Assembly (NCBI RefSeq): GCF_036826855.1
Contig: NZ_CP104578.1
Span: 5,987,501 to 6,051,500, forward strand
Length of the DNA: 64,000 bases
Source: Streptomyces sp. SJL17-4
GTDB taxonomy: Bacteria; Actinomycetota; Actinomycetes; Streptomycetales; Streptomycetaceae
Direction of reading: 5' to 3'
Shown here: positions 1 to 64,000 of the stretch, piece after piece
Layout: each line of letters opens with the position of its first letter
Position numbering within the stretch: the first letter of the stretch is position 1
Program-made: the position numbers and the translations under genes
The notes under the pieces: generated by a model
Told to the model about the DNA's origin: nothing
Database searches by the model: none
The model's input: the letters and a program-made list of their open reading frames with translations, nothing else

Positions 1-737
1 CCGTCGCCGAGGAACGCCCAGACGTGCGACTTGGAGGTGTCGGCGATCCCGCGCGCCTCCATGTAGCGGTTCATCCGGGCCTGGTAGATCGCGCCGAGCG
101 GGCCGAGGCCCATCGACACCGTGGGGAACTCCCAGAAGTCCGGCATCAGCCGCGGGTGCGGGTACGACGAGAGCCCGTTCGGGAACTTCGACCTCTCCTG
201 GCGGAAGCCGTCGAGCTGCGTGTCGTTCAGCCGGTCCAGGAGGTACGCGCGGGCGTAGATGCCGGGCGACGCGTGCCCCTGGAAGAAGATCTGGTCGCCG
301 CCGTCACCCTCGTCCTTGCCGCGGAAGAAGTGGTTGAAGCCGACGTCGTACAGCGAGGCGGAGGAGGCGAAGGTCGCGATGTGGCCGCCGACGCCGATGC
401 CCGGACGCTGGGCGCGCGAGACCATGACGGCCGCGTTCCACCGGGTGGCGTTGAGGACCTTGCGCTCGATCTCCTCGTTCCCGGGGAAGAAGGGCTCGTC
501 CCTCGTGGCGATCGTGTTGACGTAGTCCGTGCTGCGCATCTCGGGCACGGCCACGCGCTTCTCGCGGGCCCGCTCGATCAGCCGGAGCATGAGGTAGCGG
601 GCCCGTTCACGGCCCCGCTCGTCCACGGCCGCGTCGAGGGAGTCGAGCCATTCCTGGGTCTCTTCCGGGTCGAAATCCGGGACCTGGCTGGGAAGGCCGC
701 CAATGATGATCGGGTTGCGATCGGATCCGGGAGCCAC
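1..737 (-). CDS. aceE: Pyruvate dehydrogenase E1 component, homodimeric type (N-terminal part; runs off the left edge)
   Basis: Thiamine-diphosphate-dependent decarboxylase of the cytoplasmic pyruvate dehydrogenase complex; it converts pyruvate to an acetyl group carried on E2 lipoate. The reverse strand reads [18 protein letters not shown]..., then [32 protein letters not shown] and [20 protein letters not shown], which are hallmark AceE blocks. About 245 of roughly 900 residues are present and the C-terminus lies beyond base 1. GTG at 737 is chosen because GGAAGAG sits just upstream on that strand. It is transcribed away from the DUF3052 gene. Only the partial length is uncertain. Confidence 0.97.
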
Positions 738-1155
738 GCTCTTCCTTCGCTGTTCGGTGGTACCCACGGGGCCACGAAGTGGCCGGGATGTCCATCGTGT
801 ACCCCGTGTGCGCCAGACGTCACATTTACCGAGAGGTAACCCCCAGCGGTGTCCTCCATGTGTCCGGGTGGGGTCAAATCGCAACCTTACGCTCAACCCG
901 CACATGCGTTTCGTCCGGGCGTTCGGCAGACTGAAACCGCAGAAGGAAGTAAACCGGGATGAATCATGTGTGCCTGATCACGGAGCGGGGTCTCCACGGT
1001 GCCGGAAGTTGCGGCGAGACGGCCCCAAACGTCACCGTTTCGGCGGTCTCCACGGCCGGGTACTTGCGCGATCCACCCCGGCACGTGTGGACTACGGCCA
1101 GCGCCGCGCGCATACGCGCGGCCCAAGCATTTACCGAATGAGCAGGAGGCAAGCC
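738..1155. promoter_or_regulatory. Divergent intergenic region between aceE and the DUF3052 gene
   Basis: About 420 bases without a convincing gene. It must hold the divergent promoters. A repeated ggtctccacgg occurs at about 1000 and 1047. A short frame from 959 to 1141 has a passable ribosome binding site but nothing recognisable in its product. No operator was assigned. Confidence 0.5.
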
Positions 1156-1578
1156 GTGAGCGCGACCGCGGACCACGCGGAGGAGCGGACCAACCCGGCC
1201 GTCAGGCTGGGGTTCGAGCCCGGACAGGTGGTCCAGGAGATCGGCTACGACGACGACGTCGACCACGATCTCCGTGAAGGCATCGAGTCCATCATCGGGG
1301 CCGAGCTCGTGGACGAGGACTACGACGACGTCGCTGACGCCGTCGTGCTCTGGTTCCGCGACGAGGACGGCGATCTCACCGACGCCCTGGTGGACGCCAT
1401 CGGTCTTCTGGAGGACGGCGGCACCATCTGGCTGCTGACGCCGAAGACCGGCCGCGACGGCTACATCGAGCCGAGCGACATCAACGATGCCGCGCAGACA
1501 GCTGGTCTCTCCCAGACCAAGAGCATCAGCGTCGCCAAGGACTGGACGGGCACCCGCCTGACCGCCCCCAAGCGCTGA
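1156..1578 (+). CDS. DUF3052 family protein
   Basis: A 140-residue acidic cytoplasmic protein of unknown function, conserved across actinobacteria and commonly found beside aceE. It begins MSATADHAEERTNPAVRLGFEPGQVVQEIGYDDDVD and shows the family features FWFRDEDGDLTDALVDA-like and GTIWLLTPKTGRDGYI. GTG at 1156 is preceded by aggaggc, which decides the start over upstream in-frame codons. A strong hairpin terminator follows directly, so it is probably monocistronic. The family assignment rests on sequence pattern, and the function is unknown. Confidence 0.9.
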   Translation: MSATADHAEERTNPAVRLGFEPGQVVQEIGYDDDVDHDLREGIESIIGAELVDEDYDDVADAVVLWFRDEDGDLTDALVDAIGLLEDGGTIWLLTPKTGRDGYIEPSDINDAAQTAGLSQTKSISVAKDWTGTRLTAPKR

Positions 1579-1593
1579 TCACCACGCTGCGAG

Positions 1594-1624
1594 AAGCCCC
1601 CGCCGGTCCCCCGGCGGGGGCTTT
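1594..1624 (+). terminator. Rho-independent terminator after the DUF3052 gene
   Basis: An agcccccgccgg / ccggcgggggct stem with a short tcc loop, followed by ttt. It lies 16 bases after the DUF3052 stop codon. Confidence 0.85.
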
Positions 1625-1741
1625 CGTGCGCGCGGGCCGGCCGGACCGCCGGGCCTCGCGGGGGCTCGCGCGGACAGGCCGTAGGGTGGGGTTCACCGAT
1701 TCGGCCCAAGGTCAGGGCCCCGCCGAAGGGATGCGTACGCG

Positions 1742-2200
1742 ATGGCGATCGAGGTCGGCACCGAGGCCCCGGAGTTCGCGCTCAAGGACAACCACGGGCG
1801 CACCGTCCGGCTCTCCGACTTCCGCGGCGAGAAGAACGTGGTGCTGCTCTTCTACCCCTTCGCCTTCACCGGCGTCTGCGCGGGTGAGCTCGGCGAGCTG
1901 CGCGACAACCTTCCGACGTTCGTCAACGACGACACCCAGCTCCTCGCCGTCTCCAACGACTCCATCCACACCCTGCGCGTCTTCGCCGAGCAGGAATCCC
2001 TGGAGTACCCGCTGCTCTCCGACTTCTGGAAGCACGGCGAGGCCTCCCGTGCCTACGGTGTGTTCGACGAGGAGAAGGGCTGCGCGGTGCGCGGCACCTT
2101 CATCATCGACAAGGAGGGTGTCGTCCGCTGGACCGTCGTGAACGCCCTGCCGGACGCCCGCGACCTCGGCGAGTACGTCAAGGCCCTCGACGCGATCTGA
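1742..2200 (+). CDS. Peroxiredoxin (AhpE-like)
   Basis: Thiol peroxidase of 152 residues that reduces peroxides in the cytoplasm. The peroxidatic site is P39-x3-T43-x2-C46 in YPFAFTGVC, followed by R117 in the GTF block. A second cysteine, C114 ([10 protein letters not shown]), could act in resolving or simply be structural. AhpE-type enzymes are usually 1-Cys and of this length. It sits between DUF3052 and the TerD genes, so an oxidative or metal-stress context is plausible. The start at 1742 is the first Met of the classic MAIEVG opening; the Shine-Dalgarno is weak (gaaggga). Confidence 0.93.
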
Positions 2201-2327
2201 CCCGACACCTGGATTCACCGGGCGAATCGACTGTTTCGAGCGGGAACCCGTCACTAGGATCCACTCGTTGATCCGATGCCAACGCACGACCGGGGGCGCT
2301 GCCCCTGAAAACCACATGGAGGGACTC

Positions 2328-2903
2328 GTGGGAGTCAGCCTCAGCAAGGGCGGCAACGTCTCGCTGACCAAGGAGGCCCCTGGCCTCACCGCCGTGACCG
2401 TCGGTCTGGGCTGGGACGTCCGCACCACCACCGGTACGGACTTCGACCTCGACGCCAGCGCCATCCTGGTGAGCCCCGAGGGCAAGGTCCGCAACGACCA
2501 GGACTTCGTGTTCTTCAACAACCTGAAGAGCGCCGACGGCTCCGTCGAGCACACCGGTGACAACCTCACCGGCGAGGGCGAGGGTGACGACGAGCAGGTC
2601 AAGGTCAGCCTGGCCACGGTGCCGGCCGATGTCGCCAAGATCATCTTCCCGGTGTCGATCTACGACGCCGAGAACCGTCAGCAGTCCTTCGGCCAGGTGC
2701 GCAACGCGTTCATCCGCGTCGTGAACCAGGCCGGCGGCGCCGAGATCGCCCGGTACGACCTCTCCGAGGACGCCTCGACCGAGACCGCCATGGTCTTCGG
2801 CGAGCTGTACCGCAACGGCGACGAGTGGAAGTTCCGCGCCGTCGGCCAGGGCTACGCCTCGGGCCTGCGCGGTATCGCGCAGGACTTCGGCGTCAACGTC
2901 TGA
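2328..2903 (+). CDS. TerD family protein (first copy)
   Basis: A 191-residue TerD-domain protein, a calcium-binding beta-sandwich family of the tellurite/general stress response. Visible signatures are LGWD at 27-30, FDLDAS at 39-44, the acidic [17 protein letters not shown] stretch and the C-terminal [13 protein letters not shown] motif. GTG at 2328 is chosen because ggaggga lies just upstream and because it then matches the next paralogue exactly in length; upstream in-frame ATG codons would add an unmatched tail. It stands 82 bases before a second TerD gene, a probable tandem duplication in one transcription unit. Confidence 0.95.
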
Positions 2904-2985
2904 GCCGAACCGTTCGAACCGTCCGGCGCCGCACATCCCGTGCGGCGCCGGACGTGCCTCATCACCACCGGGGAGGAAACGAATC

Positions 2986-3561
2986 ATGGGCGTCACGCTC
3001 GCCAAGGGAGGCAATGTCTCCCTCTCCAAGGCCGCACCCAACCTCACCCAGGTCCTCATCGGGCTCGGCTGGGACGCGCGCTCCACCACCGGAGCCCCCT
3101 TCGACCTCGACGCCAGCGCGCTGCTGTGCCAGGCCGGGCGGGTCCTCGGGGACGAGTACTTCGTGTTCTACAACCAGCTGCGCAGCCCCGAGGGCTCGGT
3201 CGAGCACACCGGCGACAACCTCACGGGCGAGGGTGACGGGGACGACGAGTCCCTGATCGTGGACCTCTCCAAGGTGCCGGCCCACTGCGACAAGATCGTC
3301 TTTCCGGTGTCGATCCATGACGCCGACAACCGGGGCCAGAGCTTCGGTCAGGTCAGCAACGCGTTCATCCGCGTGGTGAACCAGATGGACGGTCAGGAAC
3401 TCGCGCGATATGACCTCTCCGAGGACGCCTCCACCGAGACCGCGATGATCTTCGGTGAGCTCTACCGTTACAGCGGCGAATGGAAGTTCCGCGCGGTCGG
3501 TCAGGGGTACGCGTCCGGGCTGCGGGGCATCGCTCTAGACTTCGGGGTCAACGTCTCGTAA
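2986..3561 (+). CDS. TerD family protein (second copy)
   Basis: 191 residues, colinear with the preceding TerD protein. It keeps [23 protein letters not shown] and [22 protein letters not shown]. The ribosome binding site is ggggaggaaac before ATG. It is followed after only 16 bases by the TerC-like membrane gene, so the two are almost certainly co-transcribed. Calcium binding by the acidic loops is known for TerD proteins and is inferred here. Confidence 0.96.
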
Positions 3562-3577
3562 AGCCATGTAATTCACG

Positions 3578-4738
3578 ATGGGGCAAACAGTGGTTCTGAA
3601 AACCTTCGGCTGGTCGTTCGCCATCACGGTGCTCGGCCTGGTCGCAGCGGTGCTCTACGGGGGGTGGGAGGCGTTCGGGATCGTCGCGATCCTGTGTGTC
3701 CTCGAGATCTCGCTGTCCTTCGACAATGCAGTGGTCAACGCCGGAATCCTGAAGAAGATGAATGCCTTCTGGCAGAAGATCTTCCTCACCATCGGTGTGC
3801 TCATCGCCGTCTTCGGTATGCGGCTGGTCTTCCCCGTCGTGATCGTGGCGATCAGTGCCAAGATCGGCCCCATCGAGGCCGTCGATCTCGCGCTCAACGA
3901 CGCCGAGCGCTACGAACAGCTCGTCACCGACGCCCACCCGTCGATCGCGGCCTTCGGCGGGATGTTCCTGCTGATGATCTTCCTCGACTTCATTTTCGAG
4001 GACCGCGACATCAAGTGGCTCGGCTGGCTGGAGCGCCCGCTGGCCAAGCTCGGCAAGATCGACATGCTGTCGGTCTGCATCGCCCTCGTCGTCCTGGCGA
4101 TCAGCGCCATGACCTTCGCGACCCAGGCCCACCAGCACGGCGGCACGCACGTCGACAAGGCGGCGACCGTCCTGCTCTCGGGCGTCTTCGGCCTCATCAC
4201 GTACCTCGTCGTCGGCGGTCTCTCCGGCTACTTCGAGAACAAGCTGGAGGAGGAAGAGGAGCGCGAGCACGAGGTCGAGGAAGAGGCCAAGCGCAGCGGC
4301 AAGAAGGCTCCCGCGATCCAGCTGGCCGGCAAGGCCGCCTTCTTCATGTTCCTCTACCTGGAGGTCCTCGACGCCTCCTTCTCCTTCGACGGTGTCATCG
4401 GCGCCTTCGCCGTCACCAACGACATCGTCCTGATGGCCCTCGGCCTCGGCGTCGGCGCGATGTACGTCCGGTCCCTGACGGTCTACCTGGTCCGCCAGGG
4501 CACCCTCGACGACTACGTCTACCTGGAGCACGGCGCCCACTACGCCATCGGCGCCCTCGCCGCGCTCCTCCTGGTCACCATCCGGTACGAGATCCCCGAG
4601 GTCGTCACCGGCTCCATCGGCGTCATCCTGATCGCCTGGTCCTTCTGGTCCTCCGTACGCCGCAACAAGCGGCTCGCGGCGGCCGAGGGCGGATCCGGCT
4701 CGTCGGACGACAAGACCGAGGTGCCGTCCGGGGTGTGA
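3578..4738 (+). CDS. TerC-like integral membrane protein (DUF475 family)
   Basis: A 386-residue polytopic membrane protein with about nine hydrophobic segments, including GLVAAVLYGGW, FGIVAILCVLEISLSFDNAVVNA and LTIGVLIAVFGMRLVFPVVIVAI. The paired acidic intramembrane motifs SFDNAVV and ASFSFDGVIGAFA are the TerC/DUF475 signature, thought to bind metal. A charged cytosolic linker (EEEEEREHEVEEEAKRSGKK) divides the two halves. TerC and TerD proteins are proposed to form a membrane-linked metal-sensing complex; here the gene follows two TerD genes directly. A hairpin terminator closes the unit. Confidence 0.93.
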   Translation: MGQTVVLKTFGWSFAITVLGLVAAVLYGGWEAFGIVAILCVLEISLSFDNAVVNAGILKKMNAFWQKIFLTIGVLIAVFGMRLVFPVVIVAISAKIGPIEAVDLALNDAERYEQLVTDAHPSIAAFGGMFLLMIFLDFIFEDRDIKWLGWLERPLAKLGKIDMLSVCIALVVLAISAMTFATQAHQHGGTHVDKAATVLLSGVFGLITYLVVGGLSGYFENKLEEEEEREHEVEEEAKRSGKKAPAIQLAGKAAFFMFLYLEVLDASFSFDGVIGAFAVTNDIVLMALGLGVGAMYVRSLTVYLVRQGTLDDYVYLEHGAHYAIGALAALLLVTIRYEIPEVVTGSIGVILIAWSFWSSVRRNKRLAAAEGGSGSSDDKTEVPSGV

Positions 4739-4765
4739 CACCCCCGGCAATGAGGAACGATTCAC

Positions 4766-4798
4766 TGCGGGGCGGCCGGTGCACCCGGCCGCCCCGCA
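4766..4798 (+). terminator. Hairpin terminator after the TerC-like gene
   Basis: A 13-bp perfect stem gcggggcggccgg / ccggccgccccgc with loop tgcac, 28 bases past the stop. It has no T-run, as is common in Streptomyces. Confidence 0.75.
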
Positions 4799-4886
4799 GG
4801 CATGTGCGCGGTGTCGGTGATCAGTGGTGTGTGATCAGCGGTGCCTGCGGACAGTGGGTCGGACACCAGTGGGGGGTGAAGGCGGC

Positions 4887-5627
4887 ATGGCCTTCTGGGA
4901 CAACCTTTTTCCGGGGAGGGCGGCGTCGCAGTTCGATTCGGGCAGCGCCGCGTCGAACACGATCGATCTGACGAAGCGGCGCCCGTCCGTCTCGCTCACC
5001 AAACAAGGCGCCGCCACCGGCAACCTCCGGGTGAACCTCTCCTGGCGGATGCGGACCTCCGACCTCGAAGGACGCTCCCGGCAGAGCGGGCGGCTGCTCC
5101 GCAACCCGTCCCAGTTCTTCAAGCCCGAGGTCGTGCAGGCGCACACCCAGGGCATGGTCAACGTCGATCTGGACCTGGGCTGCCTCTACGAGCTCAGCGA
5201 CGGCAGCAAGGGCGTGGTGCAGCCGCTCGGAGGCTTCTACGGAGACCTGAACGGCGCGCCGTACGTGAAGCTCAGCGGCGACGACCGCTTCGGCGGCTCC
5301 TCCGGGGAGACGATCTTCGTCAATCTGGACCACAAGGACGAGATCAAGCGCCTGCTGTTCTTCGTGTACATCTACGACCAGACGCCTGCCTTCGACCGTA
5401 CGCACGCCAAGATCACGCTCTATCCGAGCAACGGCCCCCGGATCGAGATCGAGCTCGACGAGCGCGCCCCGCAGGCCCGCTCCTGCGCGGTCTTCTCCGT
5501 GGAGAACGCCAAGGGCGAGCTGACGGTCCGCCGCGAGGTGCGCTTCGTGTACGGCTTCCAGGCCGAACTGGACCGGCTGTACGGCTGGGGTCTCCAGTGG
5601 GGGCGCGGCTACAAGACCAAGGCGTAG
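4887..5627 (+). CDS. TerA-like tellurium resistance protein with TerD fold
   Basis: A 246-residue cytoplasmic protein of the TerD superfamily, in the TerA-like branch. Visible blocks are VSLTKQGAATGNLRVNLSW, VNVDLDLGCLYELSDGSKGVVQPLG, VKLSGDDRFGGSSGETIFVNLDHKDEIKRLLFFVYIYD and RTHAKITLYPSNGPRIEIELDE. It lacks the DNLTGEG acidic loop of the neighbouring TerD copies, as TerA proteins do. ATG at 4887 follows a GA-rich ggtgaaggcggc; an in-frame start 21 codons upstream lies in non-conserved sequence. The expected partners are the TerD and TerC proteins encoded here. Confidence 0.88.
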   Translation: MAFWDNLFPGRAASQFDSGSAASNTIDLTKRRPSVSLTKQGAATGNLRVNLSWRMRTSDLEGRSRQSGRLLRNPSQFFKPEVVQAHTQGMVNVDLDLGCLYELSDGSKGVVQPLGGFYGDLNGAPYVKLSGDDRFGGSSGETIFVNLDHKDEIKRLLFFVYIYDQTPAFDRTHAKITLYPSNGPRIEIELDERAPQARSCAVFSVENAKGELTVRREVRFVYGFQAELDRLYGWGLQWGRGYKTKA

Positions 5628-5668
5628 CGGTTGCCCGCGTCCGCAGGGCCCTCGGGTCTGTCGGGCCC

Positions 5669-5713
5669 GTCAGACCCGTCAGACCCGTTAGACCCCTCAG
5701 ACCCTTCAGACCC
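5669..5713. repeat. Five tandem copies of a 9-bp unit (gtcagaccc type)
   Basis: gtcagaccc, gtcagaccc, gttagaccc, ctcagaccc and ttcagaccc run head to tail in the short space between two convergent genes. The array is non-coding, has no hairpin potential, and is probably slippage-prone filler. Confidence 0.9.
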
Positions 5714-5714
5714 T

Positions 5715-6677
5715 TCAGGACCTGACGAACTGGGGACCCATCGGCGGCATCCGGAACTCCGGTGCCGGGTTCTGCTCGGGGGCGGTCACCGGCTGCGGAT
5801 AGCCGTACGCCGGGGCCGGGGCCGCGTTCGCAGGCTGGGGGTAGCCGTAGGCGGGCGCCCGGTCGGGCATGGGCGGCGGCATGGTCGGCTGCGGGGGTAC
5901 GGGGGCAGGGACGGGTACGGGGGTGTGGGCGACGGTCAGGTCGAGATCCGGGTCCCCGCCGCCGGCGGAGGCGACGGTGGCCGCCGTGGCCTCCTGGACC
6001 TCGCCGGGGGAGCCCTGGCCGCCCGACACCTCGCGGAAGCCGCCCTGGGCCTCCTGAGGGCCGTCCTGGGCGCTCTGGCCGTTCTGGGCGTTCTGGGCCG
6101 CCTGCGCGGCCTCCTGCGCCGCGTCCTGCGCGTCCTCGTCGACCGAGATGCCGAAATCGGTGGCGAGGCCGACCAGGCCCGTCGGATAGCCCTGACCCAC
6201 GGCGCGGAACTTCCAGCCGTCCCCACGGCGGTACAGCTCGCCGCAGATGATGGCCGTCTCCTCGCCCGTCTCCGCCGTCACGGAGAACAGGGCCAGTGCC
6301 TCGGCCTCGGGCCCCGCCGTCGCGTCGTAGAGCAGGATCCGCAGGTCGGAGACGGAGCGGAAGGTCCCGCCGTCGGAGGAGGCCGCGATCACCACGCGGT
6401 CGACGGACGGGTCGAGGCTGCCGAGGTCGGCTTCCACGGTGTCCGTGAGACCCTTGGAGTCACGCTTCTTCGGCAGCCGTCGCACCAGGCCCGAAGGGTG
6501 GCGCGGCTGGTTGTAGAAGACGAAGTCCTCGTCGGACCGCACCCGGCCGGAGGGCCCCAGGAGCAGGGCCGAGGCATCCACGTCGGGGACCCCGGAGCCC
6601 GGGGTCCAGCGGAGCACGGCCCGTACGGCCGCGGTGTCGAGAGGGACGTTGGAGCCCTTCAGCATCGCGTGCGTCAT
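5715..6677 (-). CDS. TerD domain protein with a long proline-rich C-terminal tail
   Basis: 320 residues. The N-terminal half (about 1-190) is a TerD domain: [44 protein letters not shown] and [22 protein letters not shown]. The second half is low complexity, an AQ/EA-rich stretch then [20 protein letters not shown] and AYGYPQP repeats, probably a disordered tail for protein interaction or crowding. ATG at 6677 has GCAGGA upstream. It is divergent from the CitE-like gene, so the region 6678-6863 should carry both promoters. Long TerD-plus-proline-tail proteins are common in Streptomyces. Confidence 0.9.
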
Positions 6678-6863
6678 GACCGTAATCCTGCCCTCCCGGC
6701 AGACCCGCGGACAACGCGGGGGCGTCATCGATACCGGGACGGCGTTTCGGACGCTGGCGAGTTACCTGGATTTCATGCTCGAAGGGAACTGCGGACACCC
6801 GCACCTACGTACTATTACCGGCCACATGTCGTCAGGTTCCAGAGAGGTAGATGGGGGACTTAT

Positions 6864-8105
6864 ATGCGTCATTTCGGGCATGTTCCGTCCGCGACGCGGG
6901 CCGGCCTCTTCCATCGGGAGCCGGTCGAGTTCACGGCAGATTCGCCCGCGCGCACGCTCGCCGTGGCCCTGGGGGCCACGCTCTACAGCCCGGCCACCCG
7001 GCCCCGGCTCGCCGACGACGTGCGCAAGCAGGCGGCCCGTGGAGTGGTCTCCATGGTGCTCTGCCTGGAGGACTCCATCAGCGACGCCGATGTCGAGGCG
7101 GGTGAGGACAACCTCGTACGCCAGTTCGCCGACCTCGCCGACCTCGCCGATCGCACCGATCGCACCGACCTGGCCGATCGCGCCGCCGGGACCGTGACGG
7201 ACGCCGACACCGCCACGGGCACCGCCGCGGATCTGCCCCTGCTCTTCATCCGGGTCCGTGATCCGCGCCAGATCACCGACCTCGTCGCCCGGCTTGGAGA
7301 AACGGTCCGCCTGCTGTCCGGATTCGTACTGCCCAAGTTCACCGAGGTGCGCGGCCAAGCCTTCCTCGAAGCGCTCGCCCTGGCCGAGCGGACGAGCGGC
7401 AGGCGTCTTTTCGCCATGCCGGTCCTGGAGTCCCCCGAGCTCCTCCACCTGGAGACCCGGGCCGAGACCCTCGCCGGCATCGCCGCGGTCACCGACAAGT
7501 ACCGCGACCGCGTCCTCGCCCTACGCCTCGGCGTCACCGACTTCTGCTCCGCCTACGGGCTGCGCCGCTCGCCCGACATGACCGCCTACGACGTCAAGAT
7601 CGTCGCGAACGTCATCGCCGACGTCGTCAACGTCCTCGGCCGCTCCGACGGCACCGGCTTCACCGTCACCGGACCCGTCTGGGAGTACTTCCGGCCCGGC
7701 GAGCGCATGTTCAAGCCCCAGCTGCGCCGCAGCCCCTTCCTGGAGGGCAGCGCGGAGGACCTGCGCACGGCCCTCATCGAACACGACCTCGACGGCCTGC
7801 TGCGCGAGATCGAACTCGACCGCGCCAACGGCCTGCTCGGCAAGACCTGCATCCACCCCACCCATGTGGTGCCGGTGCACGCGCTCTCCGTGGTCAGCCA
7901 CGAGGAGTGGAGCGACGCGCAGGACATCCTGCGGCCCGAACAGGGCGGCGGCGGGGTGCTGCGCTCCGCGTACACGAACAAGATGAACGAAGTGAAGCCG
8001 CATCGCGCGTGGGCCGAACGCACCCTCCTGCGCGCCGAGGTCTTCGGCGTCGCCAAGGAGGACGTCGGCTTCGTGGATCTGCTCACCGCCGGACTTGCCG
8101 GCTGA
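6864..8105 (+). CDS. HpcH/HpaI aldolase / citrate lyase-like TIM-barrel protein of the Ter locus
   Basis: 413 residues of the CitE-like aldolase family. Recognisable parts are LCLEDSISDADV (metal and substrate region), LFIRVRDPRQI, GFVLPKFTEVRG, DFCSAYGLRRSPDMTAYDV and GKTCIHPTHV. A short acidic repeat (DLADLADRTDRTDLADRA) is inserted near residue 95 and is likely disordered. In published comparative analysis of Ter systems (Anantharaman, Iyer and Aravind) such TIM-barrel proteins travel with phosphoribosyltransferases and a HAD phosphatase in a module predicted to make a nucleoside-like metabolite; exactly those neighbours follow. The substrate is unknown. ATG at 6864 is the first in-frame codon of the conserved region. 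Confidence 0.85.
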   Translation: MRHFGHVPSATRAGLFHREPVEFTADSPARTLAVALGATLYSPATRPRLADDVRKQAARGVVSMVLCLEDSISDADVEAGEDNLVRQFADLADLADRTDRTDLADRAAGTVTDADTATGTAADLPLLFIRVRDPRQITDLVARLGETVRLLSGFVLPKFTEVRGQAFLEALALAERTSGRRLFAMPVLESPELLHLETRAETLAGIAAVTDKYRDRVLALRLGVTDFCSAYGLRRSPDMTAYDVKIVANVIADVVNVLGRSDGTGFTVTGPVWEYFRPGERMFKPQLRRSPFLEGSAEDLRTALIEHDLDGLLREIELDRANGLLGKTCIHPTHVVPVHALSVVSHEEWSDAQDILRPEQGGGGVLRSAYTNKMNEVKPHRAWAERTLLRAEVFGVAKEDVGFVDLLTAGLAG

Positions 8106-8123
8106 CGAAGGGACGTCGACGAC

Positions 8124-10754
8124 GTGGTGTGGACCGGAACGTGGGTCGCGGAGCGACTGGGCGTCGAACTGATCGGCGACGAGGCGCTGCCGGCCCTGTT
8201 GGGCCTCGCACTGCGTCGCAACCCCAAGCGCGCGCATCTGCTGGTCTCCAGCGTGCTCGGCAAGCACGTGCCGCAGCGGCCGTCCGTGGTCTATGGCTCC
8301 GGCCTCGACCTCGGCCGGCGCGTCCGCGCGCTCCTCGGCGACGAGGAGGCCGCGCGGTCCGTCGTCCTCGGGTACGCCGAGACGGCCACCGCCCTCGGCC
8401 ACGCGGTCGCCGACGGCCTCGGCCTCGCCCCGTACCTCCACTCCACCCGGCGGCCGGTGGCCGGGGTCGCCCGCGCGGGCGGCTTCGAGGAGTCCCACTC
8501 GCACGCCACCTCGCACCTGCTGCTGCCCGAGGACCCCAAGCTGCTCGCCGGCGACGGCCCGCTGGTCCTCGTCGACGACGAGTTCTCGACCGGCAACACC
8601 GTCCTGAACACCGTGCGGGCCCTGCACGAGCGCTACCCGCGCGACCGGTACGTCGTCGTCGCCCTGGTCGACATGCGCTCGGCCGCCGACCTCGGCCGCC
8701 TGGACGCCTTCGCGGCGGAGATAGGCGCCCGCGTCGACCTGATATCCGGCGCCGCCGGCACCGTTCGCCTCCCGGAAGGGGTCCTGGAGAAGGGCCAGGC
8801 GCTGGTGGCGGAACACGAGAGGGCGTACGAGCCGGCAGGTACGGGTTCGGGTACGGGTACGGGTGCCGCGGCCCCGCGTGCCCCGCGTCGGCACGCGTAC
8901 GCGCGCGTGGCGCTGGACTGGCCGGAGGAGGTGCCCGACGGTGGGCGGCACGGCTTCACGCCCGACCAGCGGGACCGCCTGGAGGCGGCGCTGCCCACGA
9001 TGGCGGGCAGGATCACCGAGGCACTGCGAGCCGACCCGTCCGCCGACCTGTCCGCCGACCCGTCCGCCGACCCGTCCGCCGAGGCGGCGCTCGGCGGGAC
9101 CCCCGACGAACAACCGCGCGCCGTCCCCACCCCGCCGCCCGCAGGGCCCCGCCTCCTTGTCCTCGGTTTCGAGGAGCTGATGTACGCGCCCCTGCGCCTC
9201 GGCACCGCCCTGGAGGACGCCGGGCACGACGTCCGCTACTCCACCACCACCCGCTCGCCCGTCCTCGCCGTCGACGACCCCGGTTACGCGATACGCACCC
9301 GGCTCGTCTTCCCCGCCCACGACGACCCAGCCGACGGCCCCGGCGAGCGCTACGCCTACAACGTGGCCGGCGCCGGCTTCGACGCCGTCGTCCTCGTCGT
9401 CGACTCCACCGCCGACACCCCGGCCCTGCACGCCCCGGACGGCCTGCTCGCCCAGCTCGCCGCGCACATCCCGCGCGTCGTGCTCGCCGTCGTCCCCTCG
9501 TACACGCCCACGGCCTCGCCGTACGCCCCGTACGAAGCCACGCCCGAGGTCACCGAAGCCACCGAAGCTCCCGAAAGGAGCTCCATGCTGCCCGAGCCCC
9601 TCCGCGGCCCCGCCTTCTCCTCGTACGCACCCGAGGAGGTCGGCTGGCTGCTCCAGGACCTCTCGGACGTCGAGCTCGAGGCGCCCACCGAGGAACGCGA
9701 GGAAGCCATCCAGAGCGGCGGCGCGCACTACGCCGAGTCGCTCCCCGTCGAGTACCAGCCGAGCGACCGCTACCAGGAGCTGTTCCACGCCGCCCTGGAG
9801 ACCTCGGCGGCCCGCATCGCCCGCGCCGTCGGCACCGTCACCGAGACCGTCCTCGCCGAGCGCGAGCGCCCCGGCCACCGCCCCGTGCTCGTCTCGCTCG
9901 CGCGCGCCGGCACCCCCGTCGGCGTCCTCATGCGCCGCTGGGCGCAGGCCCGCCACGGCCTGGACCTGCCCCACTACGCCGTCTCCATCGTGCGTGGCCG
10001 CGGCATCGACTCCAACGCGCTGCGCTGGCTCGCCGCCCACCACGACCCGGCCGACGTCGTGTTCGTCGACGGCTGGACCGGCAAGGGCGCCATCACCCGT
10101 GAACTCGCCGACGCCATCAAGGAGTTCGAGGCGGCCGAGGGTGTCACGGGCTTCGACCCGGAGATCGCGGTCCTCGCCGACCCCGGCTCCTGTGTCCGTA
10201 CGTACGGCACGCGCGAGGACTTCCTGATCCCCTCCGCCTGCCTCAACTCCACGGTCTCCGGCTTGATCTCGCGGACGGTGCTCCGCGCCGACCTGGTCGG
10301 ACCGAACGACTTCCACGGCGGAAAGTTCTACCGCGAGCTGGCCGGCGCGGATGTCTCCAACGCCTTCCTCGATGCCGTCGCCGCCCGCTTCGACGAGGTC
10401 GGCGCGGCCGTCGACGCCGACGTCAAGGAACTCCTGGCCGCCGACCGCACCCCCACCTGGGAGGGCTGGGCGGCTGTGGAGCGGATCAGCGAGGAGTACG
10501 GCATCCACGACGTCAACCTGGTCAAGCCGGGCGTCGGCGAGACCACCCGCGTACTGCTCCGCCGCGTCCCCTGGAAGATCCTCGCCAAGCGGGGCGCCGA
10601 GGCCGACCTCGCGCACGTCCGGCTGCTCGCCGAGCAGCGCGGCGTACCGGTCGAGGAGGTCGACGAACTCCCGTACAGCTGCGTCGGTCTGATACACCCT
10701 CAGTACACGCGGGGCGCGACAGGCGCCGACGGCAAGGCGGTGGTGTCCCAGTGA
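8124..10754 (+). CDS. Fusion protein: phosphoribosyltransferase - TRSP - StiP-type phosphoribosyltransferase - PELOTA-like domain
   Basis: An 876-residue multidomain protein of the Ter-linked biosynthetic module. Residues 1-230 form a phosphoribosyltransferase with PRPP loop LVDDEFSTGNT at 149-159. A Gly/Thr/Ala linker and a repeat of DPSA units follow. About 350-500 is the TRSP domain (LVLGFEELMYAPLRLGTALEDAGHDVRYSTTTRSP). About 510-810 is a second, StiP-like phosphoribosyltransferase domain with VSLARAGTPVGVLMRR and VFVDGWTGKGA near 645-655. The C-terminus (AKRGAEADLAHVRLLAEQRGVPVEEVDELPYSCVGLIHP) resembles the PELOTA RNA-binding-like domain. Start GTG 8124, with GTG 8127 as an alternative. 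The stop overlaps the next start by 4 bases, so translation is coupled to the HAD gene. Confidence 0.85.
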   Translation: MVWTGTWVAERLGVELIGDEALPALLGLALRRNPKRAHLLVSSVLGKHVPQRPSVVYGSGLDLGRRVRALLGDEEAARSVVLGYAETATALGHAVADGLGLAPYLHSTRRPVAGVARAGGFEESHSHATSHLLLPEDPKLLAGDGPLVLVDDEFSTGNTVLNTVRALHERYPRDRYVVVALVDMRSAADLGRLDAFAAEIGARVDLISGAAGTVRLPEGVLEKGQALVAEHERAYEPAGTGSGTGTGAAAPRAPRRHAYARVALDWPEEVPDGGRHGFTPDQRDRLEAALPTMAGRITEALRADPSADLSADPSADPSAEAALGGTPDEQPRAVPTPPPAGPRLLVLGFEELMYAPLRLGTALEDAGHDVRYSTTTRSPVLAVDDPGYAIRTRLVFPAHDDPADGPGERYAYNVAGAGFDAVVLVVDSTADTPALHAPDGLLAQLAAHIPRVVLAVVPSYTPTASPYAPYEATPEVTEATEAPERSSMLPEPLRGPAFSSYAPEEVGWLLQDLSDVELEAPTEEREEAIQSGGAHYAESLPVEYQPSDRYQELFHAALETSAARIARAVGTVTETVLAERERPGHRPVLVSLARAGTPVGVLMRRWAQARHGLDLPHYAVSIVRGRGIDSNALRWLAAHHDPADVVFVDGWTGKGAITRELADAIKEFEAAEGVTGFDPEIAVLADPGSCVRTYGTREDFLIPSACLNSTVSGLISRTVLRADLVGPNDFHGGKFYRELAGADVSNAFLDAVAARFDEVGAAVDADVKELLAADRTPTWEGWAAVERISEEYGIHDVNLVKPGVGETTRVLLRRVPWKILAKRGAEADLAHVRLLAEQRGVPVEEVDELPYSCVGLIHPQYTRGATGADGKAVVSQ

Positions 10755-11767
10755 GTACGGCGAGTACGACGGATACGGCGACGGGTGCGACGGGTACGGC
10801 GCCGGGTACGGCGGGTACGGCGACGAGCGTGAAGACCACGACGACGCCCCCGATTCCGACCCAGGCCTCGACCCCGGCCCCGATTCCGGCCTCGATCCAG
10901 GCCGCGACCCCGGCTCCGGTCCCGATCCCGGCCGCGAACCAGACCCCGAACGCGATCACCGCCCCCGTCCTGGTGGCGAGCGACCTCGACCGCACCCTCA
11001 TCTACTCGTCCGCGGCCCTCGCCCTCGGCATGCCGGACGCCCAGGCGCCCCGGCTGCTCTGCGTCGAGGTCCACGAGTCCAAGCCGCTCTCGTACATGAC
11101 CGAGCACGCGGCGGGGCTCCTGGCGAGACTGACGGAAGAAGCCGTCTTCGTCCCCACCACCACCCGGACGCGCAAGCAGTACCAGCGCATCCAACTCCCC
11201 GGCAGCGCACCGAAGTACGCGATCTGCGCCAACGGCGGGCACCTCCTCGTCAACGGCGTCACCGACGCCGACTGGCACGCCTCCGTGATGCTCAGGCTCG
11301 CCGAGGAATGCGCACCGCTCTCCGAGGTCCGCGCCTACCTCACCGCGACCACGGACCTGTCCTGGGTACGCAAGCACCGCGTCGCCGAGGACCTGTTCGC
11401 GTACCTCGTCGTCGAGCGGGAGCGGCTGCCCGTGGACTGGCTGGAGCGCTTCGGCGCCTGGGCGGGGGAGCGGGGCTGGACGGTCTCGCTCCAGGGCCGC
11501 AAGGTGTACGCCGTACCGAAGCCGCTCACCAAGAGCGCGGCCGTCCGCGAGGTCGCCCGCCGCATCGGCACGTCGCTCACCCTGGCCGCGGGCGACTCGC
11601 TCCTCGACGCGGACCTGCTGCTCGCCGCGGACCGGGCGTGGCGCCCGGGCCACGGCGAACTGGCCGACAGCGACTGGACGGCCCCCCACCTGGACGTCCT
11701 CGCGGAACGCGGGGTCGCGGCGGGCGAGGAGATCCTGCGCCGCTTCAGGGCGGCGGCCGCCGTCTAG
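10751..11767 (+). CDS. HAD superfamily hydrolase of the Ter module
   Basis: 338 residues. The first ~70 are Thr/Ala/Pro low complexity (TATGATGTAPGTAGTA, then PAPIPASIQAATPAPVPIP) and look disordered. The catalytic domain starts at VLVASDLDRTLIYS, with the HAD nucleophile in DLDRT, then VFVPTTTRTRKQYQRI (motif II threonines) and AAGDSLLDADLLLAADRAWRPGHGEL (motif IV). GTG 10751 overlaps the upstream stop (GTGA). The predicted role, dephosphorylating the product of the phosphoribosyltransferase/CitE module, follows the published Ter model and is not proven here. The sugary GC-repeat N-terminus may mark a later start in reality. Confidence 0.85.
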   Translation: MSTASTTDTATGATGTAPGTAGTATSVKTTTTPPIPTQASTPAPIPASIQAATPAPVPIPAANQTPNAITAPVLVASDLDRTLIYSSAALALGMPDAQAPRLLCVEVHESKPLSYMTEHAAGLLARLTEEAVFVPTTTRTRKQYQRIQLPGSAPKYAICANGGHLLVNGVTDADWHASVMLRLAEECAPLSEVRAYLTATTDLSWVRKHRVAEDLFAYLVVERERLPVDWLERFGAWAGERGWTVSLQGRKVYAVPKPLTKSAAVREVARRIGTSLTLAAGDSLLDADLLLAADRAWRPGHGELADSDWTAPHLDVLAERGVAAGEEILRRFRAAAAV

Positions 11768-11776
11768 CCGACGGGA

Positions 11777-11995
11777 TCAGCTGCAGCAACCGCCACCGCA
11801 GCAGCCTCCGCCACCCCCGCCACCGCTCGGCGCGGGGGCGGCGGAGGCGGAGCCGCCGACGGCCACGGCCGAGAGCAGCTTCACGGTGTCGTCGTGCCCG
11901 GCGGGGCAGGAGGCCGGGTCGGAGGACTCGGCCATGGGCCGGCTGAGCTCAAACGTGTCGCCGCAGGTCCGGCAGCGGAATTCGTAACGAGGCAT
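11777..11995 (-). CDS. FmdB-family zinc ribbon protein
   Basis: 72 residues beginning MPRYEFRCRTCGDTFELSRPM, the FmdB/CxxC_CxxC_SSSS regulatory zinc-ribbon signature, with C8 and C11 and a second site built from SCPAGH. A polyglycine segment and a CCGGGCCS tail follow, unusual and possibly a second metal site. It converges with the HAD gene with only 9 bases between stops. Confidence 0.9.
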   Translation of the reverse strand: MPRYEFRCRTCGDTFELSRPMAESSDPASCPAGHDDTVKLLSAVAVGGSASAAPAPSGGGGGGGCCGGGCCS

Positions 11996-12118
11996 GGGAA
12001 CAGGCTAGAGCCTGAGACCGGCCACGGGCAGGGCACCTGCCCCCTCCGTCCGCCCCAGGGCGACCGACGTCCCCTGTCCCCGGTCCCCGACCGGCCAACC
12101 GCATCCGTCCTCCCCGGG

Positions 12119-13537
12119 TCAGTGCCCGGTGGCGGTGGCGCCCCGCTCCTCCCTGATCCGACCGACGACGTGCGCGGCCGTGGCCCGTACGGCCTCCAGT
12201 TCGGTCAGGAAGTGCCAGTAGTCCGGGTGGCGGCCCTCCAGGGTGTCGACCGCCCGGTCGATCCGCGCGACGGCCTCGTCGAGGGGCCGGGCGTGGCGCG
12301 GGTCGGGGGTGCTGCGCCCGGCCATCGCGAGGCGCTGGGCGTCCCGTACCGCGAACCGGGCGCGGTCGGTCTCCGCCTTCGGGTCCTTGGCGACGGCGTC
12401 GAGGCGGCGCAGCCGGTCGCCGGCGGCCGAGACGGCCTCGTCGGTGGAGTCGAGCAGCGCGCGGACGGTGGAGAGCATCGAGGTCGCGTCCGGCCAGCGC
12501 TGCTCCGCGCGCGCCCTTCCGGCCTCCGCGAGCCGGTCCTCGGCCTGCCGGAGCGTGGTGGCGGCCTGCTCGGGCACGTGCTGGAGGTCCTGCCAGCAGG
12601 GCGCGGTGAAGCGCCGCCGCAGCTCCGAGAGGATCGGCTCGACGCCACTGGTGCGGGTGGTGAGCGCCTCGGTGCGGGTACGGAGGGAGACGAGGCGCCG
12701 GTCGATCTCGGCGGCCCGCTCGGGCAGCCGCTCGGCCTCGGCCCGTACGGCTTCGGCGTCGCGCAGCACCGTGTCGGCACGCTGGAGGGTCTCGGGGACG
12801 CCGTGCCGGCCGGCCCCCTCGTTGAGCCGGGTGAGTTCGGGCCCGAGGGCGGCGAGCCGGGCGGCGAGGTCGTCGGCGCGCAGCCCCCTCTCCCGTACGG
12901 AGTCGAGGGCGCCGCTCGCGCCGCGCAGGGCCTGCCGGGCCCGCTCGACGGCGGGGGCGAGGCGGGCGAGCTGGGTCTCGGCCTGTCCGAGCAGGGGGGC
13001 GAGCCCGGCCTCGAACCGGTCGAGCTCGCCCTTCACGCGGTCCAGTTCGTCCTTGGCGCGGGTCAGTTCGGCGCGGGCCCGGCCGGCGGTCGCGGCGTCG
13101 AGCTCGTCCCGGTCGAGGTCGTGGGCGTCGACGGCGCTGATGTAGCTGTGGCTGACCTCGTCGATGCGGCGCCCGAGCGCCTCGAAGCCCTCGACGGCGC
13201 GGCGCGTCTCGGGGGAGCTGTCGACGGCGGTGATGGTCTCGATGGAGATGCGGAGCCCGCGCTGGGCGGTGTCGAGCTCGTAGAAGGCGGAGGCGGCGGC
13301 GTCCTTGGCGGCCTGGGCCTCGGCGCGCTGGCTCTCACCGCGCCCGCCGAACCAGCGGCGGTTGCCGCCGCCGGCGAAGGCGTGCGGCAGCATCGCGCCG
13401 GCCAGCAGCGGAAGGAGAAGTGCGAGCCGAAGCCCGGAAATGCCCGGCCTGGGGCCGCCTTCGGATCGGGTCTGTCCCCGGCTTGGCGCGTCACGACGCC
13501 GGACGCCGCTCGCCCCCCTCGCGTCGCTCGCCGCCAC
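12119..13537 (-). CDS. Predicted coiled-coil membrane-anchored protein
   Basis: 472 residues. A basic N-terminus (about 1-33) is followed by one hydrophobic segment (GLRLALLLPLLAGAMLPHAFAG), then about 400 residues of heptad-rich helix with many AEAQAAKDAA, RAELTRAKDELDRVKGELDRFEAG and LRQAEDRLAEAGRARAEQ stretches. No enzymatic motif was found. This topology suggests a membrane-tethered extracytoplasmic or cytoplasmic coiled coil, as in many Streptomyces cell-envelope proteins. GTG 13537 has GGGAGAGG six bases upstream. Function unknown. Confidence 0.85.
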   Translation of the reverse strand: MAASDARGASGVRRRDAPSRGQTRSEGGPRPGISGLRLALLLPLLAGAMLPHAFAGGGNRRWFGGRGESQRAEAQAAKDAAASAFYELDTAQRGLRISIETITAVDSSPETRRAVEGFEALGRRIDEVSHSYISAVDAHDLDRDELDAATAGRARAELTRAKDELDRVKGELDRFEAGLAPLLGQAETQLARLAPAVERARQALRGASGALDSVRERGLRADDLAARLAALGPELTRLNEGAGRHGVPETLQRADTVLRDAEAVRAEAERLPERAAEIDRRLVSLRTRTEALTTRTSGVEPILSELRRRFTAPCWQDLQHVPEQAATTLRQAEDRLAEAGRARAEQRWPDATSMLSTVRALLDSTDEAVSAAGDRLRRLDAVAKDPKAETDRARFAVRDAQRLAMAGRSTPDPRHARPLDEAVARIDRAVDTLEGRHPDYWHFLTELEAVRATAAHVVGRIREERGATATGH

Positions 13538-13614
13538 GTACCTCTCCCGTGCTGTGTCCGCCGTGCCCGGTCCGGTTCATTCTCCCACCCGGTAAGGACG
13601 AACACACGGGCCGG

Positions 13615-14385
13615 TCAGTTCGCCGTGAGGACGGAGACGTCACCGTTGTCGCTGCGGACGTTCACGGTGTGCTCGCTCTTGTCGCGGCGGGGGACGTCGA
13701 TCCGGACGTCGCCGTTGTCGCTGGCGCCGGTCACCTCGTACTCGGCGGTGGGGACGGAGACGTGGACGTCGCCGTTGTCGGTGACGACGTCGACGTGACG
13801 GGGGACGGTGCCGAGGGTGATGCGTACGTCGCCGTTGTCGGAGCGGGCGACGACCTCGGGTGCGGTGGCTCCGGCCTCGACGGCGACGTCGCCGTTGTCG
13901 GTGCCCAGGTCGAGCGCACCGCCGGCCTTGCGCACGCGCACGTCGCCGTTGTCGGAGCGCACCTTCATCGGGGTGGCGAAGCCCTCGGCGGTGACGCGGC
14001 CGTTGTCGTTCTCGACGGTGACGGCGACGTCGCGGGGGACCTGGATCCGGTGGACCGCGTCACAGTCGGAGGCGACACCGTCGCAGTCGACCCGCAGGGT
14101 CAGCTTCCCGTCGACGAGCTTCCACTCGGGCTCTGGCCCCGACCCCATGAACACCCACCCGTCGACCTGCCGCTCGACGCGTACGTCGTCGATGTCGGCG
14201 GCGGTGATCACGAGCTCGGAGTCGTCGGAGTCGACGGTGAGGGCGTCCCCGTCGAAGGCGAACGTCTTCCGCTCCACGGGCGCCTCCCCGACATCGGCCG
14301 AGCCGCACCCGACGAGCGCGAGAGAGGCGACGAGCGCCCCACCGGAGGCGAGCAGGACCCGGAACGGACGACGTACAGCGGCCAT
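13615..14385 (-). CDS. DUF4097-type beta-helical lipoprotein with DNGDV repeats
   Basis: 256 residues. A signal peptide ends in a lipobox (LASLALVGC, Cys near residue 27). The mature part contains repeated SDNGDV units: ENDNGRV, RSDNGDVRVR, TDNGDVAVE, RSDNGDVRI, TDNGDVHV, SDNGDVRI and RSDNGDVSV, spaced about 22 residues, one per rung of the right-handed beta-solenoid expected for DUF4097. Such proteins are envelope-associated adhesin-like factors of unknown role. ATG at 14385 gives the only start with a proper signal peptide; the ribosome binding site is weak. Confidence 0.9.
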   Translation of the reverse strand: MAAVRRPFRVLLASGGALVASLALVGCGSADVGEAPVERKTFAFDGDALTVDSDDSELVITAADIDDVRVERQVDGWVFMGSGPEPEWKLVDGKLTLRVDCDGVASDCDAVHRIQVPRDVAVTVENDNGRVTAEGFATPMKVRSDNGDVRVRKAGGALDLGTDNGDVAVEAGATAPEVVARSDNGDVRITLGTVPRHVDVVTDNGDVHVSVPTAEYEVTGASDNGDVRIDVPRRDKSEHTVNVRSDNGDVSVLTAN

Positions 14386-14517
14386 GACGCCGAGACCCCC
14401 ACAAGAAAACCAGAAACGCGGACAGTCCCCCGACCGTAATCCCCCACCACCCGCCGTCACGATCCGGCGACCCACCGTCCCAAGGGTGGGGCTAACCCCC
14501 CACCGAGAGGTATCGGT

Positions 14518-14548
14518 TTGCAGCACCCACCCATGCGCCATGTAGGCT
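14518..14548 (+). promoter_or_regulatory. Putative promoter of tRNA-Val
   Basis: TTGCAG (-35) and TAGGCT (-10) with a 19-base gap, placing transcription start about 10 bases before the tRNA. Confidence 0.5.
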
Positions 14549-14562
14549 GTTGCCTCTTCCAC

Positions 14563-14637
14563 GGGTGCGTAGCTCAGGGGTAGAGCGCTGCTCTTACAAA
14601 GCAGATGTCGGCGGTTCGAAACCGTCCGCGCCCACCA
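14563..14637 (+). tRNA. tRNA-Val (anticodon TAC)
   Basis: A complete cloverleaf with encoded CCA. Acceptor gggtgcg pairs with cgcgccc (one GT pair). The anticodon arm is ctgct-cttacaa-agcag with anticodon TAC and U33 present. The T arm is gcggttcgaaaccgt. The discriminator is A and CCA ends at 14637. No integrated element abuts its 3' end; a hairpin terminator follows. Confidence 0.97.
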
Positions 14638-14650
14638 GTGAGGTAGCCCT

Positions 14651-14690
14651 AGGGCCCTGTTCCGATGACGTTTCGTCGGAGCGGGGCCCT
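14651..14690 (+). terminator. Terminator hairpin downstream of tRNA-Val
   Basis: agggccc pairs with gggccct, and an inner tccga / tcgga stem extends it. It lies 13 bases past the tRNA. Confidence 0.7.
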
Positions 14691-14798
14691 GGGTGTTTGC
14701 GGGGGTTCGAGGTGCGGACATCGGCGTGCCTGCTGCTCTGTGGGAGATCGTCCACGAAGTCCCGGTCACACCGTTAGGCCGTCTCTTTCGGGTCTTGC

Positions 14799-15389
14799 AT
14801 GATGACGGGCATGAACACGGAAGCCTGCGACCCGGCCGAGCTGGCCGCCCTCCGCGAGATCTTCTCGTCCCGCCCCGAGGCGGCGCCGCCGGCCGGGTGG
14901 GAGGCGGTGTGGTCCTTCGAGGCGGAGCACGGCATCGTGCTCCCGGAGCCGTATCGCACGTTCGTGGCAGAGGTCTGCGACGGACTGCGTGCCGGGCCGC
15001 CCTACTACGGTCTGCTGCCTCTCGCGCAGACGCCCCCGGACTGGGGCTCCGGCCGCCCCGAACGCCTGCTTGCCGAGCCCTTTCCGCTCACGGCGGCGTG
15101 GCCGTGGGAGGCGGACGGCGACGAGGAGGCGCTGTCGGTGGAGGAGTTCGAGGCGCGGACGGACCCCGTGTTCGACCACGGCTCGCTGCTGCTGGGCACC
15201 GACGGCTGCGGCATGTACTGGCACTTGATCGTCACCGGCCCGCAGCGAGGTCAGGTCTGGCAGATCGCCGGGGAGGGGGCCATGCCTTTCGGTCCCGAGT
15301 CGCCTGATGCCGTGATGCCGGGCGTCCCCGGCTTCGCGGGCTGGGCCACGCACTGGGCTCAGGGCCGCTCCTGGTTCGAGGGGACCTGA
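14799..15389 (+). CDS. SMI1/KNR4 (SUKH) family protein
   Basis: 196 residues. The SUKH fold is indicated by WEAVWSFEAEHGIVLPEPYRTFVAEVCDGLRAGPPYYGLLPL and the later LLLGTDGCGMYWHLIVTGPQRGQVWQIAGEGAMPFGPE. SUKH proteins include toxin-immunity proteins of polymorphic toxin systems, but many are orphan housekeeping-type proteins, and no toxin gene is adjacent here. Possible starts are 14799, 14802 and 14811 (MNTEACDP); none has a good ribosome binding site, so the start is uncertain by a few codons. Confidence 0.85.
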   Translation: MMTGMNTEACDPAELAALREIFSSRPEAAPPAGWEAVWSFEAEHGIVLPEPYRTFVAEVCDGLRAGPPYYGLLPLAQTPPDWGSGRPERLLAEPFPLTAAWPWEADGDEEALSVEEFEARTDPVFDHGSLLLGTDGCGMYWHLIVTGPQRGQVWQIAGEGAMPFGPESPDAVMPGVPGFAGWATHWAQGRSWFEGT

Positions 15390-15511
15390 GGAGACGGTCC
15401 GAAAGTGACGGCCTGGACAGGGCTGTCCGTGCTCCGGCGGAAGTCGGCGGCGTGAGTGGCAGGGCGGTGGTGAGGTTGACGGGGGCATGGCAGGGCCGGT
15501 GTACTCGCGGG

Positions 15512-16075
15512 ATGGCTGAGGTGGGGGACGCGCCCGAACCCGGGGTGCAGGGCGGCGAGATGACGGCGCAGCGGTATATCGAGACGAGGCTCTGCCAGTA
15601 CCAGGGCTGGTACGACGTCAAGGCGACCCGGATGAAGGCGATGCATCTGCGGATGCGGACCGTCTCCGTCGTCGGTGGTGCGCTCGTGCCCGTGTTCGTG
15701 AATCTGGATCTGGCCTTCGCGCGGGTCACCGCCACCGTGCTGAGCGTCGTGGTCGTCGCCGCCGTGTCGCTGGAGAGCGTCTACCGGTACCGCGAGCAGT
15801 GGAAGAACTACCGGTCCACCGAGCAGCTGCTCGGGCACGAGCGGGTCTACTTCGAGACCAAGGTCGGGCCGTACCGCAACCTGCCGAAGCGGGACGCGTT
15901 CTCGATGCTCGTCGCCCGGGTCGAGAAGGCCATCGCCAACGAGAACTCCGCCACCCTGAACGTCATGACACTCGGCGGGCAGGTCAACTCCGACGTCCAG
16001 CAGCACGGGCAGCACGGGCAGCACGGCATTCCGGTCGCCCGGGAGCCCGAGGCCGGGGAGAAGGCAGAGAAGTAG
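15512..16075 (+). CDS. DUF4231 family two-helix membrane protein
   Basis: 187 residues. After an N-terminal block ARYIETRLCQYQGWYDVKATRMKAMHLRMR-like come two transmembrane helices (VSVVGGALVPVFVNL and ATVLSVVVVAAVSLESVYRY), then the family motif YREQWKNYRSTEQLLGHERVYF. DUF4231 resembles the SLATT group of two-TM proteins, some of which act as pore-forming effectors in conflict systems, but it is also widespread as a single gene. The C-terminus carries a short QHGQHGQHG repeat. ATG 15512 is preferred; a 20-codon upstream extension has no conservation signal. Confidence 0.8.
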   Translation: MAEVGDAPEPGVQGGEMTAQRYIETRLCQYQGWYDVKATRMKAMHLRMRTVSVVGGALVPVFVNLDLAFARVTATVLSVVVVAAVSLESVYRYREQWKNYRSTEQLLGHERVYFETKVGPYRNLPKRDAFSMLVARVEKAIANENSATLNVMTLGGQVNSDVQQHGQHGQHGIPVAREPEAGEKAEK

Positions 16076-16184
16076 ACGCGTGGACGGCCACGGGATGTCT
16101 TCCCGGGGCCGTCCTTTGAGGCATGTGCGGGGGCGTCATCGGCCCCTGCGGGTCGGCGCCGAGGCGATCAACCCTCGTGGTGGG

Positions 16185-16634
16185 TCAGCACCACTTGTAG
16201 TCGACCCGCGTCGAGTTGTACGCGCAGGTGTCGATCCGCGCGCCGTTCGACTTCTTCAGCGTCGCGGTGTCACGGTCGTTGTTCCAGACGTACGCGCCGC
16301 GGTTCTGGTAGACGTTCGTGGCCGAGTTCGTGCCGCGGCCCGTGCGGACCGTCACGATCTTGCCCTTGCCGAGGACGAAGTTGCCGAACGTGTACTTGTG
16401 GTTCGCTGCGTCCGTCAGCGTCCAGCCGCGCAGGTTGACCGCCGCGCCGGTCGTGTTGCGTATCTGTACGTACTCGGCGTTGAGGCTCGTGTTCGAGCGG
16501 CGGTCCGTACCCGGGCTGTCGTAGTAGATCTTGTACAGGTGGACCGAGCCGGCGGCCTGTGCCTGCGTGGGCAGCAGCAGGATGCCGGAGGCGGCGGCCG
16601 CGGTCACGGCCGCGAACGTGCGTGCGCGAAGCAT
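16185..16634 (-). CDS. Secreted lamin-tail-domain protein
   Basis: 149 residues. Signal peptide MLRARTFAAVTAAAASGILLLPTQAQA, then a lamin tail (LTD) immunoglobulin-like fold: HLYKIYYDSPG, NAEYVQIRNTTGAAVNLRGWTLTDAANHKYTFGNFVLGKGKIVTVRTG and AYVWNNDRDTATLKKSNGARIDTCAY. Secreted LTD proteins are frequent in Streptomyces and are thought to help cell-surface or DNA binding; the exact role is unknown. ATG 16634 has GAGGGAC in good position; an upstream in-frame start would destroy the signal peptide. Confidence 0.92.
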   Translation of the reverse strand: MLRARTFAAVTAAAASGILLLPTQAQAAGSVHLYKIYYDSPGTDRRSNTSLNAEYVQIRNTTGAAVNLRGWTLTDAANHKYTFGNFVLGKGKIVTVRTGRGTNSATNVYQNRGAYVWNNDRDTATLKKSNGARIDTCAYNSTRVDYKWC

Positions 16635-16759
16635 GAATGTCCCTCGGTTTCTGCCGGGAGCCCGCCGATGGGCCCCGACGAGCACACAGAATACGCACGC
16701 TCTTCACTCCATCCGCACACTTCGCGGGAGTTGGCGCGGGGGTAATTTAATCTTGGCTC

Positions 16760-17566
16760 ATGTTCGACGCGTCCTTGCGGATCACCGTGCTCGGGTCCGC
16801 CACCCCCTTCGCCCGGCCGGGCAACCCCTGCTCCGGCTATCTCGTCGAGGGCGGCGGGGTGCGCGTCTGGGTCGACGCCGGCAGCGGCACACTCGCCGAA
16901 CTCCAGCGGCACGTGGCCCTCGGTGACGTCGACGCCGTGTGGATCTCCCACCTGCACGCCGATCACTCCGCCGATCTGCTCACCTTCTTCTACGCCCTGC
17001 TCTACGCGGGACTCGAGCCGGACCTGCCCGTGCCCCTCTTCGGGCCCGCCGGGATCGCCGATCGGCTCGCCGGGTTCCTCACCAACGGCCCCGACCGCAG
17101 TCCTGTCGAACGGGCCTTCGGCGTCCAGGAGTTGTACGACGGTCATGTCGCCCGCGTCGGTGGCCTGACCCTGACCTCCCGCGCCGTCGAGCACGGGCTT
17201 CCCGCCTTCGCGCTGCGCGTGGAGGACGAGGACGGGCGCTCGCTCGTCTACTCCGGGGACTGCGAGCCCTGCCCCTCCCTCGTCGAACTCGCCCGCGACT
17301 GCGACCTGTTCGTGTGCGAGGCGGACGGCGACACCCCCGGACACCATTCCGCCGCGCAGGCCGGCGCCACCGCGGCCGAGGCCGGGGTCGGGCGGCTCGT
17401 CCTGACCCATGTGGGGCCGGCGCTCCCGCCCGGGGAAGCCGTCGCGCGGGCCGCCGAGGCGTACACGGGTGACATCGCCCACGCCGATCCCGGGCTCCGG
17501 TTCGACGTCACGCGTCGAAGTCGTACTCCAGGACGTACGACGACGAGTCCAGCGTCATCTCGTTGA
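16760..17566 (+). CDS. MBL-fold hydrolase (RNase Z-like)
   Basis: 268 residues. The metallo-beta-lactamase signature HLHADHSADL lies near residues 59-68, with further ligands in AVEHGLPAFA and LVYSGDCEPC, a final HHSAAQAGATAAEAG and LVLTHVGPALPP. It is closest in pattern to tRNase Z/ElaC-like phosphodiesterases; substrate unknown. There is no ribosome binding site, but TAATCT lies 6 bases before ATG (16748-16753), suggesting a leaderless transcript. Its last 59 bases overlap, tail to tail, the end of the GntR gene; the natural end may be near RFDV, with the terminal residues simply unconstrained. Confidence 0.9.
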   Translation: MFDASLRITVLGSATPFARPGNPCSGYLVEGGGVRVWVDAGSGTLAELQRHVALGDVDAVWISHLHADHSADLLTFFYALLYAGLEPDLPVPLFGPAGIADRLAGFLTNGPDRSPVERAFGVQELYDGHVARVGGLTLTSRAVEHGLPAFALRVEDEDGRSLVYSGDCEPCPSLVELARDCDLFVCEADGDTPGHHSAAQAGATAAEAGVGRLVLTHVGPALPPGEAVARAAEAYTGDIAHADPGLRFDVTRRSRTPGRTTTSPASSR

Positions 17567-18264
17567 GCTCCACGGCCTTCCCCGGCCCGGTGAACGCCGT
17601 ACGCCCGATCAGCACCACCGGCGTCCCGAACTCCAGAGCCAGCCGGTCCGACTCGTCCGCCGTCGGCATCCGGCAGCGGATCTCCTCCCGGAACCGCACC
17701 GGCCGGTGGCCCAGCTCCGTCAGCCGGGCATAGGTACCGCCCGGCCCCGTGTCCGGCTCGGCGATCGGCGTCCCGCGCACCAACTCCGCCGACAGGTACG
17801 AGACCGACAGCAGCACCGGCTTGGCGTCGAGGACGAAAGCGGCTGCGCACGCACACGGGCGCCCCCGGCGTCAGGTTCAGCGCCCCCGCGACCCGCGCCC
17901 CCGCCTCCGTCTCGCCCACCTCGATCTGGTCGACGACCAGGTCCCGGTCCTCCACGTCCGCCGACCAGACCGAACGCCCGTTGCCCCACTGCTCGCCGGA
18001 CAGGCGCGGGATGCCCCGGCGGCGCAGCGGGCGGAAGACCCGGACGAAGACCCCGGCGCCCTTGCGGGCCTCGGCGAGCCCCTCGGCGCGCAGCACGGAG
18101 AGGGCCTGGCGGGCCGTCATCCGGGCCACGGCGTACGTCGTCATGAGGTCGTTCTCACCGGGGAGCCGGTCACCCGGCGAGAAGGCGCCCGACTGGATCG
18201 CGGTTCTCAACTCATCGGCGATGCGCTGGTACTTGGGCCGACGAGCGCTGTCCTGGTCAGTCAC
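17508..18264 (-). pseudogene. GntR-family transcriptional regulator (UTRA domain) with a frameshift
   Basis: The N-terminal part reads MTDQDSARRPKYQRIADELRTAIQSGAFSPGDRLPGENDLMTTYAVARMTARQALSVLRAEGLAEARKGAGVFV, a complete GntR winged helix, followed by the beginning of a UTRA effector domain up to APVCVRSR. The rest of UTRA (FVLDAKPVLLSVSYLSAELVRG... SYVLEYDFDA) continues in another frame. The switch lies near 17836-17841; total length 757 is one base more than a multiple of three. It is either a real mutation or a sequence error. GTG 18264 has GGGAG upstream. If real, the effector domain is lost although DNA binding may persist. Confidence 0.85.
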
Positions 18265-18451
18265 GGGTGGACCACTCCCTTCATCTGCGCACACCCTACG
18301 GCGCACCCCGCGGCCAGGGTGCACACGTGTGCGCCGCCCCGCCCGGCCGATCCATCCATCGGGGGACATCTCTAGAGATACGTTGACAGGGAGGGGACGG
18401 AGGGATTCTCTGGTTCTCCCCAGGCTTCAGGGATCGGGACGGAGGGGATAC

Positions 18452-18673
18452 GTGCAGCCACTGCCCGAGGTCGGTGACCTCGTCCGTGACGCCGCCACCG
18501 GACGCGTCGGCTTCTACGTCGGGACCGTCTCCGGACGCTGTCTGATCCGGGCCGTGCACGGAGACGCCGAGTGGGAGGCCGAGCCCGCCGACGTCCAGCC
18601 GGCCACGCCGCTGCGCGAGCTGCGCGCCCGAGCCGCCGAGATCAACGCGCGTAGCCGACGGGGGCCGGCCTGA
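18452..18673 (+). CDS. Small conserved hypothetical protein
   Basis: 73 residues starting MQPLPEVGDLVRDAATGRVGFYVGTVSGRCLIRAVHGDAEWEAEP. It looks like a small beta-barrel fold (VGDLVRD...GRVGFYVG resembles SH3-like barrels of Streptomyces small proteins). GTG 18452 has a perfect ggaggggat. No functional motif seen. Confidence 0.85.
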   Translation: MQPLPEVGDLVRDAATGRVGFYVGTVSGRCLIRAVHGDAEWEAEPADVQPATPLRELRARAAEINARSRRGPA

Positions 18674-18713
18674 GGCTCCGGCGGTTGTCAGTGGGGCGCG
18701 CCACACTGGAGGC

Positions 18714-18974
18714 ATGTGCCGCAGCATCAAGACGCTCCGACCGCCCGCGCTGCCCGAGGAGGCGACCGAGGACGACATCCGCGCCGCCGCCCTGCAGTAC
18801 GTCCGCAAGGTCTCCGGGTTCCGCGCCCCCGCCGCCCACAACCGCGAGGTCTTCGAGCGGGCCGTGGACGACATCGCCGACGCGACCGCGAGACTTCTCG
18901 ACGGCCTGGAGGTACGGGGTGCCCACCCCGCCGTCAGGAGGCAGGCGCGGGAGCCGCAGCCGGACGCCGTATGA
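18714..18974 (+). CDS. DUF2277 family protein
   Basis: 86 residues: MCRSIKTLRPPALPEEATEDDIRAAALQYVRKVSGFRAPAAHNREVFERAVDDIADATARLLDGL, the exact DUF2277 pattern, a small all-helical protein of unknown function. The last 41 bases overlap tail to tail with the DedA gene on the other strand. Confidence 0.94.
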   Translation: MCRSIKTLRPPALPEEATEDDIRAAALQYVRKVSGFRAPAAHNREVFERAVDDIADATARLLDGLEVRGAHPAVRRQAREPQPDAV

Positions 18975-19563
18975 GGTAGGCGGCGAGCCCGCCCGCCAGG
19001 AAGAGCGCGAGGGTCGACACCCCCGCGCTGAACCAGGTCGCGCCCAGCCACTGCCCGCCCAGCCAGCCGAGCCCCACGCTGTACGAGGCCCAGGTCACGC
19101 CCGCCAGGGCCGACCACGGCAGGAACTCCTCCACGCGCCGCTTCGCCGCGCCCGCGCCCAGTGAGACCACCGAGCGGCCCGCCGGTGCGAAGCGCGCGAG
19201 GACGACGAGCAGCCCGCCGCCCCGTGCCAGCGCGGTGCCGAGACGTTCCTGCGCCAGGGACAGGCGCCGGGACCGGGCGATCGTCCGGTCGAGCCTGGCG
19301 CCGCCCCGTAGCGCCAGCCGGTACGCCAGGAAATCGCCGAGCACCGAGGCCGTGGCCGCGCAGAGGAGCAGGGGGAGGAGAGACGGTACGTCGGGGGTGG
19401 CCGCGGTGGCCGACGCCGCCGCCGTGGCCGCGGTGATCACCAGGAAGCCGCTCGGCAGCACGGGCAGGAAGACGTCGAGCAGGATCGACGTCGCCACCAC
19501 CGCGTAGATCCATGGACCGGCGGTGAGCGACCGCAGCGAGCCAAGGCTGTCGAGCAGATTCAC
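18934..19563 (-). CDS. DedA/SNARE-associated family membrane protein
   Basis: 209 residues with about five hydrophobic segments. It has the DedA motif RFAPAGRSVVSLGAGAAKRRVEEFLPWSALAGVTWASYSVGLGWLGG. DedA proteins are envelope-homeostasis transporters that include phospholipid flippases. N-terminus MNLLDSLGSLRSLTAGPWIYAVVATSILLDVFLPVLPS is typical. Substrate is not predictable from this. Confidence 0.9.
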   Translation of the reverse strand: MNLLDSLGSLRSLTAGPWIYAVVATSILLDVFLPVLPSGFLVITAATAAASATAATPDVPSLLPLLLCAATASVLGDFLAYRLALRGGARLDRTIARSRRLSLAQERLGTALARGGGLLVVLARFAPAGRSVVSLGAGAAKRRVEEFLPWSALAGVTWASYSVGLGWLGGQWLGATWFSAGVSTLALFLAGGLAAYLIRRPAAAPAPAS

Positions 19564-19756
19564 AGGGGCAGAGCCTACGCGGGGGCGGTGGCCGCCCGCC
19601 GGGTGGGTGCCGGGCTCCGCCGGACCCGCGCGAACGTGTGCGACTTTGCGGGAATGTGCCCGAGGTGAGGGGCCGGGGCCGGGCCAGGGGGATGCGGAAA
19701 GGGCCGGAACGCAGTGCTGCGTGGTCCGGCCCTTTCCTGTATGCGGCCGAGGCTGC

Positions 19757-20335
19757 TCAGGCCGTGGCCGGGGTGGCCTGCTCCTCGCGGTCCTCGCGCT
19801 CCGCGCTCGTCCGGTGCGCCGTGGAGCCCGCGCCGACCCGGCCGCGGAAGAGGCTGTCGAGCGCCAGCGCGCCCGGCCCGGTGAACACGAGCAGCACGAA
19901 GGCCCAGCAGAACAGCGCCGAGGTCTCGCCGCCGTTCTGCAGCGGGAAGAGTGCCTCCGGCTGGTGGACCTTGAAGTACGCGTACGCCATCGAGCCCGAG
20001 GCGAGGAACGCGGCGCTCCGGGTGCCCAGGCCGAGCAGGACCAGGCCGCCCGCGCCGAGCTGGATCACGGCGGCGTACCAGCCCGGCCAGGTGCCGGCCG
20101 GGATCGTCCCGCCGCCCATCGCGCCACCGAGGACGCCGAAGAGCGAGGCGGCGCCGTGACAGGCGAAGAGCAGGCCGACGACAATGCGGAAGAGGCCCAG
20201 CGCGTACGGCTGCGACTGGTCGAGGCGGCCCGAGAGGGTGCTCACACCGCCGGGTCGATTCTTCGCGTTGCCCTGGTCGGGGCTGTTCGGGCTGTTCGGG
20301 CCGTTCGGACTGTTCAGGGTGTTCGGGGTGGCCAT
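19757..20335 (-). CDS. DoxX family membrane protein
   Basis: 192 residues. An Asn/Ser/Pro-rich start (NTLNSPNGPNSPNSPDQ), encoded by a tandem ctgttcggg repeat, precedes four transmembrane helices: ALGLFRIVVGLLFACHGAASLFG, WPGWYAAVIQLGAGGLVLLGLG, AAFLASGSMAYAYFKVH and ALFCWAFVLLVFTGPGALALD. This is the DoxX layout, a family linked to thiol and redox stress. ATG 20335 has AAGGAG. Upstream lies an overlapping promoter, palindrome and iron-box-like sequence. Confidence 0.93.
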   Translation of the reverse strand: MATPNTLNSPNGPNSPNSPDQGNAKNRPGGVSTLSGRLDQSQPYALGLFRIVVGLLFACHGAASLFGVLGGAMGGGTIPAGTWPGWYAAVIQLGAGGLVLLGLGTRSAAFLASGSMAYAYFKVHQPEALFPLQNGGETSALFCWAFVLLVFTGPGALALDSLFRGRVGAGSTAHRTSAEREDREEQATPATA

Positions 20336-20406
20336 GGGGGGACTCCTTCGGCCTGGCCCCGTCCGTGGGGTGGACGGGGAGTGGGGGACGGAAACCGATG
20401 AGGCCG

Positions 20407-20440
20407 TCAGGTTAGGCACCCCTCACTAGTACTTGCAAGT
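20407..20440 (-). promoter_or_regulatory. doxX promoter overlapped by an iron-box-like site and a palindrome
   Basis: On the minus strand TTGCAA (20438-20433) and TAACCT (20414-20409) are 18 bases apart, a good -35/-10 pair. Bases 20407-20425 match the IdeR/DmdR iron box (TTAGGTTAGGCTAACCTAA) at 14 of 19 positions and cover the -10. acttgcaagt (20431-20440) is a perfect palindrome over the -35. The promoter is well supported; the regulators are inference. Confidence 0.55.
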
Positions 20441-20521
20441 TCAACATTAGGCCACCGGGAAGTGTGTGGTGAGGTTCACTTCCCGGTGGCCGTTGTTGAC
20501 GCTGAGTCAGTAGGGGGGTTC

Positions 20522-21172
20522 TCAGCAGCCGTTGAGCACGGACTGGAGGGCGCTCTTCTCGGCGGAGTCGACGCTGAGGTTCCAGTGGTACTTCACGTGT
20601 ACCCACGCGCGGGCGTACGTGCAGCGGTAGGACGTGCGCGAGGGCAGCCACTCCGCCGGGTCCAGGTCGCCCTTGGACTGGTTGACGTTGTCGGTGACGG
20701 CTATGAGCTGGGGCCGGGTCAGGTCGTTCGCGAAGGCCTGGCGCTGCGCGGTGGTCCACGCGTTCGCGCCCGAGCGCCAGGCCTCGGACAGGGCGACGAC
20801 GTGGTCGATGTCGAGGTCGGAGGCCACGGTCCAGGTGGCGCCGTCGTATTCGGAGTACCAGCTGCCGCTGACCGAGGCGCAGCTGGAGTCCGTGACGACG
20901 TTCACGCCGTCGCGCTTGAGGACGGTCTCGCGGGTGTTGCAGGCGCCGGACTGGGTGATCCAGTGCGGGAAGAGGTCCCGGCTGTAGCCGGTGGAGGAAC
21001 CTTCCGCCTTCACGGTGAGGGCGGCCAGGTAGGTGCGGGCGGTGGCGGCGCTGACCGGGGTGGGCATGGCGGCCTGGGCGGCCGGCGCCGTGGCGAGGAG
21101 GCCGGTGACGGTGAGGGCGGCGGAGGTGGCGAACACGGCGAGTCGACGCGCGTAGACGTTGCCGACGGGCAT
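20522..21172 (-). CDS. Secreted HNH nuclease (DUF1524 family)
   Basis: 216 residues. The signal peptide ends around AAPAAQA. The mature protein has the DUF1524 HNH core DLDIDHVVALSEAWRSGANAW, then LIAVTDNVNQSKGDLDPAEWLPS and YARAWVHVKYHWNLSV. It is probably an extracellular DNase, as similar secreted Streptomyces HNH enzymes are. Four cysteines (NAC..., SCAS, YRCTY, LNGC) could form disulphides. ATG 21172 follows AAGGGAG. Confidence 0.92.
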   Translation of the reverse strand: MPVGNVYARRLAVFATSAALTVTGLLATAPAAQAAMPTPVSAATARTYLAALTVKAEGSSTGYSRDLFPHWITQSGACNTRETVLKRDGVNVVTDSSCASVSGSWYSEYDGATWTVASDLDIDHVVALSEAWRSGANAWTTAQRQAFANDLTRPQLIAVTDNVNQSKGDLDPAEWLPSRTSYRCTYARAWVHVKYHWNLSVDSAEKSALQSVLNGC

Positions 21173-21510
21173 GGGAACTCCCTTGAGGTGGGGGACCTTG
21201 GCGGGTGCCGTCCCCGTGGGTGCCGGGCGATGGCCCGGTCATCGTGGCGGCGCGAGGTTTCGGTGGGGGGTGCGCCAGGTAACAGAGTGGCGACATGAGC
21301 ACGTCACATCAAGGGGTGTGACGTGTCCTGATGGAGCGCCAGGTTCCGCCCCGGATCACGGGAGTTGGGGCGGGGAGCGCGTCAGAGGTGGCGTGTCTGT
21401 GCGGGTATGCCGTGCATGCGCGGGTACGGCGATGTGGGGGTACGGCGAGACCCCGGGCCCTTTCGGCCCGGGGTCTCGTCCCGTCGTGGAGCTCGTGGAG
21501 TCCTGAAGCC
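21173..21510. other. Intergenic region with a strong hairpin at 21446-21478
   Basis: It carries the promoter region of the secreted nuclease at its left and, at 21446-21478, a stem cgagaccccgggcc / ggcccggggtctcg with loop ctttc, which serves the HAD gene ending at 21511. Nothing coding was seen in the rest. Confidence 0.7.
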
Positions 21511-22179
21511 CTACGGAAGCACGGTCAGCGTGATCGAACCGTCGGCCGCGGGCTCGACCCGCAGATGGGTGAGGTCGGCGATGTGCACGTCCGGTGCGAA
21601 GGCCGCCGCGCGCGGGCCGATGCCCACGATCCGCATGCCTGCCGCGCGGCCCGCCTGGATGCCGGCCTCGGAATCCTCGAAGACGATGCAGTCCGCCGGG
21701 GTGAAGCCCAGCTCGGCCGCGCCCTTCAGGAAGCCCTCGGGGTCCGGCTTGCTGGCCCCCACGCACTCGGCGGTGACCCGGGTCTCCGGCATCGGGAGCG
21801 CCGCGGCGCCCATCCGCGCCTGCGCGAGCGCCTCGTCCGCCGAGGTCACCAGGGCGTGCGGCAGCCCGGCGAGCGCGGCCATGAAGGCGGGGGCGCCGGG
21901 GACGGGCACGACCCCGTCGAGGTCGGCGGTCTCCTCGGCGAGCATGACCCGGTTGTCGGCGTGGTTCTCCTCCATCGGGCGGTCCGGGAGGAGGACGGCC
22001 ATGGTCGCGTACCCCTGGCGTCCGTGGACCACCTCGAGTACGGCATCCCCGTCGAGGCCCTGCCGCTCCGCCCAGCGTCGCCAGCAGCGCTCGACGACGG
22101 CATCCGAGTTGACGAGGGTGCCGTCCATGTCGAGGAGGAGGGCGCGGGCGGTGAGCGTTGCCGGGGTGGTGGCAGGCAT
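21511..22179 (-). CDS. HAD family phosphatase (beta-phosphoglucomutase/sugar phosphatase-like)
   Basis: 222 residues. Motif I is [17 protein letters not shown] with a C1-type cap ([27 protein letters not shown]). Motif II is [15 protein letters not shown]; motif III is [17 protein letters not shown], followed by [19 protein letters not shown] as motif IV. It most resembles DOG/GPP-type sugar-phosphate phosphatases. ATG 22179 has CTGGAG upstream. It is monocistronic, with terminator 21446-21478. Confidence 0.92.
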
Positions 22180-22358
22180 CAGGTCTCCAGAGGGGGTGTG
22201 CGGAGAACGAAGCGGTCCCGCCCACCGGTCAGGGTATGCGGGCGGGGCCACTTTGTTTTTCTACGATACAAAACCGGGGGGCGTCTTGGCCAACCGGTCC
22301 GCATGACGGGACCCGGGCGGGCTGCACGGGACCCAGGGTGGGCCGTCCGGGACCTGGG

Positions 22359-22424
22359 GTTGCCCGCCTGTCGGCCCGGGGTTGCCCGCCCGTCGGCCCG
22401 GGGCTGCCCGCCCGTCGGCCCGGG
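22359..22424. repeat. Three tandem copies of a 22-bp GC-rich unit
   Basis: Units 22359-22380, 22381-22402 and 22403-22424 (g-t/c-tgcccgcc-t/c-gtcggcccggg) differ at one position each. They lie between two genes and are non-coding. Confidence 0.92.
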
Positions 22425-22442
22425 GCGCGGGCCGCCCGCGGC

Positions 22443-23570
22443 TCAGATGTCGGAGGTGTTCTGCTCCAGGATCCGGCGCGTTTCGGGGCCGTAGACGCCC
22501 TCCGGGTCCTCCGGGATGTGCTGCCACTCCTGGTAGCGGGCCACCGCGTCGCGGACCTCCTCGTCGTACCTCCCGTTGATACGGCCGTCGTACACCCACA
22601 CGGCGGTCAGCCGCCGCTGGAGTTCCCGCACCTCTTGACCGGAGGCGCCCAGGCTCAGGGTCGTGACCTCCTCCCCGCCCTCCTCCGGCGACCCGGCCGG
22701 GGGCGTCGGCGTGGTCGGCGACGTCGTTGTCGGCGCGGTGGCCGGCGTCGACGAGGACGCAGGCGGGGGTGCCGCCGCGCCAGTCGTGGTCACGGAGGCG
22801 CTCGGCGACGCGGTCGTGGGGGTCGGCGAGGCGGACGTGGCCGACGGGGACGCCGACGTCTCGCGCGGGGTCGGAGACGACGACGTCGGCTCCGGACTCT
22901 GCGACGACGAGGAGGGGGACGGTGCCTCGGACACCGCGAGGTTCAGGGACGCGCTCGTGGTCACGTCCGGTACGGCCGCCCGGTCGTCGGGCTCCTCCCC
23001 GCCTCCGAGCACGGCCGCCGCGAGGGCCGCGGTGCCCGCCACGGCGACGGCGGCCACCGCCGCGACCAGCGCGCCGCGCCGGCGCCCTCGTCCCCGCCCG
23101 TCTCCCCGTTGCCCGTGGCCCCGCCCGTGCCCGTGGCCGGGCGGCGGGGATATGTCACCGACGCCGCGCAGCAGGAGCGGCATGGTCTCGGAGGGCTCGC
23201 CCCCGGGGTGCGCACCGGCCGGAAAAGCCGCGGTGCCGTACGGCTCGTACCCCCCGTACCCGTCCCCGGCGGCGACACCCCCGTCCGGCCGGATCGCCGC
23301 CAGCGGCGCCGTAGGCGGGCCGTCCGCGTCCGGTTCGCGGGCGTCGGGGCCGCGCGAATCAGGGCCGTACGAGCCAGGGCCCCCCGACCCCGCACCCCCC
23401 GATCCTGCCTCAGGTCCCGACACGGCCCCCGCGCCGGACTCCGGCGCGTCCAGCGTCACGTACGGCCTGATCCGGAGCGGATCGAAGTCCTCGGCCGCCG
23501 CCAGTTCCGCCCGGGCGCAGGCGCAGCCAGGTCTCTGTACACCGCATTCAGGACAGACTTGTCCGGTCAT
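22443..23570 (-). CDS. Membrane protein with N-terminal zinc ribbon and C-terminal peptidoglycan-binding domain
   Basis: 375 residues. A cytoplasmic start MTGQVCPECGVQRPGCACA carries a CxxC...CxC knuckle. A Gly/Pro-rich disordered stretch and one transmembrane helix follow (GALVAAVAAVAVAGTAALAAAVLGG, about residue 165-190). Then comes a long Ser/Thr/Pro wall-spanning stalk and a PG_binding_1 domain at about 305-375 (GASGQEVRELQRRLTAVWVYDGRINGRYDEEVRDAVARYQ and GVYGPETRRILEQN). It probably links the membrane to the cell wall. It is divergent from the MFS exporter. ATG 23570 follows a GGGGAGGGG stretch. Confidence 0.92.
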   Translation of the reverse strand: MTGQVCPECGVQRPGCACARAELAAAEDFDPLRIRPYVTLDAPESGAGAVSGPEAGSGGAGSGGPGSYGPDSRGPDAREPDADGPPTAPLAAIRPDGGVAAGDGYGGYEPYGTAAFPAGAHPGGEPSETMPLLLRGVGDISPPPGHGHGRGHGQRGDGRGRGRRRGALVAAVAAVAVAGTAALAAAVLGGGEEPDDRAAVPDVTTSASLNLAVSEAPSPSSSSQSPEPTSSSPTPRETSASPSATSASPTPTTASPSASVTTTGAAAPPPASSSTPATAPTTTSPTTPTPPAGSPEEGGEEVTTLSLGASGQEVRELQRRLTAVWVYDGRINGRYDEEVRDAVARYQEWQHIPEDPEGVYGPETRRILEQNTSDI

Positions 23571-23741
23571 GATGGGTCCCCTCCCCGAGACAACTGCTGG
23601 CGATTATGCAGCCCACCCCTTTCCGGCAGGCGAACAGCCGTGCCCTCCGCAGGCCATATCCGGGCATTCGCACCAGGATGGAGAGGCCGTCCCATGGGTC
23701 GCCCGGCGGGACGACCGACGCGACGCCCCGAGGAGACGCCC

Positions 23742-25805
23742 ATGGCCCAGGAAGTCAGCCCCTCCGAGCTGGGCGGCGGCGCCCCGGCGCCCGGAGCGGG
23801 GCAGAGCCACCGCGCCGTCCTCGTCGCGATCGGCGCGCTGCTCCTCGGCATGCTGCTGGCCGCCCTCGACCAGACCATCGTCTCCACCGCGCTGCCGACC
23901 ATCGTCAGCGAGCTCGGCGGCATGGAGCACCTGTCCTGGGTGGTCACCGCCTACATGCTGGCGTCCACGGCCGTGACCCCCCTCTGGGGCAAGCTCGGCG
24001 ACCAGTACGGCCGCAAGAAGCTCTTCCAGGCCGCCATCGTCCTCTTCCTCATCGGCTCCGCGCTCTGCGGCATCGCCCAGAACATGCCTCAGCTCATCGC
24101 CTTCCGCGCGGTCCAGGGCCTCGGCGGCGGCGGTCTCATGGTCCTGTCGATGGCGATCGTCGGCGACCTCGTGTCGCCGCGGGAACGCGGCAAGTACCAG
24201 GGGCTCTTCGGCGCCGTCTTCGGCGCCACCAGCGTCCTCGGTCCGTTGCTCGGCGGAGTCTTCACCGAGCAGCTCTCCTGGCGCTGGGTCTTCTACATCA
24301 ACCTGCCGATCGGCATCGTCGCCCTCTTCGTGATCGCCGCCGTGCTGCACATCCCGGTCCGCTCCACCCGGCACACCATCGACTACCTCGGCACCTTCCT
24401 CATCGCCTCGGTCGCGACCTGCCTGGTCCTCGTGGCCTCGCTCGGCGGCACCACCTGGGCATGGGGATCGCCGCAGATCATCGGACTCGCCGTCCTCGGA
24501 GCCGTACTCCTGGTGTGGTTCGTGTGCGTCGAGCGGCGGGCGGCCGAACCCGTGCTGCCGCTCAAGCTGTTCAGGATCCGGACGTTCAGCCTGGTCGCGG
24601 TCATCAGCTTCGTCGTCGGCTTCGCGATGTTCGGCGCGATGACCTATCTGCCGACCTTCCTCCAGGTCGTACAGGGCGTCACCCCGACCATGTCCGGCGT
24701 GCACATGCTGCCGATGGTCGCCGGCATGCTGATCACCTCGACGGCCTCCGGCCAGATCGTCTCCCGTACGGGCCGCTGGAAGGTCTTCCCGATCGCCGGC
24801 ACCGCCGTCACCTGCCTCGGGCTGCTCCTGCTCAACGAGCTGACGGAGACCAGCTCCACCTGGGAGATGAGCGTCTACTTCTTCGTCTTCGGCGCCGGAC
24901 TCGGCCTGGTCATGCAGGTCCTCGTCCTGGTCGTGCAGAACGCCGTCCCGTACGAGGACCTCGGCGTCGCCACCTCCGGAGCCACCTTCTTCCGCTCCAT
25001 CGGGGCCTCCTTCGGCGTCGCCGTCTTCGGCACCATCTTCGCCAACCGGCTCACCCACAAACTCGACGACGTCTTCGCGGCGGCCGGACCGGAGGTCCCG
25101 CCCGGCATCGGCCCCGAGCAGGTCGCCGCCGACCCGCGCACCGTCGCCGAACTCCCGGCCGACCTGCGCCCCTCCGTCCTCCACGCGTACGCCACGTCCA
25201 TCACCGACGTCTTCCTGTACGCGGCGCCCGTCGTCCTGGTCGCCTTCGTCGTCGCCTGGTTCCTCAAGGAGGACAAGCTGCGGGCCTCGGTCACCGCGCC
25301 CGACACCAGCCAGACACTCGCGTCCAACCCCGTCGAGCGCTCCTCGTACGACGAATGCGCCCGTGCCCTCTCCGTCCTCGGCTCCCGCGAGGGCCGCAGG
25401 GCGATCTACGAGAAGATCACCGCCCGCGCCGGGCTCGACCTGCTGCCCGCCGCGAGCTGGCTGCTGCTCCGTATCCGCCGCCACGGCACCGTCGAACCCG
25501 CCCGGCTCGCCGAGCACGTGCCCGTGCCGCTGCGGGTGATCACGGAGGCCTCCCGGCAGGTGGAGGAACGGCACCTGGTCACCCGGGAGGGGCTCCAGCT
25601 GGTGCTCACCGAGGAGGGCGTCCAGATCGCGACCCGGCTCGCCGCGGCCCGCGAGGAGTCGCTCGCCGAGCTGCTGGGTGACTGGTGGGGACCGGAACGG
25701 CCCACCGACCTGGTGAAACTCGTGGAGGAACTGACCGCCGAACTCAGCGGATCGGACGCGGAACGCCCCCACGACCCGGAGCCGCCCGGCGACCACCACG
25801 CCTGA
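23742..25805 (+). CDS. MFS multidrug exporter (DHA2/EmrB-QacA type) with a C-terminal winged-helix-like domain
   Basis: 687 residues, about 14 transmembrane helices over 20-530. Conserved motifs are LDQTIVSTALPTIVSELGG (motif D1), GKLGDQYGRKKLF (motif A) and GPLLGGVFTEQLSWRWVFYINLPIGIVA (motif C). The last ~150 residues (RRAIYEKITARAGLDLLPAASWLLLRIRRHGTVEPARLAEHVPVPLRVITEA...LVTREGLQLVLTEEG) resemble a MarR-type winged helix fused to the transporter, a known Streptomyces arrangement. ATG 23742 has aggagac. Substrate unknown; drug or toxin efflux is likely. Confidence 0.93.
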   Translation: MAQEVSPSELGGGAPAPGAGQSHRAVLVAIGALLLGMLLAALDQTIVSTALPTIVSELGGMEHLSWVVTAYMLASTAVTPLWGKLGDQYGRKKLFQAAIVLFLIGSALCGIAQNMPQLIAFRAVQGLGGGGLMVLSMAIVGDLVSPRERGKYQGLFGAVFGATSVLGPLLGGVFTEQLSWRWVFYINLPIGIVALFVIAAVLHIPVRSTRHTIDYLGTFLIASVATCLVLVASLGGTTWAWGSPQIIGLAVLGAVLLVWFVCVERRAAEPVLPLKLFRIRTFSLVAVISFVVGFAMFGAMTYLPTFLQVVQGVTPTMSGVHMLPMVAGMLITSTASGQIVSRTGRWKVFPIAGTAVTCLGLLLLNELTETSSTWEMSVYFFVFGAGLGLVMQVLVLVVQNAVPYEDLGVATSGATFFRSIGASFGVAVFGTIFANRLTHKLDDVFAAAGPEVPPGIGPEQVAADPRTVAELPADLRPSVLHAYATSITDVFLYAAPVVLVAFVVAWFLKEDKLRASVTAPDTSQTLASNPVERSSYDECARALSVLGSREGRRAIYEKITARAGLDLLPAASWLLLRIRRHGTVEPARLAEHVPVPLRVITEASRQVEERHLVTREGLQLVLTEEGVQIATRLAAAREESLAELLGDWWGPERPTDLVKLVEELTAELSGSDAERPHDPEPPGDHHA

Positions 25806-25895
25806 CTCAGCGGCCGCAAACCCGGTATGACCATCATTCAGAAACCCTCAGTACGCTGTCCCCTCCAAGATCGCATCACAGGGGGATCGCGCAGG

Positions 25896-26702
25896 ATGAA
25901 CAGCGAAGAGCCACGCCAGGGCTGGCCCGCACCTCCGGGCCACCCGCCGGCCGGTCCGCCGGCGAACGGTGGGCACGACGGGTACGGAGGCGGGTACGGC
26001 GGCGGCTACGGCACCCAGGCGCCGATCGTCGTGGCGCGTACGTCCTCGCACCGAGGTGCCTGGATCGGCGCGGGAGCCACACTGGTGGCCGCGGTCATCG
26101 GCGTCGTCGGTACGTACCTGGTGAGCAGCAACAAGAACGAGAACCCCGCGCCGCCCACGGCGCAGGCCCCGGCCACGGCCCCGGCCACTCCCTCCGGGGC
26201 GGAGACCCGGGGCGGCGACGACGCCCCCGCGGACGCCTCGCAGAGCCAGGAGTCCACCCCCGGCCCGGAGACCTCGGCGCCCCCGGCGACCGAGGCACCC
26301 TCGACCCCGCCCGCGAAGCCGGCCGGCACGGAAGAGTGGAAGGGAGCCCTGGTGATCACGTACACGGATGACAAGGACCTCGACTCGGTGCCGCCCGCGG
26401 AGTCCGAGATCGGCAGGGAGAACGACTTCTCCGTCTACCCGTTCGGCGGCCACATGCTGCGCCCCGAGTCGGGCGCCAAGGCCCTGGTGTGGAAGGACAC
26501 GACGAACAGGACGCCCTCGTACGCGGACTGCGCGCGGGACATCGACACCCTGGGCACCGAGTCGGAGATGGAGCTGAAGACCGGCCTGGTCCTCTGCGCG
26601 AGCACGAACGACGGCCGCCTCGCCCGCCTGACCGTCAAGGAACTGGCCGGCCTCGCCTCCGACACGCGCGCCGTCTTCGACGTCGTCGTCTGGAGCCGCT
26701 GA
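25896..26702 (+). CDS. Hypothetical membrane-anchored protein with a Pro/Ala/Thr stalk
   Basis: 268 residues. A cytosolic GYGGGYGGGYG segment leads to one transmembrane helix (GAWIGAGATLVAAVIGVVGTYLVSS, about 55-78), a stalk rich in PATAPATPSG and ESTPGPETSAPPA, and a globular C-terminal part about 150-268 (EEWKGALVITYTDDKDLDSVPP, SYADCARDIDTLGTESEMELKTGLVLCASTNDGRLARLTV). Two cysteines could form a disulphide. The globular part resembles domains found in other Streptomyces surface proteins; no function assigned. ATG 25896 follows gggggat. Confidence 0.8.
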   Translation: MNSEEPRQGWPAPPGHPPAGPPANGGHDGYGGGYGGGYGTQAPIVVARTSSHRGAWIGAGATLVAAVIGVVGTYLVSSNKNENPAPPTAQAPATAPATPSGAETRGGDDAPADASQSQESTPGPETSAPPATEAPSTPPAKPAGTEEWKGALVITYTDDKDLDSVPPAESEIGRENDFSVYPFGGHMLRPESGAKALVWKDTTNRTPSYADCARDIDTLGTESEMELKTGLVLCASTNDGRLARLTVKELAGLASDTRAVFDVVVWSR

Positions 26703-26726
26703 CCGGAATCCCCGTGGCCCCGGGCC

Positions 26727-26781
26727 GGATCGGCCCCGGGGTGGATCGGCCCCCGGGGCGGACCGGCCCCGGGGCGGATCG
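26727..26781. repeat. Imperfect tandem ggatcggccccggggc repeats
   Basis: Three to four degenerate copies of a roughly 16-19 base unit sit between two convergent genes. They could fold as stacked hairpins and act as a bidirectional terminator. Confidence 0.7.
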
Positions 26782-26782
26782 G

Positions 26783-27268
26783 TCAGAGGTCCTTGCCGTA
26801 CCAGATGTCCATGTACGGGCCCGTGCAGTACGCCGGGATCTCCCCGTACCCGTGCCGGGTGTACAGGGCACGCGCCTCGACCAGGTCGAGGCGCGTGTTC
26901 AGGACCATCCGGCGGGCGCCGAGCTCGCGTGCCGTGTCCTCCAGGTCCCCCAGGAGCGTGCTCGCCCCGCCCAGGCCGCGGAAGGCGTGACGCAGGAAGA
27001 CGCGGGTCAGTTCGGCGCGGTCCCCGTCGAGGAGGAGCACCCCGCCGCAGGCGGCGGGCTTGCCCTCGTACCGCCCGACCAGGAACTGCCCGGTCGGCGG
27101 GGTGAGCAGCTCGACCCCGTCGTTGGTCAGCCCCTCGTCGATCTCCGCCGCCGTCGCGGGCCGCTTCCAGTAGCGGCTCGCGACATCGCCGTAGTAGTCG
27201 CGGCGCAGGGCGGTGGCGTCCGGGGTGTCGACGCGTTCGGGGGAGAAGGTCCAGGTCATGCGCGCCAT
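26783..27268 (-). CDS. GNAT family N-acetyltransferase
   Basis: 161 residues counting from MARMTW. The acetyl-CoA loop is RVFLRHAFRGLGGASTLLGDLEDTARELG and the C-terminal strand region is MVLNTRLDLVEARALYTRHGYGEIPAY, both typical GNAT. Substrate unknown. Start alternatives are ATG 27268 and ATG 27259 (MTWTFSPE); neither has a good ribosome binding site. Confidence 0.9.
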   Translation of the reverse strand: MARMTWTFSPERVDTPDATALRRDYYGDVASRYWKRPATAAEIDEGLTNDGVELLTPPTGQFLVGRYEGKPAACGGVLLLDGDRAELTRVFLRHAFRGLGGASTLLGDLEDTARELGARRMVLNTRLDLVEARALYTRHGYGEIPAYCTGPYMDIWYGKDL

Positions 27269-27326
27269 TGTGCGGCGCGCACGGCCCGGGGCGCAGCTCG
27301 GTTTCTCCGGGTGCGCGGCCGGAGGG

Positions 27327-27665
27327 TCAGCTCTTCGGCGACGCCTGCTGGACGACCTCGAAGGACCAGAGGGTGGAGCCGGACGCGGCAGGCTTGGGCC
27401 GCTCGCCACCCTCGGCACCGCCCGCGCCGCCGCCCCCGTGCGCGGCCTTCATGGAACCGTTCATCCAGGCCTGGAAGTCTTCCTCGCTGCGCCAGCGCGT
27501 GTACACCAGGTACTGGTCGGTGCCCTCGACGGGGCGCAGCAGCTCGAACCACTCGAAACCGTCGGACCCCTCGACGGCCCCGGCCCGGGAGGCGAACCGC
27601 TGCTCCAGAACCTCACGCTGCTCGGCCGGCACGGTCAGGACGTTGATCTTTACCACACTAGGCAC
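27327..27665 (-). CDS. Antibiotic biosynthesis monooxygenase (ABM) domain protein, target of prophage insertion
   Basis: 112 residues, a ferredoxin-like dimeric alpha/beta-barrel heme- or quinone-monooxygenase-type fold: VVKINVLTVPAEQREVLEQRFASRAGAVEGSDGFEWFELLRPVEGTDQYLVYTRWRSEEDFQAW. It ends in TLWSFEVVQQASPKS, usual for Streptomyces members. The first seven codons now come from the inserted element: GTG 27665 with GAGAGGTG upstream lies inside the integrase gene start. The original start (ATG AGC ATC GTG...) is displaced to 34738. The reading frame survives the insertion. Confidence 0.88.
   Translation of the reverse strand: MPSVVKINVLTVPAEQREVLEQRFASRAGAVEGSDGFEWFELLRPVEGTDQYLVYTRWRSEEDFQAWMNGSMKAAHGGGGAGGAEGGERPKPAASGSTLWSFEVVQQASPKS
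27641..27653. other. Attachment site junction at the integrase end
   Basis: cgttgatctt followed by t-ac; the identical decamer recurs at 34717 followed by c-ac. Host ABM sequence lies to the left and element sequence to the right, 13 bases before the integrase ATG. It lies where a serine integrase att site is expected. Confidence 0.8.
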
Positions 27666-29414
27666 ATGACACCTCTCAGGAAGCACAGGCCGGGCGCTGC
27701 GCCGAGCCTTGATCACGTACGTGCAGTCTCGTACATCCGCCAGTCAAAGCGGCGTGAGGACGACTCGCAGGCGTCGCCCGTGGCGCAGCGCGAACGGTGC
27801 GCCTCGCTGATCGCGTCGAAGGGGTGGAGCGACGCGGGCCACTTCGAGGACGTGGGCAAGTCGGGATGGGATCCGAGCATCCACCGCCCCGGCTTCGAAG
27901 AGATGATGACGGCCGTCCGTGGCGGGCACGTGGACGCCGTGGTCGTCTTCTCGCTGTCCCGCCTGACCCGTCGTGGCGCGCTGGAAGCCATGCGGATCAT
28001 CGAGGAACTGGAGACGCACGGCGTCCGGCTGGTGAGCGTCGAAGAGCCGTACCTAGACACGTCCACTCCGGTCGGGGTCGGCATCCTCGCCATCATCGCG
28101 GGTCTGGCGCAGCAGGAGTCCGACATGAAGTCGGCCTATGTCTCCGCCACGAAGGACACGCTTCGGCGGGCCGGTAGCCATGTCTCCGGCGTTGCCCCCT
28201 ACGGCTTCACGGCGGAGAGGGCGACCAGCGGCAAGCTGTCCGTCGTACGACTCGTCCCGGACCCCGTGGAAGCCCCGCACGTCCGTGACATGGCCAAGTG
28301 GGCAACAGAGGGAGTCTCCGCCTCGCAGATCGCCAAGCGGCTCAATGAGGACGGCGTGCCGACGAAGGCGGAGTCCCTGGGAGAGTCGGGGGCCAAGCGC
28401 CTCGCCTCGCGCCGTGCGCGCGGAGTTTCGGAAGCGGTGGAGCGCCCCGCATGGGTGTCGTCGACAGTCCTGCGCATCCTGCGGGACCCGCGCCTTGCGG
28501 GGTACGCAATCGAGTGGCAGGGACGGGTACAGGCGACCAAGGACGCCGACGGCAACCCCGTCCCCGGCAAGACGGGGAAGCGCGTCATCCTGCGTGACGA
28601 CGAAGGGCAGCCCGTCCAGTCGCACGAAGGGCTGATCCCCACGGATGAGTGGTGGAAGCTCCAGGACGTGCTGGACGGCCGGACGCAGGTGGTCGTACGT
28701 GCGGGCCGACGCGTCCCGACTCTGCTGGCCGGACACGGACTGCTGTTCTGCGACGTCTGTGGCTCCGTGATGGTGACCGACCGGCGGGCCGGGAAGCTCT
28801 ACTACAAGTGCAACCGGGCCGGGGGAGTAGTCCCGGGCCACGGTGGTCTCGTCATTGGCCAGGATGCGGCGGACAGCGAGACGGCGGGGCGCGTGTGGGC
28901 CCGTCTCAAGGCGATGGACCCTGACGACTCGGAAGACCTCGAATGGCTGGCCGAGGCATCACGACGCTTCGCCCGCCAACAGGACACGTCCCAGCGAGAC
29001 GCGGAACGCGCGGCGGTACGAGCTGAGTTGGAGCACGTACGGGAGTCCCGCCGCATCCTCCACGTGGACCGGCTGGCCGGCGTCTACGGTGACGAGACCG
29101 GTGCGCAGATGTTCAGGGAGTCCATGGCGCGGTTGGCTGCTCACGAGGAGCGGACCGCCGAACGGTTGGCGGAACTGGAGGCGACCGGCAACCGAAGCAT
29201 CCGGATCCCCAACGAGTGGACGAGCGTGAACGGAGAACCCATCGGAGAGGGTTCGACATGGGCGGCATGGGACCTGGAGAAGAAGCGGGAGTTCCTGGCG
29301 CTCTTCATCGACTCCGTGAGGATCGCCAAGTCCGTCGGCAGGGGCCGGAACGCGAACACGAGGGACCGGGTGATCGTGCGATGGGCTGCGGCGCCTGATG
29401 CTGCGGGTGCCTGA
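27666..29414 (+). CDS. Large serine recombinase (phage integrase)
   Basis: 582 residues. The resolvase N-terminal domain has the nucleophile motif Y23-I-R25-Q-S27, then VGKSGWDPSIHRPGFEEMM, VVVFSLSRLTRRGALEAM and LDTSTPVGVGILAIIAGLAQQESDMKS. The recombinase domain includes WVSSTVLRILRDPRLAGYAIEW. A zinc-ribbon block (LLFCDVCGSVMV...YYKCNRAGG...GHGGL) is followed by a coiled coil (residues ~420-500). The pattern is close to Streptomyces phage integrases of the phiBT1 class. It appears intact, so element excision is possible if a directionality factor exists. ATG 27666 abuts head to head the GTG start of the ABM gene. Confidence 0.96.
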   Translation: MTPLRKHRPGAAPSLDHVRAVSYIRQSKRREDDSQASPVAQRERCASLIASKGWSDAGHFEDVGKSGWDPSIHRPGFEEMMTAVRGGHVDAVVVFSLSRLTRRGALEAMRIIEELETHGVRLVSVEEPYLDTSTPVGVGILAIIAGLAQQESDMKSAYVSATKDTLRRAGSHVSGVAPYGFTAERATSGKLSVVRLVPDPVEAPHVRDMAKWATEGVSASQIAKRLNEDGVPTKAESLGESGAKRLASRRARGVSEAVERPAWVSSTVLRILRDPRLAGYAIEWQGRVQATKDADGNPVPGKTGKRVILRDDEGQPVQSHEGLIPTDEWWKLQDVLDGRTQVVVRAGRRVPTLLAGHGLLFCDVCGSVMVTDRRAGKLYYKCNRAGGVVPGHGGLVIGQDAADSETAGRVWARLKAMDPDDSEDLEWLAEASRRFARQQDTSQRDAERAAVRAELEHVRESRRILHVDRLAGVYGDETGAQMFRESMARLAAHEERTAERLAELEATGNRSIRIPNEWTSVNGEPIGEGSTWAAWDLEKKREFLALFIDSVRIAKSVGRGRNANTRDRVIVRWAAAPDAAGA

Positions 29415-29505
29415 GCCGCCTGAGAGGTCTACACGGTCCGCCGCTAGGAAAGCGGGTGGCGGGCCGTATGGCGTTCCTGAGCCTCGCCGGTTTACGGGTC
29501 GCCCC

Positions 29506-29548
29506 AGCCAAGCCCCGGTAGTCCCTGGCGGACCGCCGGGGCTTGGCT
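29506..29548 (+). terminator. Terminator after the integrase gene
   Basis: agccaagccccgg / ccggggcttggct, a 13-bp perfect stem with a 17-base loop, 92 bases after the stop. Confidence 0.8.
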
Positions 29549-29572
29549 GTGTCCGTAGCGGGGCCGACCAGC

Positions 29573-29682
29573 GGGCGGAGCCATGACGGTATGACGATTC
29601 AGAGTCTTTTTCGTATGCACAAGAAAAAAATAAGGAGAAAACCAAACCGTCCGTCGAAACGCCATCCCGTCATGCTCCGCCC
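29573..29682. repeat. Imperfect 20-base inverted repeat flanking an AT-rich core
   Basis: The left arm 29573-29592 (gggcggagccatgacggtat) and right arm 29663-29682 are near-exact inverses (gggcggagc-atgacgggat on the other strand). Between them lie about 70 bases that are strikingly A-rich (agaaaaaaataaggagaaaa). Nothing coding is recognised. It may be a regulatory region, an attachment remnant or a small inserted element. Confidence 0.7.
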
Positions 29683-29749
29683 TCGGGAATCCGGTGGTCC
29701 CCACATCGCAGTGAGGGACCGAGCGGCACGGCTCGCGGCCGGACAGAAG

Positions 29750-30040
29750 TTAGTTGATCCAGACACTTTCACCAGAGTCCGAGACAGCCGTTTCACCGGG
29801 ATGTACGTCAGCGTCGATCTCGCCCGTGCAGTCCCGGCCACTGAAGACGTAGGCGATGTCTCCTGTGTGGTTGATGATCGTCGCGGGAGTCTCAGCGGTG
29901 TTGTAGCACCCGCTCGGATCGATGTATCCGAACCCGTCGATGACAAGGACACCGCTCGTTCCGTGGGCCGAGCTCGGCACCATCAGGGCGAGGGTGGCTG
30001 CAACGGCGAGTACGCCGAGGGCCCGAATCCTGCGACTCAT
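29750..30040 (-). CDS. Small secreted protein of the prophage
   Basis: 96 residues. Signal peptide MSRRIRALGVLAVAATLALMVPSSAHG, mature GTSGVLVIDGFGYIDPSGCYNTAETPATIINHTGDIAYVFSGRDCTGEIDADVHPGETAVSDSGESVWIN. Two cysteines probably pair. The repeated strand-turn pattern is suggestive of a beta/gamma-crystallin or small inhibitor-like fold, but I do not recognise a family. ATG 30040 has GGAAGGTG upstream. As prophage cargo it could be a secreted fitness factor. Confidence 0.75.
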   Translation of the reverse strand: MSRRIRALGVLAVAATLALMVPSSAHGTSGVLVIDGFGYIDPSGCYNTAETPATIINHTGDIAYVFSGRDCTGEIDADVHPGETAVSDSGESVWIN

Positions 30041-30148
30041 TATGAGCACCTTCCGATCGTCGCTCGGGGGGACGCAACTCCGGTCCCTCCCGCTGTAACG
30101 AACGAATGATCCAGAGGGAACGCACTCGACCCGCTGACACGCACGACT

Positions 30149-30222
30149 ACCAGCCCAGCCCAATCGGCAGAGGCACACGGCCTAGACCCGTGGTGTTCCC
30201 GGTTCGAGTCCGGGGGCGGGCA
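30149..30222 (+). tRNA. Degenerate tRNA-like fold (class I, loop CCTAGAC)
   Basis: The T arm cccgg-ttcgagt-ccggg and anticodon arm cacgg-cctagac-ccgtg are perfect. The D arm gcc...ggc contains the gg of the D loop. The acceptor (accagcc with ggcgggc) has two mismatches, and U8 and U33 are replaced by C. The central triplet is TAG (would read CUA Leu), but the variable loop is short, unlike bacterial tRNA-Leu. It is probably a decaying phage tRNA. Confidence 0.45.
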
Positions 30223-30264
30223 CGCAGAAACCGACGACCAGGCCGACGACATCGAGGGGGCGCC

Positions 30265-30603
30265 ATGCGCTGTATCGACTGCACGGAGCCGGCGACCCAT
30301 CGGGGCCGCTGCAAGATCCACCACGGGGCGTACGAGAACCGCCCGACCGTCCGCACACGGCGAGCACGGAGCCGACCACGAACGGCCCGGAACGATGCTG
30401 CTGCACGGCTCCGCCGGACTATCGAGCGGAAGGGGCACGCGTGGTGTGACTGGTGCCTGAATCACTTCCCCACGGCTGACGTGGACGTGGACCACGTGCG
30501 GCCCCTCTCGATGGGAGGGACCGACACGGACGGCAACGTTCAAGTGCTGTGCCGGGGGTGTCACCAGCTCAAGACGAGCACAGAGTTCGGGCGCGCCACA
30601 TGA
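30265..30603 (+). CDS. Phage HNH endonuclease
   Basis: 112 residues: CIDCTEPATHRGRCKIHH (zinc knuckle), then CDWCLNHFPTADVDVDHVRPLSMGGTDTDGNVQVLCRGCHQLKTS, a complete HNH site with DHV, N and H. HNH proteins of this kind sit beside the terminase genes in actinophages and assist DNA packaging. ATG 30265 follows gaggggg. Apparently intact, unlike the other HNH gene of this element. Confidence 0.92.
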   Translation: MRCIDCTEPATHRGRCKIHHGAYENRPTVRTRRARSRPRTARNDAAARLRRTIERKGHAWCDWCLNHFPTADVDVDHVRPLSMGGTDTDGNVQVLCRGCHQLKTSTEFGRAT

Positions 30604-30654
30604 TGCTGCTCCGGGCGATGGATGTCGCACCCGAGGCGGGCATTTCGCGTGGCG

Positions 30655-30783
30655 TTAGCCGCAGCCACCGCCGCACTGACAAGGTCCGCCGCTCTGGCAG
30701 CCGCAGCTACATCCCGGACCGCACTGACAGTCGGCGATCGGCCTGCAGATGTCCGGTGTCGTCAACTCCGTCTGAATCACCAC
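30655..30783 (-). CDS. Cysteine-rich 42-residue peptide (metallothionein-like)
   Basis: GTG 30783 with a clean AAGGAG 6 bases upstream opens a 42-residue frame, VVIQTELTTPDICRPIADC then QCGPGCSCGCQSGGPCQCGG and CG. Nine cysteines (13, 19, 21, 25, 27, 29, 35, 37, 41), mostly as CxC and CxxxC, with no aromatic residues after the N-terminus, look like a metal-binding knot. It lies downstream of the small membrane-protein gene on the same strand. It is too short for most gene callers. Metal binding is inference; the reading frame with its ribosome binding site is direct. Confidence 0.75.
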   Translation of the reverse strand: MVIQTELTTPDICRPIADCQCGPGCSCGCQSGGPCQCGGGCG

Positions 30784-30902
30784 GTTGCACTCCTTCTGTC
30801 AGGGGCCAGGAAACCGGTTCCGGGGACCTCGGTAGGCACTCCGGGGTCATGACAGGCCAACGACATCAACCCGTTCGCGTCACGCCTAGCCGAGCGGGGG
30901 CG

Positions 30903-31055
30903 CTACCGCTGTGCCCACCACGTCCCCGCTGCCCCGCCGGCGGTGGTGATCAGGGCGACGAGCCATCCGGGGACGCGCTGAACGGTCAGGTGCAGTCCGC
31001 CGAGACGGAGTTCGAAGCGTGGTGGCGGGTTGGTCTGGCCTTTGCTGATGGACAC
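30903..31055 (-). CDS. Small single-helix membrane protein
   Basis: 50 residues: MSISKGQTNPPPRFELRLGGLHLTVQRVPGWLVALITTAGGAAGTWWAQR. An amphipathic beta-like start precedes one C-terminal transmembrane helix. GTG 31055 has a perfect AGGAGGA four bases upstream. Similar short proteins ending in one helix and a basic residue are common beside XRE cassettes and in Streptomyces mobile DNA; function unknown. Any longer reading of this frame upstream has no supporting start. Confidence 0.8.
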   Translation of the reverse strand: MSISKGQTNPPPRFELRLGGLHLTVQRVPGWLVALITTAGGAAGTWWAQR

Positions 31056-31099
31056 GATTCCTCCTGTAGGTCTTCCGCTAACTGACACCCGGTCGCAAG

Positions 31100-31139
31100 T
31101 GGCGCACCATGGCGCGCACCCTGGCGAAGCCTGGCGAAT
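31100..31139. promoter_or_regulatory. Helically phased tggcg repeats (operator-like)
   Basis: tggcg occurs at 31100, 31110, 31122 and 31132, spaced 10-12 bases on one face of the helix, including a 9/10-base tandem cctggcgaag-cctggcgaat. It sits between the divergent starts at 31055 and 31195, so it may bind the element's repressor. Confidence 0.5.
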
Positions 31140-31194
31140 AGAGGAACAAACCTGGATATACCTGCCGAAATGAACTTGCTGGAGGTGATCCCCT

Positions 31195-31591
31195 GTGCCC
31201 CGACGATCCCGCCCCCCGTGTTCGGTACCCGGGTGCCCCCGAGCTGACTGCTCGTGGTGGCCGATGTGCCGAGCATCAGCGCGAGGCTGAGCGGCTGCGT
31301 GGTTCCTCGACTGAGCGGGGCTACAGCACGCGGTGGCAGCGCGTCCGACGCGCGTTCCTCTACCGGCATCCGTGGTGTCTGCTGTGCGGACGTACGGCCA
31401 CGGTCGCGGACCACTTCCCCGAGTCGCGCCGCTCGCTGGTCGCACGTGGCGTGACCGATCCGGACGCGTTCTCTCGTCTGCGTCCGCTGTGCTCGACGTG
31501 TCACAACCGCGAGACCGCGAAGCATCAGCCCGGCGGATTCGCTGCGGAGCGCAGGTCTCACCGTGAGGCGACCGAGCGTCCGCCGTTCTGA
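31195..31591 (+). pseudogene. Phage HNH endonuclease, frameshifted near its N-terminus
   Basis: GTG 31195 stands behind an ideal ggaggtgatc and opens MPRRSRPPCSVPGCP, the usual zinc-knuckle start of packaging-associated HNH proteins. A C5 run at 31236-31240 then shifts frame. The rest reads ELTARGGRCAEHQREAERLRGSSTERGYSTRWQRVRRAFLYRHPWCLLCGRTATVADHFPESRRS...LRPLCSTCHNRETAKHQPGGF in the next frame, with stop at 31589. One extra C explains all. Either a mutation or a homopolymer sequencing error; in the former case the gene is dead. Confidence 0.85.
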
Positions 31592-31703
31592 CCAGGGGGG
31601 AACTCCCCTCCCTCCCGCCAAAAGATCGGCAGGGAGGCAAAAAACTCGCATGGCTCATTTGAGCGTTTCTATGGAGAGTCATGTGCTGATCAATTAGCCA
31701 CCT

Positions 31704-32356
31704 ATGGAAGGACTTTCCTTGACTCTCACTCTTGCCGAATCGGCAAAGATACCCTTGACCAGCTTCAGCGCGGCGTCATCGAGACGTTTGTTCAGGAGTC
31801 GCCGATTCTCGACCGGCTTCCCCTTGTGCAGGTGGAGGGAAGCGCGTTCAAGTGCAACGAGGAGTCCTGCCTTCCCGGCGTGGCCCACGGTCATGACTTC
31901 TTCGATCTGCTCGACACCCTGACGAACCAGGTGCGGGGCACCAACGGCACGAACGGCGCGCTCTACATGAACGCCGCGCTGCGCGCCAAGATCGCATCCG
32001 GCTTCCGTCGCCTCGGTGGCAGTGAGCTGCTGAGCACGGACATCGGTGGAAAGCCCACGGTCATGTGGAACGGCATCCCGCTGCTGGACGCCGGCCAGCG
32101 TCTCGACGGTACGGACGTGCTGCCGCTGACGACCGGGACCGGCGGTGCGGAGACCGGTGACATCTACGCTGTTCGCTTCGGCGCTACCGAGGCGGACGCC
32201 GGTGTCTCCGGACTCACCAACGGTGGCGTTCAGGTCACCGACCTGGGCGAGTCCCACGACAAGCCGGTCTACCGAACCCGCATCGACTTCTACTGTGGCA
32301 TCGCGCTCTTCGGCGGTAAGGCAGCCGCACGCCTCACCGGCGTACTGAACGGCTGA
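31704..32356 (+). pseudogene. Phage major capsid protein remnant (frameshift and internal deletion)
   Basis: It opens MEGLSLTLTLAESAK, then loses one base near 31748 (AAG-GAT restored would read KDTLDQLQRGVIETFVQESPILDRLPLVQVEGSAF). After ...SCLPGVA it jumps straight to HGHDFFDLLDTLTNQVRGTNGTNGALYMNAALRAKI. Family members I know have roughly 90 more residues in between, so the middle is deleted. The C-terminal part, GGVQVTDLGESHDKPVYRTRIDFYCGIALFGGKAAARLTGVLNG, is well kept. Proof that the element derives from a tailed phage; no functional capsid. Confidence 0.88.
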
Positions 32357-32367
32357 TGCCGCCCTAC

Positions 32368-32414
32368 GGCCCCTGTGTCTCTCTCCATGGTCGGAGAGGG
32401 CGCAGGGGCCTTTT
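32368..32414. terminator. Bidirectional terminator between the capsid remnant and XRE gene
   Basis: ggcccctg...caggggcc with inner ctctcc / ggagag stem, then tttt on the plus strand. It lies 12 bases past the capsid stop and 26 from the XRE stop. Confidence 0.85.
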
Positions 32415-32439
32415 GGCGTTTCCGCAGTAAGCCGGACGG

Positions 32440-33288
32440 TCAGCCGAGCGACGACAAGGCGGATGTCACGAGCGAGCGTGCGGCCGCTCCCCGTGCCGCC
32501 CCTTGCGACAGTCGGTCGAAGGCTCGTGCATACAGCTCGACTTGGCTTGGCTGCGTCAGCGTGGACGCGGCGTCCAGAGTGTCCGCGTGCACCCTCGTGT
32601 CGTCAAAGATGGTGAAGGTCGGCATGGGCCACACGGTTCGCTGCGTCGAGAACGGGACGATGCCCACGGCCGCGTTCTGGAGGTCCATGACCGCCAAGAG
32701 GTGACCGAGCTGCGCCGCCATCGTCTCGACGGTGCACAGCCGGTAACGCAGGACCGATTCCTCCAGGACGAACGAGAATCGGTGCGCCGCGTTGTTCAGC
32801 ACCGCATTCCGCCTCATGCGGACCTTGACGGCCTCTGCCACGTCATCCGGTGTTCCACGGAAGTCTGCGATGGACGACAGGAGCGCAGTCGCGTACCCGG
32901 GTGTCTGGAGGAAGCCAGGGATCACGTCGGAGACGTAGACGCGGAAGAGGTGTGTGCGCCGGTAGAGGCTCTCCGTGGATTCCTGCACGTGCCGTAGGCC
33001 GCCTCGCTGGAGGCGTTTCCATTGGATGTGGGCATCCGCGGACTGCCTGTTCGCCGCTATGAGATCCGGCGCCTGGTCGTCGGCTCCACACGCCCGGCAC
33101 CATGCCCGAATGTCGGCGTCGGACGGAGGGGTCTTGGCGTTGCCGATGCGCGACACCTTCGAGTCCGACCAGCGGAGCCTGACGGCCAGCTCCCGCCCGC
33201 TGATTCCGGCGTCCCTGCGTAGCTCGCGTAGCCGGCCCGCGAGTGCTTCACGAGCCTGCTGGACGCTCGATGAGGGGTGTGGGGGCAT
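32440..33288 (-). CDS. XRE family transcriptional regulator with DUF5753 domain
   Basis: 282 residues. The N-terminal helix-turn-helix is ALAGRLRELRRDAGISGRELAVRLRWSDSKVSRIGNAKTPPSDADIRAW. The remainder is the DUF5753 effector-like domain with LFRVYVSDVIPGFLQTPGYATALL and RRNAVLNNAAHRFSFVLEESVLRYRLC. Such regulators are very abundant in Streptomyces and act with small DUF397 or DUF6879 partners. ATG 33288 has GAGGA overlapping the stop of the upstream DUF6879 gene; the genes are 14 bases apart and co-transcribed. Confidence 0.94.
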   Translation of the reverse strand: MPPHPSSSVQQAREALAGRLRELRRDAGISGRELAVRLRWSDSKVSRIGNAKTPPSDADIRAWCRACGADDQAPDLIAANRQSADAHIQWKRLQRGGLRHVQESTESLYRRTHLFRVYVSDVIPGFLQTPGYATALLSSIADFRGTPDDVAEAVKVRMRRNAVLNNAAHRFSFVLEESVLRYRLCTVETMAAQLGHLLAVMDLQNAAVGIVPFSTQRTVWPMPTFTIFDDTRVHADTLDAASTLTQPSQVELYARAFDRLSQGAARGAAARSLVTSALSSLG

Positions 33289-33302
33289 GGAGCTGGCTGT
33301 CC

Positions 33303-33818
33303 TCAGATCGCGTACAGGTGGTGCGGGACGGCCCGGTCCCAGACGGTTTCGAAGGCCGATGCGCAGAGTTTCACCGTCGCCGGGTCGTCCGTGATCTCGT
33401 CCTCCACCACCGCACCGTCGCCGGAGAAGTGGTGCACGCGCAGGAGTTCGCCGTCGAAGAGCCAGAAGTCATTGCCGGGGAGGCCGATGTCCGTGGCCCT
33501 GCGGCGCGGCAGCCATCGGATGTCCTCGCCGGCCGTGACGTTGGCGTGCGTGACGTAGTGCTCCCACCGGATGTACTCCGTCACGGGTTCGGAGACGATC
33601 CGGGCGCGACGGATCGACACCCCTCGCGCCACGGTGTCCGTGATCAACTGGTCGTACGGGTGCCACCAGGACGCGCGGTCGTCCCAGACGATGCGCTCGC
33701 CGCGCTTCCATGCCTCGAATCTGTCGGTGGACGCGTACGAGTCACGCATCTCCAGGTGCACGGCGGACCGCTCGCACCTACCCAACAGCTCAGCGAAGCT
33801 GGGCACGCTCGACGGCAT
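33303..33818 (-). CDS. DUF6879 family protein
   Basis: 171 residues: PSFAELLGRCERSAVHLEMRDSYASTDRFEAWKRGERIVWDDRASWWHPYDQLITDTVARGVSIRRARIVSEPVTEYIRWEHYVTHANVTAGEDIRWLPRR. This is the standard partner encoded next to XRE-DUF5753 regulators; function unknown. ATG 33818 has GGGAGG upstream. Its first 29 bases overlap the end of the interrupted small gene upstream. Confidence 0.9.
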   Translation of the reverse strand: MPSSVPSFAELLGRCERSAVHLEMRDSYASTDRFEAWKRGERIVWDDRASWWHPYDQLITDTVARGVSIRRARIVSEPVTEYIRWEHYVTHANVTAGEDIRWLPRRRATDIGLPGNDFWLFDGELLRVHHFSGDGAVVEDEITDDPATVKLCASAFETVWDRAVPHHLYAI

Positions 33819-34044
33819 CGCACGCCTCCCGGATCATCGGAATCATGCGGGCCGGAATCCTGACGATGGCCTCGCTGTCGGGAACCGGTCCGTTCGCGGG
33901 GCTGCTCGCCTCGCACTGGGCCTGAGTCTCGCTGTCCGGCTTCCAGCCTTGCTACAAGATCTCCTGAGCTTCCGCGTCCGCCCACACCGTCGGGCAGTGA
34001 TCGCGGTCGGTGTTCGGGTCGATGCCTACGAACTCTACGGCCAT
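33790..34044 (-). pseudogene. Small XRE-cassette accessory protein with an in-frame TAG
   Basis: ATG 34044 (GGGAG upstream) opens MAVEFVGIDPNTDRDHCPTVWADAEAQEIL, then TAG at 33954-33952, and the same frame continues QGWKPDSETQAQCEASSPANGPVPDSEAIVRIPARMIPMIREACDAVERAQLR to TGA at 33792-33790. The two halves together match a small protein class commonly encoded before DUF6879/XRE genes. So a nonsense mutation, or recoding, splits it. The continuation overlaps the DUF6879 start, as is usual for this gene pair. Confidence 0.8.
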
Positions 34045-34234
34045 GGCTGACTCCCTGGTCCAGGTGATTGCGTGGGCTTGCATGAACCATGCCGACCTGC
34101 ACTCGGAGCGTCAATGCGCGAATGAGACAAGTGATTTGGCATGCAAACTCGTGCAATTTCGTGGAGCTTCGGTCGGGTGTCTTCCTAGCGTCCTCGGCAA
34201 GGAACGCAGGCGGACGGACTGAGGGGACGACGAC
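34045..34234. promoter_or_regulatory. Divergent promoter region of the XRE cassette
   Basis: tgcaa repeats at 34142 and 34152 (10-base phase) and an inverted ttgca at 34079-34083 suggest operator sites for the XRE protein between the divergent operons. The region is less GC-rich than its surroundings. Confidence 0.5.
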
Positions 34235-34426
34235 ATGCCCGGCAAGGCTCAGGAACGCGAAACGGACGCACGGCAGTGGGAGTACACGACCTACGCCCCT
34301 TCGGGCGAGGCGTGTCCCGCCTGCAAGAAGCCGATCGCATCGCTCGAACGCTGCCGCAGGGGAACGCTGCGCGAGCCGTCTCAGCCCGACAAGGCCGTCT
34401 ACCAGCACGTGAAGTGCCCCGCGTGA
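34235..34426 (+). CDS. Small zinc-ribbon-like protein
   Basis: 63 residues: MPGKAQERETDARQWEYTTYAPSGEACPACKKPIASLERCRRGTLREPSQPDKAVYQHVKCPA. CPAC and the later RC and KC cysteines could chelate one zinc. gaggggac precedes ATG. The stop overlaps the next start (GTGA). A pair of small genes divergent from XRE cassettes; function unknown. Confidence 0.8.
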   Translation: MPGKAQERETDARQWEYTTYAPSGEACPACKKPIASLERCRRGTLREPSQPDKAVYQHVKCPA

Positions 34427-34620
34427 TCGGCCCGGAAGACATCGGCCGGCGCGTCGAGGACGGTGCGGGAAGGGTCGGCATCCTGCGTGACGTGATCCGG
34501 GACTACGAGGATTCCGCCGAGTTGCCCAGTGAGCGGCGGAAGCGCCCCATGGCCTTCCTGTGGCCCGAGCGCGGCGGGAGGGAGTGGCTCGTCCCGCCCG
34601 ACCATGTTCGGCGTGCGTAG
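34423..34620 (+). CDS. Small conserved protein of the XRE cassette
   Basis: 65 residues: MIGPEDIGRRVEDGAGRVGILRDVIRDYEDSAELPSERRKRPMAFLWPERGGREWLVPPDHVRRA, a compact beta-rich pattern often encoded in Streptomyces next to XRE/DUF397-type genes. GTG 34423 overlaps the upstream stop by four bases, so it is translationally coupled. Function unknown. Confidence 0.82.
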   Translation: MIGPEDIGRRVEDGAGRVGILRDVIRDYEDSAELPSERRKRPMAFLWPERGGREWLVPPDHVRRA

Positions 34621-34716
34621 TTGGGCATGGGCCAACGGCGTGGGCTGACGGCTTCTAGGCTGGTTAGTCGTAGCGGTACTCGCCGATCAAGCTCTATGTG
34701 AGTGGCTTGACCCATT

Positions 34717-34738
34717 CGTTGATCTTCACGATGCTCAT
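34717..34738. other. Attachment site junction at the far end, with the displaced original start of the ABM gene
   Basis: cgttgatctt at 34717-34726 repeats the core at 27641. On the minus strand ATG 34738 reads MSIVKIN, matching VVKIN of the ABM protein, then runs into element sequence (EWVKPLT, stop). This is the orphaned 5' end of the host gene, 12 bases from the serpin start. Confidence 0.82.
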
Positions 34739-34750
34739 GAAGGGCAGGAT

Positions 34751-35923
34751 ATGACTCCCGGTCCCACCGCCTTCGAGGCGGACGCGATACAGGCTCTCGC
34801 CGCGCGCTGGTTGCCCTGTCTGGGGGATGACGACTTCGTCTGTTCCCCGGTGGGGCTGTGGGTGGCGCTTGCCGCTGTGGCCTCTGGGGCCCGGGGGCGG
34901 ACCGCCGAGGAGTTGCGGGGGCTGCTCGGGGTCGACGGGGAGGCGGCCGCCGGGGTGGTGACCGTGGTCGGGCGGCGGCTCGCGGCGACGGACGGGGTCG
35001 CGGCGGCGACCGGCGTGTGGAGCAGGGTGCCGGTGCTCGACGTCTTTCGACGCGGTCTGCCGGATGTGGGGTTCGGGGTGCTGCGCGGAGCACCGGCCTG
35101 GTTCGAGCTGCCCGACGAGGTGCTCGGAGCGACGGACGACGTGTCCCTGGGGGAGATTCCCCCCGTCGCCCAGGACGAACTCGACGACTGGATAGGGCGA
35201 GCCACCGGCGGGCGCGTCCCCCGGCTGCCGCTCGGGCTCGACGGCTCCGAGGACCTGGTCCTGGTCAACGCCCTTGCCCTGAAGGCCTCCTGGCTGACCG
35301 CCTTCCCCGCGCACCTCACCCGCGACGAGCCCTTCACCGACGGCCACGGCCACACCCGGCCCGTACCGACCATGCGGCAGCGGATTCCGGCCGATCGGGT
35401 CTGGTCCGTCGACGGGGTCACCGTCGTGGAACTGCCGTGCGCGGGTGACGAGGCCGCCCGGGTGCGGTTCGCTCTCGGCCGGCCCGGCGCCGGGCCGGCC
35501 GACGTGCTGCCCGCCGCCTGGGCCGGGCCCGCGGCACGGACGCCGCTCGCCGCGGACGCGGCCGACCTCACGCTGCCGCGCTTCACTCTCCGTACGAAGT
35601 CCGAGGCCGACGCCCATCTGGCGGCGCTCGGCATCAGCCGGGCGTTGCGGCCCGTGGCGGACTTCTCGGGCCTGTCCCCGGCCGGTCTCCACGTCTCCAA
35701 GGTGGTGCAGGAGGTGATCGTCGAGGTTGCCGAGGAGGGTGTGGAGGCGGCCGCCGCTACCCAGGTGACGATGACGCGCGGCGCGGCCCCGGCCCGCCAC
35801 GAGGTCGTGGAGCGCGTCGCATTCGACCGCCCCTTCGGTGTGGTCGTCATGGACACCACGGGTGAGCTCCCCCTCTTCGCCGGCTGGCGGCAGAGCGCAC
35901 CGGCCGGGGCCGGAGCCCGGTAG
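34751..35923 (+). CDS. Serpin family protease inhibitor
   Basis: 390 residues. Serpin features: SPVGLWVALAAVASGARGRTAEELRGLLG (helix region), LVLVNALALKASWLTAFP, FTLRTKSEADAHLAALGISRALRPVADFSGLS and LHVSKVVQEVIVEVAEEGVEAAAATQVTM. The last contains the small-residue hinge E-G-x-E-A-A-A-A-T of inhibitory serpins, just before the reactive loop (MTRGAAPARHEVV). No signal peptide is visible, so it may act in the cytoplasm. ATG 34751 lies head to head with the displaced ABM start. Confidence 0.93.
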   Translation: MTPGPTAFEADAIQALAARWLPCLGDDDFVCSPVGLWVALAAVASGARGRTAEELRGLLGVDGEAAAGVVTVVGRRLAATDGVAAATGVWSRVPVLDVFRRGLPDVGFGVLRGAPAWFELPDEVLGATDDVSLGEIPPVAQDELDDWIGRATGGRVPRLPLGLDGSEDLVLVNALALKASWLTAFPAHLTRDEPFTDGHGHTRPVPTMRQRIPADRVWSVDGVTVVELPCAGDEAARVRFALGRPGAGPADVLPAAWAGPAARTPLAADAADLTLPRFTLRTKSEADAHLAALGISRALRPVADFSGLSPAGLHVSKVVQEVIVEVAEEGVEAAAATQVTMTRGAAPARHEVVERVAFDRPFGVVVMDTTGELPLFAGWRQSAPAGAGAR

Positions 35924-35948
35924 CCCGTCGCGAGACGGTCCGTTCTGT

Positions 35949-36015
35949 TAGGGTGGTTCGCATGAGTTCCGTCATCCACAACTGGCAGGCGTGCAGGACC
36001 CGTTCGGGGTGCTGA
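35949..36015 (+). promoter_or_regulatory. Leaderless mini-ORF upstream of the alpha/beta hydrolase
   Basis: TAGGGT (35949-35954) lies seven bases before ATG 35962, which opens a 17-codon frame MSSVIHNWQACRTRSGC and stops at 36013-36015, 87 bases before the hydrolase. It could be a leader peptide for attenuation; ribosome profiling data would be decisive. Confidence 0.35.
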
Positions 36016-36102
36016 CCGCGGTGCCGGCCTGCGTCCGGCGCCCGGACCGGCTTCCGCCGTTCGCCGTCCACCGTTCGCCTGATGATGACGAGGAATCCCA
36101 CC

Positions 36103-36975
36103 ATGCGCGCACACTCGCGCCCCACTTTCGTATGCGTCCACGGCGGCGCCAGCAACGCACGGGCCTGGGGCCCGCTGCAGAACGAGCTGGCGCTGCTCGG
36201 TCACCGCTCCTACGCCGTCGACCTGCCCGGACACGGCGACCGGGCCGACGGGCCCGCCGCCTACTACCGGCAGCCCCAGGACCTGACCGCGCTGGCCGTC
36301 GCCCCGTCCCCGATGAGCGGCGTCACGCTGCGGGACAACGTGCGGCACGTCACGGACGTCCTTCGGCGACTGGCCCCGCTGGGGCCCGTCGTGCTGGTCG
36401 GCCACAGCCTCGGCGGTCTGACGATCAGTGCCGTCGCCGACGCCGTACCGGATCTGGTGGACCGGGTGGTCTACCTCTCCGCGCTCTGTCTCGCCGACCC
36501 GTCGATGCTCACCGGGGCATGGGACGTGGCCGACGAGAACCTGCTCGACGCGGCGGTGGCGCGGATCGCCGTGCCGCTCACCGGCGAGGCCGCCGAACCG
36601 GGCGTGGTCCGGCTGAACTGGCGGGCGGCCCACGCCGATCCCGCCGTGTTCGCCGAGCTGAAGGCCGCCGTCATGGCCGACTCCACCGACCACTCGTTCG
36701 GAGCGCTGCTCGACACCCTGGACCCGGACGAGAACTACGGGGTGCTGGAGCCGGGGGCGTTGGTCACGGCGGAGCGCTGGGGCCGGGTCCCGCACACGTA
36801 CGTCCGGCTCTCCCGGGATGCGGGCATCACCCCGGCGGTGCAGGACCACATGATCGGCAAGGCCGACGAGCTGACCCCGGACAACCCCTTCGAGGTGCAC
36901 ACCCTGGACAGCTCGCACGTCGGCTACTTCAGCCGTCCCGAGCCCTTCGCGGAGCTGCTGGCCCGGCTCGTCTGA
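36103..36975 (+). CDS. Alpha/beta hydrolase
   Basis: 290 residues. FVCVHGGASNARAWGPL carries the oxyanion HGG, and VVLVGHSLGGLTIS holds the nucleophile serine in GHSLG. The acid probably lies in the GALVTAERWG to YVRLSRDAGITP region, and the catalytic histidine in LDSSHVGYFSRPEP. It resembles small ester or lactone hydrolases (EstC-like). ATG 36103 has gagga eight bases upstream; two earlier ATGs (36082, 36085) lack one. Confidence 0.9.
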   Translation: MRAHSRPTFVCVHGGASNARAWGPLQNELALLGHRSYAVDLPGHGDRADGPAAYYRQPQDLTALAVAPSPMSGVTLRDNVRHVTDVLRRLAPLGPVVLVGHSLGGLTISAVADAVPDLVDRVVYLSALCLADPSMLTGAWDVADENLLDAAVARIAVPLTGEAAEPGVVRLNWRAAHADPAVFAELKAAVMADSTDHSFGALLDTLDPDENYGVLEPGALVTAERWGRVPHTYVRLSRDAGITPAVQDHMIGKADELTPDNPFEVHTLDSSHVGYFSRPEPFAELLARLV

Positions 36976-36983
36976 CGTGCCAC

Positions 36984-37015
36984 GGGTACTGCCCCCGGCG
37001 CCGGGGGCAGTACCC
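36984..37015. terminator. Perfect 32-base palindrome, bidirectional terminator
   Basis: gggtactgcccccggc and its exact inverse, no loop, between the hydrolase stop and the convergent methyltransferase stop. Confidence 0.88.
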
Positions 37016-37026
37016 ATGGGGGTGTC

Positions 37027-37695
37027 CTAGCTCACCACGCGAGCCAGCAGCAGTCCGTCGTAGCCCTTCGTACCCACCGTCTGGACGGCCGTCGCGTCCA
37101 GGCGGGGTTCGGCGGCGACGAGGTCGAAGAGTTCACGGGTGCCGGTGATCGCCGGGTCGTCCGGGTCCGGGGTGGTGATCTTGCCGCCCCGCACCACGTT
37201 GTCGACGATGATCACCGTGCCGGGGCGGGAGAGCTTCAGGGCCCACTCCACATAGCGCGGGTTGTTGACCTTGTCGGCGTCGATGAAGACCAGGTCGAAC
37301 GGGCCCGCGCCCTCCGCCTCCAGCTGCGGAAGGGTGTCCAGGGCCGCGCCCGTACGGACCTCGACGAGCTTGTCCAGGCCGGCGTGGGCGATGTTGGCGC
37401 GGGCGACGTCCGCGTGTGCCGGGTTGTACTCGAGGGTGATGAGCCGGCCGTCGGCGGGCAGGGCGCGGGCCAGCCAGATCGTGCTGTAGCCGCCGAGGGT
37501 GCCGATCTCCAGGATGTTCCGGGCGCCCTGCATGTGGGCGAGCAGGTGGAGCAGCTTGCCCTGGTTGGGGGCGACGGCGATCTCGGGCAGTCCGGCCGCC
37601 GCGGAGGCGCTGAGCGCGGCGGTCAGCGCCTCGTCGGCGGGGGAGATCGTCTCTGTGAAGTAGGCGTCGACCGCGTTCCATTGATGGTTCGTCAT
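37027..37695 (-). CDS. SAM-dependent O-methyltransferase (class I, CCoAOMT-like)
   Basis: 222 residues. SAM loop NILEIGTLGGYSTIWLARALP, then RLITLEYNPAHADVARANI, FDLVFIDADKVNNPRYVEWAL (metal ligand D region) and TVIIVDNVVRGGKI. This is the small bacterial O-methyltransferase family with a divalent metal near the catechol-type substrate. ATG 37695 overlaps the stop of the DUF2330 gene (ATGA), so it is translated by coupling. Confidence 0.94.
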   Translation of the reverse strand: MTNHQWNAVDAYFTETISPADEALTAALSASAAAGLPEIAVAPNQGKLLHLLAHMQGARNILEIGTLGGYSTIWLARALPADGRLITLEYNPAHADVARANIAHAGLDKLVEVRTGAALDTLPQLEAEGAGPFDLVFIDADKVNNPRYVEWALKLSRPGTVIIVDNVVRGGKITTPDPDDPAITGTRELFDLVAAEPRLDATAVQTVGTKGYDGLLLARVVS

Positions 37696-38789
37696 GCGGC
37701 CGAACGTACACCGCCGTCGACCGGCGGGCGGCGCCTTGTCACCCGTACGACCAGGAGCGTCGTGAGGGTGGCGAGGAGCAGACCGCCGCCGACCGTCAGC
37801 AGCCACGCGGGGATTCCGCCGCCCACGGTCAGCAGCCGGTCGGTGTACTCGACCTGCCGGTACGGGGTGTCGGCGACGGCCCGCAGATGGTGGTCGTCGT
37901 CGATCCGCTCCGGGTGCGGGAACTCCTGCTCCAGGACGGTGAGATGGACCGGCCGGTCCCCGGTGAGCCGGGCGACCGCGCCGTCGGGCCGCTCGATCCG
38001 GCCCGCGAAGGTCACCTCGGGGGCGTCGCCGCCGATGGGGGAGCGGGGTTCCATGCGGTGCTCGGACAGGATGGAGAGGCCGAGGGTCTGGGCGGTCTTC
38101 GCGAGGCGCGAAAGCCGCATGGGGTAGACGAGTTCGGTGGAGGCGAAGGTGATGCGGAGGGGGGTCAGCTCGCCCTGGAGGACACCGTCCTTCTCCTCGG
38201 GTGCGAGGCGGACGGCGACGTACTCCCACTTCCGTTCCACGTACGGCTGGAGCGCGTCGGTCAGCCGCTCGGGCAGCTCGAAGCCGTTGGCGCGCAGCCA
38301 GGTGCCGAGGGCCTTCGGGTCGGTCGCGGTCAGCCGGGCGACGTCGAAGGGGCCGAGCCGTTCGCGGCCGACGACGCCGACACCGCCCGCGCCGGGCGGC
38401 GGAGCCCCGGCCCCGTCCCCGTAGTCGAGGTCGAACGGCCAGTCGCCCTCGCGCGGCCAGAAGTGGAAGCGGTCGCGCTGCTCGGGTTCGGTGAGCCGGT
38501 CGAGCGCGTCGAAGAGTTCCGGTTCGCCGAGGGTGACGTCCGCGCGGTGCGGTACGGGCATGATCCAGGCGGCGTTCCGGGCGTTGCCGTGGACGTTGAA
38601 GCGCATGACGACGGTCTCGGTGCGGCCGTCCCAGTGGACGGCCGACTCCTCGCGGTCGACGCCGATGCGCTGGTCCTTGGTCGGGATCATGGCGCCGCAG
38701 CCGCAGGCGTACGCCGGTGCGACGAGCGAGCCGAGCTGGAGCGCGAGCAGCGCGACGATGGTGGTGAGAATTCTGTGTGTCCCCCGCAT
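37692..38789 (-). CDS. DUF2330 domain membrane protein
   Basis: 365 residues. Signal sequence MRGTHRILTTIVALLALQLGSLVAPAYACGCG, an extracellular domain with ESAVHWDGRTETVVMRFNVHGNARNAAWIMPVP and FHFWPREGDWPFDLDYG, and a C-terminal transmembrane helix (IPAWLLTVGGGLLLATLTTLLVV) followed by RVTRRR. This matches the DUF2330 family with a Cys-rich ACGCG start. Function unknown. ATG 38789 is chosen because it gives a proper signal peptide; the ribosome binding site is weak. Confidence 0.9.
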   Translation of the reverse strand: MRGTHRILTTIVALLALQLGSLVAPAYACGCGAMIPTKDQRIGVDREESAVHWDGRTETVVMRFNVHGNARNAAWIMPVPHRADVTLGEPELFDALDRLTEPEQRDRFHFWPREGDWPFDLDYGDGAGAPPPGAGGVGVVGRERLGPFDVARLTATDPKALGTWLRANGFELPERLTDALQPYVERKWEYVAVRLAPEEKDGVLQGELTPLRITFASTELVYPMRLSRLAKTAQTLGLSILSEHRMEPRSPIGGDAPEVTFAGRIERPDGAVARLTGDRPVHLTVLEQEFPHPERIDDDHHLRAVADTPYRQVEYTDRLLTVGGGIPAWLLTVGGGLLLATLTTLLVVRVTRRRPPVDGGVRSAA

Positions 38790-38866
38790 GCGGGGTGGGA
38801 CGCGCCGGGTGTCGTTCCGGTTCCCCGGTGGGATTCCGGTTCCGGGGCCGCCCCACCCCCTGTGTC

Positions 38867-40132
38867 TCACGCCCCGGCGCGGACCCGGAGTTCCTTCACC
38901 CCGTTCAGCCAGGCGGCCCGCAGCCGGCGCGGTTCGCCGGCGAGGGTCAGGTCGGGCAGGGCGTCCGCGACCGCGTTGAAGATCAGCTCGATCTCCTTGA
39001 TGGCGAGTGACTTGCCCAGGCAGAAGTGGGGTCCGCCGCCGCCGAAGCCGAGGTGCGGGTTCGGGTCCCGGGTGATGTCGAAGCGTTCGGGGTCGGTGAA
39101 GACCTCGGGGTCGTTGTTGGCGGAGGAGTAGAAGAGGCCGACGCGGTCGCCCTTGGCGATCTTCTGACCGCCGAGTTCGGTGTCCTGGGTCGCGGTCCGC
39201 TGGAAGGAGACGACGGGGGTGGCCCAGCGCACGATCTCCTCGGCGGCGGTCGCCGGCCGTTCCCGTTTGAAGAGTTCCCACTGATCGGGGTGGGTGAGGA
39301 AGGCGTGCATGCCGTGGCTGATGGCGTTGCGGGTGGTCTCGTTCCCGGCGACGGCGAGCAGCAGGACGAAGAAGCCGAACTCGTCGGAGGAGAGGTTGCC
39401 CTCGCCCTCGGCGGCGACCAGTTGGCTGACGATGTCGGCGGCGGGGCACTCCTTGCGGGCGGCGGCCATGTTCATCGAGTAGCCGATGAGTTCCATGGCG
39501 GCCTCGGCGCCGATCTCCTCGGTGATGGCGTACTCGGGGTCGTCGTACGCGACCATCTTGTTCGACCAGTCGAAGATCCGGGAACGGTCCTCCTGGGGGA
39601 CGCCGATGAGTTCGGCGATGGCCTGGAGGGGGAGTTCGACGGCGACCTTGGTGACGAAGTCGAAGGTGCCGTCGGCGTCCGCGGCGCGCCTGGCCTCGTC
39701 GACGATGGCGTGGGCGCGGTCGCGCAGGGCCGTCTCCAGGTTCCGGATCGCCCGGGGGGTGAAGCCGCGCTGGACGATCTGGCGGACCCGGGTGTGCTCG
39801 GGCGGGTCCATGTTGAGCATGATCAGCTTCTGGACCTCGATCTGGTCCCGGGTGATGTGCTCGTTGAAGCGGATGACGGCCGTGTTCTCGTTCGAGGAGA
39901 ACAACTCGGGGTGCGTGGAGACGTACTTGACGTCCGCGTGGCGCGTGACGGCCCAGTACCCGCCGTCCGCGAAGCCCGTGACGCCGGGCGGCTGGGCGCA
40001 CCACCAGACGGGGGCCGTCTGCCGCAGCCGGGCGAACTCCGGGAAGGGGACGCGGTCGCGGAGCAGATCGGGGTCGGTGGCGTCGAACCCCTCGGGAAGA
40101 CGTCCGGTGGGGAGATGGGGGCAGGCGGCCAT
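38867..40132 (-). CDS. Cytochrome P450 (CYP124/125-like)
   Basis: 421 residues. I-helix AGNETTRNAISHG, ExxR in AAEEIVRWATPVVSFQRTA (EIVR), and heme loop FGGGGPHFCLGKSLA with Cys about 371. Blocks such as FNEHITRDQIEVQKLIMLNMDPPEHTRVRQIVQRGFTPRAI and AVRFNE-like ones point to the CYP125/124 group that oxidises sterol or methyl-branched side chains. ATG 40132 has GGAGAG at proper distance; ATG 40162 would include an operator palindrome. Divergent from a thiolase with KstR-like boxes between. Steroid substrate is inference. Confidence 0.93.
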   Translation of the reverse strand: MAACPHLPTGRLPEGFDATDPDLLRDRVPFPEFARLRQTAPVWWCAQPPGVTGFADGGYWAVTRHADVKYVSTHPELFSSNENTAVIRFNEHITRDQIEVQKLIMLNMDPPEHTRVRQIVQRGFTPRAIRNLETALRDRAHAIVDEARRAADADGTFDFVTKVAVELPLQAIAELIGVPQEDRSRIFDWSNKMVAYDDPEYAITEEIGAEAAMELIGYSMNMAAARKECPAADIVSQLVAAEGEGNLSSDEFGFFVLLLAVAGNETTRNAISHGMHAFLTHPDQWELFKRERPATAAEEIVRWATPVVSFQRTATQDTELGGQKIAKGDRVGLFYSSANNDPEVFTDPERFDITRDPNPHLGFGGGGPHFCLGKSLAIKEIELIFNAVADALPDLTLAGEPRRLRAAWLNGVKELRVRAGA

Positions 40133-40149
40133 CGGCAACACTCTCCAAA

Positions 40150-40166
40150 TCTGATGGACCATCAGA
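40150..40166. promoter_or_regulatory. TetR-type palindrome tctgatggaccatcaga
   Basis: Perfect 8-bp arms around one base, 18 bases upstream of the P450 start codon. Typical of a TetR-family operator in Streptomyces. Confidence 0.65.
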
Positions 40167-40182
40167 AGTTGCCGGGAAAGTT

Positions 40183-40196
40183 AGTAACGAGTTCTA
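40183..40196. promoter_or_regulatory. KstR-like box near the P450
   Basis: agtaacgagttcta; minus strand tagaactcgttact matches TnnAACnnGTTnnA except for the last base. KstR is the TetR repressor of sterol catabolism genes in mycobacteria and relatives. Confidence 0.6.
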
Positions 40197-40276
40197 CAAG
40201 TAGCAAGGGTTGGAACGGGAAGTGTTGCCTCCCGGACCCTTGCGTACCCGCGGTAGCAGTCATAAGACTGCACAGA

Positions 40277-40298
40277 GAACTAGAACGCGTACTAGTTC
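40277..40298. promoter_or_regulatory. KstR-like box near the thiolase
   Basis: gaactagaacgcgtactagttc; the core tagaacgcgtacta fits TnnAACnnGTTnnA with one change, and the outer ctag/ctag extension is like the full KstR palindrome aactagaacgtgttctagtt. Confidence 0.65.
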
Positions 40299-40305
40299 CC
40301 CGTGA

Positions 40306-41529
<1,224 letters not shown>

Positions 41530-41580
41530 AGGCGGCGGAACCGGCTGAACCGGCGGAACCGGCTGCGGGAAAAACGCCGC

Positions 41581-41613
41581 AGGCCCCGCCCTCCCTGACG
41601 GGAGGCGGGGCCT
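41581..41613. terminator. Terminator between thiolase and SLT gene
   Basis: aggccccgcc and ggcggggcct arms with an inner ctccc/gggag stem around tgac. It lies 51 bases after the thiolase stop and faces the convergent SLT gene. Confidence 0.85.
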
Positions 41614-41642
41614 TGCGGGTGTGCGCTGTGCGGCGGTGACTC

Positions 41643-42044
41643 TTAGTACCAGCCGTTGGCCTGCCAGAACGCCCAGGCGGCGTTCGGGGAGCCGTAGCGC
41701 TCGTTCATGTAGTTGAGGCCCCACTTGATCTGGGTGGCGGGGTTCGTCTTCCAGTCGGAACCGGCCGAGGACATCTTCGAGGCCGGGAGGGCCTGGACGA
41801 GACCGTAGGCGCCGCTGGAGGAGTTGGTCGCCTTGTGGTTCCAGTGCGACTCGTGCTCCACGATCTTGCTGAAGGACGCGTACTGCGAGGCCGGGACGAT
41901 CTCCCGGGCGAGCTCCTGCGGGCTGGCGGCCGAGGCGGCGCCCGTCGTGCCCAGCACCGCACCCGACGCACCCAGCAGCACGGCTGCGGAGGCGGCGAAG
42001 GTCTTCTTGCGGGCGGCGACACGAGTGGTGATCGAGCGGATCAA
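41643..42044 (-). CDS. Small secreted lytic transglycosylase (SLT)-like protein
   Basis: 133 residues. Signal peptide MIRSITTRVAARKKTFAASAAVLLGASGAVLGTTGAASA, then a short SLT/Rpf-like domain: ASFSKIVEHESHWNHKATNSSSGAYGLVQALPASKM and ATQIKWGLNYMNERYGSPNAAWAFWQANGWY, with the catalytic glutamate in EHESHW. It remodels peptidoglycan, typical of Streptomyces spore or cell-wall hydrolases. TTG 42044 is the only start before the signal peptide; ggtag upstream is weak. Confidence 0.92.
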   Translation of the reverse strand: MIRSITTRVAARKKTFAASAAVLLGASGAVLGTTGAASAASPQELAREIVPASQYASFSKIVEHESHWNHKATNSSSGAYGLVQALPASKMSSAGSDWKTNPATQIKWGLNYMNERYGSPNAAWAFWQANGWY

Positions 42045-42330
42045 GGTTTCTACCTAACTTCGGGAACAAGGGCTGCGTCAGGCGATTTCGGCAAGCCGGA
42101 ACCAGAGCCGGGGGAACCCGGGAACTGGAGGGAACCGGCCGTCCGAGGCGCCGTGGTGAGCACCGGCTGCCTGGCGACGTCCACCAGACAACCAGGGCTG
42201 GAACGCCGATGCAACGACCCCCTGTACGAGGAAGGTTCGGACGTCAGGTGAAGGGCCCGGGGGCTGGGTGTGGGACGTTTCCGCAGGTCATGTGCCGTGA
42301 TGGGCGGTTTGTGCGGGTACCGCCCCGCTA
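42045..42330. promoter_or_regulatory. Long upstream region of the SLT gene
   Basis: On the minus strand this gives a possible long leader of over 150 bases with several inverted repeats (gttcccgggttcccccgg). Structured leaders, sometimes c-di-AMP riboswitches, are known before such genes, but the conserved riboswitch cores are not recognised here. No gene seen. Confidence 0.35.
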
Positions 42331-43212
42331 CTATTCCGGCTCGTACGTGACGTAGGTCCTGTGGGGCGGCTCACCCGGGGAGGGCTTCTCGGGGCCCTCG
42401 AATGTGACCTGGGCCTCGAAGTTCGCCCGCCGCGTCGCCCGCCGCAGCGCCTTCAGGAGCGTCCCGCCGATGGTCACGGTGAGGACGACGGTGAGAACGG
42501 CCCGTCCCAGGTCCCAGCCGAGGGAGGTGGCGGTGATGTAGGCGAGGAAACGGACCAGGTTCTCGTGCAGCGGGGCGCCCGGCTGGAACGAGACACCGCT
42601 GCTCAGGCCCTGGAGCAGCACCCAGCCCTGCAGATTCATGATCGTGCCGTACGCGAACGCCGCCACGAAGCCGTACGCCGAGAGCATCAGCAGCTCACCC
42701 CGGCCCCGCAGCCGGCCCGGCCGGGGCAGCAGCCCGGCGCCCATCGTGAACCAGCCCATCGACAGCATCTGGAACGGCATCCACGGCCCCACACCCCCCG
42801 TGAGCAGGGCCGACGCGAACATCGTCACCGCGCCGAGGACGAAGCCGAAGCCCGGCCCGAGGACCCGGCCGCTCAGCACCATCAGGAAGAACATCGGCTC
42901 CAGACCGGCCGTCCCCGCGCCCAGCGGCCGCAGGGCCGCGCCGACGGCGGCCAGCACGCCCAGCATCGCCACCGCCTTCGCGTCCATCCCGCAGTCCGCG
43001 ATCGTCGCCACGACCACCGCGACGAGGAGCGGCAGCAGCGCCGCGAACAGCCACGGCGCGTCCCCGGCGTGCGAGGTCACGGCGGAGCCGGCGTCCGCGA
43101 AGAGGGGCCAGCAGAAGGCGAACAGCCCGATGAGGGAGACGAGGGCCAGGGCGGCGACGGAGCGGGGCCCCAGCCGGACCGCGCGGACCGGGCGGACCGG
43201 GCGCGTACTCAC
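42331..43212 (-). CDS. ECF transporter substrate-binding (S) membrane component, probably for cobalamin
   Basis: 293 residues, about 7-8 transmembrane segments: SVAALALVSLIGLFAFCWPLF, WLFAALLPLLVAVVVATI, AVAMLGVLAAVGAALRPLGAGTAGLEPMFFLMVLSGRVLGPGFGFVLGAVTMFASALLTGGVGPWMPFQMLSMGWFTMGAGLLP. The last block is the S-component pattern of the ECF-transporter family. GTG 43212 overlaps the ATPase stop (GTGA) and GGAGGCGG precedes it. It is last in the B12-riboswitch operon, hence the cobalamin assignment. Confidence 0.88.
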   Translation of the reverse strand: MSTRPVRPVRAVRLGPRSVAALALVSLIGLFAFCWPLFADAGSAVTSHAGDAPWLFAALLPLLVAVVVATIADCGMDAKAVAMLGVLAAVGAALRPLGAGTAGLEPMFFLMVLSGRVLGPGFGFVLGAVTMFASALLTGGVGPWMPFQMLSMGWFTMGAGLLPRPGRLRGRGELLMLSAYGFVAAFAYGTIMNLQGWVLLQGLSSGVSFQPGAPLHENLVRFLAYITATSLGWDLGRAVLTVVLTVTIGGTLLKALRRATRRANFEAQVTFEGPEKPSPGEPPHRTYVTYEPE

Positions 43213-44939
43213 AGCGCCGCCTCCACCTGTTCGACCGTGAGCCACGGCTGCGGGGCCAGGATCTTCGCCACCTGCGGCGAGAACGACGGGGAGGAGACGA
43301 CGACCTCGGCCGTCGGCCCGTCCGCCACCACCTCGCCGTCGGCGATGATCACCACCCGGTGCGCCAGCTCGGCCGCCAGCTCCACGTCGTGCGTCGCGAG
43401 CACGATCGCGTGTCCGTCGGCGGCGAGGGTACGGAGATGGGCGACGAGCCGCGCCTTCGCCGCGTAGTCCAGGCCGCGGGTCGGCTCGTCCAGGAGGAGC
43501 AGGGGCGGGCGGCCGGTCAGGACGACGGCGAGCGCGAGTGCCAGCCGCTGGCCCTCCGACAGGTCCCGGGGGTGGGTGTCGTCCGCGACGCCCGGCAGCA
43601 GCTCGGACACCAGCGCCCGGCAGGTCCCGGGCGCCGCGCCCGCGTCCCCGTCGGCCGCCGCGCACTCGGCGGCGACGGTGTCCGCGTACAGCAGGTCGCG
43701 CGGCTCCTGCGGAACCAGGCCGACCTGGCGGATCAGCTCGCGGGGGCTGGTGGTGTGCGGGGTCCGGCCCGCGACGCGGACGGTGCCGGAGGTCGGGGCG
43801 ATCATGCCGACGAGGGTGGAGAGGAGGGTGGACTTGCCGGCGCCGTTGCGGCCCATGAGGGCGAGGGTCTCGCCCGCCTGGACCTGGAGGTCGATGCGGC
43901 GGAGGGCTTCGACGCGGCCACGGCGGACGCCGAGGCGTTCGGTGAGGACGAGGGGGGCCGTGGTGGGGCCCGGTGCGTGGGGGCGGCGCCGCTTGAAGAG
44001 GGACTGCGCGGAAAGCCGGCCCGCCGGGCGAAGGTTCAGCCCGTCCGGCGTTCGAGGACCGGGGTCCGGGGCGGAGCCCCGGTTACGGGAAGGGGCGGGG
44101 TGGGGAAAGAGCCCCGCAGGGCCCCCGGGAACCCGCCCCTCCAGCCGCGCCTTCAACCCGCCCGCCCGCCGCCGCGCGTCCCGCACCGTCATCGGCAACG
44201 GATCCCACCCCGCCAGCCGACCCAGCCCCACCACCGGCGGATGCACCGGCGACACCGCCATGATCTCGGCCGGCGGGCCCATCACGCCGTCCGGCAGCAG
44301 CAGCACCTGGTCCGCGTACTGCACCACCCGCTCCAGCCGGTGCTCCGCGAGCAGCACCGTCGTCCCCAGGTCGTGCACCAGCCGTTGCAGCACCGCCAGG
44401 ACGTCCTCCGCCGCCGACGGGTCCAGCGCGGACGTCGGCTCGTCCAGGACCAGGACCTTCGGGTGCGGGGTCAGGACCGAGCCGATCGCGACCCGCTGGC
44501 GCTGGCCCCCGGAGAGCGTCGCGATCGGGCGGTCGCGGAGTTCCGCGAGGCCGAGCAGGTCCAGGGTCTCCTCGACCCGGCGCCGCATGGCGCCCGGCGC
44601 GAGGCCCAGGGACTCCATGCCGTACGCCAGCTCGTCCTCGACCGTGTCGGTGACGAAGTGCGCGGACGGGTCCTGGCCGACCGTGCCCACCAGGTCCGCC
44701 AGCTCGCGCGGCGGATGGGTGCGGGTGTCGCGGCCGTCGACCGTGACCCGGCCGGTCAGGGTGCCGCCCGTGAAGTGGGGGACGAGGCCGGAGACCGCGC
44801 CGAGGAGGGTCGACTTGCCGACGCCGGAGGGGCCGACGAGCAGCACCAGCTCCCCCTCGGGGACGGTGAGGTCCAGGCCCTTCAGGGTGGGCCTGGCGTC
44901 CTCCCCGTACCTCACCGAGACGTTCTCGAAGCGGATCAC
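43209..44939 (-). CDS. ECF transporter fused double ATPase (EcfA1-EcfA2 type)
   Basis: 576 residues with two ABC ATPase domains. First: Walker A VGPSGVGKST (about 36-45), ATLSGGQRQRVAIGSVLTPHPKVLVLDEPTSALD, H-loop AEHRLE. Second: MGRNGAGKST (about 360-370), RDLSEGQRLALALAVVLTGRPPLLLLDEPTRGLD, ATHDVE. The linker between them (about 270-330, RVPGGPAGLFPHPAPSRNRG...QSLFKRRRPHAP) is encoded by an interspersed Streptomyces repeat. GTG 44939 overlaps the T-component stop. It powers the cobalamin importer. Confidence 0.93.
   Translation of the reverse strand: MIRFENVSVRYGEDARPTLKGLDLTVPEGELVLLVGPSGVGKSTLLGAVSGLVPHFTGGTLTGRVTVDGRDTRTHPPRELADLVGTVGQDPSAHFVTDTVEDELAYGMESLGLAPGAMRRRVEETLDLLGLAELRDRPIATLSGGQRQRVAIGSVLTPHPKVLVLDEPTSALDPSAAEDVLAVLQRLVHDLGTTVLLAEHRLERVVQYADQVLLLPDGVMGPPAEIMAVSPVHPPVVGLGRLAGWDPLPMTVRDARRRAGGLKARLEGRVPGGPAGLFPHPAPSRNRGSAPDPGPRTPDGLNLRPAGRLSAQSLFKRRRPHAPGPTTAPLVLTERLGVRRGRVEALRRIDLQVQAGETLALMGRNGAGKSTLLSTLVGMIAPTSGTVRVAGRTPHTTSPRELIRQVGLVPQEPRDLLYADTVAAECAAADGDAGAAPGTCRALVSELLPGVADDTHPRDLSEGQRLALALAVVLTGRPPLLLLDEPTRGLDYAAKARLVAHLRTLAADGHAIVLATHDVELAAELAHRVVIIADGEVVADGPTAEVVVSSPSFSPQVAKILAPQPWLTVEQVEAAL
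44013..44125. repeat. Streptomyces interspersed repeat inserted in frame in the ATPase linker
   Basis: The stretch with gttcagcccgtccggcgttcg, ccggggtccggggcggagcc and gggaaggggcggggtgggg is the pattern of a repeat commonly seen between Streptomyces genes. Here it is translated as the linker between the two ATPase domains. Confidence 0.65.
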
Positions 44940-46090
44940 GCCTTCTCCTTCGAAGCGGGAGCGGGTACGGGAGCGGGTACGGGTAGGGGAGCGGGTACGG
45001 GTACGGGAGCCACGAACGCCGGCACCAGACCTACCAGGACCGACACCGCAGGCCAGAGCGGCAGCTCCGGCGCCTCCAGCGGTACGACCCCGGGGTGCAG
45101 CGCCTCCGGCGCGTACGCGTTCGCCCAGATCATCAGGACCGCCACCGTCACCCCCGAGCCCGCGACCAGCCAGGCCCGCACCCCCCAGCGGTCCGGCCGG
45201 TACCGGGTGCGGACCGTGCGGCGCCCGCCGAGCCGCAGCCCCGCCATGGCCGCGAGCAGCCCGGCGCCGAGCAGCGGCAGCCCGTATCCCGCGCCCTCCG
45301 CCGCGAGGAGCCCGTACGATCCGGCGCAGATTCCGAGCAGTCCGCCCAGGGTCAGGACGTTCGTGGTGCGGCGTACCGAGGCCGGGACCTGCGCCGTACG
45401 GCCGTACCCGCGCGCGTCCATCGACGCAGCGACCGCGATCGACCGCTCCAGGGCCCCCTCCAGGACCGGCAGACCGATCTGGAGCACCGCCCGCACCCCG
45501 CCGGTGGGGCGGCCGCGCAGGCGTCGGGCGGTACGCAGCCGCACCACGTCCGCGACCATGTTCGGCGCGAACGTCATCGCGACGACGACGGCGACCCCGG
45601 CCTCGTACAGCGCGCCCGGCAGCGACTTGAGCAGCCGCGCCGGGTTGGCGAGCGAGTTCGCCGCGCCCACGCAGATCAGCAGGGTCGCCAGCTTCGCGCC
45701 GTCGTACAGCGCGAACACCAGCTGCTCGGCCGTCACCCGCCCCCCGATCCGTACCCCCTGCGCCCACTCGGGCAGCGGCACCTCGGGCAGCGTGAACAGC
45801 ATGTGGGTCCCCGGGATCGGGGAGCCGAGCAGCAGCGAGAACACGACCCGCAGGAAGACGACGAACAGACCGAGCTTCACGAACGCGCCGTACGAGCGCG
45901 CCCAGGGCGCGTCCGTACGCCGGGCCGCCACGACATAGCCCGCGACCCCCACCAGCAGACCGAGCAGGAGCGGGTTGGTCGTGCGCGAGGCGGCCACGGC
46001 CAGGCCGAGCGCCCACACCCACCACGCACCGGCGTGCAGGGCGTTGGACCGGCTCGCCTCCGGGGCGCGGAGGACGGAACTCACCTTCAT
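44936..46090 (-). CDS. ECF transporter transmembrane (T) component, EcfT/CbiQ family
   Basis: 384 residues with about 6-8 helices (GAWWVWALGLAVAASRTTNPLLLGLLVGVAGYVVAARR; LGLFVVFLRVVFSLLLG). The coupling-helix signature is SIAVAASMDARGYG (ARG motif) and ADVVRLRTARRLRG. The C-terminal tail has PVPVPAPLPVPAPVPAPA repeats, coding in a gtacgg tandem. GTGA overlap with the ATPase gene. It couples the ATPases to the S component. Confidence 0.92.
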   Translation of the reverse strand: MKVSSVLRAPEASRSNALHAGAWWVWALGLAVAASRTTNPLLLGLLVGVAGYVVAARRTDAPWARSYGAFVKLGLFVVFLRVVFSLLLGSPIPGTHMLFTLPEVPLPEWAQGVRIGGRVTAEQLVFALYDGAKLATLLICVGAANSLANPARLLKSLPGALYEAGVAVVVAMTFAPNMVADVVRLRTARRLRGRPTGGVRAVLQIGLPVLEGALERSIAVAASMDARGYGRTAQVPASVRRTTNVLTLGGLLGICAGSYGLLAAEGAGYGLPLLGAGLLAAMAGLRLGGRRTVRTRYRPDRWGVRAWLVAGSGVTVAVLMIWANAYAPEALHPGVVPLEAPELPLWPAVSVLVGLVPAFVAPVPVPAPLPVPAPVPAPASKEKA

Positions 46091-46130
46091 ACGGGGCTCG
46101 TCTTCGTCTTCGTACAGGGCCTACCCGGGC

Positions 46131-46937
46131 TCATCTGCGGCGGCGGGCCTTCCAGATCGCCGCCCCGCCCAGGGCCAGCACGGCCGCCCCGCCGGCGAGC
46201 ACGCCGAAGGACGGGCCCCCGCCCCCCTCGCGGGCGGACGCCGACGCGTCGCTCGGCGCGGCCGCCGCCGGGGTCCTCCCGGTCTCGCCGGCATCCCCGG
46301 TCTCGCCGGCATCCCCGCTCTCGCCGGTCTCGCCGCTCTCCGCGACCGGCTCGCCGCAGCCCCGCGCCGGGTAGCCGGCGATCCCGCACAGCATCGCCGC
46401 GCTGTCGTACCGGAGCGGCTTCGCCACCACGGCGAGCGCGTCCGCGCCCGTCGCGTCCTCAGGGACCTGGGCGCAGCCGACCTTGATCGGCTTCGCCGGC
46501 GGGGTCTCGCCGGGCGCCGCGTCCGCCGGGCCGCCGAAGTCGACGACGACCGCGACCCGCTTCGTGCCGTCCTTCTTCTCCACGCCCCCGCAGATCCCCG
46601 AGAAGTCGGGGGCGGCGGACGGCAGCGAGGTGTCGTTCGTGCCGTTGCTGATCGCGAAGCGGAAGCCGATCGCGTCGCCGTCGGCGGGGCGGGCGGTCGC
46701 CGGACCCTGTGTGGCGTAAGCCCAGGGCTTTCCGCCGTCGCTCTCCCAGAACGACCAGTAGCGGTAACCGGAAGCCTGCGCCGGAGCCGCCGCGGCCACG
46801 ACCGCGGTGAACGTCAGCAGCGCCCCGGCCGCAGCTCCCGCGACACGCGAGCCACGCCGCCCCGCACCGTTCCCGCGCGCAGCGTCCTCCCGCGCAGCAG
46901 TCTTCCGCCCCGCACCGTTCCCTCTCGCGGCGGTCAC
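46131..46937 (-). CDS. Secreted, C-terminally anchored surface protein of the B12 operon (SCO2322-like)
   Basis: 268 residues. An ARGNGAGR-repeat start leads to a signal sequence (VAGAAAGALLTFTAVVAAAAPAQAS), then a domain with GYRYWSFWESDGGKPWAYATQGPATARPADGDAIGFRFAISNG, FSGICGGVEKKDGTKRVAVVVDFG and KVGCAQVPEDATGADAL. An acidic GETGESGDAGET stalk and a C-terminal helix plus RRRR follow. It resembles a family I know as SCO2322-like proteins. GTG 46937 overlaps the upstream stop. With the prenyltransferase-like protein it may form a two-part extracellular cobalamin binder; that is inference. Confidence 0.82.
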   Translation of the reverse strand: MTAARGNGAGRKTAAREDAARGNGAGRRGSRVAGAAAGALLTFTAVVAAAAPAQASGYRYWSFWESDGGKPWAYATQGPATARPADGDAIGFRFAISNGTNDTSLPSAAPDFSGICGGVEKKDGTKRVAVVVDFGGPADAAPGETPPAKPIKVGCAQVPEDATGADALAVVAKPLRYDSAAMLCGIAGYPARGCGEPVAESGETGESGDAGETGDAGETGRTPAAAAPSDASASAREGGGGPSFGVLAGGAAVLALGGAAIWKARRRR

Positions 46938-48196
46938 TTCTTGCGGCCGCTCACGAGGAAGCCGATGCCGACGCCGACGACCATGCCGATGCCGATGATC
47001 CACCAGATGTCGAAGCCCAGGCCGCCCTCGTCGTCACTCGTGGAGGAGGCCGAGGTGTCCGGGGTCTTCGGCGCCGGGCCGGTGGCGTTGAGCTGCTCCA
47101 CCAGGTCCGCCGTACCGAACTCGCGCGGGTCCGTCTCCGTCGCCCGCGCGGCCAGGATCAGCTGCGCGTACGCGGCCGGTCCGCCCTCCTTCGCCCAGGC
47201 GGCGGAGTTCTTCTCCAGCCACTCCACGGAGGGCTTCGCCTCCTTCGCGGCGCCGGACGCGGCGAGCGCGACGACGGCGTCGGCGGTGTTGCCGACGTCG
47301 GGCTGCTCGGTGGTGTCGGTGGCACCCGGCATCGGCGGCAGGGTCAGGTGGCCCGTCTTCGCGAGGGCCTTCGCCAGGTAGGAGGCGCCGTTGAGCGCGG
47401 CCCGCTCGACCGTCGGCTTCGACAGGTCGTTGCAGACCGGCGGCTGCTCGGGCGAGGCCTTGGTGGCGACGACGCTCTTGCCGAGCCCCGCGAGGGTGGC
47501 CGCGGCGGTGGCGTCGGCGTTGGCGAGCAGCTTTCCGGCCTTGTCGGGCTGGTACGCGAACGCACCCGCGCCGTCCTTGTCCGAGCAGGGCAGCGCGAAG
47601 GTGAGGAGCGCGTCGTAGGGGGTACGGCCCTCGGCGGAGGTGAACGAGCCCGGCCGGACCCCCGTCGCGGCGAGCGCGCCGACGACGACCGAGGTGGAGT
47701 TGGCGTCACTGGCGCCGCCGGGGCTGTAGCCCCAGCCGCCGTCCTTGTTCTGCACGGTACGCAGCCAGTCGGAGCCCGCCTTGACGGCCTTGTCGATCGT
47801 CTCCGGGGAGGCGGACTGCTTCCGGACGGCGCGGAGCCCCTGCACGGCGAGGGCGGTGGCGTTGGTGTCCCGCATGGTCTTGGCGTCGCAGGCCGCCGTG
47901 GCGTCCGCGCGGTACGAGCTGAACGAGCCGTCCGCGCACTGCTGGCCGAGCAGCCAGTCCACGGCCTTGTCGGAGGGCTGGAAGTTGGTGGCGCGCTGGG
48001 CGAGGAAGGCGAGCGACTGACGCCAGACACCGTCGTACGTCGGGTCCTTCGTGCCGTACAGACCGTCCGGGATCGTGACGGCCGAGGGCGTGGGGGAGGG
48101 CGCGGCGGTGGCCGCCCCTGCCACCCCGGCCGCTCCGGTGCCGAGCAGGACGGTGGCGGCTGCGAGCGCGGTGGCGCCGCGGCGGACGGTGTTCAT
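46934..48196 (-). CDS. Surface-anchored prenyltransferase/terpenoid-cyclase-fold protein, probable cobalamin-binding protein
   Basis: 420 residues. Signal peptide (ALAAATVLLGTGAAGVAGA), then an alpha/alpha barrel with repeated ADWLL/QNKDGGWG-type motifs: DKAVDWLLGQQCADGSFSSY, AGSDWLRTVQNKDGGWGYSPGG, YDALLTFALPC and SVEWLEKNSAAW. The stalk TSASSTSDDEGG and a C-terminal helix (WWIIGIGMVVGVGIGFLVSGRKK) anchor it. Human intrinsic factor and transcobalamin use this same barrel fold to bind B12. First gene after the cobalamin riboswitch, with AGGAG before ATG 48196. Confidence 0.85.
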   Translation of the reverse strand: MNTVRRGATALAAATVLLGTGAAGVAGAATAAPSPTPSAVTIPDGLYGTKDPTYDGVWRQSLAFLAQRATNFQPSDKAVDWLLGQQCADGSFSSYRADATAACDAKTMRDTNATALAVQGLRAVRKQSASPETIDKAVKAGSDWLRTVQNKDGGWGYSPGGASDANSTSVVVGALAATGVRPGSFTSAEGRTPYDALLTFALPCSDKDGAGAFAYQPDKAGKLLANADATAAATLAGLGKSVVATKASPEQPPVCNDLSKPTVERAALNGASYLAKALAKTGHLTLPPMPGATDTTEQPDVGNTADAVVALAASGAAKEAKPSVEWLEKNSAAWAKEGGPAAYAQLILAARATETDPREFGTADLVEQLNATGPAPKTPDTSASSTSDDEGGLGFDIWWIIGIGMVVGVGIGFLVSGRKK

Positions 48197-48274
48197 GGGG
48201 CCCTCTCCTGCGGCCGGGCACCGGCACGCCTCAGGGGCACCAGGCTCCGGCTCCGTATTCCTCGACGGTGCCGG

Positions 48275-48392
48275 CGGTCACGTCCCGGACGGGGCATTCC
48301 GACTCACGGCTCCCGGACGGGGGCCACTCACGGTTGCGGGTCAGTGCCGGAGTTCCACCGGCTTCCCCCCGTACGGGCATGATGACGACCCG
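48275..48392 (-). promoter_or_regulatory. Cobalamin (AdoCbl) riboswitch
   Basis: On the minus strand GGGGGAAGCCGGTGGAA is followed by TCCGGCACTGACCCGCAACC and GTGAGTG, which is the B12 box core, with GAGTCGGAATGCC further 3'. Flanking helices (gtcgtcatc upstream; gacgtgacc downstream) fit. It precedes the five-gene operon, so binding of B12 should repress it. Exact ends are approximate. Confidence 0.92.
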
Positions 48393-48440
48393 GCCACTCT
48401 ACCGGCCCGTACGCCCGCGGCCCGGCGGGTGCGAGGCGCC

Positions 48441-49490
48441 TCACACCGCGACGTACTCCACCGGTTCCGTGCCCGGCACTGCCTCCGCGCGGCCGAGTTT
48501 CACCAGGCGGCGCAGATGGGCCTCGGCCTCGCTGACGGCGATGTTCCGGGAGCCGTAGGGGATCTGGTCCCAGGGGCGGTTCCACTCCATCCGCTCGGCG
48601 AGCTGCCAGGGGGTGAGCGGGGTGGCGAGCAGGCCGAGGAGTCCGGTGAGCCGCTCCTCGTGGTGGTCGAGGAGCTCGCGGACCCGGCCGGCGGCGTCGG
48701 TGAAGGCGTGCTGGTGGGCGGGGAGGACCTCGGCGACGCCGAGGCGGCCGATGCGTTCGAGGGAGTCGAGGTAGTCGCCGAGGGGGTCGGTCTCGGTGAG
48801 GTCGTCGGGGTCCTCGTAGAGGCCGATGTGCGGGGAGATCCCGGGCAGCAGATGGTCGCCGGAGAAGAGCCGGCCGTGGCCGGGCAGCCGGGAGGGGTGC
48901 TCCTCCTCCAGGTGGAGGCAGACGTGACCGGGGGTGTGGCCGGGGGTCCAGATCGCGCGCAGTCGACGCCCGGCGAGGTCGAGGAGTTCGCCGGGGACGA
49001 TCTCCCGGTCGGGGAGGGCGGAGTGCAGACCGGGCAGGGTGCGCATCCGGCCGGATGCGCGGGCGGCCCGCAGCGGGGCGAGGTGGTCCTCGGGGGCGCC
49101 GGCGGTGGCGAGCTTGCGGGCGAGGTAGTCGAGCCAGGTGCCGGGTTCGGACTCGCGGGTGCGGCGTACGACGGCGGTGTCGGCGGCGTGCATGGCGATC
49201 CAGGCCCCGGACTCCTCGCGGACCTTGCCGGAGAGCCCGTGGTGGTCGGGGTGGTGGTGCGTGATGACGACCCCGTGGACCTCCGATACGTCGAGCCCCA
49301 ACGCGTCGAGCCCGCCGGTGAGTTCGGACCAGGAGGCGGGATCGTCCCAGCCGGTGTCGACGAGGACCGGACCGCGGTCGGTGTCGAGGACGTGGACCAG
49401 GGTGTGGCCGAGCGGATTGTCGGGGATGGGCACCCGGAGCGACCAGACGCCTCCGCCGTGCTCGGTCACCTGGGGCATGGGTCCCTGCAT
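48441..49490 (-). CDS. MBL-fold metallo-hydrolase
   Basis: 349 residues. VDTGWDDPASW, the ligand motif THHHPDHHG (HxHxDH), TPGHTPGHVCLH, FSGDHLLPGI and a C-terminal winged-helix-like block (LTPWQLAERMEWNRPWDQIPYGSRNIAVSEAEAHLRRLVKLGRAE) match the LACTB2/beta-lactamase-like group with helical tail. Substrate unknown; a thioester or nucleic acid hydrolase is possible. ATG 49490 or 49478 (MPQVTEH). A TetR-type palindrome lies upstream. Confidence 0.9.
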   Translation of the reverse strand: MQGPMPQVTEHGGGVWSLRVPIPDNPLGHTLVHVLDTDRGPVLVDTGWDDPASWSELTGGLDALGLDVSEVHGVVITHHHPDHHGLSGKVREESGAWIAMHAADTAVVRRTRESEPGTWLDYLARKLATAGAPEDHLAPLRAARASGRMRTLPGLHSALPDREIVPGELLDLAGRRLRAIWTPGHTPGHVCLHLEEEHPSRLPGHGRLFSGDHLLPGISPHIGLYEDPDDLTETDPLGDYLDSLERIGRLGVAEVLPAHQHAFTDAAGRVRELLDHHEERLTGLLGLLATPLTPWQLAERMEWNRPWDQIPYGSRNIAVSEAEAHLRRLVKLGRAEAVPGTEPVEYVAV

Positions 49491-49551
49491 GGATCCTCAT
49501 CTCTCCACGGCGGTACGGAGCGTGTTCGACCGTTGCCCATCATAACTAGAA

Positions 49552-49566
49552 CTGACGATCCGTCAG
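49552..49566. promoter_or_regulatory. Palindrome ctgacg-atc-cgtcag upstream of the MBL gene
   Basis: 6-bp arms around three bases, preceded by aactaga; 62 bases from the MBL start. Looks like a TetR-family operator. Confidence 0.6.
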
Positions 49567-49871
49567 GGTAGTCGCTGGTGAGTGGACTTCCCCCCGCCTG
49601 TGACCAGCGAACCAGTTGTCGTTGCTGGTCGTTGCTGGTCGATGCCCAGCCCTCTTGCACGGCCCACGGACGGCCCGAGCGATCGGAACTTGTCGAGCGC
49701 TCGCCCAAGCCGGCCAGGGTCCCTCGCGCGACCTTTGCTCCTGGCGCCCCTAGGTGGGCGATGCGAAGGGGCCTCCCGTGCGGATGGCCCGACCGCACCC
49801 AGCGTGCTTTCACTTCTCACGGGTTCCGTAAGGGCTGCTCGCGGCGGGCGCCCTGACGCTACGCTGCGGCC
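49567..49871. promoter_or_regulatory. Intergenic region before the PIN-HEPN gene
   Basis: A tandem gttgctggtc pair at 49619-49638 is the only repeat seen. TACGCT at 49860-49865 lies six bases before GTG 49872, a -10 element for a leaderless transcript. No tRNA fragment or attachment core was found. Confidence 0.5.
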
Positions 49872-51575
49872 GTGGAGCATGAAGAACCAGAGAAGGTAAG
49901 CGAAGATGGTCCCGTCCCCCATCGCGGCGTATTCGATGGATTTTCGGGTTATGTAACCCCCACCGATGAAGATTGGAGGGGTGTACTCCGTAATGGTCTC
50001 GTGGTAATCGACACGAACGTTTTGCTGAATCTCTATCGATATAACCAGGCGGCTCGTGAGGCGTTTCTGGGAACACTTCAGAGTCTCGGAGGCTGCCTGT
50101 GGGTTCCTCATCAGGTGATGGAAGAGTTCTGGCGAAACAGGGAGGGGGCGATCGAGGACCCCGGTAGGCAACTTGCTACTTCTGAGCAGGCCCTGAAGAA
50201 GGGGTTGCAAAAGGCCATAGAGGATCTTCGAGGGTGGGCGAACAGGGTCTCGCTTGAGCCGTCCAATGTCGAAAAGCTTGAGTCAATTCTCGACGTGGCA
50301 TTTGAGAAAGTCATCGAGTCGATGGCTGAAGTCGTCAATGGTGGCGAAGGGGAGATGTCGCGAGACACGTCACGGGATAAGGTAATTTTGGCCCTAGATG
50401 CTCTCCTGAAGGGAAAAGTGGGGCCGCCTTTGGAGCAAAAGGATCTTGCGGAGCAAATTGCAGAAGGCAAGAGGCGTATTCAGAATCAGGTGCCACCAGG
50501 GTTTAAGGATAAGTCGAAAGCTTCCCGAGGGGACGACTCTGAGGTCGGGGATTACCTTGTCTGGGTTCAGCTCATTAGAGAGGCAAAAAAGAGGAGTGTT
50601 GATGTTCTTTTGGTGACTGGGGATGTCAAGGAAGATTGGTGGAGGACGCGTCATAATATTCCTGTCGGCCCGCGCAATGAACTGTCTGAGGAGTTGCGGC
50701 AGGAGGTCGGGACGCGACTTTACATGCTTAAGCCTGAGAAATTGTTGTCTTACGCGCGAGATTTCCTTCAAGTTGAAGTTGCTGAGGACTCGGTTCAGAA
50801 TGTCGAGATGGTGGCTGCTCAGTCCACCGCCGACGCGGCGTTTCGGGCCCTGGGCGAACGAGCCGAGTATGACGCGACCGGAGCCGTTCTAGGGGCGTGG
50901 AATGAGGTTGAGGCCGCACTTGAGAAGCTAGCTCCCGGAAGTGCTTTCGGTCAGGCACGCGTGACGTCTGGAATGCGCTTGAGGCTCCTGGAGAAGATCC
51001 ATGGACCGACAGATGTTATGAGGCGAGTCCGTGAGCTGCGAACCGTCCGCAACAAGATTGCGCACGGCGATGAAGTTGAGTTTACCCAAGAAGGTGCGCT
51101 GGCGTTTGTGGCAATGGCCAGAGAGGTTGTGGATTACCTAACTCTAGTCAACGCTCCTCGATATCAGGCGGCGCAGCTTGAGGCTGCGATCCATGAAGCG
51201 CTTAATCGCGGTGGATTTTCCGTAACGGAAAGTCGCGTAGATGGATCGCTGTTTGACTTCCTGGTCGGCGACCCCATGAATCCCGGCTCATTCGCCGCGG
51301 TTGAGGTCCAGTTTATCGCCGGTGGTTCGTTTAATGAGAGTAATCTTTCCAGAGAGGCTGGAAGACTTGCTACCGTCGGAACCGGTGTCATTTCACTGCT
51401 TGTGGTGACTAACGCTCCTCTGGCGCCGCGGGTGCAAGAGTTCAATTCTGCCATTGACGGTTCGTCGGGTCTCGCGGGTCGGCGTCTAGAAGTTGTTCAG
51501 TGGAGAGGGCCGGACGATGATTCGGTCCTGATCAGGGCTCTGGGGAGAGCGATGCGAAAATCTGGTCCGCAGTGA
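49872..51575 (+). CDS. Three-module putative nuclease: PIN-like, HEPN-type RxxxxH, PD-(D/E)xK-like
   Basis: 567 residues, distinctly lower GC than its neighbours. The PIN-like module (about 40-260) has D47 in VVIDTNVLLNLYRYN, E84/E85 in VPHQVMEEFWRNREG, D227 and D251 in VLLVTGDVKEDWW. Residues 320-425 are helical with R393-NKIA-H398, the HEPN ribonuclease motif. The C-terminal part (435-567) has FDFLV (D462) and AVEVQ (E478, Q480), a PD-(D/E)xK-like core with Q for K. Such stacked nuclease modules are typical of anti-phage or abortive infection proteins. No ribosome binding site; leaderless from TACGCT. Confidence 0.82.
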   Translation: MEHEEPEKVSEDGPVPHRGVFDGFSGYVTPTDEDWRGVLRNGLVVIDTNVLLNLYRYNQAAREAFLGTLQSLGGCLWVPHQVMEEFWRNREGAIEDPGRQLATSEQALKKGLQKAIEDLRGWANRVSLEPSNVEKLESILDVAFEKVIESMAEVVNGGEGEMSRDTSRDKVILALDALLKGKVGPPLEQKDLAEQIAEGKRRIQNQVPPGFKDKSKASRGDDSEVGDYLVWVQLIREAKKRSVDVLLVTGDVKEDWWRTRHNIPVGPRNELSEELRQEVGTRLYMLKPEKLLSYARDFLQVEVAEDSVQNVEMVAAQSTADAAFRALGERAEYDATGAVLGAWNEVEAALEKLAPGSAFGQARVTSGMRLRLLEKIHGPTDVMRRVRELRTVRNKIAHGDEVEFTQEGALAFVAMAREVVDYLTLVNAPRYQAAQLEAAIHEALNRGGFSVTESRVDGSLFDFLVGDPMNPGSFAAVEVQFIAGGSFNESNLSREAGRLATVGTGVISLLVVTNAPLAPRVQEFNSAIDGSSGLAGRRLEVVQWRGPDDDSVLIRALGRAMRKSGPQ

Positions 51576-51648
51576 ACTGTCTATTCCGTGGCCGATGAGC
51601 AGGAGAGCCGAAGGGGCGCATTAGACCCCGCTAGTGATGCTAAGAATG

Positions 51649-51677
51649 GTGCGGAAGCCCGTAGCGAGCTTCCGCAC
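51649..51677 (+). terminator. Hairpin terminator after the PIN-HEPN gene
   Basis: gtgcggaagc / gcttccgcac perfect 10-bp stem, 74 bases past the stop. Confidence 0.75.
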
Positions 51678-51709
51678 TACTTGCGTGGGTCGCCCGATCG
51701 ATGTATTGG

Positions 51710-52405
51710 CTATGCCTGCGGATGGGCAAGAGCGTGAGCAATGGTCCGCATATCCGATACCACGGTGTCGGCGCCCGCGGCGATGAGGCTGGGCTGCTTA
51801 CCTGCTTTGTTCGCGAACCCGATACTTCCCGCTCCTGCCGATCGTGCCGCCGTGATGTCAGTGACAGAATCGCCGACCAGTGCCGACCGCTCAGGCGAGA
51901 CGTCGAGAATCACCGCGGCTTCCAGTAGGGGGTACGGCGACGGTTTCATGAGATCCGGCCGAAGGGCCGGTCGACCGACCACGGTCTCCACTACCCGGGA
52001 GAGCCCCTGTGCCGTGAGGTAGACATGCACGCAGTCCACGGAATTGTTGCTGACGATGGCCACGCGTCGCCCCGAAGCGCGTGCGGCCGTCAGGGCCTCG
52101 ACTGCCCCAGCCGTCGGGGCCCCAGCGACGCCGACCGCCCGAATCTCTGCGTCCGTGAGTGCCGCCTCGACAGCGGCCAGGACACCCTGCCCGCCCTCGC
52201 GCGCGAGCTGGTGAACCATCATTGGGTCGTCCGTCGCGTGGGCCCTGTGCGCGAGTTCCGGGGCGAGCGTGGCGAGCAGTGCCGAGAGGTCTTTGGCGAC
52301 CCCCGAGGCGGGGAGCCCCTGGAAGACGTGGCAGATCGGGCCGTCGAAGTCGAAGAGGATCGCATCGTAGTTGGCGAGCATGCTGGTCAGCGGGTCAGAG
52401 TGCAT
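51710..52405 (-). CDS. HAD family hydrolase
   Basis: 231 residues. Motif I is AILFDFDGPICHVFQG (with Pro where most have Gly-Thr), motif II RVAIVSNNSVDC, motif III LMKPSPYPLLEAAVILDVSPE and SALVGDSVTDITAARSAG as motif IV. ATG 52405 overlaps the GntR gene by 11 bases, so they form one operon. Phosphatase of unknown substrate, probably carried with the GntR regulator in mobile DNA. Confidence 0.9.
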   Translation of the reverse strand: MHSDPLTSMLANYDAILFDFDGPICHVFQGLPASGVAKDLSALLATLAPELAHRAHATDDPMMVHQLAREGGQGVLAAVEAALTDAEIRAVGVAGAPTAGAVEALTAARASGRRVAIVSNNSVDCVHVYLTAQGLSRVVETVVGRPALRPDLMKPSPYPLLEAAVILDVSPERSALVGDSVTDITAARSAGAGSIGFANKAGKQPSLIAAGADTVVSDMRTIAHALAHPQA

Positions 52406-53261
52406 CCGCGGTGGTCTCCCGTCCGATGGTCTCCCACACGCTGTCGAACCACATCCGTGCCTGCTCCACCTGCTGGGCGCCACTGGACGAGTCGCCGTCG
52501 TTGAGGGAGTGGTGGAACAGGATGGTGTCCTTGCCCACCAGGTCGTAGATCTCGATGGCTTCGCCCTGAGCAACCACCTTGTTCGGGCGGATCGGGTAGT
52601 AGCCGAAGAACGCGTCTTCCTTGTTGACGACGTAGAGCTTGAAGAACTGCGTGCCGCTGTGGACGCGCACGCTGACGTTGCCTTCCTGGACGAGACCCAG
52701 GTGCTCCAACTCGCTGATGGAGTCCGTGATGCTCCGGGTGTAGCCGACCATGATGTCGTGCATGCGAGCCCGCAGCCGGGGGTCGTCGGCACAGTCCTCG
52801 CGACGTACGGGTGCCGCCTGGGGGACAGCCATATCCGGGACGAGGATCCGAATTTGGATGCTGGAGGGCGTCAGCCGTCCGGTCCGGATCTTGTCGAGCG
52901 GTTCCTGTAGGGCGCCGTGGAGCGTCTCGCTGGAGAATCCCGCGAAGTCGATCGTCACGTTCCGGCTGGCGAATGCCTGCTCCACGTAGGGGCGAAGCCC
53001 CGCCGGCCGCTCGGTCCGGTGTCGGACGAACACGCCGCTGCCCTTCCGGGAGACGACGAGCCCTTCGTCCTCAAGGTCCCGGAGCGCGCGCTGGATCGTG
53101 GCTCGGGCGAACCCGTAGTGCTCTGTCAGCTTCGCGTGTGACGGCAGCTTCTCTCCGGGGCCGAGCTTCCTGGTGCGGATCGCCGCACCCAAGCTGCGGG
53201 CCACCTGCTCATACGGCGGTCGGTCGTCGTCCGGGTCCAGCGGCTCAAGCTCAAAGGTCAT
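52395..53261 (-). CDS. GntR family regulator of the integrative element (KorSA-like position)
   Basis: 288 residues. The N-terminal GntR wHTH is RPPYEQVARSLGAAIRTRKLGPGEKLPSHAKLTEHYGFARATIQRALRDLEDEGLVVSRKGSGVFVRHR. The rest is an effector-like part with WNVSVRVHSGTQFFKLYVVNKEDAFFGYYPI-type strands. In pSAM2-like elements the GntR protein KorSA represses transfer and activation genes. Several tggctagcca-type sites lie in its own promoter region (53300-53368), shared with the divergent transfer operon. ATG 53261; no clear Shine-Dalgarno. Confidence 0.88.
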   Translation of the reverse strand: MTFELEPLDPDDDRPPYEQVARSLGAAIRTRKLGPGEKLPSHAKLTEHYGFARATIQRALRDLEDEGLVVSRKGSGVFVRHRTERPAGLRPYVEQAFASRNVTIDFAGFSSETLHGALQEPLDKIRTGRLTPSSIQIRILVPDMAVPQAAPVRREDCADDPRLRARMHDIMVGYTRSITDSISELEHLGLVQEGNVSVRVHSGTQFFKLYVVNKEDAFFGYYPIRPNKVVAQGEAIEIYDLVGKDTILFHHSLNDGDSSSGAQQVEQARMWFDSVWETIGRETTADAL

Positions 53262-53299
53262 GCCCTCGATGCTACGGCGAACCTGACTATTTGAGCAGC

Positions 53300-53368
53300 C
53301 TGGCTAGTCACATGTTGACGTGGCTAGCCAGGCTGGCTATGTTCATCCTGTGCCCACCGGGCTAGCCA
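53300..53368. promoter_or_regulatory. Repeated tggctagcca operators between GntR and the transfer operon
   Basis: tggctagtca at 53301-53310, the perfect palindrome tggctagcca at 53321-53330, a half site ctggctat at 53333-53340 and gggctagcca at 53359-53368. This pattern would let the GntR protein control both divergent promoters. Confidence 0.75.
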
Positions 53369-53375
53369 AGTGAGT

Positions 53376-53752
53376 CAGGCTGAACGGGAGAGCTGTGTCG
53401 TCAAGACGCAGGTCAGGGGCGTGCTTGCACGACAAGGAGCCCCTGAGAGATGGGGCTGAGGGCCCCGGATCCCTGGTCAACCGGAGGGCGAGACCGAAAG
53501 GTCGCCGTCTCGCATGCCTAAGCCGGGAGCTCGTGTTCCCGAAGGCGAGACATCCGCACCACCTGCTCCACCTGATCCGCAGCGGTTGCTGCGGCCGGTT
53601 GCCTCCTCCGCCCGTCCGGTCCCCGTTCGCGGGGTGCCGTACGGGCGGGGTTGAGGGGAGCCGGAGATTCCTGGTTCTAACGGCGAGAGGCCCCGGTGGT
53701 AGGACACCGGGGCCTCGGTTCGGGCCGTTCCTGACTGGAAGGAACACACCCA
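53376..53752 (+). promoter_or_regulatory. Structured leader of the transfer operon with hairpin 53687-53716
   Basis: About 375 bases with no convincing gene. The hairpin gaggccccggtg / caccggggcctc (53687-53716) stands 36 bases before the first start and could act as an attenuator. gaaggaac precedes ATG 53753. Another inverted pair is gtctcgc / gcgagac at about 53505-53555. Confidence 0.6.
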
Positions 53753-54016
53753 ATGTTGTCCATCGCTGCACTTCAGGCCGTTGTTACGGCTACCCCGTTC
53801 GACGGTGAGCCGTCGGACGCCGAGCTGAACGCGATCGAGAACGAGATGCCGCTGATCCTGGCGGACGTCGAACTGCTCGACGCGGTGATCAAGACGCTGG
53901 ACCGTCCCGTCACCAAGCTGGACGAGCGGCGGATCCGCCGGGCCCGTCACCGGGTCGTGGCGGCCCGCCGGGACCTCACGAACCGCGCCGCCGTGCAGTC
54001 GGGCGGTGCCGCGTGA
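53753..54016 (+). CDS. DUF6284 family protein
   Basis: 87 residues: MLSIAALQAVVTATPFDGEPSDAELNAIENEMPLILADVELLDAVIKTLDRPVTKLDERRIRRARHRVVAARRDLTNR. Small helical protein found at the head of transfer operons of Streptomyces integrative elements. Function unknown. Its stop overlaps the next start by four bases. Confidence 0.88.
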   Translation: MLSIAALQAVVTATPFDGEPSDAELNAIENEMPLILADVELLDAVIKTLDRPVTKLDERRIRRARHRVVAARRDLTNRAAVQSGGAA

Positions 54017-54351
54017 GGGCCCGGACGTTGGCGGACTTGTCCGCCCCGCTGCTGGCGCTGCGGCTGCTGACGGCGGAGTTCGCGCACATGGCGGCGCCGA
54101 CCGTGGAGGTCTCGCCGATCTACCCGGAGCGGCTGGAGCTGACGTTCCACGACGACTTCGCCGCCTTCGAGGCGTGGCGCGAGGCCTTGAACATCGCCCC
54201 CGAGTCCGTTGTTCATCGCGTTCAGGTCGGCGGTCAGACCGGCGTCCTGCGTGTTCACGCGACGTTCGCCGGGGCTGAGCTGGAGCTGGTCGGCTACGCG
54301 AAGGTCCCGGCCGTCAAGTCGGTTCTGGCGGGTGCGGGAGTTGGGTCGTGA
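54013..54351 (+). CDS. Hypothetical protein of the transfer operon
   Basis: 112 residues: MRARTLADLSAPLLALRLLTAEFAHMAAPTVEVSPIYPERLELTFHDDFAAFEAWREALNIAPESVVHRVQVGGQTGVLRVHATFAGAELELVGYAKVP. Mixed alpha/beta, no membrane segment. GTG overlaps on both sides (GTGA), so translation is coupled. No family recognised. Confidence 0.8.
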   Translation: MRARTLADLSAPLLALRLLTAEFAHMAAPTVEVSPIYPERLELTFHDDFAAFEAWREALNIAPESVVHRVQVGGQTGVLRVHATFAGAELELVGYAKVPAVKSVLAGAGVGS

Positions 54352-55349
54352 ACGGTGTTCAGATCCGTTCAGCGGAGCGGGCCCTGTCAGTGGGCACGTG
54401 GCTGATCGTGGGCGGGGCGATGCTGTACTCGGTCCTCACGGTCACCCCGTTGATGGCCGCCCACACGCCGGCCGAGTGGCGGTGGACGTCCCCGATTCTG
54501 CCGCTCGTGGTGGACGCGGCGGTCGTCATCGTGGTCCGTCTCGACTCCGTCCTGGCCCGTCTGGGCGGGCATGGCGGACGCTGGCCGGTCACGCTGCGGT
54601 GGATGACCGGCGGCATGACCCTGGCCCTGAACGTCGCCGACTCTGCTCTGAGGAAAGACCTGGTCGGGGTGGCGGTCCACGCGGTGGCGCCGCTGCTGCT
54701 GATCGTCACGGCGGAGACTGGTCTGGCCTACCGCCGGGCGATCACGAACGCGCTCGCCGCACATCAGGAGCGTGAACGCGCTGAGCGGGACGCCCGGGAG
54801 AGGGCCGCTGTCGAGCGTGCGGACGCGGCGGAGAAGCGGGCTCGTGAGGCGCGGGAGTTCGACGCCCGGATGGCGCGTGAACAGCGCGAGCATGAAGCCT
54901 CCCTGGCCCGTGAACAGGCTGAGCGGGAAGAGCGCGCGCGGCGTGAGGAGCGCGAGCGGGCCGAGGCCGTCGAGAGGGCGGAGCGGGCCGAGCGTGAGCG
55001 TGCCGAGCGTGAGCGTGAACAGCAGCGCATCGAGCGTGAACGCCGTGAACGTGACGCTGCCGCGCGCATGGAGAGGGAGCGTCGGGAGCGCGAGGAGCGG
55101 GCCCGGCGTGAACAGCGCGAGGAGGCCGAGCGTGCCGAGCGTGAACGCGCCGAGCTGCTCGCCGCCGGCCCCGCGCTGGTGAAGCAGTCCGAGGAGCAGG
55201 CCCGTAAGACCGTGGCCGCCGCCTACGCGGCGAGCGTCCCGGTGCGGCAGGCCGCTGAGCTGTGCGGCTGGTCGGTGGGTTGGGTCTCCAGCCGCTACCA
55301 GGAACTGCGCGACCAGGGTCCCGCCCAGCCGCTTGAGGAGGCCGCCTAG
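54348..55349 (+). CDS. DUF2637 membrane protein with a long charged coiled coil (Spd-like)
   Basis: 333 residues. Four transmembrane helices in the first ~130 (TWLIVGGAMLYSVLTVTPLMAA, ILPLVVDAAVVIVVRL, WMTGGMTLALNVA, LLLIVTAETGLA) form the DUF2637 domain. Then about 170 residues of nearly pure Arg/Glu/Ala heptads (RERAEREREQQRIERERRERD) make a coiled coil, ending with a helix-turn-helix-like VRQAAELCGWSVGWVSSRYQ. DUF2637 proteins belong to plasmid spread functions. Confidence 0.88.
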   Translation: MNGVQIRSAERALSVGTWLIVGGAMLYSVLTVTPLMAAHTPAEWRWTSPILPLVVDAAVVIVVRLDSVLARLGGHGGRWPVTLRWMTGGMTLALNVADSALRKDLVGVAVHAVAPLLLIVTAETGLAYRRAITNALAAHQERERAERDARERAAVERADAAEKRAREAREFDARMAREQREHEASLAREQAEREERARREERERAEAVERAERAERERAEREREQQRIERERRERDAAARMERERREREERARREQREEAERAERERAELLAAGPALVKQSEEQARKTVAAAYAASVPVRQAAELCGWSVGWVSSRYQELRDQGPAQPLEEAA

Positions 55350-55684
55350 TGAGCGCGCTGCCCGTCTACCGCTGGCGGCTCGCGCCGGAGGGGCTGGCCA
55401 CCTTTCGCCAGCTGCGGGCCATGAACCTGCGGCCCGGTGGTCAGCCGGTGGTGGCCCAGCTCGAACGGCCCCGCCGGAAGCGCGGGCCGCTGGTCGCGTT
55501 CCTGTACCGGGTCGACCTGGCCCGGCCGGTCCGGCCGATGACTCCGGCGCGGTGGGCGGCTCTGGAGCGGGCGAACGCGGCCCGCCGGGTCTGCCCGGAA
55601 TGCGGGCGGGACGCCGGATACCGCATCCCCACTTCGCTCGGCATGTGCGTCCCGTGTGCGGACGCTCCCCAACTCGCTGCCTGA
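55349..55684 (+). CDS. RRQRL-motif zinc-binding protein
   Basis: 111 residues: a basic first part (WRLAPEGLATFRQLRAMNLRPGGQPVVAQLERPRRKRGPLVAFLYRVDLARPVRPMTPARWAALERA) and a zinc ribbon CPECGRDAGYRIPTSLGMCVPCAD. This is the small zinc-binding protein class frequent in Streptomyces transfer operons. GTG 55349 overlaps the preceding stop. Confidence 0.85.
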   Translation: MSALPVYRWRLAPEGLATFRQLRAMNLRPGGQPVVAQLERPRRKRGPLVAFLYRVDLARPVRPMTPARWAALERANAARRVCPECGRDAGYRIPTSLGMCVPCADAPQLAA

Positions 55685-55698
55685 CCTGGAGGTTTCCC

Positions 55699-55914
55699 GT
55701 GCAGAGCAACACCCAGCAGGGCTCGCACATGTACGTGCTGACCATGCAGAACCGCCAGGAGAGCGCGTGCACCCTCTCCGGCACCTACACCCCGCCGCCG
55801 GGGCTCACCCGGTTCGACATCCTCGCCCAGCTCCGTCTCGACGCGGTGCGCCAGTACCCGTCGATGGAGGGTGCGGTCGTCCTGCACTTCGCCTTCGAGC
55901 CCAACACCGTCTGA
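55699..55914 (+). CDS. Small hypothetical protein of the transfer operon
   Basis: 71 residues: MQSNTQQGSHMYVLTMQNRQESACTLSGTYTPPPGLTRFDILAQLRLDAVRQYPSMEGAVVLHFAFEPNTV. Soluble, no motif. GTG 55699 has tggagg in perfect position. Confidence 0.85.
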   Translation: MQSNTQQGSHMYVLTMQNRQESACTLSGTYTPPPGLTRFDILAQLRLDAVRQYPSMEGAVVLHFAFEPNTV

Positions 55915-55925
55915 GGAGGCCCGCT

Positions 55926-56441
55926 GTGTCCCGATCCCGATCCCGTTCACGTTCGCGTGCGGTGAAGGTGCCTGCCGGCGCCACGACCGTGCGTATCCCC
56001 AGGCAGCGCGGCTTCCGCCCCGCCGCCCCGGTCGTCGTCCTCATCCCCGAACAGCGGCCCTCGCTCACCTCCCGGGCCGCGTGGGCCGTCGGGGGCTGGC
56101 TGTGGCGTCACCGCACGATGTGGGCCCCGTCCGGCATCGCCGTCGGCGTCCTCGCCGCCGTCGGAGCCGTGCACGTCATCGCGCCGTGGATGGTCTGGGC
56201 CCTCGCCGCCCTGACGCCCGCGCCCGCCGGCGGGCTGTGGTGGGTCCGCCGCTCACGTCCCGACGCCTTCGGCGAGCACACCGCCCGTCTGGTGGCCCTG
56301 ACGGTCCTGGCCACGGCCGCACTCGGCTGGGCCGCCGCCACGGTCCACTTCGGGCCGCTCACCGGCCCGCTGATGTGGCTGTGGCTGCTGCTCGCCACGG
56401 CCGCGCAGGTGTTCTGGCTCGTCGTCCGCCGCTCCCACTGA
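55926..56441 (+). CDS. Membrane protein of the transfer operon (SpdB-like)
   Basis: 171 residues. An SRSRSRSRSR start and a basic region are followed by about four hydrophobic helices (WAPSGIAVGVLAAVGAVHVI, PWMVWALAALTPAPAGGLWWV, LVALTVLATAALGWAAATV, PLMWLWLLLATAAQVFWLVV). Position and topology fit the plasmid spread proteins that move transferred DNA between mycelial compartments. GTG 55926. Confidence 0.78.
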   Translation: MSRSRSRSRSRAVKVPAGATTVRIPRQRGFRPAAPVVVLIPEQRPSLTSRAAWAVGGWLWRHRTMWAPSGIAVGVLAAVGAVHVIAPWMVWALAALTPAPAGGLWWVRRSRPDAFGEHTARLVALTVLATAALGWAAATVHFGPLTGPLMWLWLLLATAAQVFWLVVRRSH

Positions 56442-56458
56442 CCTGAGGAGTTCCCGTC

Positions 56459-57034
56459 ATGGCCCAGATTCCCAACAGTCGCCGCACCACCCGCCCCCGG
56501 CAGCCCCGGCCCAGCACCAACAACGCGGGTCCGAGTAACGGCAAGTCGGACAAGTTCGCCAGCGCCGGTGCCGCCGTCGGCGGTTTCGTCGGCGCGATGG
56601 GCGGCTCGTTCGCCCCGCCGATCAACGTCACCGTCAACCGCACCACCAACCGCGGTGGGGGCGGGCGCCGGCCGCACGCCGAAGCGCTGCTGCCCGCACC
56701 GGACTTCAGCTCACCGGCGCAGGTGCGGAACTACTGCAACAGCCTGCGGGCCGCCGCCGTCGCCCTCTCCATCGAGGTGGCGATGGGGACGGAGATCCTC
56801 AAGAGCGTGCTTGCGGCGGTCCCGGACCCGGAGGGCCGCATCGGCGGCTCCCGCATCCGGGCCGCGAAGGTGTCCCGCAAGCTCCGCAAGGCCGCCGACG
56901 ACCTGCGCGACGCGGCCAAGAACGCCGCCGCCGCATACGCCACGTTCCAGCAGGAGTACCAGGAAGAGATCAACCGAGTCCGCCACCGCGCCCGCCCCCG
57001 CGCCACACCGCGCATGGACTGGGCCCAGCAGTAG
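56459..57034 (+). CDS. Transfer-operon protein (TraA-like), linked to the FtsK-type translocase
   Basis: 191 residues. A disordered basic start precedes a Gly-rich region (AGAAVGGFVGAMGGSFAPP), and helices follow (QVRNYCNSLRAAAVALSIEVAMGTEILKSVLAAVPDPEGRIGGSRIRAAKVSRKLRKAADDLRDAAKNAAAAYATFQQEYQEEINRVRHRA). Usually encoded just before the translocase. Exact function unknown. RBS tgaggag. Confidence 0.78.
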   Translation: MAQIPNSRRTTRPRQPRPSTNNAGPSNGKSDKFASAGAAVGGFVGAMGGSFAPPINVTVNRTTNRGGGGRRPHAEALLPAPDFSSPAQVRNYCNSLRAAAVALSIEVAMGTEILKSVLAAVPDPEGRIGGSRIRAAKVSRKLRKAADDLRDAAKNAAAAYATFQQEYQEEINRVRHRARPRATPRMDWAQQ

Positions 57035-57051
57035 CCGAAGGGAGAACGGCC

Positions 57052-59103
57052 ATGGCACGCAAGCACACGGAATACGTCCTCGACGACCACCCACGGGGCG
57101 GTTCGGAGAGCGGGAGCATCGGCGGCTACCTGCTGCACCGGGCCAAGCCGCATCTGCCGCCGTGGCTCGGCGTCGCGGGCACCGGCCTGGCCGGGGCGCT
57201 GGGCCACATGCGGTGGGCCGACAGCGCCGCCGCCGGCGTCGGCCTCACGGTCGCCTCGGTGGCCCTGACCGGTGCGACATGGTGGATCGGCAGGAACACC
57301 AGCCAGCAGCGGCGCCTGCACTCCGCGATCACGGTGGCCGCGGGGTCGGCGTGGCTGACCGGCGCGTGCCTGGCCGGACCGGCCGCCGGACCGCTCGGGG
57401 ACCTGTTCCTGATGGGCGGCCCGGTGATCGCCCTGTCGTGGAACGTGCGCATGGTCATGCGCCGCACCGACGCCGACGCCGCGGCCTCCAGTTCCGACAA
57501 GGGGCTGCTGGAGAAGGTCGGCCTGGCGCGGGCGGCGATCGGTGCGGCGAAGGTCGAGCCGAACCGGGTCACCGCCCCTATCGCGCTGGAGCCGGGCGAG
57601 CAGACCAACGACGACGTCACCAAGGTCCTCCCGCGGCTCGCCTCAGCCCTGGACCTGCCGACCACGGCCCTGCGCTACATGCCGAACGCCGACTCCGCCC
57701 GGCGCGGTGAGCTGGTCATCGTCCCCGAAGACATGCTCGCCGAGGTCGTCGAGTACGACGGACCGTCCCAGCTGGGTGGCTCGATCGCCGACCCGCTGAT
57801 CATCGGCCGGTACGACGACGGCTCGCCGCTCATGCTGTGGCTGCCGGGTGACCCGGAGGCGGGCCGCAACGCCACGCACGTGCTGATCGCGGGCGGCACT
57901 GGCTCCGGCAAGGGCGACGGCGCTCTCAACGTCCTCACGGAGATTCTCTCCCGCCGGGACGTCAACGTGTGGCTGTCCGACCCGAAGTCCTTCCAGGACT
58001 TCCGCCCCCTCCTGCCCGCGTTCGACTGGGCCGAGGAAGGCGGAGCGGGTACGGAGGCGATGGTCGAAGCACTCCAGGCCGTCATCCCCGCCCGGACCCG
58101 TTGGCTCGGTGCCCACCGCTACCGCCAGTGGCTCCCCGAAGCCGCCGAGCGGCAGACCGATCCGGCGCACTCCTGCCGGAGTGATGGCACGGCGTGTGGC
58201 TGCCCCGGCATGGCCTACCTGGTCGGTTGGTTCGAGGAGGCCGCCAACACGCTGCGCGCGCTCGGGGACGACGCGTTCACCGGCATCGCTCAGGAGGCCC
58301 GTGCGGCCGGCGTCTCCCTGGTCGTCTCGCTCCAGCGCCCGAGCTATGACCAGATGAGCACCAGCACCCGCGCGTCCCTCCCGTCGGTGATCGCGTTCGG
58401 CTGCGACCCCCGCGACGAAGGGTTCTCCCTTCCGGAGACGGTCATCGACTCCGGCGCCCACCCCGGAGCGTGGGGGAACCGGCGCCCCGGCTACTGCTAC
58501 GTCGTCTCCCCGGGCATCCCCGAGGACCGCTACCCCGCCCCGGGCCGCACCCGCCGCTTCACCTCCCGCTCCATGGACGTGATGGAACAGCTCGCGGACT
58601 GGGCCGCCGCCCACGGCCCGGCTATGGACCCGATCACCACCCGGGCCGCCGAGGGCACCGTCGGCAACGCCTACACCAAGCGCCGCCGCCACACCCTCGA
58701 CAGCACCCCCGCCCCTCAGACCGGCCCGTCGGAGGTGGACGGTGTGGAGGAGGACGACATGTTCGAGGACTCGTTCATTGACCCGGAGGACCACGGTATC
58801 GACCCCGAGGCCGACCTCCCCGACGACGAACCGGGCGACGACGAGCCCGTGTTCGGCACGGACACCGGCCGTAAGCCGAGCCCGGATGAGGCCCGGCTCC
58901 TGCTCGCTCAGGCGCTGGAGGAGTTCGAGGAGGAGGGCCGGATGATCGTCGGCCCGAAGGACTTCACCGACTGGTGCGACACCCACGGCTACAGCCGACC
59001 CTGGGTCTCCGCCCGGCTCAAGGACGCGGCCATGGACGGCCGCCTCCAGCCCACCAACCAGAGCGGGCGGTGGCGGATCGTGCCCGTCCTGGCCGCCGCC
59101 TGA
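57052..59103 (+). CDS. FtsK/SpoIIIE-type DNA translocase, conjugative transfer protein (TraSA/TraB-like)
   Basis: 683 residues. Transmembrane helices in the first 130, Walker A AGGTGSGKGD near 281, Walker B-like region NVWLSDPKSFQDF and SLVVSLQRPSYDQMST, and a C-terminal winged helix (about 600-680: ALEEFEEEGRMIVGPKDFTDWCDTHGYSRPWVSARLKDAAMDGRLQP) like the gamma domain that recognises specific octamers in plasmid DNA. It moves double-stranded DNA during mycelial conjugation. The stop lies inside the first octamer of the adjacent repeat array. Confidence 0.94.
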   Translation: MARKHTEYVLDDHPRGGSESGSIGGYLLHRAKPHLPPWLGVAGTGLAGALGHMRWADSAAAGVGLTVASVALTGATWWIGRNTSQQRRLHSAITVAAGSAWLTGACLAGPAAGPLGDLFLMGGPVIALSWNVRMVMRRTDADAAASSSDKGLLEKVGLARAAIGAAKVEPNRVTAPIALEPGEQTNDDVTKVLPRLASALDLPTTALRYMPNADSARRGELVIVPEDMLAEVVEYDGPSQLGGSIADPLIIGRYDDGSPLMLWLPGDPEAGRNATHVLIAGGTGSGKGDGALNVLTEILSRRDVNVWLSDPKSFQDFRPLLPAFDWAEEGGAGTEAMVEALQAVIPARTRWLGAHRYRQWLPEAAERQTDPAHSCRSDGTACGCPGMAYLVGWFEEAANTLRALGDDAFTGIAQEARAAGVSLVVSLQRPSYDQMSTSTRASLPSVIAFGCDPRDEGFSLPETVIDSGAHPGAWGNRRPGYCYVVSPGIPEDRYPAPGRTRRFTSRSMDVMEQLADWAAAHGPAMDPITTRAAEGTVGNAYTKRRRHTLDSTPAPQTGPSEVDGVEEDDMFEDSFIDPEDHGIDPEADLPDDEPGDDEPVFGTDTGRKPSPDEARLLLAQALEEFEEEGRMIVGPKDFTDWCDTHGYSRPWVSARLKDAAMDGRLQPTNQSGRWRIVPVLAAA

Positions 59104-59233
59104 CACCCCGCGTGACGCCTGACACCGTCACGGGCCCCTGACACCCAAACCCTCAGGCAAACGGGGGTGTCACGCGCCCCTGACACCCCCGCGTGACACC
59201 CCCTGACACCCACGCCCACGGGCCCGTGACACT
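59100..59233. repeat. ctgacacc octamer array, candidate clt transfer site
   Basis: Exact ctgacacc at 59100, 59119, 59138, 59180 and 59203, with variants gtgacacc (59193), gtgacact (59226) and the inverse ggtgtcac (59166). TraB-type translocases recognise clustered 8-bp repeats at a clt site next to their gene. Confidence 0.75.
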
Positions 59234-59272
59234 CACCCGTCACGGGCCCGTGCCGTACCCCGAGGACTCGCC

Positions 59273-59773
59273 ATGCCCTACCCCGAGCAGCCCCCCGGGC
59301 CCACCGCCGTCCACTACCCCGTCCCCCTCCACCACTCCGCCGTGAGCGCCCCGCTCGCCGCCGCCCCGCCAACCGGGCTCCCGGCCGTGCAGAGCATCCA
59401 GCTCCCCGACGGCCGCATCATCACCGGCTACGCCCTCGCCCCCGCCTTGCCCGCCCCCGTGCCGGCCGCCCGGCCGGTCCCGGCATGGGCGAAGACCACC
59501 GCACTGCTCGCGCCCACCGTCGGTGGCGGCGTCGCCGCCGCCAGCATCGGACTCTCCTACGCCGCCCCGGGACTGATCGCCATGAGCCACGCCCTGTGGT
59601 CCGCCGCCGCCCTCATCGTCGCCACCGTCATCGCCGTCCCCGTCCTCATCCGCACCGCCCGACGCGCCACCGGCAGCGGCGGCGGCGGGTCGGGGGCGAC
59701 GACGCACATCACGCAGAACATCACCGCCACCGGCCTGTTCGGCCGCGCCAACGGCACCATCAACCACCACTAG
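59273..59773 (+). CDS. DUF6251 family membrane protein
   Basis: 166 residues. A Pro-rich start and SIQLPDGRIITGYAL lead to two hydrophobic helices (TTALLAPTVGGGVAAASIGLSYAAPGLIAM and WSAAALIVATVIAVPVLI) and the conserved tail THITQNITATGLFGRANGTINHH. Known in integrative elements of Streptomyces; function unknown. Confidence 0.85.
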   Translation: MPYPEQPPGPTAVHYPVPLHHSAVSAPLAAAPPTGLPAVQSIQLPDGRIITGYALAPALPAPVPAARPVPAWAKTTALLAPTVGGGVAAASIGLSYAAPGLIAMSHALWSAAALIVATVIAVPVLIRTARRATGSGGGGSGATTHITQNITATGLFGRANGTINHH

Positions 59774-59784
59774 GAGCGCAACCG

Positions 59785-60204
59785 ATGGCCCACATCCGGA
59801 TCACCTCCTACGGCACCGGACACGACGACAACCCCGCCGCCCCCGACCCGGTCGTCGTCGACACGACCGCCCTGCACAACCCGCCCGACGACCCCGCCGT
59901 CCGCGCCACGCTGACCCAGCTCACCGGACGACACCCCGACGTCGCCGCCTACGTCCTGGCCACCCCCGGCGCCCACAACCTCCTCGACACCGCCCGCCGC
60001 GACATCGAACAGCGCATCGTCCGGGGCGAGCAGCACATCGACGTCCACGTCCACTGCTACGGCGGCCGACACCGCTCCGTCGCCATCGCCGAACTCCTCG
60101 CCGCCGACCTCTCCGTCCTCGACGACTACGTCCACACCCACCACCGCCACATCAACCACCCGATCCTCCCCGCCCGCACCCCCCTTCTGACCGACCAGCG
60201 GTGA
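59785..60204 (+). CDS. RapZ C-terminal-domain-like protein
   Basis: 139 residues: MAHIRITSYGTGHDD, VVVDTTALHNPPDDPAVRATLTQLTGRHPDV and HVHCYGGRHRSVAIAELLAADL, the HCxGGxHRSV signature of the RapZ C-terminal domain. Such stand-alone domains occur in Streptomyces mobile elements. Role unknown. ATG 59785 follows taggagcg. Confidence 0.88.
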   Translation: MAHIRITSYGTGHDDNPAAPDPVVVDTTALHNPPDDPAVRATLTQLTGRHPDVAAYVLATPGAHNLLDTARRDIEQRIVRGEQHIDVHVHCYGGRHRSVAIAELLAADLSVLDDYVHTHHRHINHPILPARTPLLTDQR

Positions 60205-60281
60205 CCGTCCTCACCCCCGTCACCACCACCGCCCCGCCCGCCGTCGTCGCCAACGACGTCGAGCCGGGCAGCGCGGCCTGA
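60201..60281 (+). CDS. Possible 26-residue peptide downstream of the RapZ-like gene
   Basis: GTG overlaps the preceding stop (GTGA) and the frame VTVLTPVTTTAPPAVVAND then VEPGSAA ends with TGA at 60279-60281. Short, but the coupling suggests translation. Confidence 0.45.
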   Translation: MTVLTPVTTTAPPAVVANDVEPGSAA

Positions 60282-60300
60282 TCGCCGCGTAGCAGCACGA

Positions 60301-60338
60301 AGGGCGGCCCCCGTCTCGCCAAAGTCCGGGGCCGCCCT
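60301..60338 (+). terminator. Terminator at the end of the transfer operon
   Basis: agggcggcccc(c) / (c)cggggccgccct stem with an open loop, 20 bases after the small frame. Confidence 0.8.
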
Positions 60339-60380
60339 GCTCTCCATCGATCTCTCTACAGACCTGTGGAGGTCTCCAGC

Positions 60381-61310
60381 ATGACCCAACCCACCCCGAT
60401 CCGGCGAGACGGCGAGCACCCGTCGACGCTCGACGCCGCTCTCAGCGCCGCCGACCGCGGCTGGCAAGTCTTCCCGCTCCGCCCCGGCACCAAGCGGCCC
60501 GCGCTCCACGGTGAGGAGCAGTGCCCGCGGATCCGGGACTGCGCCGGCGGGCACCGGAAGTGGGAGGACCGTGCCACGACCGACCCGGACCGGATCCGGC
60601 GGGCGTGGGCGGACCGCCCCTTCAACGTCGGCATCGCCACCGGCCCGTCCGGGCTGCTCGTCGTCGACCTCGACATGCCCAAGCCCAACAGCAGTCAGGA
60701 CGCGCCTGACGGCGCGACGACCTTCGAAGCGCTCTGCGAGCGCGCCGGACAGCCCGTCCCCGCCACCTACCGCACGCGGACCGCGAGCGGCGGGACGCAC
60801 CTCTACTTCACCGCCCCGCCCGGTATCCGCATGCCCAACTCGGCAGGAAAGCTGGCCAAGTTGATCGACACCCGCGCGTGGGGCGGGTACGTCGTCGCCC
60901 CTGGCAGCCTCACCCCCACCGGCCCGTACACGGTCCTCGACGACCGCGCCCCCGCACCCCTCCCCGCGTGGCTGCACAGCCTGCTCACCCTGTCCCGCTC
61001 GATGGCGCCGTCCCGTGCGGCGGTCGCCGACCAGGCGGTCCGTGCCCAGCGGTACGCGCTGCGCGGCCTGGAGGCCGAGACCGCGAGCGTGGCGGGGGCG
61101 ATGCAGGGCGAGCGTAACTCCACGCTGCTGTCGGCGGCGCGAGCCTTGGGGCGGTTCGTCGCGTGGGGCGATCTTCCCCGGGACGTGGTTGAGGAGGCTC
61201 TTCAACAGGCGGGGGAGGCTGCCGGCCTGGCGCCGAAGGCCTGTGCGGCGACGATCCGCAGCGGGCTGAACTGGTCCATCGCCCACAACCCGCAGCGGCG
61301 GGCCGCATGA
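60381..61310 (+). CDS. Bifunctional DNA primase/polymerase (replication protein of the element)
   Basis: 309 residues. Prim-pol domain: ALSAADRGWQVFPLRPGTKRPAL, RIRRAWADRPFNVGIATGPSGLLVVDLDM (acidic catalytic D-L-D), TYRTRTASGGTHLYFTAPPG and WGGYVVAPGS. C-terminal helices (GERNSTLLSAARALGRFVAWGDLPRDVVEEALQQA) are like PriCT. It starts plasmid-type replication of the excised element. ggaggt precedes ATG 60381. Confidence 0.93.
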   Translation: MTQPTPIRRDGEHPSTLDAALSAADRGWQVFPLRPGTKRPALHGEEQCPRIRDCAGGHRKWEDRATTDPDRIRRAWADRPFNVGIATGPSGLLVVDLDMPKPNSSQDAPDGATTFEALCERAGQPVPATYRTRTASGGTHLYFTAPPGIRMPNSAGKLAKLIDTRAWGGYVVAPGSLTPTGPYTVLDDRAPAPLPAWLHSLLTLSRSMAPSRAAVADQAVRAQRYALRGLEAETASVAGAMQGERNSTLLSAARALGRFVAWGDLPRDVVEEALQQAGEAAGLAPKACAATIRSGLNWSIAHNPQRRAA

Positions 61311-61651
61311 ACCACCCGACCCCTCCCCTGTTAAAGAGCCACACCCGGACCACGAACCAGTCCAGCGCCGCCGAGCAGCCGGTAGCCCCGGTAGCCGTGG
61401 GCGCCCAAAGGGTCGTCGCCGAAGGCGTCCCTTCTGGTTCTGACCCGCACCCCACCACCGGCCCCCGGATCGTCGGGATGCTCCACATCACCCTGCCTGA
61501 CCGCGGCTCCGTCCCCAGCGCCACGTCCCGCTGCGAGTGCGGACGCGACCTGTTCGCCACGGGCCACCACCAGGTACTCGCCCTCGTCGCCGACCACACC
61601 GCCCACCGGGCCCTCTGCCCGCTCCTGACCGAAAGGAAGGAAGCCGCATGA
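61307..61651 (+). CDS. Hypothetical protein between the two replication genes
   Basis: 114 residues: a disordered first half, then RIVGMLHITLPDRGSVPSATSRCECGRDLFATGHHQVLALVADHTAHRALCPLL with a CEC...C...C potential zinc ribbon. ATGA overlaps on both sides, so it is coupled to primase and DUF3631 genes. Confidence 0.78.
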   Translation: MNHPTPPLLKSHTRTTNQSSAAEQPVAPVAVGAQRVVAEGVPSGSDPHPTTGPRIVGMLHITLPDRGSVPSATSRCECGRDLFATGHHQVLALVADHTAHRALCPLLTERKEAA

Positions 61652-62841
61652 CCCAGCAGCCCATCGACGGCGCCGCCCTGCTCAACGAGGTGGAGGCCTT
61701 CCACCGCCGGTTCAACGTCTTCCCCCGTGAGGCCGCCTACGTCGCCGTCGCCCTGTGGGACGCCCACTCCCACCTCCTCGACGCCTTCGACTCCACCCCG
61801 CGGCTCGCGTTCCTCTCCCCGGAGCCCGGCTCCGGCAAGTCCCGCGCCCTGGAGGTCGTCGAGACCCTCGTACCGCGGCCGATGCTGGCGGTGAACGCGC
61901 GGGCCGCCGCCCTGTTCCGCTCGGTCTCCGACCCCGCCGGACGGCCCACGATCCTCTTCGACGAGATCGACACCGTCTTCGGCCCCAAGGCCGGAGACAA
62001 CGAGGAACTCCGCGGCTTCCTCAACGCCGGCCACCGCCGCTCCGGCGTCACCTACCGGTGCATCGGCGACGGCGGCAACCAGACCGTCGTGGAGTTCCCC
62101 TCCTACACCGCCGTCGCCGTCGCCGGACTCGGCGGCCTGCCCGACACCATCACCACCCGCTCCGTCATCATCCGCATGCGCCGCCGCGCCAGGAACGAGC
62201 ACGTCGAACCCTTCCGGGCCCGCCTGCACGAATCCGAGGGCAACCAGCTCCGCGACCGGCTCGCCCAGTGGGCCGACCAGGTCCGCGAGGACGTCGCCGG
62301 ACGCTGGCCCGAGATGCCCGACGGGGTCACCGACCGCCCCGCCGACGTCTGGGAGCCCCTGCTGTCCGTCGCCGATGCGGCCGGTGGGGACTGGCCCGAG
62401 CGTGCCCGCGCCGCGTGCGTGGAGCTGGTCAACGCGGCCCGCGCCGACGACAAGGGCTCGATCGGCATCCGGCTCCTCACCGACCTCCGTGACCACGTGC
62501 TGGTCGGCATCGACCGGCTGCCCACCGTCGCCGTCCTCGACCGGCTCTGCTCCCTCGACGAGGCGCCATGGGCCGACATGAGCGGCCGGCCGCTCGACTC
62601 CCGAGGGCTCGCGAAGATGCTGGGGGAGTACATGACCAGCGACAACACCCCGGTCAAGGCCCGCAACATCAAGACCGCCGGGACCGTCCTCAAGGGCTAC
62701 TACGCCGCCGACCTCCACGACGCGTGGGCCCGCTACTGCCCCCCACCCCTCCTGAGGGCCGCTACCTCCGCTACCTCCGCTACCCCGCAGGTCAGCGGCC
62801 CGGAAACGGTAGCGGAAGAGCTCTTCCCGTCCGCTACCTAA
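61648..62841 (+). CDS. DUF3631 domain ATPase (replication-associated)
   Basis: 397 residues. P-loop FLSPEPGSGKSRALEVVETL (about 50-65), Walker B PTILFDEIDTVFG and sensor-like GGNQTVVEFPSYTAVAVAGLGGLPDTITTRSVIIRMRRR. Follows a prim-pol gene, as in RepSA-like modules where primase and helicase-like ATPase are separate. Its 3' end (LRAATSATSATPQ) is encoded by the first three iterons. ATG 61648 overlaps the upstream stop. Confidence 0.9.
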   Translation: MTQQPIDGAALLNEVEAFHRRFNVFPREAAYVAVALWDAHSHLLDAFDSTPRLAFLSPEPGSGKSRALEVVETLVPRPMLAVNARAAALFRSVSDPAGRPTILFDEIDTVFGPKAGDNEELRGFLNAGHRRSGVTYRCIGDGGNQTVVEFPSYTAVAVAGLGGLPDTITTRSVIIRMRRRARNEHVEPFRARLHESEGNQLRDRLAQWADQVREDVAGRWPEMPDGVTDRPADVWEPLLSVADAAGGDWPERARAACVELVNAARADDKGSIGIRLLTDLRDHVLVGIDRLPTVAVLDRLCSLDEAPWADMSGRPLDSRGLAKMLGEYMTSDNTPVKARNIKTAGTVLKGYYAADLHDAWARYCPPPLLRAATSATSATPQVSGPETVAEELFPSAT

Positions 62842-62972
62842 GCGCTACCCGCTACCGGCCCCGCGCCCCCAAGGCCGGGGCCGGTAGCGGACACGTCCGC
62901 TACCGCTACCCCTCTCCGCTACCTCGATCATGCCCCTGACCAGGGCGGTAGCGGAGGTAGCGGAAGTAGCGG
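62759..62972. repeat. Iteron array ccgctac / gtagcgg, candidate replication origin
   Basis: Three ccgctacct-type units at 62759, 62768 and 62777 (9-base step); others at 62831, 62849, 62897, 62903 and 62916; inverted gtagcgg at 62809, 62884, and at 62948, 62957 and 62966 (9-base step). The outer triplets are mirror images. Confidence 0.75.
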
Positions 62973-63031
62973 ACCTGACAGGAAGGGGCGGGAAGCCCCG
63001 CCGCGTCGAGCCGACGACAGAGGAGATGACC

Positions 63032-63253
63032 GTGGCATCCGCTGTGACCACCCTGCGGGCCGGACTCCCGGACCGCTACCTCACCCCGGACGACATCGCC
63101 GAGTTGTTCGGCGTGCCGCTGGAGACCGTCTACCAGTGGCGCCGGAAGCGCACCGGACCGCCCGGGTTCCGGGTTGGCAAGCACGTCCGGTACGACCCCG
63201 TCGCCGTCCAGCGGTGGACGAGCGAGCGTATGGCTGCCGACCTGGCCGCCTGA
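63032..63253 (+). CDS. Excisionase / helix-turn-helix DNA-binding protein
   Basis: 73 residues: GLPDRYLTPDDIAELFGVPLETVYQWRRKRTGPPGFRVGKHVRYDPVAVQRWTSERMAADLAA, a MerR-like (HTH_17) Xis. The spacing of agaggag supports GTG 63032 over ATG 63026, which is too close to it. Next to the integrase, so it directs excision. Confidence 0.92.
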   Translation: MASAVTTLRAGLPDRYLTPDDIAELFGVPLETVYQWRRKRTGPPGFRVGKHVRYDPVAVQRWTSERMAADLAA

Positions 63254-63276
63254 GGCCGACAACCGATCAAGCCGTT

Positions 63277-63308
63277 CCGTGGGGCGGGGCCGTGGCCCCG
63301 CCCCACGG
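63277..63308 (+). terminator. Hairpin between xis and int
   Basis: ccgtggggcggggc / gccccgccccacgg with a 4-base loop, 23 bases after the xis stop; may reduce but not stop int expression. Confidence 0.8.
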
Positions 63309-63331
63309 TCATTCTCGAAAGGCACTACCGC

Positions 63332-64000
63332 ATGGCTGGCCACATCCAAGACCGTTGGTTCAAGGACGAGCAGGGAGACGACGGTAGGACTCGGCGCGTC
63401 AAGACCGATCGCTACGGAACCGGCCTCCGGTACCGGGCCCGGTATGTCGGCCCGGACGGAACCGAGAAGTCCAAGAGCTTCCCCGACAAGCAGAAGCGGC
63501 TCGCCGAGCAGTGGCTCAAGAGCATCGAGGTGGACATGGCTCGGGGCGAGTTCATCGACCCCAAGGCCGGGCGCACCACCTTCCAGCAGTACGCGGGACG
63601 GTGGGTCGCCGCCCAGACGACCGACATCGCCACGCGCACGAGCGTGGAGTCCAGGATCCGGCTCCACGCCTACCCCCACATCGGATCGCGCCCCCTCGCG
63701 GCCTTCCAGCCCGAGCACATCCGGGAGTGGCTGCGGAAGCTGGAAGACGCGGGGTTGGCCGCCTCCTCCCGCCGCGTCATCTTCGCCAACGTGTCGGCCG
63801 TCTTTACGGCCGCCCTCGACGACCGGCTCATCTCGCGGAACCCCTGCCGCGCGGCTTCGGTCAAGGCGCCGGCACTCTCGTCCAGTCGCGTCCGGCCGTG
63901 GAGTGCGGAGCAGGTGTTCGCCGTACGGGAGGGGCTCCCGGCCCACTACCGAGCGATGACCGACGTCGGTGGTGGCTGTGGGTTGAGGCAGGGCGAGATC
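63332..64000 (+). CDS. Tyrosine recombinase (integrase) of the element, cut by the window end
   Basis: 223 residues visible: an arm-binding part (MAGHIQDRWFKDEQGDDGRTRRVKTDRYGTGLRYRARYVGPDGTEKSKSF), the core-binding SAM-like domain (TFQQYAGRWVAAQTTDIATRTSVESRIRLHAYPHIGSRPLAAFQPEHIREWLRKLEDAGLAASSRRVIFANVSAVFTAALDDRLI) and the beginning of the catalytic domain (CGLRQGEI, first active Arg). Orientation suggests that the attachment site lies to the right, probably a tRNA 3' end. Confidence 0.95.
   Translation, partial: MAGHIQDRWFKDEQGDDGRTRRVKTDRYGTGLRYRARYVGPDGTEKSKSFPDKQKRLAEQWLKSIEVDMARGEFIDPKAGRTTFQQYAGRWVAAQTTDIATRTSVESRIRLHAYPHIGSRPLAAFQPEHIREWLRKLEDAGLAASSRRVIFANVSAVFTAALDDRLISRNPCRAASVKAPALSSSRVRPWSAEQVFAVREGLPAHYRAMTDVGGGCGLRQGEI

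Follow-up and report, generated by a model that had tools for sequence, protein, structure and literature searches.

Results

Gene and predicted protein

The window (i.e., the whole stretch of 64,000 nucleotides analysed in this work) contains a real gene at 49872..51575, the product of which joins a PIN domain, a HEPN domain and a restriction-endonuclease (REase) fold in a single chain. The gene, its domains and its immediate surroundings are laid out as follows:

49555..49871, + strand, upstream region from the att core to the start, with no Rfam match and no ORF with coding codon bias
49860..49865, + strand, TACGCT, a -10-like box 6 nt upstream of the GTG
49872..51575, + strand, whole gene PIN_8 - HEPN - Mrr-type PD-(D/E)xK, 567 aa, GTG start
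49998..50765, + strand, PIN_8 domain, residues 43-298 including the last strand/helix
50766..50822, + strand, conserved linker, residues 299-317, 'V-S-QNVE-V'
50823..51164, + strand, HEPN domain, residues 318-431, motif R393-N-x3-H398
51165..51554, + strand, Mrr-type PD-(D/E)xK fold, residues 432-561, with E437, D462, E478 and Q480
51649..51677, + strand, downstream hairpin GTGCGGAAGC-9 nt-GCTTCCGCAC

The N-terminal module is a clear member of the PIN_8 family (Pfam PF18476), whose profile matches residues 43-271 with an E-value of 4.4e-64 and 217 bits against a cut-off of 26.1. It has the four catalytic acids (D47, E85, D227 and D251), a long helical insertion at approximately residues 90-220 and the DxKxDWW signature of PIN_8 members. 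PIN_12/DUF4935 (PF16289) is just above its own cut-off (33.8 vs 32 bits), and PDB profile searches with the PIN_8 family profile returned no chain below E 0.05. For the rest of the protein, two AlphaFold models and comparison with the PDB gave a HEPN helical fold followed by a restriction-endonuclease fold. Structure prediction of the segments, together with the conservation described below, thus backs the three-module reading (PIN, HEPN and PD-(D/E)xK) proposed in the first-pass annotation. These fold assignments rest on VIA-align Z, motif positions and Pfam matches in relatives; Foldseek alone gave no match at E <= 0.001. In the window protein itself the best Pfam HEPN profile is below cut-off (HEPN_Swt1, E 0.039, 14.7 vs 27.5 bits), Mrr_cat (PF04471) is absent from the matches at E <= 10, and NCBIfam yields a single 14-bit match to a model with a cut-off of 220. 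Mrr_cat is above cut-off in the C-terminal part of P0006, P0009 and P0016, three of the 10 relatives scanned (7 of them full-length), and the Mrr-type region of the window protein contains the conserved blocks VVTNAPL and EVVQW. Matches to cutinases at residues 419-536, obtained from PDB sequences at E 0.06 and above, were discarded, being weak and contradicted by the fold.

The GC content of the gene is 55.0%, as opposed to 66-74% in five nearby genes, in agreement with its earlier description as a lower-GC gene. Both the alignment of the family and the TANNNT box point to the GTG at 49872 as the true start. The leaderless promoter suggested at first sight also found support: a box lies 6 nt 5′ of the GTG not only here (TACGCT) but also in the two other loci that carry the full protein (TAGGCT in L003 and TACGCT in L004). 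L005 has a similar one, and the sequence further 5′ differs. Such constant spacing supports a leaderless start, as predicted from sequence, and the sigma-70 scan reported no + strand site. As to the hairpin said to follow the gene, its 10-bp stem is perfectly paired; it lacks a T-run and went unreported by the terminator scan. The database copy of the window protein (P0001, 485 aa) begins at M83 and is thereby missing D47 together with the first strand of the PIN domain.

No recognisable partner gene or antitoxin was found beside the gene among ORFs, Rfam and Pfam matches and codon bias, and no restriction or modification partner was seen to adjoin it. Just upstream, the + strand has two ORFs (92 and 105 aa) that overlap each other. 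They are unlikely antitoxins, showing neither codon-position GC bias nor Pfam matches; no counterpart adjoins the relatives' genes, although a stretch of 29 aa has a match in L003 at a distance of 1.6 kb upstream of the gene there (E 1.6e-4). A type III antitoxin RNA is likewise unlikely, there being no Rfam match at E <= 0.1.

The integrative element around the gene

The modules by which AICEs (i.e., the integrative conjugative elements found in Streptomyces and its kin) are detected are a tyrosine integrase, an FtsK/SpoIIIE Tra protein and RepSA/RepAM or Prim-Pol (PMC3218068). An element of this kind encloses the gene, and its right end lies outside the window:

49542..64000, no strand, AICE with the PIN gene, 15.1 kb, continuing to 64674
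49542..49554, + strand, attL ATAACTAGAACTG, 13-bp repeat
51710..52435, - strand, HAD-family hydrolase, AICE accessory, adjoining the PIN gene
52395..53261, - strand, GntR regulator of the AICE
57052..59103, + strand, FtsK/SpoIIIE-type transfer protein, just short of the Pfam cut-off (21.9 vs 24 bits, E 1.3e-4)
60366..61310, + strand, Prim-Pol, AICE replication module, above Pfam cut-off
61648..62841, + strand, RepAM-type (DUF3631) replication protein, above Pfam cut-off
window-equivalent 63332-64597 (L002:1833-3098), integrase, Phage_integrase above Pfam cut-off
window-equivalent 64662-64674 (L002:3163-3175), attR, 13-bp partner of attL, just past the integrase

All the modules are therefore there, with integrase, Prim-Pol and DUF3631 over their cut-offs and FtsK slightly under, along with the att repeat and empty sites. 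The element is flanked by an MBL-fold gene (48441-49490) and an aldehyde dehydrogenase gene, both named by eye. In 12 of the 14 relatives' loci with an MBL-type gene (L069-L082), all with short flanks, the dehydrogenase adjoins it, and in 4 of the 14 (L069, L070, L073 and L078) a single exact copy of the 13-mer lies between the two genes. These single copies represent the empty site, from which it follows that the element extends from 49542 to 64674. The PIN gene is the first recognisable gene inside attL. The integrative element that the gene had been placed near is thus present, and the gene is cargo inside it rather than a neighbour.

A tRNA-Arg called by ARAGORN at 61235-61322 was considered as the element boundary and rejected, since the call falls within the Prim-Pol gene and no second copy of it occurs in the window; it is very likely false. 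A palindrome, AGAACTG-GTAT-CAGTTCT (window-equivalent 64662-64685, L002:3163-3186, seen by eye), precedes the aldehyde dehydrogenase gene. One of its arms overlaps the att core, and after integration the palindrome, which resembles an operator, is found solely on the right.

Conservation across relatives

Of 7997 candidate proteins scored, 547 matched at E <= 0.001, and the 120 listed (119 relatives and the window protein) were analysed. Among the matches listed at least 20 besides the window protein (P0002-P0021) are full-length, with query coverage of 92-100%, and all those bearing an organism name are from Streptomyces; most of the remaining 99 relatives correspond to the PIN part only. D47, N49, E85, D169, D227, D251, K253 and D255 are invariant in all 46 aligned sequences, which bears out four of the five acids (D47, E85, D227 and D251) first proposed as PIN catalytic residues. 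The fifth, E84, is a glutamate in just 13 of the 46, and this lack of conservation rules it out as catalytic.

Conservation is far from even along the 21 full-length proteins. Mean pairwise identity is 69% in the PIN domain and 77% in the linker (residues 299-317), as opposed to 36% in both HEPN and REase regions, with invariant positions numbering 97 of 256, 9 of 19, 4 of 114 and 5 of 136, respectively. In the HEPN region the characteristic Rx4-6H motif is found as R393-x4-H398, the pair already picked out by eye: the arginine is invariant (21/21), and both residues are kept in 19, P0015 and P0018 being without the histidine.

The REase centre behaves differently. The D-[EQ]xK set is complete in 8 of the 21 (P0002, P0003, P0004, P0006, P0009, P0016, P0020 and P0021) and incomplete in 13, i.e., the window protein and twelve others. 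In the window protein D462, E478 and Q480 are present as read in the first-pass annotation, and the centre they form is incomplete, the catalytic lysine having been replaced. With an invariant PIN tetrad and an REase centre incomplete in most copies, it is the PIN catalyst that selection holds, and not that of the REase. This bears on a type IV-like restriction activity, in which the Mrr domain would cut modified or foreign DNA and PIN and HEPN would be accessory. Mrr_cat exceeds its cut-off in three relatives, and the window protein's closest relatives (P0002-P0004) are among those with a complete centre; against this, the lysine is replaced by Q480 here, 13 of the 21 proteins lack a complete set, and the PIN tetrad never varies, making such restriction very unlikely as the function of the protein. 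An active REase in the window copy was rejected on account of Q480, and the earlier suggestion that its C-terminal module could cut foreign DNA is, given also the 13 incomplete centres, unlikely to apply to it.

Modular architecture and distribution

Sorting the C-termini of the 120 proteins by motif gave, among the matches listed, 62 with an FTRP tail, 21 with the HEPN-REase half and 37 of other kinds. A quick tree was built from 48 PIN regions; it leaves 16 of its 45 inner branches open and has several long-branch rows and an outgroup that does not form one side of a branch. In this tree the HEPN-REase form arises once (SH-aLRT 91). Its group is nested in a clade that also contains FTRP tails and two or more further types (P0031; P0038 with P0041), and one PIN clade thereby bears at least four kinds of C-terminus; that of P0024 resembles a divergent FTRP tail. 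Repeated swapping-in of HEPN-REase tails was considered and rejected, as the PIN tree needs one change only.

The HEPN-REase half also exists without the PIN domain, behind an N-terminal putative membrane helix read by eye, in G121, G316, G045 and P0121. Searched against 392 genomes of the genus, this half matches in 15, with the whole module in 4 (G121, G316, G045 and the window's own genome) and shorter, one-domain matches in 11; a homologue search with the C-terminal part alone, the yield of which is limited by the word filter, gave 4 proteins including the window's own. In a seven-row alignment of both architectures the HEPN R, N and H are invariant, as are the TNA, E.VQW and RA..R positions. 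RNxxxH is also kept in all seven HEPN-only relatives examined (L107-L113), all of them from Streptomyces. Several of these seven start with a putative membrane helix, and four contain an ETPAG or ETMAG stretch.

Such retention raises the question of whether HEPN is a second, equally essential RNase, acting jointly or in sequence with PIN, the REase fold being mere scaffold. The motif in 19 of 21 full-length proteins means that HEPN may itself be the RNase, and its invariance in all seven rows, including the form in which a membrane helix replaces PIN, as well as in the HEPN-only relatives, agrees with this. However, P0015 and P0018 lack the histidine and still have the PIN tetrad, and outside the motif the region is poorly conserved. 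On these grounds we consider an essential HEPN RNase rather unlikely, and prefer PIN as the active part.

The full protein is rare. Any match to it occurs in 40 of the 392 genomes and the whole protein in the window's genome only. Plasmid records gave 61 with a tblastn match, none covering 80% of the protein, and tblastn of the GenBank phage collection gave no match. A further 20 viral contigs (L083-L102) hold PIN_8-type relatives, mainly of the PIN part and none full-length. Both PIN and HEPN folds take part in RNA maturation elsewhere, according to the HEPN survey (PMC3710099), and housekeeping or stress RNA processing could be envisaged here too; occurrence in one genome out of 392, location on a mobile element and low GC make this highly improbable.

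Other genomic contexts

The full protein is encoded in two (L003 and L004) of 36 loci taken from genome contigs. In L004, 111-bp repeats at 7003 and 21205 enclose the gene together with an integrase (19921-21180). In L003 the gene is flanked by 68-bp repeats (G404:C1:1772414 and 1805468), with an integrase alongside; the second of these repeats falls in the terminal part of what looks, by eye, like a glutamine synthetase gene. Hence all three full-length genes with readable context, that of the window included, reside in att-bounded, integrase-bearing elements at three different att sites. Their cargo neighbours of defence type are an AAA_21 (AbiEii-type) ATPase in L003 and a Fic protein in L004; a survey of this sort had been proposed when the gene was first singled out as a defence candidate. 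The 111-bp repeat of L004 occurs in three copies (2623, 7003 and 21205), and a further integrase-like stretch is located near 1676-2543, which suggests tandem integration of two elements at one att site.

PIN_8 genes at large, rather than those of PIN-HEPN-Mrr type, were also compared for their neighbours. PADLOC families matched by the two nearest called genes on each side number 471 (107 of 124 proteins), vs 28 for the sixth and seventh (82 of 89 proteins), counts which are of redundant families and not of proteins, depend on crude gene calls and leave out L034, L035 (no gene call), L037 and L038. The far set, too, matches defence models (Dnd, Ssp, type II MTase and MkoA), and the contrast is only suggestive of PIN_8 loci lying near defence genes.

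A consistent location on mobile elements could also mean that the protein serves the element itself, by excluding rival AICEs or plasmids or as an addiction-like stabiliser of its own AICE, and not as protection from phage. Three integrase-bearing elements out of three, at three att sites, speak for it. A classical addiction module, however, would need an antitoxin, of which none is recognisable; three contexts are few, and among 82 loci, many with short flanks, the window AICE's proteins match only L003, L004 and L062. A purely element-serving role is in our judgement an improbable, if serious, alternative to the conflict-effector reading developed below.

Discussion

The protein matches none of the families of PADLOC-DB 2.0.0 at E <= 10, and no described system or paper with a PIN-HEPN-Mrr architecture was found among open-licence PMC papers, which agrees with the first impression that no named system was recognisable; the main text of a survey of defence in Actinobacteria (PMC10482375) contains no whole-word PIN, HEPN or AICE. 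PIN_8 itself is known here as a domain model only, and its fusion to HEPN and Mrr is one of several C-termini. One parallel by description is DS-3 of E. coli, a single protein with a PIN domain split in two parts, essential catalytic residues and no antitoxin (PMC13092281). It resembles the window protein in being one protein with a PIN domain in two parts, for which in the window, too, no antitoxin is recognisable, and differs from it in that the description on which this comparison is based mentions no HEPN or REase; by analogy it may serve as a lead only.

Other parallels concern parts of the chain. HEPN proteins are found fused to REase-fold domains, and Swt1 joins PIN and HEPN (Anantharaman et al. 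2013, PMC3710099). The systems of that survey share with the window protein the adjacency of HEPN and REase folds, whereas no PIN-HEPN-Mrr chain appears in the parts bearing on it, and Swt1 is a eukaryotic protein whose HEPN dyad is inactive. CoCoNuT systems similarly pair HEPN RNases with an inactivated PD-(D/E)xK fold; unlike the window protein they are multi-gene GTPase systems, and the main text has no whole-word match to PIN (PMC11090510). The Mrr-type restriction endonucleases (PF04471) share the C-terminal fold, the window copy differing from them in its missing lysine and in having no restriction or modification partner in sight. PIN effectors are named in other conflict systems as well (PMC7159879).

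Our main interpretation is that the AICE carries, as cargo, a conflict effector made by a single gene, in which a PIN RNase is controlled by a HEPN/pseudo-REase sensor, and we give it a probability of roughly one half. In its favour are a PIN tetrad invariant in all 46 sequences while the C-terminal half drifts, the modular ends, mobile contexts in three cases out of three, defence-type neighbours, the lack of a recognisable partner gene and the presence of the full protein in one genome of 392. PIN domains also serve housekeeping RNA processing, which counts against it, as do the few contexts (three) and the absence of a PADLOC match to the protein itself. The effector would serve in defence against phage or against competitors, and architecture, mobility and neighbours make a role against phage plausible.

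In such an effector PIN_8, which has the fold and the invariant acids of a metal-dependent RNase, would be the active part, and HEPN with the Mrr-type domain a fast-diverging unit of recognition and oligomerisation. HEPN would dimerise, and the REase fold, the active site of which is often incomplete, could bind a nucleic acid or protein linked to infection or invasion. This binding might release or assemble the PIN domains, which would then cleave RNA of the cell, probably its tRNA or mRNA, and halt the cell or mycelial compartment before the phage or the rival element is made. A protein inhibiting itself in this way would need no separate antitoxin, as proposed for DS-3 (PMC13092281).

It is tempting to go one step further and see here a single-protein immune design, in which a decayed restriction fold and HEPN form a recognition head by which a PIN RNase is activated, the same head being mounted elsewhere on a membrane helix. 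Streptomyces would then use one sensor with two unrelated outputs, one of them on mobile elements. This more specific idea is tentative, and we find it possible yet doubtful. If the effector works as proposed, AICEs come with a nuclease immunity of their own, encoded by one gene, and an RNase has acquired a former restriction fold as its sensor. The varied C-termini on the PIN_8 core and the varied N-termini on the HEPN-REase head would also make it easy to map the sensing and the killing half.

As a separate observation, made by eye, a similar GntR-type gene is located beside an FTRP-type PIN_8 gene and two membrane-helix HEPN-REase genes (L005:11468-11941, L064:162-1256 and L066:2759-3205), as if genes of both kinds belonged to one element type.
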